DNA of 35,575 nt, from positions 1 to 35,575 of the forward strand of contig JAQTNJ010000011.1 in assembly GCA_028713955.1 (NCBI GenBank), given 5' to 3'. A program made the position numbers and the translations under genes. Of this stretch, positions 1-35,575 are shown piece by piece; position 1 is the first letter of the stretch; the number at the start of each line of letters is the position of its first letter. Source of the stretch: Syntrophorhabdaceae bacterium (GTDB lineage Bacteria; Desulfobacterota; Syntrophorhabdia; Syntrophorhabdales; Syntrophorhabdaceae). The notes beneath the pieces were generated by a model. It worked only from the letters and a program-made list of their open reading frames with translations, was not told the DNA's origin and did no database searches.

Positions 1-167
1 TCTATCTCGGCAAGGTATACTACAGCAGGGGCAAAAACGAAGAGGCACAAAAGATATATCAGGATATTTTGAACAGCTCATCCGATTCTGTAATAAAAAC
101 CCTTGCAGAAACAGCACTGGAACATATTAAAACCATACACGGCACTCAAACATCAAAGTCCAAATAA
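1..167 (+). CDS. C-terminal fragment of a TPR-repeat protein (5' end outside window)
   Basis: An open frame runs from base 3 to the TAA at 165-167 and gives 54 residues. They begin YLGKVYYSRGKNEEAQKIYQ, which has the spacing of aromatic, Gly and Ala residues seen in a tetratricopeptide helix pair. A short charged tail ending KSK follows. TPR proteins are usually scaffolds, often lipoproteins or assembly factors in the envelope, but nothing here shows which kind. The rest of the gene lies left of the window, so size, start and operon context cannot be judged. The gene converges on the minus-strand gene at 570-1901, with the structured-RNA candidate between them. Confidence 0.55.
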   Translation, partial: YLGKVYYSRGKNEEAQKIYQDILNSSSDSVIKTLAETALEHIKTIHGTQTSKSK

Positions 168-214
168 TATCCAATAATTAATCCCGGATACGTCATGAGA
201 GCATTGTGTCGGGC

Positions 215-540
215 TTTCCTTAAACAAACCGTCGCGAGGCGAGGAAGCTCGGTCTTTTGCATATAAGCAAAAGTTCCGAAGCTTAAGCGCGAGCGGCATA
301 AACCAGCTCACAACCTGGGATAGAAGGGGCGGCTCCATGGACCGGGGCACCCACCCGGTGGGTTGGCCGCGTGGAGGGGGCAACGCGAGCCCCGATAACG
401 GCAGCCGCTGGAGCGTATGGGCGTGTTTGCGAATAGGAATCTATAGCGAGTTCACGAGCCGGGTACCCGCGTGCGGGCGTCCTGGGAATAGAGATCCCGA
501 CACAGATGCTCACCCCAGTGGAAAATCCGGGTTTATTGAA
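215..540 (+). ncRNA. Structured non-coding RNA candidate, HEARO / omega-RNA-like, without an IscB gene
   Basis: The stretch is much more GC-rich than its flanks and folds well on the plus strand. Helices I can pair by eye: 229-236 with 288-296 (8 bp, one bulge) enclosing 245-252 with 276-284 (8 bp, one bulge) and then 254-260 with 267-273 (7 bp, 6-nt loop); 303-306 with 315-318; 333-338 with 371-376; 349-354 with 358-363; 377-381 with 389-393; 459-463 with 481-485 around 466-470 with 473-477. GGGAU at 317-321 could also pair with AUCCC at 494-498. Size, multi-hairpin layout and the local sequence around 226-330 recall HEARO RNAs, the guide RNAs of IscB nucleases, but that identification is from memory. 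No IscB or TnpB frame is adjacent. Alternatives are another large structured RNA or a degenerate mobile-element end. Confidence 0.5.
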
Positions 541-569
541 TGTAAAACAAAACTACAGATTGAGGGCGC

Positions 570-1901
570 TTACTGATTGTGTCTCGACTTCGCCGTCTCC
601 AATACCTCTATGAAGGCGTCGATCCGGTTATGGGTGTCCACCTCGTTGTAAGAGCTGATATCGACGATGTCACCCTCCATGATGAGGGTGGGTATATCGT
701 CGTATACCCTTCTTAAGGTCTCGGCCTGCATAATGATCCCCGCATGCCAGCTCCGGCATGAGAAGGCAGAGTGAAACACCACGCCGTCAAGCCTGTAATC
801 CTCTATAAGTTCTATAATGCGCTCAACTTTCGGGATTGAACCGGGACGCTTCCGCGCCTTATCATACCAGTGGGTATAATACCGTATAAATCTCCAGGCG
901 ATGTGTTCCAGGGGATCGCTTGTTTTGGGAAGATCAAGCCTGGAGAGCTTTTCGGCCACACGGTAGGTGGTCTCCGCGGGAAAGACAGCGCCTTTCTCGT
1001 TGAAATACTGGAAATCACCCAGCGCAAACCAGGAAGGTAAACCGGCCCCCCAGGCCAGTCTGTATCTCTCTTCGTCGGCGACGCCTTTCTTCTCGCTTAT
1101 TTTCTGCTTCAGCTCCGCATTCAACTCCGCGTAAAAATCGTAGGCCTCCTGCGTCCCGAGCATAAAGGTGATGGGCACCATGGTGTTCATCGCGTCGCCC
1201 GTATCCATGGGTGTCGGGGTGGCCTTACGGAGATCATAGGTGTCAATGAAAAGGTCCCAGGTCCTGTCCGACAGGTCAACGATGGCCTCCAGCCGGTCCC
1301 AGTCCATCTTTTTCCCGGTATGCTTCTCGCAGAAGCGGACGCATTCATGGAGTTCCTCTGTGGCATACCTCACATAGAACTTTTCCACGTCCTTCCGGTC
1401 GATATTAGTGTCCCATGGCGGATAATACATGCCCCCTACAAAAACAGGCACATCGTGGAGGTAATGTTGCGTTGCCTGCGGCCACTTGAACCGGGGGTCG
1501 CAGAGCTGTTGGGCGCTGCCGATGATCATATCCGGTCTGCCCATACCACCCCAGGGGGCGCCGGGAGGGGTTTCTCCCAATTCCTCGCGAAGCATGTCAA
1601 AACCAAGGTTGCATGTTGCATAGGTACAGAGGGAACGGGAAAAATTGTCCGACTCTGCTTTTTGAAGATATTTCTCCGCATCACGCTTGGCAGCGCATAT
1701 GCCTGAGAAACTCTCCCCCCAGGCAGGAACAATATCCATGGCCTGGAGAATCTCGTCGTGGGCATCCTGTATGTATGCATAGGCGACCTTCTTGCCCTCC
1801 TCCTTTGCCGAAAGGGTAGCGGCCATGTTCGCCCTCACCATTTTCGGTACCTTTGCTGCGGTTTGTGTTGCAAGCGCCCTTGGTTTCCTCTGTTCAGCCA
1901 T
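570..1901 (-). CDS. 2-Hydroxyacyl-CoA dehydratase / benzoyl-CoA reductase BcrB-like subunit (HgdB family)
   Basis: This 443-residue protein has the HgdB/BcrB fold signature from end to end. Three conserved cysteine contexts match iron-sulfur ligands of the family: SRSLCTYATCNLG near residue 92, AQQLCDPRF near 132, and SAFSCRSWHAG near 382. The family-typical end EGDIVDISSYN...NRIDAFIE is present. Members carry a [4Fe-4S] cluster and take low-potential electrons from an ATP-driven activase, either to dehydrate 2-hydroxyacyl-CoA or, as BcrB/BcrC, to reduce the benzoyl-CoA ring. Motif spacing resembles BcrB more than fermentative dehydratases. No partner subunit or activase (BcrA/BcrD or HgdC type) is nearby, so it stands alone here. 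The ATG has an ideal AGGAGG at 1909-1914, seven bases upstream. The substrate cannot be read from sequence. Confidence 0.8.
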   Translation of the reverse strand: MAEQRKPRALATQTAAKVPKMVRANMAATLSAKEEGKKVAYAYIQDAHDEILQAMDIVPAWGESFSGICAAKRDAEKYLQKAESDNFSRSLCTYATCNLGFDMLREELGETPPGAPWGGMGRPDMIIGSAQQLCDPRFKWPQATQHYLHDVPVFVGGMYYPPWDTNIDRKDVEKFYVRYATEELHECVRFCEKHTGKKMDWDRLEAIVDLSDRTWDLFIDTYDLRKATPTPMDTGDAMNTMVPITFMLGTQEAYDFYAELNAELKQKISEKKGVADEERYRLAWGAGLPSWFALGDFQYFNEKGAVFPAETTYRVAEKLSRLDLPKTSDPLEHIAWRFIRYYTHWYDKARKRPGSIPKVERIIELIEDYRLDGVVFHSAFSCRSWHAGIIMQAETLRRVYDDIPTLIMEGDIVDISSYNEVDTHNRIDAFIEVLETAKSRHNQ

Positions 1902-1937
1902 GGTGAGACCTCCTCAAGTAATACTGTATGTGTATCC

Positions 1938-2070
1938 TTATTTGGTAATGTATTTTTCTCTCAATTTTGGCTTCTCGATCTTCCCTGTTGGATTTCTGGG
2001 TACGCTGTCGAAGATAATCTTTCGGGGGTGCTTGTAGCGGGGCAGGTTCTCGTTGCAGAATGACCTGCCC
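1938..2070 (-). pseudogene. 3' relic of an AMP-dependent acyl-CoA ligase
   Basis: About 40 residues ending in TAA (1938-1940) match the extreme C-terminus of acyl-CoA synthetases. They contain FCNENLPRYKHPRK followed by VPRNPTGKIEKPKLREKY, including the GK that carries the adenylation lysine. Everything upstream is missing: around 2070 the reading passes into sequence with no ligase similarity. The fragment lies 36 bp upstream of the dehydratase gene, so a ligase gene once preceded it and was cut away. It cannot encode a working enzyme. Confidence 0.75.
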
Positions 2071-2150
2071 TCACTCGTTGTACCACCTCTAGAATTAGTT
2101 TCTCCACTAAAATGACCGCTCCCCAAAAACTGGTCAGGCCATAATGTTAG
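2071..2150. mobile_element. Probable insertion-sequence end (scar)
   Basis: The ligase relic stops where this stretch begins. It contains TGACCGCTCCCCAAAAACTG (from 2113), which resembles the TGACCTGTCCCCCAAAATTA stretch at 22747 that also abuts a truncated gene. Such C-runs followed by A-runs are typical of terminal repeats of some IS3-group elements. No transposase frame is attached. The remainder from 2151 to 2326 has no gene or clear repeat that I can see. Confidence 0.35.
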
Positions 2151-2326
2151 TTTTCCAGCCTTCGTTACGGGAACTGGAGCGCAACACGAAAAGGGTCTGT
2201 TCCATTGTTGCGTGGCCCTGGATTATGACTGCACTTATGAATTAGAAATGGAATTAGGGCAATTTATGTTATCTTATCAACTAATTTCTGCGTTTTAATT
2301 TCTTTCTTAAAAGATGCTATCCTTTT

Positions 2327-2932
2327 TTAGGCTGAGCGAACCATATTCAGCCCCGCTGTCTGTGTGTCGTCTTCCACGCCCTCCCATCGTTTAAACAGGG
2401 AATGGTCGATGTCGAACTGGTCAAGGATCTTCCCTACGGTGTGGTCGATGATGTCCTTAATCGTTTTTGGAGCATTATAAAAGGCAGGAACAGGCGGGAG
2501 GATAACACCTCCCAGATCGGCAACCCTGGACATCATCTCAAGATGACCCTTATGCAGAGGCGTTTCTCTTACCATAAGAACGAGTTTCCTTCTTTCCTTC
2601 AGAGCAACGTCAGCAGCCCTCACAATGAGATTATCATTATATGAATGGGCGACGCCCGACAATGTCTTTATCGTGCACGGAACGATCGCCATTCCGCTGG
2701 TTTTAAAGGATCCGCTTGAGATGGAGGCTGCCATATTCTTTATATCGTGCACCCGGCGGGCAAGCCTTTCCACTGCATCGACCTCGTATTCACTCTCTAT
2801 GCATATGTTCCTCTTGGCCTGTTCAGAAAGGATCAGATGGGTCTCCACATCCAGTTCCGCTAAGACCTCAAGGAGCCGTATCCCATAAATAACGGCTGTT
2901 GCTCCTGTAATTCCTACCACGATTCTTTTCAC
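2327..2932 (-). CDS. ubiX: UbiX-type flavin prenyltransferase
   Basis: UbiX joins dimethylallyl phosphate (or pyrophosphate) to FMN to make prenyl-FMN, the cofactor of UbiD decarboxylases. Two UbiD-family genes lie in this window (4865-6373 and 28107-29555), so it probably serves both. The 201-residue product has the flavin-binding start KRIVVGITGATAVIYG, the central SGSFKTSGMAIVPCTIKTLS segment, the RETPLHKGH loop and the closing ILPPVPAFYNAPKT segment. I take the GTG at 2932 as start: AGGAGG sits at 2937-2942 and homologues begin at this methionine. The frame stays open upstream to 3109, but those residues look like insertion-sequence debris. The gene is separated from the large operon by IS scars, so it may have been brought in or moved. 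Confidence 0.9.
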   Translation of the reverse strand: MKRIVVGITGATAVIYGIRLLEVLAELDVETHLILSEQAKRNICIESEYEVDAVERLARRVHDIKNMAASISSGSFKTSGMAIVPCTIKTLSGVAHSYNDNLIVRAADVALKERRKLVLMVRETPLHKGHLEMMSRVADLGGVILPPVPAFYNAPKTIKDIIDHTVGKILDQFDIDHSLFKRWEGVEDDTQTAGLNMVRSA

Positions 2933-2936
2933 AATA

Positions 2937-2942
2937 CCTCCT
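2937..2942 (-). promoter_or_regulatory. Ribosome binding site fixing the ubiX GTG start
   Basis: A perfect AGGAGG on the minus strand lies four bases before the GTG at 2932. It decides between this start and the longer open frame that begins in unrelated IS-like sequence. Confidence 0.75.
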
Positions 2943-3115
2943 GTTTCCATTTTTACATTACCTGCATCTATACCACAATATGACAGGTGCTCATCAAAAA
3001 AGACCAAGCGGCAGGGGAAGGAGGGGGGGTTCTCCAATTCTTCCAGATGGGGGTCTTCTGGTTCAACCCTGCCGGAGCTTTGTTCACTTGTCACACATTG
3101 ACCCCCCATAACTTT
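2943..3115. mobile_element. Insertion-sequence-derived scar upstream of ubiX
   Basis: This stretch is open in the ubiX frame but encodes residues with no relation to UbiX (GGQCVTSEQSSGRVEPEDPH and onward). Its outer edge reads GGGGGGTCAATGTGTGACAA on the minus strand, which looks like an IS terminus. Which IS family it came from I cannot say. The sequence 3116-3220 shows no gene. Confidence 0.3.
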
Positions 3116-3220
3116 ATGGTAAGTAAATTTTAGCTGTCAGGACAATGAGCAACTGCTTCATCTGTTCCCCAAGGGTAATTGCCATCAAACTGCATCACTT
3201 GGAGTGCTAGGAAGATAGCA

Positions 3221-3607
3221 TTATAGAGAAAACTGTACATGCCCCGGTATTCCAGCAACTGGTCTCAAATCGGTCCCTACCTTGTGGGCTGCGTTACATT
3301 GTCCTTTGAGACCGATGACCTCTGCCTTGATTTTTTTCATAAACCCGGAATGATAGGTTGAACGTTTTATCTTAATATCTCTAATAGTTGCCGTTACGGT
3401 ACGACCTTGATATTTCTGATCCTGCACAAATTGTATAATCTCCTTTTTCCGTTTTTCCATAAGCCTTCCCGGTCCTAATCCAAGTTCATCTTTTTTTAAG
3501 CTGGTGATCATTAACAACTGGTTCAATACAACCTCTTTGAGTTTTCTGTTTTCTTCTTCAAGTTTTCTTAAATCAGATGATTTTAACGGTTTGGAATTCC
3601 TTTCCAT
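3221..3607 (-). pseudogene. Transposase fragment (IS3-group-like) relic
   Basis: The 128-residue frame begins with a charged coiled-coil region (LRKLEEENRKLKEVVLNQLL), as in the leucine-zipper part of IS3-family OrfA. It then has a segment like the start of OrfB (KEIIQFVQDQ ... TVTATIRDIKIKRSTYH), the helix-turn-helix-like stretch before the integrase core. After about residue 90 the sequence no longer resembles a transposase, and the DDE catalytic core is absent. It lies directly downstream of the CoA-transferase gene and next to the other IS scars. I judge it a dead fragment; the family call is tentative. Confidence 0.45.
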
Positions 3608-3657
3608 TCAACTGCTATATCAATCTATTCTATGGGCATCTTAAAGAACTCCGCTTC

Positions 3658-4851
3658 TTAAACTACCCCCTTATCCTTGAGTTGAGAAAGTTTTCTTTTA
3701 CTGAAACCTAATAACCCGCAATAGATTTCTTCATTATGTTCCCCTACCATAGGGGCGCGACAGGTTACCTTACCCGGTGTTCGCGACATTCTGAAAGGAA
3801 AACTGGGTATGGGGATCGTTCCTATCTTAGGATCCTCAACATAGGTGATCATCTCACGCGCCTGCACCTGAGGATCGTCTTTTATTCTGTTGATGGTATT
3901 GACCCTACTACAGGGGATGCGTACAGATTGAAGGAGATGCAATACCTCATCACAGGTTCTCTGTGCTGTCCATTCCGCAAAAATAGGATCCAGTTCTTTT
4001 GCATTGTCGAACCTAACCATATCGTTGGCGCCGTAAGTATCGGTAGAGGCCAGATCGGGCCGTCCGATTACCTTTGTCAGTCTTTTCCAGATACCGTTTG
4101 TGGCGCCGGAGATTAATACCCATTCTTTGTCTTTTGTCTCAAATATCCCGATATAGGCATGAAAACCAAGATTACCCACCTGGATGCGTATCTGGCCATA
4201 GACATCATAGAGAATAAGGGCACCCATCATCTGGGCAGAGAAACATGCAGTGTCAAGCAGGGAGGCATCGATGAACTGTCCCTCACCCGTTTTCTCTCGA
4301 TCATATAAGGCAGTGACAATACCGATGGCGGCAAAAAGTCCCGACATCATGTCATTGCTGGTGACTGTTGCCTTGAGTGGGGGAGAATTCGGGAACCCTG
4401 TGAGCATGAGGGCGCCTGATCGTGCCTGAGCCACATGGTCGAAACAGACCATCTCCCGGTCCGGTCCATTCTGGCCAAAACCTGAGATGGCTGCAACGAT
4501 AATCCTGCCATTGATCTCCTTGAGACGCTCATATGCCAGATCCACGGTTATGGGGGCACCGGGCGTAAAATTGTGGAGTACGACATCAGATCTCTTTACC
4601 AGTTCTCTAAGTATCGCCTTGCCTTCCTCGCCATTAAAGTTTAGAGTGATAGCCTTCCTGCTTCGGCCCGCTACTTTGTAGGAAAGCGTCTCTCCGTCCG
4701 GGCCGAGGAGGCCCCAGTGTCTATCCGGGGCCCCCTCTAATTCTTCAACTCTGATTACTTCCGCTCCCATATCACCCAGCATCATGCCGCATACTGGACC
4801 GGACTGAAATCGGGACAAGTCCAAGACCCTCACGCCTTCCAGCGCTTTCAT
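3658..4851 (-). CDS. Class III CoA-transferase (CaiB/BaiF family)
   Basis: The 397-residue product moves CoA from a donor acyl-CoA to a carboxylic acid. It opens with KALEGVRVLDLSRFQSGPVCG, the family's N-terminal signature, and has GRSRKAITLNF and GFGQNGPDRE. The Asp near residue 138 in CFDHVAQARSG aligns with the catalytic aspartate that forms the acyl anhydride. I start at the ATG at 4851, preceded by AGGAGGGG, rather than 45 bases upstream. The gap to the UbiD stop is 13 bp, so both are translated from one message, and this is the last gene of the long operon. Pairing with UbiD recalls phthalate degradation, where succinyl-CoA:phthalate CoA-transferase feeds a UbiD-type decarboxylase, but those transferases are usually two-subunit. 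The true acid is unknown. Confidence 0.9.
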   Translation of the reverse strand: MKALEGVRVLDLSRFQSGPVCGMMLGDMGAEVIRVEELEGAPDRHWGLLGPDGETLSYKVAGRSRKAITLNFNGEEGKAILRELVKRSDVVLHNFTPGAPITVDLAYERLKEINGRIIVAAISGFGQNGPDREMVCFDHVAQARSGALMLTGFPNSPPLKATVTSNDMMSGLFAAIGIVTALYDREKTGEGQFIDASLLDTACFSAQMMGALILYDVYGQIRIQVGNLGFHAYIGIFETKDKEWVLISGATNGIWKRLTKVIGRPDLASTDTYGANDMVRFDNAKELDPIFAEWTAQRTCDEVLHLLQSVRIPCSRVNTINRIKDDPQVQAREMITYVEDPKIGTIPIPSFPFRMSRTPGKVTCRAPMVGEHNEEIYCGLLGFSKRKLSQLKDKGVV

Positions 4852-4864
4852 TACAGTTCCCCTC

Positions 4865-6373
4865 CTACCAGCCGTGCTTGGCACAGGTCTTTGCATAATC
4901 AGACTGCTGCGCCTGGACGCGTGCGATCTGCTCGTCCGTCAGCCATCTCTTGTAGTCCACCGTGTCCGACGGGTAGTGGCCGCGCGTAAATCTCCAGGCT
5001 GTGACGAACGGTTTTGTCGCGTCGAATCCCATGCCGCCTTCCCAACCGCCGAGGCCCTTTATCATCGGCTCCTGAGGCTGGGCAACTATGCCTCTCTGCT
5101 GGCCCGGGAACGTCAGGATGTCATTTTTCGGGTCTACCCTCGTCTCAATGGCCCACAGCACATCGTCCATATTATAGATGTCAATGTCCTCGTCAACGGC
5201 GACGGCAAGGCGCATTCCCGGGCAATTGGCAAACGCGGCGGTAAGTATATTGCGCTGGAGACCCTCTTCTTGTGCCTTTGTTTTTCGCACCTGGAAGATC
5301 ACGCCGCCGCCCCACTGCAAGGCAATCGGCACAAAGCAGTCGACCACAATGCCCGGGGCGATCCTGTCTGCCATTTCCATCAAGCCGGCCTCTCGCAGCA
5401 GGTCATAGCCAGCATATTCAAAACCGCGGGCCATGGCGGTGTGGAAGATAGGTTTGGCCTTGCGGTAGGTTATTCCCGTTACCTGGAGCTTGCGGACGAT
5501 CCAGGACCTGCCGAGATAGCCCTCCCACTCCGGAAAGAACGGTTTTTCCCTCTGCACTTTTGCCTTCTCCGCCTCTTCGGTCTCCCACACGGTGCTCGTG
5601 TCGTAGTAGCCTTCAATGACGATTTCCGAATCCGCGCACGCATAGGTATCCTGGGTTTTTGCCTTTACGATGTTTATCGGCGAGCCCTGGAAGGCGCCGG
5701 CTATACCGAGCTCATCTGAGCCACGGGGTACGATTGTACGGACGTTCCAGGCCCCGGCTACCATCTGGACTGAGAGAGGCGGATTAATATTGACGGTGAC
5801 GGGCACTATTTCATCCTTGTAGTACTTCTGGGTGGCCTGACCGATATGGGTGAGCTGGGCGTGGGACTGAGAAGCCCAGTCCTTACCGCGGAAATGGGTT
5901 CTGTTGAAAGAAACGTTGGTGCCCCCGCCGAAGTATTTCCCCATCAGCAGGTTGATGCCTCCACCAAGGATACGTCCCGCATCGTCCGGACCGTGTTGAA
6001 TAATAGGCAGGGTAGCCAAAACATCAATATCTTTGTCGATAAGGACCTCCTGCACCGGGCCATCGCTGACGACTTTGGGCGCTAACGGTTTGCGGATGCC
6101 TTCTCTAAGCCTCTCCTTTAACTCCAACTGATCTTTCGCATCATACAGATCACAAATCCTGTCACGCCGGCTCAAGATATTCCCACAATTTCGGAAATTG
6201 GGATAACCCTTGATGTTCTCGAACAAAAGTGCAGGTCCTTCATCAAGCCCTCTCTGAATACCGGCGATTTCAGGTTTCAGCGGGTCTACCTCGTTGGTAA
6301 TATGGATGACCTCACCCTTGTCGTCCAGATATTCCAATGCAGCTCTAACGCTTGTTACGTCCTTCTTTTTCAT
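4865..6373 (-). CDS. UbiD-family prenyl-FMN-dependent (de)carboxylase 1
   Basis: UbiD enzymes reversibly decarboxylate aromatic or conjugated acids using prenyl-FMN. This 502-residue protein has the N-terminal pattern VRAALEYLDDKGEVIHITNEV...GPALLFENIKGYP and the acidic active-site motif DSEIVIEGYY. It also has VDEDIDIYNMDDVLWAIETR for the metal and cofactor region, and GMGFDATKPF near the C-terminus. The sequence after EIVIEG is longer than in the second UbiD and reads FPEWEGYLG instead of GPFGEWTGYY, so the two belong to different subgroups. AGGGAGG lies just before the ATG. It follows the hydroxybenzoyl-CoA-reductase-like genes after a 130-bp gap and is closely linked to the CoA-transferase. 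A substrate such as a phthalate-type CoA ester or a hydroxybenzoate is possible; sequence alone does not choose. Confidence 0.92.
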   Translation of the reverse strand: MKKKDVTSVRAALEYLDDKGEVIHITNEVDPLKPEIAGIQRGLDEGPALLFENIKGYPNFRNCGNILSRRDRICDLYDAKDQLELKERLREGIRKPLAPKVVSDGPVQEVLIDKDIDVLATLPIIQHGPDDAGRILGGGINLLMGKYFGGGTNVSFNRTHFRGKDWASQSHAQLTHIGQATQKYYKDEIVPVTVNINPPLSVQMVAGAWNVRTIVPRGSDELGIAGAFQGSPINIVKAKTQDTYACADSEIVIEGYYDTSTVWETEEAEKAKVQREKPFFPEWEGYLGRSWIVRKLQVTGITYRKAKPIFHTAMARGFEYAGYDLLREAGLMEMADRIAPGIVVDCFVPIALQWGGGVIFQVRKTKAQEEGLQRNILTAAFANCPGMRLAVAVDEDIDIYNMDDVLWAIETRVDPKNDILTFPGQQRGIVAQPQEPMIKGLGGWEGGMGFDATKPFVTAWRFTRGHYPSDTVDYKRWLTDEQIARVQAQQSDYAKTCAKHGW

Positions 6374-6503
6374 TTTACAACCTCCCTAAAATTGTTTTTA
6401 ATATAGCTTCTTTCCATTTTCAGGAAATCTATATTCTTATAATGCTGTTATTCCCTGCTACGGCAGACCGCATTTACCTCGTACGCTCCTGCGTAACGAT
6501 ATT

Positions 6504-8801
6504 TCAATTGCCGCCTTCCCTTTTACTCTTTAACGCACGCCAGACCTTTTCATATGTCAAAGGCAGGCTGTCTATAAAAACCCCCGTGGCATCAAAAATG
6601 GCGTTTGCCACGCTGCCTTCGGTCGGCACTCCAGCTCCCTCTCCAACTTCTTTGACCCCCCAGGGACCTGCCGGTTCGGAACTCTCCACGACCACCGATT
6701 CGAACATCGGAACATCAAGGGCTGTGGGCATTCTATACTCGGACAGGTTGGGATTGAGGATTCGTCCTTTTTCGTCGAACCGTACCTCCTCCCAGATTGC
6801 CTCACCGACACCCATAAAAATACCGCCATGTGTCTGTCCGTGAACAAGGGCCGGGTTGATCACCCTACCTGAATCATGGATATCCCAAGCACCCTTCAGA
6901 TCTATCTCACCGGTCTCCTCGTCCACCTGCACCTCAATAACCTGGGCGGAGAAGCTGTAAGCTGGTGAAGCCCCAACCGCGGCCCCTTTGTAGCTTCCAC
7001 CAAGCTTGGGCGGTGTGTATGAACCATGTCCTGTAAGGGGCCCATTTAGAACAAAATACTCACGGGTCACCTTCCCGAAGGATTCTCTGATACTCGGGTT
7101 ATCCTTTGCAAAAATCATGGCGTCCCTGCAGTCCAATGTGGCCGGATCCACCTGCATCATTTCTCCCGCCATCTCGAGCACTTTTGCCTTGATCATTTCT
7201 CCCGCTCTCTTCACCGCCCAACCGGACATGAGCGTTTGCCGACTGGAATAGGCCCCAAAATCATGGGTCGATCTTTCGGTATCAGCAGACACTACAGACA
7301 TATTTTCATACGTAAAACCCATGGCTTCTGCTGCCATCTGACAGAGTACCGTGTTTGATCCCTGACCTATGTCTACCGCCCCCGTGTAAAGGGTTGCTGC
7401 AGACCCATCCTCATTCACTTTTATTAACGCGGTAGAATGCGGCAGATTTGTGCGGTAAATGGGATAAGCCGCGCCGCACACGTAGCCGCCCAGTGCTATC
7501 CCTATCCCCCCGCCCCGAGGGAGTTTGCCCTTCTTTTCATTCCAGCCGGAAACCTTCCGGGCAGTCTCAATGCAGGCCTCCAGTTCGCAGGAGTTGACGG
7601 CTAACTCGTTTACCGTTATCGTATCGGGCTTTCTTCTGTTCTTTAGCCGTAGTTCTAAAGGATCCATATCCAAATCCCGCGCAATCCTGTCAAGTTGGCT
7701 CTCAAGAGCGTATTTAGGGTGGGGAGCGCCATGACCGCGCTGGGAAGCCGAGCCCGGAAGATTGGTATAGACCCTGAACATGTCGTACCTGAAGTTATCA
7801 AACTCATAAGAGACTGGGAGAAGCGCCCCTGAGTAATAAGCTGTGGCAATGCCGTTGCCGGTGTAAGCGCCTCCGTCCATAATAAAATTCGCATGGACCC
7901 CTAAGATTTTTCCTTCCCGGTCCACACCGGTTGTCAGTTCCATGATCTGACGGTGTCGTCCCCTGTTGTGGGCAAACATGTCATGTCGATCATAGAACAT
8001 CTTCACCGGTCTTCCTGTGATACGTGATAGAGCAACAGCGGCAAAGTCGAGTCCCATCGCAGCCGCCTTGGCCCCAAAACCACCCCCTATGAAAGGGGCA
8101 ACGACGCGCACATTTCCCATGGTCAAGTCAAATTGCCTTGCCAGGTCCACCTGGAGGTAGTGGGGTTTCTGAGTGGTTGCATAAAGGGTTACCTTTTCAC
8201 CCTCCCACATGGCGATGGATACGTGCGGCTCCAGGGGAGAGTGATACGTGCGATGTCCCACAAACGTGTCTTTTCTTACGTGAAAGGCGTGATTGAAGGC
8301 CTCCTCCACGTCTCCGAAGGACTGGTGGACCTCTGCGTTGATATTTCCAGGATAATCCTCGTGGATAAGCGGTGCCCCTTCTGCCATTGCCTCCACAGGG
8401 TCAAAAACGGCCGGCAGCACCTCATAATCAACCCTTATGAGCTTCAAGGCTTGATATACAATCTCTTCGTCGATCGCCGCCACGGCAGCCACTTTATCGC
8501 CGACATGGCGTACCTTGTCGATACAAAATATGTTCTCATCCCGTCGGGCCGGGGAGACCCCATACTTTTTTGACGGCACGTCTTTGTGGGTGATGACGGC
8601 CTTCACTCCCGGAAGTCTTTCGGCGTCAGACGTATCGATCCGGAGGATGCGCGCATGGGCGTACGGGCTTGTAAGGATCTTTCCGAACAGCATATTCGGG
8701 AATTTGAGATCTCCGGTATAAAGGGCCTGGCCGGTAACCTTCGCGTGGGCGTCTATCCTGGGAACACTCTTACCAATTACGGCATAATCTCCATTTTTCA
8801 T
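6504..8801 (-). CDS. hcrA: Xanthine-dehydrogenase-family molybdopterin subunit, 4-hydroxybenzoyl-CoA reductase alpha-like
   Basis: This is the large catalytic subunit binding molybdopterin cytosine dinucleotide. The 765 residues match the usual length of 4-hydroxybenzoyl-CoA reductase alpha. It opens with VIGKSVPRIDAHAKVTGQALYTGD and has the cofactor loops GGGFGAKAAAMGL and GSASQRGHGAPH, then DIGQGSNTVL. The C-terminal GVKEVGEG carries the conserved active-site glutamate near residue 721. The known enzyme removes the para-hydroxyl of 4-hydroxybenzoyl-CoA to give benzoyl-CoA in the cytoplasm. The gene begins one base after the 2Fe-2S subunit gene ends, and the FAD subunit lies just before that, so a heterotrimer is expected. 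The family also contains hydroxylating dehydrogenases, and the atypical FAD subunit next door keeps the exact reaction open. Confidence 0.85.
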   Translation of the reverse strand: MKNGDYAVIGKSVPRIDAHAKVTGQALYTGDLKFPNMLFGKILTSPYAHARILRIDTSDAERLPGVKAVITHKDVPSKKYGVSPARRDENIFCIDKVRHVGDKVAAVAAIDEEIVYQALKLIRVDYEVLPAVFDPVEAMAEGAPLIHEDYPGNINAEVHQSFGDVEEAFNHAFHVRKDTFVGHRTYHSPLEPHVSIAMWEGEKVTLYATTQKPHYLQVDLARQFDLTMGNVRVVAPFIGGGFGAKAAAMGLDFAAVALSRITGRPVKMFYDRHDMFAHNRGRHRQIMELTTGVDREGKILGVHANFIMDGGAYTGNGIATAYYSGALLPVSYEFDNFRYDMFRVYTNLPGSASQRGHGAPHPKYALESQLDRIARDLDMDPLELRLKNRRKPDTITVNELAVNSCELEACIETARKVSGWNEKKGKLPRGGGIGIALGGYVCGAAYPIYRTNLPHSTALIKVNEDGSAATLYTGAVDIGQGSNTVLCQMAAEAMGFTYENMSVVSADTERSTHDFGAYSSRQTLMSGWAVKRAGEMIKAKVLEMAGEMMQVDPATLDCRDAMIFAKDNPSIRESFGKVTREYFVLNGPLTGHGSYTPPKLGGSYKGAAVGASPAYSFSAQVIEVQVDEETGEIDLKGAWDIHDSGRVINPALVHGQTHGGIFMGVGEAIWEEVRFDEKGRILNPNLSEYRMPTALDVPMFESVVVESSEPAGPWGVKEVGEGAGVPTEGSVANAIFDATGVFIDSLPLTYEKVWRALKSKREGGN

Positions 8802-8802
8802 A

Positions 8803-9312
8803 TCACGCCCCTCGGTCCTTTGTGACCGCCGCCGCGAGCACGGCTTTTACGATATTGACATAACCGGTACATCGGCAGAAATTGCCTGCAATAGCCTCCC
8901 GCACCTCTGTTTCCGTGGGATGGGGATTACGTGTCAAAAGGGCCTTGGCCGAAAGGATCATACCGGGTGTACAAAAGCCGCACTGCACTGCGGCATTATC
9001 GATGAACGCCTGCTGCACCGTATCCAGTTGACTATTTTTCGCCACCCCTTCGACGGTGATGATCTCGTGGCCATCGGCTTCTATAGCCAAAATCAGGCAC
9101 GAATCGACCGGTTCTCCATCCAGCAGAACCGTGCACGACCCGCAGTTCCCTAATTCGCAGCCCTTTTTTGTGCCAGTAAGGTTAAGCTGGTCCCGCAAAA
9201 CATTGACGAGCAGTGTGTTCGCTTTCACAGCGATGTTATAGGAATCGCCATTCACTATCAATTGTATGGCATACCGTTTGTCACGGCCGGTATTATTCTC
9301 AATGCATTCCAT
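8803..9312 (-). CDS. hcrC: [2Fe-2S] subunit of the molybdenum hydroxylase-family enzyme (HcrC-like)
   Basis: The 169-residue iron-sulfur subunit carries electrons between the FAD and molybdenum subunits. A plant-type [2Fe-2S] domain has Cys52, Cys57, Cys60 and Cys72 in GCELGNCGSCTVLLDGEPVDSC order. A second all-helical [2Fe-2S] domain has Cys111 and Cys114 (CGFCTPGM) and Cys146 and Cys148 (CRCTGY). All eight ligands are present. There are about ten extra residues at the N-terminus compared with typical homologues; a later start is possible but no better methionine is visible. The start overlaps the preceding FAD-subunit stop by one base (TAATG), indicating coupled translation. Confidence 0.9.
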   Translation of the reverse strand: MECIENNTGRDKRYAIQLIVNGDSYNIAVKANTLLVNVLRDQLNLTGTKKGCELGNCGSCTVLLDGEPVDSCLILAIEADGHEIITVEGVAKNSQLDTVQQAFIDNAAVQCGFCTPGMILSAKALLTRNPHPTETEVREAIAGNFCRCTGYVNIVKAVLAAAVTKDRGA

Positions 9313-10199
9313 TACTTTACCCCCCTCTTCTGCTCTCCGGGCAAGTGCAGGGCTTTGCGCAAAGCTCGCTTTGTGAAAACCCTAACCATATCCCGCCGGT
9401 ATTCCTCTGACCCCCTGATGTCTGATATGGGCTTGCATTCATCTGCTGCAGCCCTACCCACTTCCTCGAGTAAGGCTTCAGTCACAGAATTTCCTATGAG
9501 CAATTGTTCGGCCTTAAACGCCCTCACTGGTGTTGGGGCCACAGCACCCAAGACAACGTGAGCCTGTGCAACGCGGGTTTCATTTACAACGATACTGGCC
9601 GCCACGCCCACAACGGCAAGAGCTCCTGAGCGGCGAAGCCCGAATTTGAAATAAGCACTCCCTGTTGCAGCTTGATCAGGGATGACAATATCAGTAAGGA
9701 TCTCGTCGCAGGCGATAACGGAACAACGCGGTCCAACAAAGAACTGTTCCAACGGGATCGTTCTCGTTCCATGAGGACCTGCCATGACTACACTCGCATC
9801 CAGTGCCATGAGGATAGGCGGCAAGTCAGCGGATGGAACCGCACTCACTATGTTTCCTCCTATAGTGCCTCGATTCCGTATCTGGTAGTTAGCCATCGAG
9901 TGGGCAGTCTCGGAAATTGAAGGATATCTGTCCCGCAGCACCTGTGAACGCACAAGGGCATTGTGGGTTGCTTTGGCCCCGATGACCACCCCCCTGCCAG
10001 GAACATACGTTATTTCCTGCATGCCCTGGATCTCCTTTAACGATACAAGAGCCTTCGGGGCTATTACCTCGTTTTTCATGTGGGGAAGAAGATCGGTTCC
10101 CCCTGCAAGTACCTTCGCGTCGCCATCCAATCGGGCAAGATTGAAGCAGGCTTCTTTCAGAGTCGCAGGTGCGTAATAGTCAAAATCAGGCAGGTACAT
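9312..10199 (-). CDS. FAD-binding subunit of the molybdenum hydroxylase-family enzyme, lacking the extra Fe-S loop
   Basis: This 295-residue medium subunit binds FAD through AGGTDLLPHMK near residue 32 and NRGTIGGNIVSAVPSADLPP near residue 108, both diagnostic of the CO-dehydrogenase/xanthine-dehydrogenase flavoprotein family. In 4-hydroxybenzoyl-CoA reductase from Thauera this subunit has an inserted loop of about 40 residues with four cysteines holding an additional [4Fe-4S] cluster. Here no such insertion or cysteine set exists, and the region after the second FAD motif runs straight into LMALDASVVMAGPHGTRTIP. The protein is shorter than that enzyme's subunit by a matching amount. Either this is a reductase with a simpler electron path or the trimer does a related oxidation. 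It is translationally coupled to the 2Fe-2S subunit. Confidence 0.88.
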   Translation of the reverse strand: MYLPDFDYYAPATLKEACFNLARLDGDAKVLAGGTDLLPHMKNEVIAPKALVSLKEIQGMQEITYVPGRGVVIGAKATHNALVRSQVLRDRYPSISETAHSMANYQIRNRGTIGGNIVSAVPSADLPPILMALDASVVMAGPHGTRTIPLEQFFVGPRCSVIACDEILTDIVIPDQAATGSAYFKFGLRRSGALAVVGVAASIVVNETRVAQAHVVLGAVAPTPVRAFKAEQLLIGNSVTEALLEEVGRAAADECKPISDIRGSEEYRRDMVRVFTKRALRKALHLPGEQKRGVK

Positions 10200-10243
10200 G
10201 GAGTCTGGTCCTCCTTTCGTTATTTTTCAAACTTAACCCCCCC

Positions 10244-11551
10244 CTATTGCTGGAGGGACTGAGGATAAAACCCCAATTTATTAAAACGTTTGTCCACCAA
10301 TCTTTGGAGTTGCTGAAGCTCATCCTCATTCATGTGACGGTATCTGCCTATCAATTTGGTATAGTCGCCAATCGGTTGTGGCGTGTTGATTTTATAAGTT
10401 AGGCGCAGTACCCCCTGCTCATATTCCCATAGCGGAAAATAATTAGTTTCCACGGCGAGTTTGCCTACATCAATGGATTTATCTATCGGGAATCCCCAGC
10501 CCGTTGGGCAGGGGGTCAGTATGTGTATGTAGGACATGCCATCCTTAACATTCATGGCCTTGGTGAGTTTCCGGGCATAGTCTTCCAGGTAGGCGGGGCT
10601 CGCCGTGGCAACATATGAAATGTCATGAGCAACCATAATAAGAGGCATGTATTTGCTGTCACGGTCTTTTCCATGTAGTTCCCCACCAACGGGACTGGTA
10701 GTCGTCAGAGACCCAAAAGCGGTAGTGCTGCTCATCTGGTTACCCGTATTTTGATAGCCTTCGTTATCGTAGCAAAGCACTATTAATTTTTCTTTTCTCA
10801 TAGCTGCGGCCGAAAGTGCTTGAAACTCAATGTCAGATAGGCAGCCATCTCCAATGTAGGCTACAAGATTTGCCTCTTTCCCAATATGACGATAGTATCT
10901 GTAAGTTCCGGTCATCGTCGAGATAACGTTAGTGAAAAGACAAGAAACATATGGTAACCGACTCCCGGCCATAGTTTCATGGCCGGTCATCAATATAGTC
11001 ATACATCCCGGACATCCGAAGAATACAGTATTACTTCCCAAGATTCTTTGACTAAACCTATAAATGAGCTCACCCGGACATCCGGCACAGGCCCTTGTTC
11101 CCGGAGATAAGAAATCCTCATCACTCAAATAGCTCCGAATATTATCACCCCGGAAAAATTCTAATGCTCCGTAGGGGCATGCAGAGACACACTCCGGCGC
11201 ACCACCACACAAGTCACATTTCAAGGCCATCCGAGCATTTGAGTCGAAAAGCATATTCTGATGAGGACAAGCTTCGATACAAGTTTCACAGCCTATACAA
11301 TTTTCTTGTATAACTCTTACTATACCATTCTCCTCATCCTGGACTATGGCATCATTAGGGCAAGCATCTTTACATTCAGGTTTCCTGCATTGCAGGCAGG
11401 TTATTGCCTTGTAAACACCAGCTTTACGAACCTGGTTAGCATTGATTACCGAACCAAGATTGCCCATCTTTTTGGCGCATGCTTCCTCACAAGCAAAACA
11501 ATCTGACGGACAGACATTGCGTATCTTTCGTACGAAATTAGATAGTTTCAT
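10244..11551 (-). CDS. padI: 2-Oxoacid oxidoreductase TPP subunit fused to a four-cluster ferredoxin domain (PadI-like)
   Basis: Residues 1-130 form a ferredoxin domain with sixteen cysteines in four groups (14, 18, 21, 25; 52, 55, 60, 64; 85, 88, 91, 95; 112, 115, 121, 125), enough for four [4Fe-4S] clusters. From about residue 145 the chain is the beta subunit of a pyruvate:ferredoxin-oxidoreductase-type enzyme: SPGTRACAGCPGELIYRF, then the thiamine-diphosphate motif GDG at 234-236 followed by CYDNEGYQNTGNQMS. Ordinary PorB proteins lack this N-terminal domain. The size (about 48 kDa) and the gene order padE-F-G-I recall phenylglyoxylate oxidoreductase, which converts arylglyoxylate plus CoA to aroyl-CoA and CO2. 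The usual padH NAD reductase gene between padG and padI is absent. Substrate assignment is inference from the neighbours. Confidence 0.82.
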   Translation of the reverse strand: MKLSNFVRKIRNVCPSDCFACEEACAKKMGNLGSVINANQVRKAGVYKAITCLQCRKPECKDACPNDAIVQDEENGIVRVIQENCIGCETCIEACPHQNMLFDSNARMALKCDLCGGAPECVSACPYGALEFFRGDNIRSYLSDEDFLSPGTRACAGCPGELIYRFSQRILGSNTVFFGCPGCMTILMTGHETMAGSRLPYVSCLFTNVISTMTGTYRYYRHIGKEANLVAYIGDGCLSDIEFQALSAAAMRKEKLIVLCYDNEGYQNTGNQMSSTTAFGSLTTTSPVGGELHGKDRDSKYMPLIMVAHDISYVATASPAYLEDYARKLTKAMNVKDGMSYIHILTPCPTGWGFPIDKSIDVGKLAVETNYFPLWEYEQGVLRLTYKINTPQPIGDYTKLIGRYRHMNEDELQQLQRLVDKRFNKLGFYPQSLQQ

Positions 11552-11587
11552 TTATCTCCTCCAAAATTCCAATGCGTTTTCCCGTAT

Positions 11588-12781
11588 CTATTCAAGATCC
11601 AGCCAGGTAACCTCGTTGTAGGACTTACCTTGAGCAGCTTGGTCTACGAAGTCAATAGCTCTTTCGATAATTCCCGGCGTAATATCTGAATCGCAAAGAC
11701 CGCAGATAAAGTCAAGCATGGGTATTTTTATACCCAGGTCATACAAGGCAGCCTTTACCTCCGGGAAAACGTTACCGCAGTCCCAGCCGAAGTAGACGCT
11801 TCTGTCCAGAACCCCTATAGCTTTTCTCTGTTTTAAGGCTGTGGCTAACTTTTCTTTTGGAAATGGCCTGAACATCCTTACCCTCAACAACCCTACCTTT
11901 AATCCCTCGGCACGCTTTTTATCTATTATAACTCTGGCGGTACTGGCGCTACTTCCCATAGCTATCAGCACTATATCTGCATCGTCAGTCATATACTCTT
12001 CGATTTGCCCACCGTAGCCTCTACCAAAATTCTCTTGGAACTCCCGGGCTATTTCATCAAATTTTTCCTTAGCCCGGCTAATAGCAGCGCTCTGCTTATA
12101 TCGATATTCAGTGGCCACCCTACTTGATATCCAGGGGCCAAACACCATTGGGTTTTGAGGATCTACCTTAGGGCTTGTCTCAAGCGGTGGGAGAAACTTT
12201 GCCACCTCTTCGCGAGTCGGAATTTCTACCGGTTCCCACATATGAGAGAGGAACCAGCCATCGTAACAGACAACAACCGGGGTGCGTATCTCCTTGTCTT
12301 CTGCCAATTTGTAAGCCATCACTATCAGGTCTAAAATTTCCTGGCATGACCGTGCGTGGAGTTGAATCCACCCCATCCCCTTGGTCATCATGATATCCGA
12401 GTGGCCAGAGACCACTATGTGAGGCCCTGCGATCTCTCGGCAAACGTTAACCATTACAATAGGGAGACGCTGCGTTGCCACTTGTATGCAGTTTTCAAAC
12501 ATAAAGACCAGCCCCTGAGCGGCCGTTGCTGTAAAAGTCCTTCCTCCGGCAACCGCTGCTCCTCTTAGAATACCCATTGACGAGTGCTCACTTTCCGGTT
12601 CGATTAACTCTGCATCCAATAACCCCTGAGCCTTAAAGTTATAAAGGGTTTCCACAACATCTGTTTGGGGGGTGATGGGATATGCCGCTATGACATCTGG
12701 CTGGCACAACATTGCACCATAAGCTGCCGCCCTGTTTCCGTCCAGAACTTTGATCTCCTTCGAAGTGCTTTTATTGTTCAT
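11588..12781 (-). CDS. padG: 2-Oxoacid oxidoreductase alpha subunit (PadG / PorA-like)
   Basis: The 397-residue alpha subunit binds substrate and supports the thiamine site. It opens with GNRAAAYGAMLCQPDVIAAY, then PITPQTDVVETL and the ESEHSSMGILRGAAVAGGRTFTATAAQGL segment, all typical of PorA. The C-terminal half has DADIVLIAMGSSASTARVII and GLLRVRMFRPFP, the domain that contacts CoA in related enzymes. The gene starts one base after the padF-like ferredoxin gene ends. With the gamma, delta and beta genes it encodes a complete four-subunit enzyme. PorA alone cannot separate pyruvate from arylglyoxylate use; the position next to the PadBCD-like genes favours the latter. Confidence 0.85.
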   Translation of the reverse strand: MNNKSTSKEIKVLDGNRAAAYGAMLCQPDVIAAYPITPQTDVVETLYNFKAQGLLDAELIEPESEHSSMGILRGAAVAGGRTFTATAAQGLVFMFENCIQVATQRLPIVMVNVCREIAGPHIVVSGHSDIMMTKGMGWIQLHARSCQEILDLIVMAYKLAEDKEIRTPVVVCYDGWFLSHMWEPVEIPTREEVAKFLPPLETSPKVDPQNPMVFGPWISSRVATEYRYKQSAAISRAKEKFDEIAREFQENFGRGYGGQIEEYMTDDADIVLIAMGSSASTARVIIDKKRAEGLKVGLLRVRMFRPFPKEKLATALKQRKAIGVLDRSVYFGWDCGNVFPEVKAALYDLGIKIPMLDFICGLCDSDITPGIIERAIDFVDQAAQGKSYNEVTWLDLE

Positions 12782-12782
12782 C

Positions 12783-13046
12783 TTATGCCTCCCTCACCAT
12801 TTCAATAACTCCCACAGGGCATATTCGGGCGCAAATACCACATCCCTTGCAATAGTCCAAATTTGCCTCGAAATGGCTTCCCATATCGCTCACACACCCC
12901 ACAGGGCAGAAGAGGGAACACGCTCCGCACCGGCAGCATTTGCTCGCTGTCACCACTGGCCTTTGGTATTTCCACTCCCCGGTCTTAAGCATTAATATCT
13001 TATCGGAATATGCCCAAGGTGTGTCGAATTCAGTTGTAAGCTTCAT
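12783..13046 (-). CDS. padF: 2-Oxoacid oxidoreductase delta subunit, 2[4Fe-4S] ferredoxin (PadF / PorD-like)
   Basis: An 87-residue ferredoxin-like subunit. Two cluster motifs are intact: CCRCGACSLFCPVGC in the middle and YCKGCGICARICPVGVIEM at the C-terminus. The N-terminal part (PWAYSDKILMLKTGEWKYQRPVV) is the short arm that PorD subunits use to dock on the complex. It passes electrons from the thiamine site toward ferredoxin. It lies 10 bp after the gamma gene and 1 bp before the alpha gene, so all subunits are probably made from one message in matched amounts. Confidence 0.88.
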   Translation of the reverse strand: MKLTTEFDTPWAYSDKILMLKTGEWKYQRPVVTASKCCRCGACSLFCPVGCVSDMGSHFEANLDYCKGCGICARICPVGVIEMVREA

Positions 13047-13056
13047 AACTCCTCCC

Positions 13057-13605
13057 TTAGAATCTCACAGACTCTGCTTCCTTAAATCCCCGCTCTACAC
13101 ACTTTCGATTTTGTTCCAGTTTATCGCCGGTAAAGTAATCTCCCAAAATAGACAAGAGAGAATTTAGCTGCACCCATCCCGTTGTGCGGGCAAAGGCACC
13201 AAGCATGGCGGTGTTAGTCACCGCTATTCCTACCTCCTCCAGGCCTATTTTTGTTGCATCAACAGAGCCAATGAGGCTGATGTTTTTGTGGAGTTGTTTC
13301 TTTACTGGATTGAGTGCGTTTATAATGAGAGTGCTGTCCGGTCTTATACCGTCAAATAAGGTCGGGGATGAGATAAAACCCGAATCAATAACCACCAGAC
13401 AATCGGGGTTATAAACCCTGGTTTTTTCCCAGATTGGTTTATCATCAAATCGAGCGAATGCCATAATTGGTGCTCCCCGCCTTTCCATGCCGAATGACGG
13501 AAATCCACTGGCCCATTTCCCCTCAAGGACTTGGGCGGCGGCCAGCATCCGCACTATCATAACTCCACCCTGACCGCCTCTGCCGTGAATCCTTATCTCT
13601 TTCAT
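13057..13605 (-). CDS. padE: 2-Oxoacid oxidoreductase gamma subunit (PadE / PorG-like)
   Basis: The 182-residue gamma subunit begins KEIRIHGRGGQGGVMIVRML, the family's glycine-rich signature, followed by SFGMERRGAPIMAFARFDD. The rest (VVIDSGFISSPTLFDGIRPD, GSVDATKIGLEEVGIAVTNT) matches PorG through its C-terminus. It contributes to the CoA-dependent catalytic core. The gap to the membrane-anchor gene upstream is 14 bp and to the delta gene 10 bp. Position directly after the PadBCD-like genes reproduces the pad gene order known from denitrifying phenylacetate degraders, as I recall it. Confidence 0.87.
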   Translation of the reverse strand: MKEIRIHGRGGQGGVMIVRMLAAAQVLEGKWASGFPSFGMERRGAPIMAFARFDDKPIWEKTRVYNPDCLVVIDSGFISSPTLFDGIRPDSTLIINALNPVKKQLHKNISLIGSVDATKIGLEEVGIAVTNTAMLGAFARTTGWVQLNSLLSILGDYFTGDKLEQNRKCVERGFKEAESVRF

Positions 13606-13619
13606 TGTAAGCTCCTTAA

Positions 13620-14486
13620 TTAAGTAGTTTTGGGAATAAGTGGGTTATAGAAACCGTATTTCAGGATCAGATAACGCATGCCGAGGTCTCCCAGCAATTC
13701 ACACAAAAGTGTCAGATAAAGTATTGCTGCCGGGGTTGACCGGCTACCGGTCATCATTGCGATAACCGGTATACCTATTCCTATAATAACCACTACTATC
13801 CAAAATATGTACCATCCCTTGCCCTTAATAATTTCTGAAATCGATGTCTTTGCTGCGATGGTGCCATAATTTATACTGATGAGATACGTAAAAAGGAGGA
13901 TGATGAAACTTATGAGCAGCAGATGGACCCACTCTTCAACACCGGTCAGCATCTGTGCAGAACCTTTTGCTACCGCTACACCAAGGGTTATACCCGCACC
14001 CCCCCAAAGTCCGCTCGCTACATAGATTATTGGCAACAGCGCCGTGTTCCAGAGGGGGATACCATTGATACAGCACATGGCGAACCCGCCGTATATGACA
14101 ACAAGAAAAGAGAGCACTATAGTCAATACAGAGAGAATGCTCGAAGTAATGGAAAAGAAACCCAAAACGATGTTGATAAACCCGAGAAGAAGAAAGAGTG
14201 ACACAAAGATCATCCCTCTTGATATCCAGGAAGTTTGCGGTCTTACGACCATACGGTAGAATCTGAAAGGTCGCCCGAGGTACAGGAAGTGTAATCCGCC
14301 TCCCAGCAACCCGCATAAAAGCCACCCAATACCCTTGGCAGGCAGACTATTGAAAAATGAGCCGACGAAGTATGCCCCTGCTCCCAGTTCTATAAAGAAA
14401 AAAGCGAGCCATAAAAGAATACCTTTATGTTCTATCCACTCTGTTTGTGGTGTACATTTTACCATCCAATCATAGGCTTTCACCAT
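13620..14486 (-). CDS. padD: NrfD/PsrC-type membrane anchor subunit (PadD-like)
   Basis: A 288-residue integral membrane protein with about eight hydrophobic segments, for example LLWLAFFFIELGAGAYFVG near the start and several Ile/Leu/Val-rich helices through the rest. The early segment with the acidic residue, then GLHFLYLGRPFRFYRMVVRPQTSW, is the NrfD/PsrC pattern. Such subunits anchor molybdenum oxidoreductases and pass electrons to or from membrane quinone. It follows the Fe-S subunit gene by 20 bp. With the catalytic and Fe-S subunits it forms a three-subunit complex like phenylacetyl-CoA:acceptor oxidoreductase. Other PsrABC-type complexes share this subunit, so the name rests on context. 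Confidence 0.82.
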   Translation of the reverse strand: MVKAYDWMVKCTPQTEWIEHKGILLWLAFFFIELGAGAYFVGSFFNSLPAKGIGWLLCGLLGGGLHFLYLGRPFRFYRMVVRPQTSWISRGMIFVSLFLLLGFINIVLGFFSITSSILSVLTIVLSFLVVIYGGFAMCCINGIPLWNTALLPIIYVASGLWGGAGITLGVAVAKGSAQMLTGVEEWVHLLLISFIILLFTYLISINYGTIAAKTSISEIIKGKGWYIFWIVVVIIGIGIPVIAMMTGSRSTPAAILYLTLLCELLGDLGMRYLILKYGFYNPLIPKTT

Positions 14487-14506
14487 CCCTGCCTCCTTGT
14501 TCCGAT

Positions 14507-15160
14507 CTACCGGATAATGTAGTAAACCGAGGGGTTTGTGCCAAACTCTGGACCGAGCTGAAACGCTTTCCTTTCACTCACCAATCTTGCAATCTCGCTT
14601 TCAGGGTCATCAAGATCTCCGAAATACCTTGCCTTTGCCGGACAGGCATTCACGCATGCAGGAGTGGCATTACGGTCAACTCCGGGTTTCAATCCTCGTT
14701 TAATCCCTGCATCGATCCTTTCCGCGCAGAAAGTACATTTCACTACTGTACCTTCCTGCAGAGGAAAGAGTTCTTTCCCGATCATTTCCCACTCTGTGAA
14801 GCCCTGGCCAGGGAAATACTGCGTGCTGTCATCCCCGTAAAAGGTTCTCTGCTGATAAGGACAGGCCATTACACAATAGCGACATCCCACGCATTTATCG
14901 TAGTCAATTATCACAATACCGTCTTCTCTCTTGATAGAGGCTCCGGTAGGACATACATTTACACAAGCAGCGTCCTTGCAATGATTACAGAGGACGGGAT
15001 AAATGAGTTTCTTTACACTGGGGAACTTCCCTGCTTCACTTACAAGCACCCTCCCCCAGAATATCTTCGGAGGAAGATAATGTTCCTGCTTACAGGCAAC
15101 CATACAACCATAGCACCCGATACACTTGTTAAGATTTATTACCATGCCCCATCGCGCCAT
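14507..15160 (-). CDS. padC: Four-cluster ferredoxin subunit of a DMSO-reductase-family complex (PadC-like)
   Basis: The 217-residue electron-transfer subunit has four cysteine groups for [4Fe-4S] clusters: CIGCYGCMVAC near residue 13, CNHCKDAACVNVCP near 58, CVGCRYCVMACP near 90, and a split set CTFCAERI with CVNACPAKA toward the C-terminus. This is the DmsB/PsrB/NrfC arrangement. It links the molybdenum catalytic subunit to the membrane anchor. No signal peptide is present, so it sits on the cytoplasmic side. Gaps are 11 bp to the catalytic gene and 20 bp to the anchor gene. Confidence 0.88.
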   Translation of the reverse strand: MARWGMVINLNKCIGCYGCMVACKQEHYLPPKIFWGRVLVSEAGKFPSVKKLIYPVLCNHCKDAACVNVCPTGASIKREDGIVIIDYDKCVGCRYCVMACPYQQRTFYGDDSTQYFPGQGFTEWEMIGKELFPLQEGTVVKCTFCAERIDAGIKRGLKPGVDRNATPACVNACPAKARYFGDLDDPESEIARLVSERKAFQLGPEFGTNPSVYYIIR

Positions 15161-15171
15161 AAACCACCCCT

Positions 15172-17961
15172 CTAAATTTTTATCACCCTGACCCGTACTG
15201 CCGTTTCGAGATTGAGGCTTAGCTGGTCGGAATGTTTAAGGTCTATTTCAAGGAGATTATCGAAATTTGTCCCTTTGCCCTTAGCAATAGGCATTCCCTT
15301 TGCCCAATGGCCGGCGCAGGCGGCGATTGAGCACGTTTGTGGATGCTGGCCCTGCATTGTCTTCAAGGTTCCCGTTACCCTCCTGCCTGTTACCGTCTCA
15401 ACCACAATCGAATCACCACTTTTAAGACCCTTTGCCGTTGCGGTGTCTTCATTCATACATATGTGGTAAGTATAGGGATTCATCATGCTTGCCTCATCAA
15501 TCCAGGGCTGCTCCATGGTAGCAGAGCCTGTATGAAGCACATCGCGGTACGAGAAGCAGTAAAGATCATATTCCGGGTCGTCTACTTTGTGTATTGAACA
15601 AGGTGTCCACGAAATGCACGGGGTGTACTGCGTGTAGTCAACGTCAAGCCCTATTCGATCAGTTATTACTTTCATTTTTTCCTTCATATCTATCAAAAAC
15701 TCGAGATAGATAGGCACTCTGCAGTCAACGAAATATCTCCAGTAGGCTTCCTCCACCTTTTTTTGCCACTTGATAAAACCATGTTCCCGAAAGTAATCCA
15801 AGCCATGTTTCTCACCAAACCAGAACTTCAGAGACCTGTCTGCCAGACTCTCTTCGGTAAATATTTCGTCTGGTTTCAAGGCGTGTTTCTCATCAAAATC
15901 AAAAAAGTCATTCATTGATTTGTTTAGTATTGCCCTCATCCCCATTCTGTCAAAAAGCTCCCAGACAACCGGCAAAAAGCTTCTCCGTTCCTTTTCCGGC
16001 TCTACTACGGGTAGCACAGTATGGAAACACCAGTCGCCCATGCCGTAAGGATAGTTAAAATTCTGTCCCTTTCCTTCGGTCCAGCTCAACATTTCCAGGT
16101 AAGAGCAGTCAGGTAACACAATATCGGCAAAACCTTCTGTAAGCTCTGTATTAAAAAGTTCCACTACCACGATAAATGGTATCTTCTTAAGGCTATTCTC
16201 TATGGCCTCCCAGCTTCCAACACTAAGCGGAGTATTACACCCCCAGCTTAACATCATCTCGAACCTATAGGGCAGGTTGATCTTTTGCCATATTTCATCC
16301 TGATCGCTTGCCCCGAATACTCCTGGGTCAAAACCAATGCCAAAGATATCTTTCAATTGGGCATTGCCTGTCATTGCAGGATCCTTGAGGGGCCATGGCC
16401 CGCATGACTTAAATTCTTCTACCTTTATCATCCTTTCCGGCAGACGGGCCAGTTCGTATGCAATATCCCGGGTAACAACAGATCCTGACTCCACAATTAA
16501 TCTGCCTTCTTTATCACGCACTGTTTCTAGTATTACTCTTCCGGTTAATCCATCAAATGTGTTCTTAACCTCGTTGATACGATGGGGCGGGTGTAACATG
16601 GCTGGCCCGAAATAATCGGTCTGCAGAAATCCATCGACCCCCATGTACGGTGAAAAAGCGAACCTGCCTGTTTCGGGATATCCAAGACACCGTGGCGGCC
16701 ATCCAAGGGTACCTCCATACACGTCAGCGGATCCGACAATCCCGTTGAGGAGCCCTATGGCGAAACAGGTCATTAAGGAGTTTTCGTGACCCTCGCCTCC
16801 ACGAAAAAGCACAGCGGATACCGGTCTCATGGGGACTTCATGTCCATCCAACATAACAGTGCTCCCCACTCTTGCTGCCTCGGCAAATTCCTTAGCTATA
16901 ATTCGGATTTTCTCTGCCGGCACAGTTGATACCTTTGATGCCATTTCAGGTGTATACTGCTTGAGGTGCTCTTTTACACGCTCAAAAACAGGACAGCAGA
17001 CAATACCATTTACCTTATACTCTCCTTCCAGCGCATAATTCACTGCACAAGCTGCCCGATAATTCGGAATCTCGCGATAATCGTGGGGTACGGCCCTTTC
17101 CTCGTCCTGATCCCAGACCAAACATCTCTTTGTTTCTTTGTCTCTTACGTATCTCCCGTCAGGCCCTATGAGGTACGGCGCATTGGTTTTTGCTTTTAGA
17201 AACACCTTATCTATAATACCCAGCTCATTTACAATGATATTGCACATGGCAAGAGCTATTGCCCCGTCAGTGCCAGGGATGACGGGCACCCATTCTGATG
17301 CTTTCCCTCCGGCATAATTGCATTGGGGATCAAAAATAACGAATTTCCCCCCTCTATCCCGGCACTCTGCAGCAAGCCTGGTGGATATTCCTGATGAATG
17401 ACCTGCCGCGGTGCCTTTGCTGGCGCCAAAATAGATAATATAGTTACAATTATCATAATCCGGTACTATTGACCATGAGCTATTTATCATACCGGCGACT
17501 GCGTGCGCTCCAGCCCCACAGTGAAGTCCTCCCCCTCCTACCCAGATATTTTTCATTCCCGCGTCAAATAAAGGCTTTAGGCCAAAGGAAGAGAAAAAAG
17601 TCCTTAGTACTGAAGTCTGTGCCAGTAATTTTCCGGGCTCTTCCCGGAGTATTTTTCCGAGACGGCTGGCTATTTCGGTCAGCGCTTCTTCCCAGGATAC
17701 TTCCTTCCACTTCGGATCTGCATGCAACCCTTTTTCGGGATTGGTTCGCTTTAGGGGCATATTGAGTCGGTTTGGATCGTAGAGCACCTGAAGAGCTGAG
17801 AGTCCTTTAGCACATAACCCTCCCCTTGCACCCATATCAGAATCAGGATTTCCTTCTATCTGGGTGGCTACACCGTTGATACGGTGAACTCTCACGGCAC
17901 AGCCACCGTAGCACCTGCCACACATGCTCGTTATCCATGTATCATCTTGTTGGATGTTCAT
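15172..17961 (-). CDS. padB: Molybdopterin oxidoreductase catalytic subunit, phenylacetyl-CoA:acceptor oxidoreductase-like (PadB)
   Basis: This 929-residue DMSO-reductase-family subunit has an N-terminal [4Fe-4S] motif from Cys14, Cys17, Cys21 and Cys50. The molybdenum-bis-guanine-dinucleotide domains follow, and Cys148 in GGGGLHCGAGAHAV is a possible metal ligand. The C-terminal cofactor-capping domain includes MNPYTYHICMNEDTATAKGL. There is no twin-arginine signal, so the active site faces the cytoplasm. That excludes most periplasmic arsenate, polysulfide or nitrate enzymes and fits a CoA-ester substrate. PadBCD oxidises phenylacetyl-CoA to phenylglyoxylate in denitrifiers. The downstream genes keep the order B-C-D-E-F-G-I, which supports an arylacetyl-CoA oxidase. 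The gene follows the TRAP permease by 55 bp. The tungsten/molybdenum choice and the exact ring substituent are unknown. Confidence 0.8.
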   Translation of the reverse strand: MNIQQDDTWITSMCGRCYGGCAVRVHRINGVATQIEGNPDSDMGARGGLCAKGLSALQVLYDPNRLNMPLKRTNPEKGLHADPKWKEVSWEEALTEIASRLGKILREEPGKLLAQTSVLRTFFSSFGLKPLFDAGMKNIWVGGGGLHCGAGAHAVAGMINSSWSIVPDYDNCNYIIYFGASKGTAAGHSSGISTRLAAECRDRGGKFVIFDPQCNYAGGKASEWVPVIPGTDGAIALAMCNIIVNELGIIDKVFLKAKTNAPYLIGPDGRYVRDKETKRCLVWDQDEERAVPHDYREIPNYRAACAVNYALEGEYKVNGIVCCPVFERVKEHLKQYTPEMASKVSTVPAEKIRIIAKEFAEAARVGSTVMLDGHEVPMRPVSAVLFRGGEGHENSLMTCFAIGLLNGIVGSADVYGGTLGWPPRCLGYPETGRFAFSPYMGVDGFLQTDYFGPAMLHPPHRINEVKNTFDGLTGRVILETVRDKEGRLIVESGSVVTRDIAYELARLPERMIKVEEFKSCGPWPLKDPAMTGNAQLKDIFGIGFDPGVFGASDQDEIWQKINLPYRFEMMLSWGCNTPLSVGSWEAIENSLKKIPFIVVVELFNTELTEGFADIVLPDCSYLEMLSWTEGKGQNFNYPYGMGDWCFHTVLPVVEPEKERRSFLPVVWELFDRMGMRAILNKSMNDFFDFDEKHALKPDEIFTEESLADRSLKFWFGEKHGLDYFREHGFIKWQKKVEEAYWRYFVDCRVPIYLEFLIDMKEKMKVITDRIGLDVDYTQYTPCISWTPCSIHKVDDPEYDLYCFSYRDVLHTGSATMEQPWIDEASMMNPYTYHICMNEDTATAKGLKSGDSIVVETVTGRRVTGTLKTMQGQHPQTCSIAACAGHWAKGMPIAKGKGTNFDNLLEIDLKHSDQLSLNLETAVRVRVIKI

Positions 17962-18016
17962 CGTTTTACCCCTCTAATCTTTATCTCTTTGAAATATATT
18001 CAACTTCCAATGTCCC

Positions 18017-19933
18017 TTAACTCCTTGATAGTAAACTGTCAACAGACCTTCTTGTATGCAACATGATCCCGAAGAGAATTATAATGAATCCTATAACGTC
18101 AAACCATCCGCTGACCTTTGTTGTCGGTGCAAATACCAGTGTTCCTCCGGTTATGAAGAACAGCCTCTCTACAAAAGTAAGTCTTTTTGCTAAGAAACCT
18201 TCGAATCCTATGGCAATAGCAATAACACCCGTTGTTGCAGTGATTATGGAGAGGATTATGGTACTCCATGATCCGTCCAGTAGCAATCCGGGGTTATAGA
18301 CAAAAACAAAAGGGACTACGTAGCTCACAAAGGCTAAGCGCATGGCAATGTAGCCTGTCTTCATAGGGTCCCCTTTGGATATACTGGCAGCTACATAAGC
18401 TGCTACAGCAACAGGCGGTGTGATGAAGGACATTATACCCCAGTAAAAAACGAAGAGATGGGCAGCCATGGGAGCTACACCGGCTTTCACCATTGCCGGA
18501 GCCACAAGGATAGCAAGCACAAGGTAACATGGTACCGACGACATGCCCATCCCGAGTATAAATGAACTTACTGCCGTCAGCAGAAGGAGAAAAAACAAAT
18601 TTCCCCCGGCGAGATTAACAAGCATGCTCGAAAGCTTGAAACCAAACCCGCTCGTGTCTATGGAACCAATGACGATTCCTGCCGAGGCACAGGCCATTGC
18701 AGGTACGAGAAGGTCCTTTGCCGTACTTTCCATAATCTCAATAAACCATACAACCCACCCTTTCAGGTTTTTCCTCGTCTCTTTTTTTCTTTGGAAATCT
18801 ATGATCGTCACCACAATGGCAGAAAGAGCTGCATAAAGACCACAGTGCTGAACAGGGAGGTGCAGCCAGACAAGAGCATAAATGAGAACGAAGACGGGGA
18901 TCACATAAAACCATTTATCTTTCAGAACTTTCTTAATGGAGGGCAATTGATCAGCAGGTAACCCGTGCAGCCTCATCTTGGCCGAATGAAAATGTACCTG
19001 TGTGAAAAGAGCTAAGTAGTAAAGCAGCGCAGGAAAGATCGCTGCGATACAGACAGAGACATAGGGAACCCCGAGCACCTCTGCTATCATGAATGCGACT
19101 ATCCCCATCACCGGCGGCATAATCTGTGCGCCGTTACTGGCGCAACATTCAACTGCGCCTGCAACATTCGCTGAAAAACCGTTCTGTTTCATTAAGGGTA
19201 TTGTAATTGTTCCGGTGGTAACAACATTAGCAACCGTTGCACCCTCCAATGTCCCCAAAAGGGAGCTGCCAACTATGGCGGCTTTTGCAGGACCGCCGGT
19301 CCATCTGCCTGTAAGGGCAAAGGCAAAGTCTGTTATAAAGCTTGCCGCACCGGAACTTTTAAGAATTGCTCCGAAGAACATAAATGCAACAACTATGGTA
19401 AATGCAACTGAAACGGGTAATCCAAATATTCCGTTAGGGCTGAAATAAAATAGAGTGGTAATTCTTTGGAGACTGAAAGAAAAAGTTGCCAACGGACCCG
19501 GAAGGTAAGATCCAACCAGAAGATGTGCGACGAAAAAGGCAGCGATAATTGCCATAGTGGTATTAACCATTCTTCTCGTAGCTTCTAAAATGGCTATCAC
19601 GAGCATAAAACACATTACAATCTCAATATTGGTCGAAATGCCGCTCGTGAGCGCCTCTTCCCTCAGCTCAGGAAAAAATACAATATAGAATGTACTCACC
19701 AGGCTCAAGATAATAAACAGAAGGTCATGCCAACAAGTTTTATCCTCTGACATTCCTTTTTTTATAGGGTACGTCATGAAAACCATGGTTAACACCAGCC
19801 CAAGAATAAAGCTGAAATAACTAACTGCCGATATGTGCAGCCCGAATGTTTCGAAAACATTTGTCATGTATAATGCTGCGGATATGCTTATAACAATGGA
19901 AATTAATGTGATAAACGCTTTTTTGTTCATCAT
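18017..19933 (-). CDS. Fused TRAP transporter permease 1 (DctQM type)
   Basis: A 638-residue membrane protein in which the small (DctQ, about four helices) and large (DctM, about twelve helices) TRAP subunits are one chain, followed by extra hydrophobic C-terminal helices. The large-subunit signatures are clear: GSSLLGTLEGATVANVVTTG, CCASNGAQIMPPVMGIVAF, FILGMGMSSVPCY and YWGIMSFITPPVAVAAYVAA. TRAP permeases use an ion gradient to import organic acids delivered by a periplasmic binding protein. The TAXI binding protein gene lies 58 bp upstream, and the pad genes follow. Two ATGs in tandem occur at the start; the second (19930) is better spaced from the AGGGG, so the N-terminus is uncertain by one residue. 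Confidence 0.92.
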   Translation of the reverse strand: MMNKKAFITLISIVISISAALYMTNVFETFGLHISAVSYFSFILGLVLTMVFMTYPIKKGMSEDKTCWHDLLFIILSLVSTFYIVFFPELREEALTSGISTNIEIVMCFMLVIAILEATRRMVNTTMAIIAAFFVAHLLVGSYLPGPLATFSFSLQRITTLFYFSPNGIFGLPVSVAFTIVVAFMFFGAILKSSGAASFITDFAFALTGRWTGGPAKAAIVGSSLLGTLEGATVANVVTTGTITIPLMKQNGFSANVAGAVECCASNGAQIMPPVMGIVAFMIAEVLGVPYVSVCIAAIFPALLYYLALFTQVHFHSAKMRLHGLPADQLPSIKKVLKDKWFYVIPVFVLIYALVWLHLPVQHCGLYAALSAIVVTIIDFQRKKETRKNLKGWVVWFIEIMESTAKDLLVPAMACASAGIVIGSIDTSGFGFKLSSMLVNLAGGNLFFLLLLTAVSSFILGMGMSSVPCYLVLAILVAPAMVKAGVAPMAAHLFVFYWGIMSFITPPVAVAAYVAASISKGDPMKTGYIAMRLAFVSYVVPFVFVYNPGLLLDGSWSTIILSIITATTGVIAIAIGFEGFLAKRLTFVERLFFITGGTLVFAPTTKVSGWFDVIGFIIILFGIMLHTRRSVDSLLSRS

Positions 19934-19991
19934 TCCCCTATCCCACCCTTTTTATTGCTGTTTATACTACACGCAACATATTCATCAGCGT

Positions 19992-21035
19992 TTATCTTTT
20001 AGCTCCAATCTCAGCGAGAAGCTTGTTTTGGCGTTCATCCAGTTCCTTTGTCCAGACCCCTATCTCCTTATAGTACTTTATTGCTCCTGGGTGATAAGGC
20101 ATGTAGTTTATCCTCTTCACGGACTCGGTGCTGAAATATTTTGCCCCCGAATGGTAGGTCTTAAATTCATCGAAATGAGTCCAGACAGCCTTTGTTAGTT
20201 CATAGACAAATCTGTCGGGAAGATCTCCGTTCCCGCAAACGATGGAGGAGAATGCCGAAACGGTGACGTCCTTCGGCATGGTTTTATATGTCCCGCCCGG
20301 TATCTTCATCGGAAACATGTAGGGTACGTTTTTCACCATCTTTTTCATATGTTCATCATCTACATTGACAATTTTCATCGGATGCGTCGCTGCAAGCTCT
20401 GCCCACTTAGCGGAGGGATGGGGTGTGGGATCGATGAAGAAATCAACTTTGCCGACGATCAGCGCCTCTATCGCTTCAGTAACGGTATCATGTGGCAAAG
20501 AAGCCTTAAGATCTTCAGCCTTCATGCCGTATGCTTGCAGGGTTTCTTTAAAAAAAGTCCGGCAGATAGGAGAAGCGCGACCACCTATATGACCTGCCTT
20601 GCCCTTTAAATCCGAAGGAGAATTTATGCCCTTGCCTTCCAGCGTGGTAATGGTGTACCCCAAGGGGAAATCCTGCAGTATAACCCTCACGTTTAACCGG
20701 CCTGTTTTCTTGAAATTACCTATCCCCCGGACACAGTCGGAGCCCACATCAGGGGTTATAAAACCAAATTGTATTTCGTTCCTGTGGAGTAGCCGTGCTG
20801 TTTCTTCGGCCCCGGATGTCTTTGAGGGTATACCCGCAATTCCCAGATATTTCTCGGAGATCGCACCTATCCCGCCTGCGATAGCGTAATACACAGACCC
20901 TGTTCCCGATCCTATCGCATACGTCTTCGGCCAGTCTTTATCAGGTTTTGGTTTTTCTGGTGCAGCCCCTAAGAAGAGGAAACCAATCACAAAAATTAAA
21001 CACACGTTGATAAAAGTACAACTCACCTTTTTCAT
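19992..21035 (-). CDS. TAXI-family TRAP solute-binding protein 1
   Basis: The 347-residue periplasmic receptor begins with a signal peptide (basic MKK, then a hydrophobic VCLIFVIGFLFLGAA stretch). The ligand-binding fold follows, with YAIGSGTGSVYYAIAGGIGAISEKY, the glycine-rich opening of the TAXI family. Later features are TARLLHRNEIQFGFITPDVG, SDLKGKAGHIGGRASP and the C-terminal YHPGAIKYYKEIGVW. It should present a carboxylate to the permease encoded next. It is the first gene after the sigma-54 promoter at 21079-21093, so uptake and catabolism share one switch. The ligand is not readable; an aryl acetate or hydroxybenzoate is plausible. Confidence 0.9.
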   Translation of the reverse strand: MKKVSCTFINVCLIFVIGFLFLGAAPEKPKPDKDWPKTYAIGSGTGSVYYAIAGGIGAISEKYLGIAGIPSKTSGAEETARLLHRNEIQFGFITPDVGSDCVRGIGNFKKTGRLNVRVILQDFPLGYTITTLEGKGINSPSDLKGKAGHIGGRASPICRTFFKETLQAYGMKAEDLKASLPHDTVTEAIEALIVGKVDFFIDPTPHPSAKWAELAATHPMKIVNVDDEHMKKMVKNVPYMFPMKIPGGTYKTMPKDVTVSAFSSIVCGNGDLPDRFVYELTKAVWTHFDEFKTYHSGAKYFSTESVKRINYMPYHPGAIKYYKEIGVWTKELDERQNKLLAEIGAKR

Positions 21036-21078
21036 AATAACCCCCTTAAATTGGTTTATGTATTATTATAGACTACAG

Positions 21079-21093
21079 GCAAATTTTGTGCCA
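21079..21093 (-). promoter_or_regulatory. Sigma-54 promoter (-24/-12) of the TAXI-TRAP-pad-hcr operon
   Basis: On the minus strand the bases read TGGCACAAAATTTGC, an exact TGGCAC-N5-TTGC consensus. The expected start site is near 21067, about 32 bp before the ATG at 21035. A sigma-54 activator is encoded divergently from 21209, which makes a functional pair very likely. Confidence 0.9.
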
Positions 21094-21098
21094 TTCGG

Positions 21099-21138
21099 TT
21101 TTAAGCGAATTTTAGGGCAAAATGCTTAAAATTTGCTT
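21099..21138. promoter_or_regulatory. Inverted repeats between the divergent promoters, candidate activator site
   Basis: TTTTAAGC at 21099-21106 mirrors GCTTAAAA at 21124-21131. A second overlapping pair, AAGCGAATTT (21103-21112) and AAATTTGCTT (21129-21138), matches at nine of ten positions. The site lies just upstream of the -24 element and overlaps the -35 of the regulator gene, so it could serve both activation and autoregulation. Confidence 0.5.
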
Positions 21139-21161
21139 GATTAATTAAAATAGTGTATGAT
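21133..21161 (+). promoter_or_regulatory. Sigma-70-type promoter of the sigma-54 activator gene
   Basis: TTGCTT at 21133-21138 and TATGAT at 21156-21161 are separated by 17 bp. The activator ATG is at 21209. A perfect 10-bp palindrome GGACATGTCC lies at 21179-21188, between promoter and start codon, and may be an operator. Confidence 0.55.
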
Positions 21162-21208
21162 TTTTTTGTACATAAAATGGACATGTCCTAAAATTGGAGG
21201 GTTTTATT

Positions 21209-22648
21209 ATGTTTTCACATGATTTAGTATCAGATATTTTTAGTGATTTAACAACCGGATATGAGTTTAATCCTGTTATTGGATGCGCTATACGATTCTT
21301 CTTACGTAACCCATATGAAAGTACGTTAATCATCGATAAAAATGGATGCGTCCAATATATGGAAAAAGCATCGGAAAGATTCCTTGGCCTGGAGCCGGGA
21401 GAAGCTAAGGGGATGGATGTTTCAAAGCTCATACCCGACTCAGCGCTCCCGTCTGTATTAAAGACAGGCAAACCAATTGTTGGAAGGATATTTGAAGTGA
21501 GGGGGGTCAAAAGAATAGGCGCTGTATATCCTTTAAAGATAAGAGGGGAAATCGTTGGGGGTCTTGGTAAGATAATATTCCAAAATCTTGTAGATGTTGA
21601 AAACATAAACAATGAAATACAGGTACTTAAAAAAGAGGTACAGCATTTCAAACAGAAAGAACAAAAAGAACATAGCTCAGTTTATACCTTTGACAACATA
21701 CTTGGGGAAAGCAAAACAATAAAAGAAGCTATTGAAACTGCAAAAAATATTTCCAACCTTAATATCGATGTCATGATTTTGGGGGAGAGCGGAACGGGTA
21801 AAGAGTTGTTTGCCCATAGCATTCATAGTGCCTCTGGCTTGAATAAACCATTTGTAAAAATAAACTGCCCCGCTATTCCATTTGAACTTGCAGAGTCAGA
21901 ACTTTTTGGGTACGAAAAAGGGGCATTCACCGGAGCACTGCCTTTCGGAAAGGAAGGCTATTTTGAAACGGCAAATAACGGAACAGCATTTTTGGATGAA
22001 ATCTCTACACTACCACTATCAATTCAGGCAAAACTTCTTCGAGTCCTGGAAGAAAGAGAGATAAAAAGATTAGGAAGTACGAAAGCAAAAACAATAAATT
22101 TCAGGGTTGTGTCAGCCACGAATATAGATTTGAAAAACCTCTTAAATGAAGGAAAGTTTCGACAGGACCTCTATTACAGGGTCGCAAAGGCTATTATTTA
22201 CATTCCTCCTTTGAGAGACAGAAGGGAAGATATACCCATTTATATTGATTACTTTATTAAAAAAATTTCCCAATCATTCAAAATGCAACCTAAGACCATA
22301 TCTGACAAGGCAATGGATATTCTTTATAATTATTACTGGCCGGGCAATGTGAGAGAATTAATAAACGTATTAGACCAAACCATCATTAAGGCATCAAACG
22401 ACAAAGAGATCAGAGCTGAACACCTGCCTTCTGATATTCCGGTACACGCGCAAAAACCGCACCATACTGAGGTGCCTGAAAACACGCACAGCATAAAACA
22501 GGAAATAACAGAGGCGGAGAGAAATCTCATCACGTCTGCCCTGAGGCAGACAAACGGAAACAAGAGAAAGGCGGCAATCCTTCTCTCCATGCCAAGGTCA
22601 ACCCTTTACGAGAAGATAAAGAGGCATAATATTCGTCCGGATTTATGA
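21209..22648 (+). CDS. Sigma-54-dependent transcriptional activator (PAS, AAA+, Fis HTH)
   Basis: The 479-residue regulator has a PAS-like sensing domain (about residues 25-130: STLIIDKNGCVQYMEKASER onward) and a coiled linker. The AAA+ domain has Walker A GESGTGKE, the sigma-54-contacting GAFTGA loop and Walker B GTAFLDE, and the C-terminal Fis-type helix-turn-helix is GNKRKAAILLSMPRSTLYEK. It remodels sigma-54 RNA polymerase at -24/-12 promoters. I start at the ATG at 21209, which has GGAGGG at 21196-21201, rather than the TTG fifteen bases earlier. It is transcribed away from the 14-gene operon, and the operon's sigma-54 promoter lies in the shared 173-bp intergenic region. The PAS domain probably senses the aromatic substrate or a metabolite; the ligand is unknown. 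Confidence 0.92.
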   Translation: MFSHDLVSDIFSDLTTGYEFNPVIGCAIRFFLRNPYESTLIIDKNGCVQYMEKASERFLGLEPGEAKGMDVSKLIPDSALPSVLKTGKPIVGRIFEVRGVKRIGAVYPLKIRGEIVGGLGKIIFQNLVDVENINNEIQVLKKEVQHFKQKEQKEHSSVYTFDNILGESKTIKEAIETAKNISNLNIDVMILGESGTGKELFAHSIHSASGLNKPFVKINCPAIPFELAESELFGYEKGAFTGALPFGKEGYFETANNGTAFLDEISTLPLSIQAKLLRVLEEREIKRLGSTKAKTINFRVVSATNIDLKNLLNEGKFRQDLYYRVAKAIIYIPPLRDRREDIPIYIDYFIKKISQSFKMQPKTISDKAMDILYNYYWPGNVRELINVLDQTIIKASNDKEIRAEHLPSDIPVHAQKPHHTEVPENTHSIKQEITEAERNLITSALRQTNGNKRKAAILLSMPRSTLYEKIKRHNIRPDL

Positions 22649-22663
22649 TTCGTACTCCAGGAA

Positions 22664-22687
22664 TTACCCGTACAGTACACTGACTGG
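22664..22687 (-). pseudogene. Relic of the last codons of a MacB-type ABC permease gene
   Basis: On the minus strand these bases read CCAGTCAGTG and onward, encoding PVSVLYG then TAA. They match the end of the permease gene at 29802-31025 (EPVSVLYG, TAG) at 21 of 22 bases over 22666-22687. No more of a permease is attached on either side. It sits directly against the 50-bp repeat copy that follows. Confidence 0.4.
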
Positions 22688-22690
22688 TAA

Positions 22691-22740
22691 ATATAATAAA
22701 GTGTAGCAAAAGGTGAATAAACTGGCAACATGGAACCGCG
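22691..22740 (+). repeat. 50-bp dispersed inverted repeat, copy A
   Basis: These 50 bases match the minus strand of 29615-29664 with one mismatch (C/G). The shared core begins ATATAATAAAGT and ends GGCAACATGGAACCGCG. Copies A and B face each other and bracket 22741-29614, the second catabolic module. Just outside copy A, CACTGACTGGTA (22679-22690) is a degenerate form of the palindromic TACCGACCGGTA found beside copy B. Confidence 0.85.
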
Positions 22741-22745
22741 GCCAA

Positions 22746-22806
22746 GTGACCTGTCCCCCAAAATTAGTACACCTTGAGAATAGAGGTTCTGTATAATACA
22801 GGATAC
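22746..22806. mobile_element. Probable IS3-group insertion-sequence end (scar)
   Basis: TGACCTGTCCCCCAAAATTA starts at 22747 and resembles the TGACCGCTCCCC stretch at 2113. It has the look of an IS3-group terminal repeat, and a hydrolase gene fragment begins a few bases later. No transposase is attached. The repeat copy A ends directly before it. Confidence 0.4.
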
Positions 22807-22812
22807 CGGTAA

Positions 22813-23073
22813 GAGAGGATCAGGGAATTGAAAGATCATCATCAGCAGAGAGGTGACGAGGTCATCTCCATACTGGAAGAAGGTAGTAAAAATGCCTATC
22901 AGGTGGCATCACAGATGACATGGAATATTGATTGTGACTCCTGGAATTCTTTTCCTGCTATGCAGAAATTTTTTGCTACCGGAGAGGCGATCGCTCATTT
23001 AAAATATCTTGAGGCAAAAGGGATGATAAGAAAGGAGATGCGAGAACAAAAGATAGTATACTCAATGGCATAA
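22813..23073 (+). pseudogene. C-terminal winged-helix relic of a metallo-beta-lactamase-fold hydrolase
   Basis: About 86 residues are open from after the TAA at 22810 to the TAA at 23071. They match the winged-helix tail that follows the catalytic domain in LACTB2-type hydrolases: DEVISILEEGSKNAYQVASQMTW, FPAMQKFFATGEAIAHLKYLEAKGMI, and REQKIVYSMA. The metallo-beta-lactamase domain with its HxHxDH motif is completely missing; IS-like sequence lies where it should be. A TTG at 22828 could start a short peptide, but function is unlikely. Confidence 0.7.
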
Positions 23074-23137
23074 ATCTTCCCAAAAAGACATAAGCTGCTC
23101 TGCCGTTACCAAAATAGGATTGGGAACTAAGGACACT

Positions 23138-24772
23138 CTATATTCCTTCTTGCCTGAGCTTATTCTCAATACCCTGCCTTAGCTGTTTTTTATCTATCTT
23201 TATACTGCCAGCAAGAGGGAGGTCATCTAACAATTCAATTCTTTCCGGTATCTTAAATGCCGCTACACCTCTTTCTCTGAAAAAAAGTGAGATTTCCGCA
23301 AGATCCAATGTTTCCCCTTCTTTAAGCACCAAACAGCCACATACCTTTTCCCCCATTTTAGGGTCAGGTATCCCGATAACAGCAGCCTTTAGTATTTTCG
23401 AATGCTGAAGAAGGATACTCTCAATTTCAAGAGGATAAATGTTCTGACCACCCCGGATGATCATATCCTTACGTCTACCCCTGATGGTCAACCTGCCCTC
23501 ATTATCAAAATTACCAAGGTCACCGGTATGAAACCACCCATCTGACCATGCATTCTGGGTTGCCTCTGAATCTCTGTAATATCCTGGCTCACAGTGTGGT
23601 CCATTCACAACAACCTCGCCTATCTCGCCCTTAGGAACTTCCTGACCCCCCTCATCAATAAGCTTGCATATATTACCGTCCAATGGCACGCCCACCGTGG
23701 TGAGGAGGTTTTCTTTTGTGTCATCCGCAAATGATGAGCTCGTTGTCCCAGCATCAAGTGTGCCGTATGCGGGCAAGCCTGGCTTTTTAAACTTCTCCCA
23801 AACCTTGAGCCCCTGATCATACGGGAGTGCAGAACCACCATATTTCACAATTCGAATAGAACTAACGTCGTATTTTTCAAAATCAGGTAGTTCAAGGATT
23901 CTAATAAGGATCGCCGGTACTGTTGCAATCACAGTCACCTTTTCTTTTTCAATGAGTGTAAGTATCTCTTCAGGGGTAAAGTATTTTGCAAGAACGATTT
24001 TTGCACCGGCCATCGGGGATGCCCTGTAGACCTCATTATAACATCCTCCCGCTATCGCAGGTGCAAATGCTCCAACAACATCCTTCTCGGTAATTTTTAA
24101 TCTATTCTTTATTACCTTTCCCGTGCATTGACGAACAGCAGAAACCAATTCAACACATTTCGGCATTCCTGTTGTGCCCGTCGTTGTTGCTATTTGAAAG
24201 GTTTCGAAGGGACTAAAACGGGTTTTCTGGAAATTATCTGAAGGATATTCTCTTTTTTGAGACGCCATCTCTTTCACTGAAATAGCCCCTTCAGGCACAT
24301 CATCACCTATAACAAAAACATGCCTGAGTGCGGGCAAATCAGTATTTAGCTTTTTCATCATGTTCATATAGTTAAACTGCCTGAATTCGTGAGGGATCAC
24401 CATCCCTGCGGCCTCTGTATATTTGAGAATAGCAGAAACTTCTGCCTCCCGGAAATTAGGAAGCAGGGTAACCGCTACTATACCAGCCTTTTCACAGGCG
24501 AGACGGAAAGTAAAAAGATCAATACAATTATGTAATTGTATGGCGATCCTCTCATCCCTCTCAATACCAAGCTCAATCAAGGAAGCAGCCATATTGTCTA
24601 TCTGTTTTTTTGATTCAGCCCATGTGATTTTCGAATCTTCTTCAACAAGAGCTACGACATCAGGGCGGGATGAGGCATTTCTATCCCAGTAGTCGGATAT
24701 CAGGCTATAATCCCAGTATCCCATCCTTACATACTCATCAATCATATTCTGTGTAAATCGTGTTGGGTTCAT
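23138..24772 (-). CDS. AMP-dependent aryl acid-CoA ligase (EntE/DhbE-like)
   Basis: The 544-residue ligase activates a carboxylic acid as acyl-AMP and transfers it to CoA. The N-terminus (TRFTQNMIDEYVRMGYWDYS) resembles 2,3-dihydroxybenzoate-AMP ligases. The P-loop is IATTTGTTGMPKCVEL, followed by YGGSALPYDQ, AYGTLDAGTTSSSF, GWFHTGDLGNFDNEGRLTIR and GRRKDMIIRGGQNIYPLEIE. Near the end, GSIKIDKKQLR holds the adenylation lysine, with an unusual Ser-Ile in place of the common Thr-Gly before it. It is the last gene of the UbiD-TAXI-TRAP-ligase operon, 27 bp after the permease. An aromatic acid substrate fits sequence and context; which one is unknown. Confidence 0.88.
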   Translation of the reverse strand: MNPTRFTQNMIDEYVRMGYWDYSLISDYWDRNASSRPDVVALVEEDSKITWAESKKQIDNMAASLIELGIERDERIAIQLHNCIDLFTFRLACEKAGIVAVTLLPNFREAEVSAILKYTEAAGMVIPHEFRQFNYMNMMKKLNTDLPALRHVFVIGDDVPEGAISVKEMASQKREYPSDNFQKTRFSPFETFQIATTTGTTGMPKCVELVSAVRQCTGKVIKNRLKITEKDVVGAFAPAIAGGCYNEVYRASPMAGAKIVLAKYFTPEEILTLIEKEKVTVIATVPAILIRILELPDFEKYDVSSIRIVKYGGSALPYDQGLKVWEKFKKPGLPAYGTLDAGTTSSSFADDTKENLLTTVGVPLDGNICKLIDEGGQEVPKGEIGEVVVNGPHCEPGYYRDSEATQNAWSDGWFHTGDLGNFDNEGRLTIRGRRKDMIIRGGQNIYPLEIESILLQHSKILKAAVIGIPDPKMGEKVCGCLVLKEGETLDLAEISLFFRERGVAAFKIPERIELLDDLPLAGSIKIDKKQLRQGIENKLRQEGI

Positions 24773-24799
24773 TACATTTCCCCTTTTTTACCAAAATTA

Positions 24800-26722
24800 T
24801 TATTTAACATCTATACTTCTTCTATTGAGTTTGTATTGTAAAGGTATTACACACGCTGCAACCATTAATCCGGCAATATCAGTCAAGATTCCCGGAATCA
24901 TAAACAAGAAGCCAGATATAAACAGTCCGCATCTTAATAAATTATTGAAGAACCATTCGAATTTGTTATCACCTTTGCGAGCACCAAAACGACCAACCCA
25001 GGCGAGATATCCTTCCAGGGAAGATGCCAATAGCCACACTCCAAAGAAGGCTGTACCGCATGAATAGATTATTTTAGAGATAGACCCCTGCAACACGAGG
25101 GCCGGTTCTATAATAAAAAAGAAAGGAATTATGAATAAAACTGCACCCAGGCGCACAGCCGTCCACCCGGTCTTCATCACGCTGGCTCCGGCGAAGGCTG
25201 CCGCAGGATATACCGCAATGCATACGGGTGGGGTGATAAATGACAGTATGCCGCAATAGAGGAGAAACATATGCACTGCCATCACATTGAGCCCCAACTC
25301 CACAAGAGCCGGGGCCAGTATCACGGCCGTAAAGATATATACGGCTATTGCACTCATGCCCATTCCCAGGATAAAGCTCGCCATTGCCGTGAGAAATATC
25401 ATAAATGGCAGGTTCTTGCCCGCAAGGTGCAAGATCTCACTCGGGAAAGCATGGGCAACCCCTGTGATCGCGAGTGACCCTATGACCATCCCCACAGCAC
25501 AGAGAATTGCTACAAGCTGGATCATCGTCTGAGCAAAACCATAAAAAAATTCCTGAGCCTTCTTAGGGCTCAGCCTTGTATTTTTCTTCAGGTTGGTTAT
25601 GAGAAGAAGAAAGACCGATGCGTAAAAGGGTGCCTGCGTCTCCATCCTATAAAACAAGAACGTTAAAAGAATTATCAGGGAAAAGAGGTAAAACCAGCCT
25701 TCCTTTATGGTTTCTCTGAATGAGGGAAGCTCAGATTTGGGCAACCCGCTTAACCCCAGTGACACAGCCCTGCCATCTACCTGGACAAGAAGTCCAAAAT
25801 AATAAAGAAGAGAGGGCACTATGGCAGCAAGTACCACGTGAAGGTATGGAATGTTCAAGAAAGATGCCATGACGAAGGCTACTGCACCCATCACAGGGGG
25901 CATAAGCTGCCCGCCATTCGATGCGCATGCCTCAACAGCAGCGGCAAAATGGGCAGGATAACCTACTCTCTTCATTAGAGGGATCGTTATAGAACCGATG
26001 GTCATCACGTTTGCCACCGCGCTGCCGTTCACTGAACCAAAAAGAGCGCTGGCTATGACGGCCACCTTCGCCACACCTCCTCGCGCATGGCCAAAAAGAC
26101 TCGTGGCCAGCTTCAAGAAGAAATCACCTGCACCGGTAACGCCCAGAGCAACACCGAAGATAAGATACCCTATGAGGATATTGCCCACCGTTTTGAGCGG
26201 TATACCCAGGGCACTATCAGGACTCATAATATGATAAGCAACTGTCGCCTGAAAGTCGAGACCGGCCCCTTTCAACAGTCCGGGCATAAGTTCGGCCCAT
26301 AGTGGATAAAATGAAAAACAAGCCACAACAATGGACAGGGCAAGTCCGCCGGTGCGCCGCGTTGCCTCCAATACCAGGAACCAGAGTATAGTGCTGAGGA
26401 CAATCATGTGCATGGGGGCGACGGCGCTCCAGCCTTTCATAAGTATATCGTAACCTTCCACGGCCATATACAGACTGATAAGAAGGCTCGCGAGAAACAA
26501 CACTCCATCAAGCCATACAGAGATCGTCTTATACTTCCCCTGTCCGTTTAATCTGAATGTCAGAAACACGCTTGAGAGGAAAAGAGCCATGAGCAGGTAA
26601 CTGTAAGAATTCTCAAGATCGAGATTACCAAGAAGGGAGAGATAGAACACCTGGTCGATTGCCAGGAATATACCAAAGGCAGACAGCACAACAATAATCC
26701 ATTTTCTGAGATCCATATCCAC
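24800..26722 (-). CDS. Fused TRAP transporter permease 2 (DctQM type)
   Basis: A 640-residue paralogue of the permease at 18017-19933, with the same fused small and large TRAP subunits. Signatures include SALFGSVNGSAVANVMTIGS, CASNGGQLMPPVMGAVAFVM, FILGMGMSAIAVYIF and YCGILSFITPPVCIAVYPAAA. About sixteen or more hydrophobic helices are visible. It works with the TAXI receptor encoded 101 bp upstream. Signature motifs are shared with permease 1, but the intervening sequence differs enough that recent duplication is unlikely, so a different ligand is probable. Confidence 0.92.
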   Translation of the reverse strand: MDMDLRKWIIVVLSAFGIFLAIDQVFYLSLLGNLDLENSYSYLLMALFLSSVFLTFRLNGQGKYKTISVWLDGVLFLASLLISLYMAVEGYDILMKGWSAVAPMHMIVLSTILWFLVLEATRRTGGLALSIVVACFSFYPLWAELMPGLLKGAGLDFQATVAYHIMSPDSALGIPLKTVGNILIGYLIFGVALGVTGAGDFFLKLATSLFGHARGGVAKVAVIASALFGSVNGSAVANVMTIGSITIPLMKRVGYPAHFAAAVEACASNGGQLMPPVMGAVAFVMASFLNIPYLHVVLAAIVPSLLYYFGLLVQVDGRAVSLGLSGLPKSELPSFRETIKEGWFYLFSLIILLTFLFYRMETQAPFYASVFLLLITNLKKNTRLSPKKAQEFFYGFAQTMIQLVAILCAVGMVIGSLAITGVAHAFPSEILHLAGKNLPFMIFLTAMASFILGMGMSAIAVYIFTAVILAPALVELGLNVMAVHMFLLYCGILSFITPPVCIAVYPAAAFAGASVMKTGWTAVRLGAVLFIIPFFFIIEPALVLQGSISKIIYSCGTAFFGVWLLASSLEGYLAWVGRFGARKGDNKFEWFFNNLLRCGLFISGFLFMIPGILTDIAGLMVAACVIPLQYKLNRRSIDVK

Positions 26723-26823
26723 TACCTCACTTTTTTAAACATATAACATGCCTTGAATTCAGGTAGACCTCTGCCAAAGGCACATACCATCCGTTTAAGA
26801 TAACCGCAATACCAGAGCCTGCT

Positions 26824-28041
26824 TTAATCGGCCAGAATTCCAAAGAGCTCATTATGTTTCTTTGTCCAGAATTGGGGGAAGTCTTCATCCTTTATCCCTT
26901 TAGTCTGGGCTTCAGCTATAGTTCTATTCCACAAATCTTTCAGGCCTTTCTGCCGTGCGAGCCTTTTCTCCTGGACCTGGTCCCACTTTGACTTCCAAAC
27001 TCCGATCTCCTTCAGGTACCGTACGGAACCTGGATGGAATATATATCCTTTGCTATTTTCGTAAAGGGCAAGACATTCTTCCTGGCTCCAAAAACGTTTC
27101 ATCAGATCCGATTTTTTTGCCATAATAGGATAAGACTCGTTTATTGCCTTCGTCATGAAGTACGCCATGTCATCATCCAGAAAATCGTAGGCAACTGTAG
27201 CCGGGTAAGGATAGCTCGAACATTCAACAGGTTTTGCGTCTGAGACACCGGGACCAAACTTTGCCTTATAGGGGGAAAGGGCCGGGAGAATTTTATTCAG
27301 CCTTGCCCAACCCGCTTTGTCGGCAACGGGAAGCTCTATAAACCCAACGCCGTGAGGGCTTGCCTGGAGCTCGTAGGCCGGCGGCACGGTGATGGCAGCC
27401 ATCGCTACATCAATCTTACCATCAACAAGGGCTTTCAGCATCGCGCCAAACCCTGATACCTGAACCTTTTGCACATCGTTCCAGGTGAGGTTGCCGAACG
27501 CCAGCAAACCTTCGTGAAACGTGTTGAACACCGAGCCCGGGATCCAGGGGACCCTCTTTCCCTTCAGATCGGCACATTTCTTTATTCCCGAATCTCCTCT
27601 CACTATCCCCACATGACCTGGCTGCCGTGCTAACCAGACTACTCTGAGAGGTTGGGGGCCCCATTTTTTGTCGGCATATCTGTCTAATCCCTCTGCCGCA
27701 AAGTAGACGTCCCCACCCTGGCCGCAAAACTCTACCTGTTTATTCTTCACGGGGATTATCCTGGCTATATCAGTACCGATAGGCATGGCTCTCAACTTCG
27801 TTTTAAATTTCTCGCCAATGGCTTCTCCCAGAAAACCGTACATTACATACCCGGTAGCACCGATGTCATAGGTTGCCAGCTTGATAATATCCGGGGCCTT
27901 TACCTTTGAAGGCTGTGCCGGAGATTTGCCTTGCGCCTGTGTCATACAAGGAAACAATAGGACTACCGACAGGATCACTGAAACAAACAACAAACCAAAC
28001 ATTCTTGTGTGCCCAGTCATAAACATACTTTTCCGTTTCAT
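26824..28041 (-). CDS. TAXI-family TRAP solute-binding protein 2
   Basis: The 405-residue receptor starts at the ATG at 28041, which has AGGAGGG at 28046-28052; an in-frame ATG 63 bases earlier lacks a comparable site. A signal peptide follows (MKRKSMFMTG, then FGLLFVSVILSVVLLFPCMTQAQG). The binding fold contains IKLATYDIGATGYVMYGFLGE, KCADLKGKRVPWIPGSVFNT, GKIDVAMAAITVPPA and the TAXI-typical YIFHPGSVRYLKEIGVW. It is longer than TAXI protein 1 and only distantly related. It lies between the UbiD gene and the permease gene, so it should collect the substrate of this module. Confidence 0.9.
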   Translation of the reverse strand: MKRKSMFMTGHTRMFGLLFVSVILSVVLLFPCMTQAQGKSPAQPSKVKAPDIIKLATYDIGATGYVMYGFLGEAIGEKFKTKLRAMPIGTDIARIIPVKNKQVEFCGQGGDVYFAAEGLDRYADKKWGPQPLRVVWLARQPGHVGIVRGDSGIKKCADLKGKRVPWIPGSVFNTFHEGLLAFGNLTWNDVQKVQVSGFGAMLKALVDGKIDVAMAAITVPPAYELQASPHGVGFIELPVADKAGWARLNKILPALSPYKAKFGPGVSDAKPVECSSYPYPATVAYDFLDDDMAYFMTKAINESYPIMAKKSDLMKRFWSQEECLALYENSKGYIFHPGSVRYLKEIGVWKSKWDQVQEKRLARQKGLKDLWNRTIAEAQTKGIKDEDFPQFWTKKHNELFGILAD

Positions 28042-28106
28042 AATACCCTCCTTTTTTTGTTTTTCCGGTGTCATACACCGGCTACTCAGGTGACTCTTTT
28101 TCATCT

Positions 28107-29555
28107 CTAAAATATACCCTTAAACTTCGTCATTACCCTTTCTTTTATTTCAGGAGAAGATATACTTATTGGCGGGAAACTATTCTTCCAATGATATGGT
28201 CTGCACGCGTTGATGAATACCTTTGCTGTAGTATAATCCCCGCTTTCCCTCTTTTCGGGAGGAAGTATCGGGTCCAGGGGGCTCGAAAGAAAACCAGGCA
28301 TAATATGAATCGCCGTCTCAGGGTCCGACCTTGTACATACCGCCCATAATACCTCATCCAGGTTAGAAGGATCGACATCGTCATCTACGGTAATAATATA
28401 CCTTCCGGTACATGCACCCTCCACGAGGAGGGCCCCCACTGCGGTGGCGACCTGTCTCGCATGCCCCAGGAACTTCTGCTGCAGTGAGATCACGCATATT
28501 ATCCTGTTCCCCGGGCCGTGCACATATATACCTTTTATCCCCTGTAAGCCAAGTTTTTCAATGTCGGTCCACAACTTGATGGCATTATGGAGAGGGACAG
28601 GATACACGTTTATTGACGATATGACGGCAGGCTGCCCCAGGATTATGGGATCATTTCTAAAATAGATCCTTTTGATGTGGACTACAGGTTCATTCCTTTT
28701 CCCCGACGCATAATATCCTGTCCATTCTCCGAAGGGACCTTCCGGCCTGCCATCCTTATCCGGCGGGGGAGAAAAACCCTCAATGACAATTTCCGCATTC
28801 GCGGGTATTGGTAACCCGGTTTCTTTACCGATAATAACATCTACAGGCTTATTCTGCATATAACCAACAAAATCCAGTTCCGGAACACCCCATGGCAAAC
28901 CCAATGTTGCACAGCCAAAGATTAATGGTTGCTGGCCAAAGCACATAACTACCGGGCAATCCATCCCCTGGGCCCAATATTTTTCTCTCATTATTAAGGC
29001 ATGCTTCCCTGGTGAAGTATAAAACGAAACCGTTTCCTTGTCATGGATCATGACGCGGTAGGTTCCGACATTGACCCACCCTTCATTGAGATCCCTCGTG
29101 ATGGTTGTAACCCCCGTTCCGATATATCTTCCCCCATCGAGTTCATGCCATTTTGGTGCAGGAAATCTCAATACATCTATGTCCTTACCTTCCAGGATAT
29201 TTTCCAGGATTGGGCCGCTGTCGACAACCCTGGGAGGTACGGGAACAAACCTTTTCAGCTTGTCCATCCAGTATCTTATTGCTTCAATATTACCCAGCTC
29301 CTCCGGCATACCGAAGGCTATTTTCTGGAAGGTGTCCCTGTAAAGAACGTTTGTTGCAATGCGATAACCCTGAGGGTAATCCTTGATCTTATCAAACAAC
29401 AGGGCGGGCCCTTTTCTTTCAGCCATGATCTCGTTTAGGGCGCCTATTTCCAGGTTCCAGTCGGCCCCCTCAACGCGAGCCAGATGACCTTTTTCTTCAA
29501 GGATGTTTAGGAACATCCTTAGGTCTTGAGGTATATTACTATCTTTTTTCACCAT
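28107..29555 (-). CDS. UbiD-family prenyl-FMN-dependent (de)carboxylase 2
   Basis: The 482-residue enzyme has the UbiD order of motifs: DLRMFLNILEEKGHLARVEG, GPALLFDKIKDYP, VGTYRVMIHDKETVSFY, the active-site ANAEIVIEG, GPFGEWTGYYA and VDDDVDPSNLDEVLWAVCTR. It is a more standard UbiD than the one at 4865-6373. It needs prenyl-FMN, for which ubiX at 2327-2932 is the only maker in the window. As first gene of its operon, it precedes the transporter and CoA-ligase genes. A plausible scheme is import of an aryl acid, decarboxylation or carboxylation, and CoA activation. AGGAGG lies just before the ATG. Direction and substrate cannot be told. Confidence 0.92.
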   Translation of the reverse strand: MVKKDSNIPQDLRMFLNILEEKGHLARVEGADWNLEIGALNEIMAERKGPALLFDKIKDYPQGYRIATNVLYRDTFQKIAFGMPEELGNIEAIRYWMDKLKRFVPVPPRVVDSGPILENILEGKDIDVLRFPAPKWHELDGGRYIGTGVTTITRDLNEGWVNVGTYRVMIHDKETVSFYTSPGKHALIMREKYWAQGMDCPVVMCFGQQPLIFGCATLGLPWGVPELDFVGYMQNKPVDVIIGKETGLPIPANAEIVIEGFSPPPDKDGRPEGPFGEWTGYYASGKRNEPVVHIKRIYFRNDPIILGQPAVISSINVYPVPLHNAIKLWTDIEKLGLQGIKGIYVHGPGNRIICVISLQQKFLGHARQVATAVGALLVEGACTGRYIITVDDDVDPSNLDEVLWAVCTRSDPETAIHIMPGFLSSPLDPILPPEKRESGDYTTAKVFINACRPYHWKNSFPPISISSPEIKERVMTKFKGIF

Positions 29556-29587
29556 AACCCTCCTGTTGTGTCATGATTTAACTGGCC

Positions 29588-29603
29588 AGCAATCTTTCTT
29601 GCT
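29588..29603. other. Small hairpin in the leader of the UbiD-2 operon
   Basis: AGCAA and TTGCT flank a six-base loop within the roughly 120-base untranslated leader expected downstream of the promoter at 29685-29711. The stem is short; no riboswitch class is recognisable. Confidence 0.25.
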
Positions 29604-29614
29604 CACGTCTTGAG

Positions 29615-29664
29615 CGCGGTTCCATGTTGCCAGTTTATTCACCTTTTGCTAGACTTTATTATAT
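29615..29664 (-). repeat. 50-bp dispersed inverted repeat, copy B
   Basis: The minus strand of this stretch equals copy A (22691-22740) at 49 of 50 bases. It lies in the leader between the promoter/operator and the UbiD-2 gene. Copies A and B are inverted relative to each other. Confidence 0.85.
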
Positions 29665-29665
29665 C

Positions 29666-29677
29666 TACCGGTCGGTA
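29666..29677. promoter_or_regulatory. Palindromic operator at the UbiD-2 operon start site, TetR-like
   Basis: TACCGGTCGGTA is TACCG and its mirror CGGTA around two bases. It covers the expected transcription start of the promoter just upstream, so a bound repressor would block it. The half-site style resembles TetR-family sites. No TetR gene is in the window. Confidence 0.5.
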
Positions 29678-29684
29678 AACAATT

Positions 29685-29711
29685 ATTATACGGTATTAGA
29701 AATTTTGTCAA
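29685..29711 (-). promoter_or_regulatory. Promoter of the UbiD-2/TAXI/TRAP/ligase operon
   Basis: On the minus strand TTGACA (29706-29711) and TATAAT (29685-29690) are both perfect sigma-70 hexamers, with a short 15-bp spacer. The short spacer predicts reduced strength. The palindrome at 29666-29677 follows directly. Confidence 0.6.
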
Positions 29712-29801
29712 GCGGTTTTTATAAGCGGGGAGGACTGGGGCTATACCCGTTGATTATTGGATATTCTTTGATTGGTAATTAATAATGTTCGATTATCGTA
29801 T

Positions 29802-31025
29802 CTACCCGTACAGCACACTGACTGGCTCATATTTCGTACCCTGGATGGCAGGGTAGATACCTGCCAGAATGCCCACCGCTATACTGATGATGAGGGAAAG
29901 CAGGATATTCCCCAGATACAAAGCAAAGGGAAGTTTACTGAAATAACTGACAATCATGGTGATGATAAACCCCACAGCCACACCCAAAGCTCCTCCGACC
30001 AGCGCTACAATAACCGACTCCGTGAGGAACTGAAATATTATATCCCTTTTTTTGGAACCCACAACCCTTCTTATCCCTATCTCTAGCTTTCTCTCGGATA
30101 TGGAAAGGAGCATAATGGCAAATATGCCGAGTCCTCCTATTAAAAAAGAAACAGTCGAGGCTATTATTGTCAGAACCGATACAAGGCGGATGCCCTGTTC
30201 CTGCGTTTTGACAACATCATCCATGGTGAAAATCGAAAAATCGTCCTTTTGCTCCGGTTTCATATTATGTATTTTCCGTATGAATGTCCTCAGTTTCTGT
30301 TTCATCTGCGGGAGGTCAACACCGGCCTTCACCTTAAGATAAGCGCCTTTTATATAGTCGACATTGCTGTAACGTCTCATCAATGTGTTTAAAGGCATAT
30401 AGACCTGCAAATCCTGATCCTGTCCAGTCAGATCTGTCCCTTTTTCATCCATAACGCCTATAATCTGCGTGGGCACCCTGGATATAAGGATATATTTGCC
30501 TATCGGGTTGCCTGATTGAAAAAAATTATCAAATACTTTATATCCAACAACAGCCTTTTTTTCTGCATTAAGATTTTCAGCGTTTGTAAAATACCTGCCC
30601 ATCACAAGTTCCAAGTTCCTTATTTTGAATATTGTATCGGTGGCCCCCGTGATGCTCACCGTAATCTTTTTGTCTTCGTAACCGGCAGGATACGAAATGT
30701 CAAAAAACGGCACAGCCTCTACAACATCTGAAAGTGAGTCTTTGATTCTATTTACATCTTCAAGTTTCAGGGTCTTCGATTCGCCGAACTGGTGCGTGCC
30801 TCTACCACCCACATGTACAATCCCTGTCCGCAGAACAATCAAATCTTTCCCGAATTTATCGATTTCATTTTCAATCTGTTTTTTCAAACCATCACTAATA
30901 TTGCCGAAGGCAACAAGGCTCATAACCGCAAAAAGGATGCCAAGCAGTGCAAGCCCCATCCTGGCCTTATGTATAACAAGATTTTGAAAGGCTATCCTGA
31001 GATAAAGTCTGAATGAGTATATCAT
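29802..31025 (-). CDS. ABC transporter permease 2, MacB/FtsX type
   Basis: The 407-residue permease has one N-terminal membrane helix (ARMGLALLGILFAVMSLVAF), a large periplasmic MacB-type core domain, and three C-terminal helices of the FtsX fold. These include TIIASTVSFLIGGLGIFAIML and ISERKLEIGIRRVVGSKKRDI, the coupling-helix region. Permeases of this kind do not carry substrate through the membrane; they use ATP-driven motion to push it through the periplasmic part and TolC. Its ATG overlaps the stop of permease 1 by four bases (ATGA). The two unlike permeases probably form a heterodimer with the shared ATPase. It is the last gene of the efflux operon. Confidence 0.88.
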   Translation of the reverse strand: MIYSFRLYLRIAFQNLVIHKARMGLALLGILFAVMSLVAFGNISDGLKKQIENEIDKFGKDLIVLRTGIVHVGGRGTHQFGESKTLKLEDVNRIKDSLSDVVEAVPFFDISYPAGYEDKKITVSITGATDTIFKIRNLELVMGRYFTNAENLNAEKKAVVGYKVFDNFFQSGNPIGKYILISRVPTQIIGVMDEKGTDLTGQDQDLQVYMPLNTLMRRYSNVDYIKGAYLKVKAGVDLPQMKQKLRTFIRKIHNMKPEQKDDFSIFTMDDVVKTQEQGIRLVSVLTIIASTVSFLIGGLGIFAIMLLSISERKLEIGIRRVVGSKKRDIIFQFLTESVIVALVGGALGVAVGFIITMIVSYFSKLPFALYLGNILLSLIISIAVGILAGIYPAIQGTKYEPVSVLYG

Positions 31026-32245
31026 CCCCTTATTGCCTCTATCGGTTCAATCCTGCTCGCACGTAACGCCGGCTTGAGACCGGAAAGCAAACCGGTAAGA
31101 AAGCTGAAGAGAAGGGCAAAGACAACAACCTTATAGGAAAATAACATGGGAATATCAAAGAGCTTTTCAAAGGTCCCGCCAAGTGCCACGCTCAACAGGA
31201 TGCCTGCTATTCCACCGATGAACGTTATAATTATCGATTCAAAGAGAAAAGAAAACAGAATTCCCCTTCTTGTCGCCCCGTAAGCCCTTCTGATGCCGAT
31301 ATCTTTGCGTCGTTCCTGTATGGTCAGATAAAAGAGGTTTGCAAGGACAAAACCGCTTACAACAAGCGCCACTATTGCTGCTATACCCAGGAAAAGGAAA
31401 AGCTGACCCGAGATCACCGTAACAAATTTCATTATGTCTTTAGAGCTCCTTATTGTAAAATCGTCCTCTGCTGTCCCTCGAAGACCATGATTGCTTCTCA
31501 GTACCGTTCTCATGTCTTCAACGGTCTTGTCGATATCCCTGTCAGTCTTGAGCCTCATCATGCCCAGATATCGTTTTTCATTGGCAATCCTGCTCATTAC
31601 TGTTGTCAAGGGCATGACTACCCTGTCGTCAATATTGGGGCCACCCACGGCGCCCCCTTTTTCTTGAAGCACTCCTATAACCTTTGTCGGAAGTTTGCCT
31701 ACAAGTATTGTCTTCCCAATCGCATCTTCACCCTTGAACAGTTCGTCATACACCTTTGCACCGATAATACACACTGCCTCTGCATTGTCATAGTCATAGG
31801 TTACAAATGGCGTGCCCGCCTGAAAACCCCATGAAAAGGATTCAAAGTAGTTCGTGGTAGAACCTACTACCTGGGTTTGCCATTTTTCCCCTTTATACTT
31901 CATCATGACATTCCTTACCTGATAAACCTTCATCAGATCATAGATCCCTTCTATCCTGTAAAGCGAATCTGCATCCCGGAAGGTTAAACTATTGATTCTC
32001 ACCCTTGCTGCCCGCTGCCTCTCCCCGCCGCCAAAAACCATGATGGAGTCCGGACCGAGCACTTCAAAAATATCATGTGCTTTCTTGTTGGCCCCGTCAA
32101 TCGTGGTAATAATGATGCAGATGGAAAGTATGCCCAATGCAACACCGGAAAAAGAAAATATCACCCTCCCCCGGTAATAATAGAGTATCTTAAGGATTTC
32201 TTCGAGAAATTCTCTAAGTTGCAGTATCTTGAGAGATAGCCCCAT
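31022..32245 (-). CDS. ABC transporter permease 1, MacB/FtsX type
   Basis: About 407 residues, with the same layout as its partner: an N-terminal helix (GRVIFSFSGVALGILSICIII), a periplasmic core domain, and a C-terminal FtsX block with LVVSGFVLANLFYLTIQERR and KDIGIRRAYGATRRGILFSF. I use the ATG at 32245, preceded by a GAGG; a TTG two codons upstream is possible. The start overlaps the ATPase gene by about 30 bases, showing tight translational coupling. Substrates of MacB-type systems include macrolides, lipopeptides, lipoproteins and siderophores; none is indicated here. Confidence 0.87.
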   Translation of the reverse strand: MGLSLKILQLREFLEEILKILYYYRGRVIFSFSGVALGILSICIIITTIDGANKKAHDIFEVLGPDSIMVFGGGERQRAARVRINSLTFRDADSLYRIEGIYDLMKVYQVRNVMMKYKGEKWQTQVVGSTTNYFESFSWGFQAGTPFVTYDYDNAEAVCIIGAKVYDELFKGEDAIGKTILVGKLPTKVIGVLQEKGGAVGGPNIDDRVVMPLTTVMSRIANEKRYLGMMRLKTDRDIDKTVEDMRTVLRSNHGLRGTAEDDFTIRSSKDIMKFVTVISGQLFLFLGIAAIVALVVSGFVLANLFYLTIQERRKDIGIRRAYGATRRGILFSFLFESIIITFIGGIAGILLSVALGGTFEKLFDIPMLFSYKVVVFALLFSFLTGLLSGLKPALRASRIEPIEAIRG

Positions 32246-32888
32246 CCTCAATCCTTATCAGCCTCTTGCCGAAAGAGGCAAGCTTCGGGTCATGGGTAAC
32301 AACGATAACGGTCCTTCCTTCTTCGTTGAGCATGCAAAACAGCTCCATAATCTCATTGCCGGTTTTAGAATCCAGAGCACCGGTAGGTTCATCGGCAAGG
32401 ATAAGATCGGGATCGTTAATAAGCGCCCTGGCTATGGCAACCCGCTGCTGCTCTCCGCCTGACAGTTGCGAAGGCTTGTTGTGTATCCTCTCAGCAAGAC
32501 TGAATTTTCCCAGAAGCTGCCTGGCCTTTTCACGGGGATGTTTTATCTGTTTTTTTGAATATACGATCGGGATGAGGACATTCTCGATCGCATTAAGATA
32601 AGGAAGCAAAAAAAACTGCTGGAAGACAAAACCTATATGCATATTCCTGAATCCAGCAAGAGCCTCATCATCGATACCGTTGATGCTCGTGCCCATAAAC
32701 TCATATTCACCCTCTGTTTGTTTATCAAGCAAACCCACAATATTCATAAGGGTGGTTTTACCCGACCCTGAAACACCCATAAGAATAACAAACTCACCCT
32801 GCCCGATCTCAAGGTCTATACCCTTGAGGATGGGCAGCTCGCGTTCTCCTATGAAATAACTCTTTTTGATATGTTTAAGGCTAATCAC
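32214..32888 (-). CDS. ABC transporter ATP-binding protein, MacB/LolD type
   Basis: The 224-residue ATPase has Walker A GVSGSGKTTLMNIVG, Q-loop VFQQFFLLPYL, signature LSGGEQQRVAIARAL, Walker B DLILADEPTGALDSKTG and switch histidine VVTHDP. These are all the parts of an active nucleotide-binding domain of the MacB/LolD subfamily. In MacB itself this domain is fused to the permease; here it is separate and serves two permease genes. It overlaps the membrane-fusion gene by four bases (ATGA). Confidence 0.92.
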   Translation of the reverse strand: MISLKHIKKSYFIGERELPILKGIDLEIGQGEFVILMGVSGSGKTTLMNIVGLLDKQTEGEYEFMGTSINGIDDEALAGFRNMHIGFVFQQFFLLPYLNAIENVLIPIVYSKKQIKHPREKARQLLGKFSLAERIHNKPSQLSGGEQQRVAIARALINDPDLILADEPTGALDSKTGNEIMELFCMLNEEGRTVIVVTHDPKLASFGKRLIRIEDGAISQDTAT

Positions 32889-34030
32889 TTCTTTACGCCA
32901 GGTGTGCTGTTTGTCTGGGCCTTTTTTATAGAAGGTATAACAATTTGCTCTCCCTCAGCAAGGCCTGAAACAATTTCTGTAAAATTATCATCCCTTATGC
33001 CGGGGGTCACTGCCCTGCGTTCCGCCTTATCTTTGCCCCTATTGATATACACCACGTTTTTGCCTTCCTCGAACCTGACAGCATTATTCGGCACAATAAG
33101 CACGTTTGTCTTTTCTTCAACGATGATCCTCACATGGGTTGTCATCTCCGGTCTGAGAAGTGCCGCATCTTTCGGGTCTATCTTCACAATGGCAAGGTAA
33201 TACACGATATTGTCCTTTATTTCAGGCTGTGGATAGATCATGTCAACCTTCCCCGAGAACCTCTTGTCGCGGTATGTATCCACCCAGTACTCAACCTTTA
33301 CGCCGGGCTTGGTCCTTCCTATATCCGTTTCATCGACATATATCCACATTTCAAGCTTGCTGGGGTCGATAATTGTAATAAGAATCGCCGCAGAAAGACC
33401 GGATACCACCGTTTCCCCTTCCTGTGTGGAAACCGTTGATACATAGCCTGATATAGGGGTATATATCTTTGTATAACTCAGAGAGACCTCAAGGGCCTTC
33501 AGTTTTTCTACAGCCCCTTTCACCTTTGCTTTTCCGAGCGCCACCTGCGCAACGGCTACATCCAGTTCCTTTTTTGCCTTATCCACAGCATCCTTTGTCG
33601 TGAATTCCTTTTCAAGAAGTCTCTCTTCCCGTTCGAAATCGTTTTTGTTATAAAGATACTGGGCGTTTTTAACCTCCAGATCCTTTTTTTGCTCCTCTAT
33701 CTGGGCCTCAAGGTTTCTTTTGTTGGCAAGGAGTTCGCGGTCATCGATAGTGGCTATCAATTCCCCCTTTTTTACATAGTCACCGACCTGGTATTTCAAC
33801 CGGGTAAGCACGCCGGTAGCCCTGGTGCCTACCTTAACGATGGCTCCCACCTGGGCCTTAATAATACCGGTCTGTTCAGTGAAGTAGGTTACGCTTCCCC
33901 GTTTTACTGTAAACGATTCCCCGTCTTTTGAGGGCTTACCTTTCCCGCGTGCAACAAAGAATATAACCAGCCCTGCAATGACTATCGCCGCAATCGCGGC
34001 AGTGATGTATTTTTTTCTTTTATTCATCAT
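32885..34030 (-). CDS. Periplasmic membrane-fusion (adaptor) protein, HlyD/MacA type
   Basis: The roughly 381-residue adaptor starts at the tandem ATGs at 34030/34027, inside the end of the TolC gene (11-base overlap). A longer open frame upstream reads through the TolC gene in another frame and is not used. One N-terminal helix (YITAAIAAIVIAGLVIFFVA) anchors it. Then come the first lipoyl half (VGTRATGVLTRLKYQVGDYVKKG), a long alpha-hairpin rich in Glu, Lys and Leu (residues about 85-160), the second lipoyl half (IYTPISGYVSTVSTQEGE), and beta-barrel domains. It bridges the inner-membrane ABC pump and the TolC channel. A substrate cannot be inferred. Confidence 0.9.
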   Translation of the reverse strand: MMNKRKKYITAAIAAIVIAGLVIFFVARGKGKPSKDGESFTVKRGSVTYFTEQTGIIKAQVGAIVKVGTRATGVLTRLKYQVGDYVKKGELIATIDDRELLANKRNLEAQIEEQKKDLEVKNAQYLYNKNDFEREERLLEKEFTTKDAVDKAKKELDVAVAQVALGKAKVKGAVEKLKALEVSLSYTKIYTPISGYVSTVSTQEGETVVSGLSAAILITIIDPSKLEMWIYVDETDIGRTKPGVKVEYWVDTYRDKRFSGKVDMIYPQPEIKDNIVYYLAIVKIDPKDAALLRPEMTTHVRIIVEEKTNVLIVPNNAVRFEEGKNVVYINRGKDKAERRAVTPGIRDDNFTEIVSGLAEGEQIVIPSIKKAQTNSTPGVKK

Positions 34031-35306
34031 AGATGTATGCCACCTTCTCAAGATAGGACAGGGCAACGTTGGCCCTGTAAAGCGCGTCGACTTCATTTTC
34101 CTTTGCGGACGCAAGGTCTTTCTCGCTCTGAAGAAGGCTCAGGATATCGCCCTTGCCGACCCTGTATTCACCAAGCAACTGGTTAAATGTCGTGGTCGCT
34201 TCCCTTACCAGTTCTTTATACAAACTGACATTTGCCAGGGTAAGCTCATAGTCCTTGATTGCCTTTATGATGTCGAGCCTGACAGTACGCTTTGTTTCTT
34301 CAAGCCGCTGTTTTGCAGCACCCACATCGCTCAGGGCTCCCTTCATATTGTAATATCTTCCGACGCCGTCAAAAAGCGGGAATGTGAAATTAATCATGAA
34401 GGAGTCACTTCTTCCTTCAGGAAAAAACCTTTTGTCCTGCCTGGTCTGTTGAAGTTCCGCGTCAATTTTGGGAAACCAGGCGCTCCTTTTTTCTGCATAG
34501 GCCATATTCAACCGCTCTATCTCCTTTTCCTGGGTCATTATCTCGGGCTTCAAGCGAATGGCGCGCTCGGCAAGGCTTGCGTAATCGGCCCTGTAACCCG
34601 GCTCTTCAAGAGGCCCATCGGCATCGACGGTCTCTTCGGTTTTCATGAATATGAGTGACTTCAAATCTTCGAGGGCCTTTTCGTATTCCCTTTCCGCCCT
34701 CTGCACATCTATCTTGGCCGTAGTCATCCTCACCTCTGCCTGGAGGACATCGCTTTTCCTGGTTATCCCTTCCTGGTACCTTGCAAATGTGAGCTTATAA
34801 ATCCTCTCTGCGCTGTTAAAGGCCTCCCGCCTTTTCCCGACGATCAGCCCGCTGCCAAGGGCCGTGTAAAAAGCGTTTTTTATGCTGTAGATGACATCCT
34901 GGCGTATGCCTTTATATCTCTCTTTCTCACGTTCGAGAAGGGAGTATGACCCTTTCCGTTTTGCGTACCTTTCGCCGCCGTCAAATATCCTGTAGGAAAT
35001 ACTTCCGGCAAACGTGTAAGCATCCAGCGAAGACCCCACATCCGATGCGGAGCTGAAGCTCGAATAACTGCTCACAGAATCCCTTGAATTGAGAGACCGT
35101 ATGTATGAGCTCTGGATATCCACCCTCGGCAGATAGGGGTCAATTGTGGAGATGTAAGAAAACCGGTAGCTTTCAACGATCTCTTTCTGTTCTTTTAAAA
35201 GATACGAGCCGTCTACGGCTCGCTTTAACGCTTCATCGAGGGTGATGGATAATGCCGTACCTGATACAAAGGCGAGAATGACAAAAACAGCGAGCACGAT
35301 CTTCAT
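34020..35306 (-). CDS. TolC-family outer-membrane efflux protein
   Basis: The 428-residue protein has a signal peptide (MKIVLAVFVILAFVSGTALS) and the start of the mature TolC repeat, ITLDEALKRAVDGSYLLKEQ. Two homologous halves follow, each with long helices (YALRPEIM-like segment RAIRLKPEIMTQEKEIERLN; ending TFNQLLGEYRVGKGDILSLL). It forms a trimeric channel through the outer membrane and periplasm. It is the first gene of the efflux operon, with AGGGC before the ATG. Placing TolC first is common in multidrug or solvent-efflux operons controlled by a local repressor, and tandem palindromes lie in its promoter. Confidence 0.9.
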   Translation of the reverse strand: MKIVLAVFVILAFVSGTALSITLDEALKRAVDGSYLLKEQKEIVESYRFSYISTIDPYLPRVDIQSSYIRSLNSRDSVSSYSSFSSASDVGSSLDAYTFAGSISYRIFDGGERYAKRKGSYSLLEREKERYKGIRQDVIYSIKNAFYTALGSGLIVGKRREAFNSAERIYKLTFARYQEGITRKSDVLQAEVRMTTAKIDVQRAEREYEKALEDLKSLIFMKTEETVDADGPLEEPGYRADYASLAERAIRLKPEIMTQEKEIERLNMAYAEKRSAWFPKIDAELQQTRQDKRFFPEGRSDSFMINFTFPLFDGVGRYYNMKGALSDVGAAKQRLEETKRTVRLDIIKAIKDYELTLANVSLYKELVREATTTFNQLLGEYRVGKGDILSLLQSEKDLASAKENEVDALYRANVALSYLEKVAYIYDE

Positions 35307-35383
35307 TTTTGCCCTTTTATACCATAGTTTCGTGAATTATTCAAAGATACATCGATCAAGGTTACGGACCTCCTGCCGGTAAC

Positions 35384-35397
35384 TGAACAATTGTTCA
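35384..35397. promoter_or_regulatory. 14-bp perfect palindrome, operator 1 of the efflux operon
   Basis: TGAACAATTGTTCA is its own reverse complement. It lies 16 bp (centre to centre) from an equal palindrome, downstream of the predicted -10. Spacing of about one and a half turns fits two repressor dimers on different faces. TGAAC/GTTCA half-sites are typical of TetR-family efflux repressors. Confidence 0.7.
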
Positions 35398-35399
35398 CA

Positions 35400-35413
35400 T
35401 GAACATATGTTCA
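35400..35413. promoter_or_regulatory. 14-bp perfect palindrome, operator 2 of the efflux operon
   Basis: TGAACATATGTTCA is a perfect palindrome touching the -10 box of the efflux promoter. It shares the TGAACA/TGTTCA halves with operator 1 and differs only in the central bases. Confidence 0.7.
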
Positions 35414-35441
35414 TTTTATATGAAGTGTGTTTGCCTGTCAA
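35413..35441 (-). promoter_or_regulatory. Promoter of the tripartite efflux operon
   Basis: On the minus strand TTGACA (35436-35441) and TAAAAT (35413-35418) are 17 bp apart. The start would fall near 35406, inside the paired palindromes, about 100 bp before the TolC ATG. Confidence 0.65.
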
Positions 35442-35511
35442 TATGTTTTTTAATAGCACCAGCTTGCAGGACCATCAAAAAATCCAATTGTTCTGATGCA
35501 CAATACGCATA

Positions 35512-35532
35512 AAAATGAACGTAATTCATTTT
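35512..35532. repeat. Inverted repeat near the right edge
   Basis: AAAATGAA and TTCATTTT flank CGTAA. It could be an operator for a gene beyond the window. The remaining sequence from 35442 to 35575 holds no supported gene. Confidence 0.3.
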
Positions 35533-35575
35533 CTACACTCCAACTAAAAAATAGTAACCATGATGGCGGTAGGCC

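Follow-up and report, generated by a model that had tools for sequence, protein, structure and literature searches.

Organization of the locus

The window (the whole analysed stretch, 35,575 nucleotides of a Syntrophorhabdaceae contig) carries a minus-strand row in which padB-C-D-E-F-G-I-like genes (17961-10244) are followed by hcrB-C-A-like genes (10199-6504). From padB through hcrA the gaps between neighbouring genes, all on the minus strand, range from -1 to 44 bp (Table 1). On the 5' side of pad lie the genes of a TAXI/TRAP importer and, in divergent orientation, that of a sigma-54 regulator; on the 3' side of hcr, after a spacing of 130 bp, come a gene for a UbiD resembling phthaloyl-CoA decarboxylase (Pcd) and a class III CoA-transferase gene, which overlap by 32 bp. 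An earlier note on this DNA had described a merged operon at 10244-17961 with a complete padBCDEFGI order and hcr-like genes directly after it. The adjacency was borne out by the ORFs, their domains and a pad-to-hcr junction within 44 bp. The span does hold the pad genes in that order, but the hcr genes lie outside it, the set is complete only if padH is disregarded, and the row continues both ways, into the transporter upstream and into UbiD and the CoA-transferase downstream.

Orthologues of the regulator adjoin pad or UbiD1-type clusters in the relatives G011, G022, G006 and G018, and a 73% identical orthologue of the AMP-forming CoA ligase comes after the CoA-transferase in G011. Scans for sigma-70 promoters and for sigma-54 -24/-12 sites gave matches not above chance, and terminator-like sites were barely above the chance level. 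The HGD-D gene (570-1901) was rejected as an operon member: it lies 425 bp past UbiX and is found in 24 of 40 relatives, mostly without a close PadB. No 16S gene was found in the genome's own assembly.

Table 1. Features of the pad-hcr region and its flanks, in order along the window
Feature	Position	Strand	Evidence
UbiX flavin prenyltransferase (prFMN supply for UbiD)	2327..3109	-	Pfam/NCBIfam
Hybrid ORF	3221..3607	-	no Pfam/NCBIfam match
Class III CoA-transferase	3658..4896	-	PF02515
UbiD1, UbiD-type decarboxylase, phthaloyl-CoA decarboxylase superclade	4865..6373	-	PDB match, tree
HcrA-like molybdenum subunit	6504..8801	-	TIGR03194, 1029 bits (cut-off 995); tree
HcrC-like [2Fe-2S] subunit	8803..9312	-	domain evidence
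HcrB-like FAD subunit, CO-dehydrogenase-medium-chain type	9312..10199	-	domain evidence
PadI-like beta subunit, N-terminal Fe-S domain	10244..11551	-	NCBIfam; tree
PadG-like alpha subunit	11588..12781	-	NCBIfam, 377 bits (cut-off 700); tree
PadF-like delta (ferredoxin) subunit	12783..13046	-	NCBIfam, 73 bits (cut-off 150)
PadE-like 2-oxoacid oxidoreductase gamma subunit	13057..13605	-	TIGR02175 above cut-off
PadD-like NrfD-type membrane anchor	13620..14486	-	PF03916; hydrophobic segments
PadC-like Fe-S electron-transfer subunit	14507..15160	-	domains; 47% to canonical PadC
PadB-like bis-MGD molybdenum subunit, 929 aa, no leader	15172..17961	-	domains, tree
TRAP fused permease	18017..19933	-	TIGR02123 above cut-off
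TAXI-family TRAP solute-binding protein	19992..21035	-	TIGR02122 above cut-off
Sigma-54-dependent regulator, divergent to operon	21194..22648	+	Pfam/NCBIfam
Aryl-type AMP-forming CoA ligase	23138..24772	-	Pfam/NCBIfam-type domain evidence

The TAXI-TRAP-padBCDEFGI-hcrBCA order is identical in another species of the genus (72-95% protein identity), so the row is neither chance nor misassembly, and an assembly chimera of pad and hcr was rejected for the same reason. The fusion was seen in two genomes only, both of this one genus. Linkage of PadB to PadEFG(H)I is wider, occurring in several subclades (Aromatoleum, Archaeoglobi, Chloroflexi and deltaproteobacteria). The operon of the sister genus (G011) has pad with PadH and an aldehyde oxidoreductase in place of hcr. 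No described pad-hcr operon was found in a literature search, which missed many subscription papers.

PadBCD-like molybdoenzyme

The reaction that defines phenylacetyl-CoA:acceptor oxidoreductase (PadBCD), oxidation of arylacetyl-CoA to arylglyoxylate with quinone as acceptor, is a proposed one for the enzyme of the window. The three components of that oxidoreductase, a cytoplasmic molybdenum subunit, an Fe-S subunit and a membrane anchor, all have counterparts in the window. The PadB-like protein has a four-cysteine Fe-S motif at its N-terminus and a predicted molybdenum ligand, Cys148. Its reading frame is closed by a TAG five codons before the ATG, which makes a Tat or other leader impossible and agrees with the cytoplasmic location that had been proposed. 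In the tree it groups, with support, with canonical PadB and further PadB-like enzymes, to the exclusion of 11 other relatives of the DMSO reductase family (not individually named). The grouping with polysulfide/thiosulfate reductases that the earlier note had named as evidence against its reading did not appear among the relatives sampled, and that identity was rejected. Nevertheless, PadB of the window is not an orthologue of PadB from the canonical, biochemically studied operon type, judging by its sequence: it shares 26% identity with the Aromatoleum protein, falls in a separate clade and has the molybdenum-site motif GGGGLHCGAGAH where canonical PadB has GSGQGVKCVHSEH. No close relative was found in the PDB. 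The analysis singles out a putative PadB clade to which Chloroflexi also belong.

PadEFGI-like 2-oxoacid enzyme

All four subunits of the 2-oxoacid enzyme miss their NCBIfam equivalog cut-offs: PadE reaches 180.5 bits (cut-off 300), and the best match of PadI is the PadI model NF045766 at 395.6 bits (cut-off 700). In the PadI-like protein the TPP beta subunit carries a fused Fe-S domain at its N-terminus, the architecture of PadI, and PadG and PadI branch with phenylglyoxylate dehydrogenases in a tree that included few pyruvate-enzyme references. With the same sampling, the check proposed for this enzyme came out as predicted, away from the pyruvate-specific enzymes; the tree and the fusion together disfavour a pyruvate synthase. 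PadH is absent from the operon and from the whole assembly. Because this NADH subunit is missing, PadEFGI should reduce ferredoxin.

HcrBCA-like enzyme

HcrA exceeds the cut-off of its family model, and its best PDB match is the Thauera 4-hydroxybenzoyl-CoA reductase (HCR) 1rm6_A (551 bits); the other two subunits fall under the cut-offs of the HCR beta and gamma models. In the tree, HcrA is sister to the HCRs of phenol clusters, and both together are sister to the Thauera/Aromatoleum HCR. It keeps the equivalents of Glu726 and of Tyr326, the latter a residue with a catalytic role. In G000 and G022, the phenol clusters holding related HCRs include a UbiD that exceeds the cut-off for phenylphosphate carboxylase beta. 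A separate HCR set of the phenol type is encoded at C103 of the genome, so the copy in the window looks dedicated.

HcrB lacks the [4Fe-4S] loop that forms the low-potential relay of Thauera-type HCR. The conclusion that a loop-less HcrB excludes HCR is weakened, since this type also accompanies HcrA in phenol clusters and, in that of Desulfatiglans anilini, HCR alpha adjoins a "CO dehydrogenase medium subunit" (PMC6114531). It is improbable that the HcrBCA-like enzyme works oxidatively, as a hydroxylase of CO dehydrogenase/xanthine dehydrogenase type, and that the Pad-like enzymes have a different CoA ester or 2-oxoacid as substrate. The distinct clade and motif of PadB, the CO-dehydrogenase type of HcrB and the many XO-type paralogues in the genome fit such an assignment, whereas the tree positions of PadI, PadG and HcrA and the conserved Tyr326 oppose it.

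UbiD and CoA-transferase module

The best PDB match of UbiD1 is the Pcd structure 8oz5 (320 bits; next family 140), and the tree places it in the Pcd superclade (support 1.0), as a sister group to true Pcd and not inside it. UbiX, further downstream, is 92% identical to the UbiX of another UbiD cluster in the same genus. Between UbiX and the CoA-transferase gene lies a hybrid ORF. Its front is coiled-coil-like and, by eye, resembles IS3, and its rear is a fragment of a protein of about 90 aa adjoining UbiX in sister genomes. This ORF marks a recombination joint.

The UbiD/CoA-transferase module is conserved in the hcr-less sister genus, which makes a carboxylated arylacetate of the homophthalate type a live, if rather unlikely, rival substrate to 4-hydroxyphenylacetate. 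The CoA-transferase or ligase would activate it, PadBCD and PadEFGI would turn 2-carboxyphenylacetyl-CoA into (hydroxy)phthaloyl-CoA, the Pcd-like UbiD would remove the second carboxyl and HCR would handle the hydroxyl, if any. Besides the superclade of UbiD1, the persistence of UbiD1 and the CoA-transferase with pad in G011 without hcr argues for this route, as does G022, in which CoA-transferase, UbiD, UbiX and the same type of regulator adjoin pad; however, the G022 UbiD is not Pcd-like. The TAXI/TRAP, UbiD, UbiX and CoA-transferase set resembles the plasmid cluster of strain EbN1, and o-phthalate clusters have a similar make-up (PMC8269228). Against the route stand the position of UbiD1 outside true Pcd, the single CoA-transferase gene (26-28% identical to the EbN1 pair) and G005, which has pad-hcr without a UbiD1 or CoA-transferase orthologue.

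It is doubtful that a rearrangement has joined two independent modules as chance neighbours, one for arylacetate (transporter-pad-hcr) and one phthalate-like (UbiD and CoA-transferase). UbiD1 does occur without pad, with the CoA-transferase beside the same regulator type in G018 and with ligase and TRAP genes in G006; the hybrid ORF and its truncated gene end record a rearrangement just downstream, and the hcr-UbiD gap is the 130 bp noted above. Yet a second genus (G011, pieced together over three contigs) has pad, UbiD1 and the CoA-transferase in an order inferred to be the same.

Proposed pathway

The region probably encodes an importer and enzymes that shorten compounds resembling (hydroxy)phenylacetic acid and remove the ring hydroxyl without oxygen. 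Its parts are of known kinds, and the functions of their branches are putative. Our leading reading, to which we give an even chance, is that an anaerobic deltaproteobacterium uses this operon to break down an aromatic acetic acid, most likely hydroxylated, such as 4-hydroxyphenylacetate. Gene order, families, tree positions, the lack of PadH, the missing HcrB loop and the benzoyl-CoA pathway marker Oah, above its cut-off in this genome, are observed; what we infer is which substrate is used, which way each redox step runs, that ferredoxin couples the steps and that the genes are co-transcribed.

After uptake of the substrate through TAXI/TRAP, the AMP-forming ligase encoded nearby, the class III CoA-transferase or both would activate it to its CoA ester. 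The putative PadBCD-like enzyme, cytoplasmic and membrane-anchored, would carry out a four-electron oxidation of the arylacetyl-CoA methylene group, and the PadEFGI-like enzyme would convert the arylglyoxylate to aroyl-CoA by oxidative decarboxylation. The HcrBCA-like enzyme would take off the para-hydroxyl, and the product would enter the benzoyl-CoA pathway. Ferredoxin reduced by PadEFGI could directly serve the HCR-like enzyme. The earlier note's conversion of 4-hydroxyphenylacetyl-CoA to benzoyl-CoA is consistent with the grouping of HcrA with true HCR, the position of PadG/PadI and the Oah marker; it fits less well with the non-canonical PadB and the missing PadH and HcrB loop, and it leaves the UbiD superfluous. 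More speculatively, and with low confidence, the loss of PadH would let ferredoxin from arylglyoxylate oxidation directly power a loop-less HCR acting on that reaction's own product, which would make the pathway redox-balanced within one operon, in a row that also takes carboxylated arylacetates via the Pcd-like UbiD.

Outside the denitrifiers, the genes for anaerobic breakdown of tyrosine- and lignin-derived hydroxyphenylacetate in sediments are poorly known; Desulfococcus multivorans, for instance, degrades phenylacetate without padB or padEFGHI (PMC5109826). The operon offers a compact candidate gene set for Desulfobacterota-type bacteria and raises a concrete hypothesis, the coupling of oxidative decarboxylation to reductive dehydroxylation by ferredoxin. 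If true, the reading that includes UbiD would add an anaerobic pathway, not described so far, for compounds of the (hydroxy)homophthalate type.

Comparison with known systems

The padBCDEFGHI(J) operon of Aromatoleum, Thauera and Azoarcus (phenylacetyl-CoA:acceptor oxidoreductase and NADH:phenylglyoxylate oxidoreductase) has the same gene order except padH, and likewise a cytoplasmic molybdenum subunit, an NrfD-like anchor and the PadI Fe-S/TPP fusion. In contrast to it, the window lacks padH, has the separate-clade PadB and carries TRAP genes before and hcr (B-C-A), UbiD and CoA-transferase genes after pad. Thauera aromatica HcrABC is alike in its three-subunit make-up, with the alpha subunit of the window above cut-off in a sister branch, but differs in the [4Fe-4S] loop of beta. 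The phenol-cluster HCR of the Desulfatiglans anilini type similarly combines HCR alpha with CO-dehydrogenase-like medium and small subunits, and HcrA is about 50% identical to the phenol-cluster copies of its own family; in sulfate reducers, however, that HCR is tied to phenylphosphate carboxylase, whereas the HCR of the window is tied to pad. The anaerobic phthalate-type cluster that A. aromaticum EbN1 carries on its plasmid 2 (two CoA-transferases, UbiD, UbiX and TAXI/TRAP) shares with the window a Pcd-superclade UbiD, a class III CoA-transferase, UbiX and TAXI/TRAP, but the UbiD of the window belongs to a sister group (36% identity), there is one CoA-transferase and pad-hcr is attached.

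Gene organization and conservation

The assembly of this genome (3.45 Mb, completeness 96%) contains the window as one entire contig, C11, of 35,575 bp. The gaps from PadB to HcrA range from -1 to 44 bp; TRAP and TAXI genes precede PadB, with gaps of 55-58 bp. An identical gene row, at 72-95% identity, occurs in another species of the genus, G005 (Deltaproteobacteria bacterium UBA5758, contig DIFC01000047.1). The earlier note had proposed a padBCDEFGI-like order with hcr-like genes directly after it, as one operon converting 4-hydroxyphenylacetyl-CoA to benzoyl-CoA. ORF and family searches bear out the order; the interval it gave for the merged row, 10244-17961, holds the pad genes and spans the pad part only. 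Judged from sequence, this interpretation is partly supported. Genes of related loci were called as longest ORFs, and all trees are FastTree trees of modest samples.

Features of the window discussed in the text
Feature	Position	Strand	Basis or remark
PadB, C, D, E, F, G, I-like genes	17961 down to 10244	minus	ORF and family searches
HcrB, HcrC, HcrA-like genes, after pad genes	down to 6504	minus	ORF and family searches
UbiD1, UbiD-type decarboxylase	4865-6373	minus	
Hybrid ORF, 128 aa	3221-3607		IS3-like front (by eye) and fragment of ~90-aa protein
UbiX	2327-3109		next to hybrid ORF
HGD-D/benzoyl-CoA-reductase-like subunit	570-1901		
Second aromatic module (UbiD2, TAXI, TRAP, aryl-CoA ligase)	23138-29555		

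The molybdenum subunit and the 2-oxoacid enzyme

The PadB-like molybdenum subunit has no space for a leader peptide and retains the N-terminal four-cysteine Fe-S motif. Its Cys 148, the predicted Mo ligand, has an equivalent in 61 of the 61 PadB-like sequences compared; it aligns with a cysteine that ArrA, an arsenate reductase, carries around its Mo-ligand position. Identity is only 26% to PadB of Aromatoleum toluclasticum, which has the canonical padBCDEFGHI-padJ order, and 38% over 421 aa to a second Aromatoleum pad-like cluster. In the PadB tree, the window clade and canonical PadB are distinct branches within one supported PadB-like group, set apart from other DMSO-reductase-family proteins, and PadB-like genes are repeatedly linked to PadEFG(H)I in Chloroflexi, Archaeoglobi, Aromatoleum and deltaproteobacteria. 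On these grounds, a subunit that works like PadB is a well-founded prediction, but one that is PadB itself is not. Strong PadB matches are scarce: of 395 genomes in the phylum, 3 have one. PadB-like molybdoenzymes of beta- and alphaproteobacteria and other phyla (L082, L062, L053, L070, L071 and L090; about 43% identity) form a large sister clade, with UbiD decarboxylase genes nearby at several loci.

The PadI-like subunit retains the Fe-S/TPP fusion. In the PadG and PadI trees, the window copies group with phenylglyoxylate dehydrogenases of Aromatoleum, Sulfuritalea, Phaeospirillum and Archaeoglobi and with a Chloroflexi set, separate from most generic 2-oxoacid reference enzymes; every score of the NCBIfam Pad models on window proteins is under cut-off. 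PadH was not found anywhere in the genome. The related operon of the sister genus G011 has PadH between G and I and, on the fragments seen, no hcr genes; their position is taken by an AOR-type pair, an aldehyde:ferredoxin-oxidoreductase-type protein and an Fe-S protein (4834-7235 of the compared locus on contig C175). Since G011 has PadH without hcr and the window hcr without PadH, the comparison suggests, short of proof, that electrons from the window enzyme pass to ferredoxin usable by HCR.

Downstream genes and the substrate

Among solved structures, phthaloyl-CoA decarboxylase (Pcd) is nearest to UbiD1 (320 bits; next family, 140), which falls in a group sister to true Pcd. Its gene overlaps that of a class III CoA-transferase. 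G011 has TAXI-TRAP-padBCD (C190), padEFGHI-AOR-FeS-UbiD1 (C175) and CoA-transferase-95 aa-ligase (C167; ligase 73% identical to the window's), with the contig joins inferred. This row and the Pcd relationship make a carboxylated arylacetate a serious rival as the operon's substrate. Equally, UbiD1 and CoA-transferase occur without pad in two relatives (G018, G006) and pad-hcr occurs without them in G005, so that two modules that simply lie side by side are a serious rival reading too. In G006, the UbiD2-TAXI-TRAP part of the second aromatic module recurs behind a CoA-transferase and the sigma-54 regulator also seen in the window, at 59-91% identity.

Sister species have a UbiX 92% identical to that of the window; it belongs to a UbiD-ligase-TAXI-TRAP cluster, where a conserved ~90-aa protein directly precedes it. 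Because the hybrid ORF carries a 24-aa piece of this protein at its C-terminus, a rearrangement has fused the operon's downstream edge to the terminal part of a different UbiD cluster, so that neither UbiX nor HGD-D need be an operon member. HGD-D is common across the family, being found in 24 of 40 relatives, most of which lack pad; its 69% paralogue on contig C38 of the same genome has a double-cubane/BcrC-like partner and hcrBCA genes as neighbours.

The HCR-like genes

HcrA scores 1029 bits, above the HCR-alpha cut-off of 995, and its nearest solved relative is Thauera HCR. The copies of the window, G005 and G025 are sister to those on G000:C103 (same genome) and G022:C84, whose clusters encode a phenylphosphate carboxylase beta-type UbiD above cut-off; together they are sister to HCR of Thauera, Aromatoleum and Phaeospirillum. 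Tyr326 is retained in these groups and substituted in nearly all other paralogues. Two XO-type enzymes, on contig C120 of the same genome (L182) and in bin73 (L178), combine an FAD subunit bearing an HCR-style [4Fe-4S] loop with alpha subunits under the HCR cut-off; there, loop presence and alpha phylogeny disagree. The cysteine-rich [4Fe-4S] insertion is absent from the window HcrB and present in Phaeospirillum, bin73 and another copy of the same genome. A loop-less beta subunit is compatible with HCR activity, because the Desulfatiglans anilini phenol cluster, like the window, pairs HCR alpha with a CO-dehydrogenase-type subunit, the adjoining 'CO dehydrogenase medium subunit' (PMC6114531).
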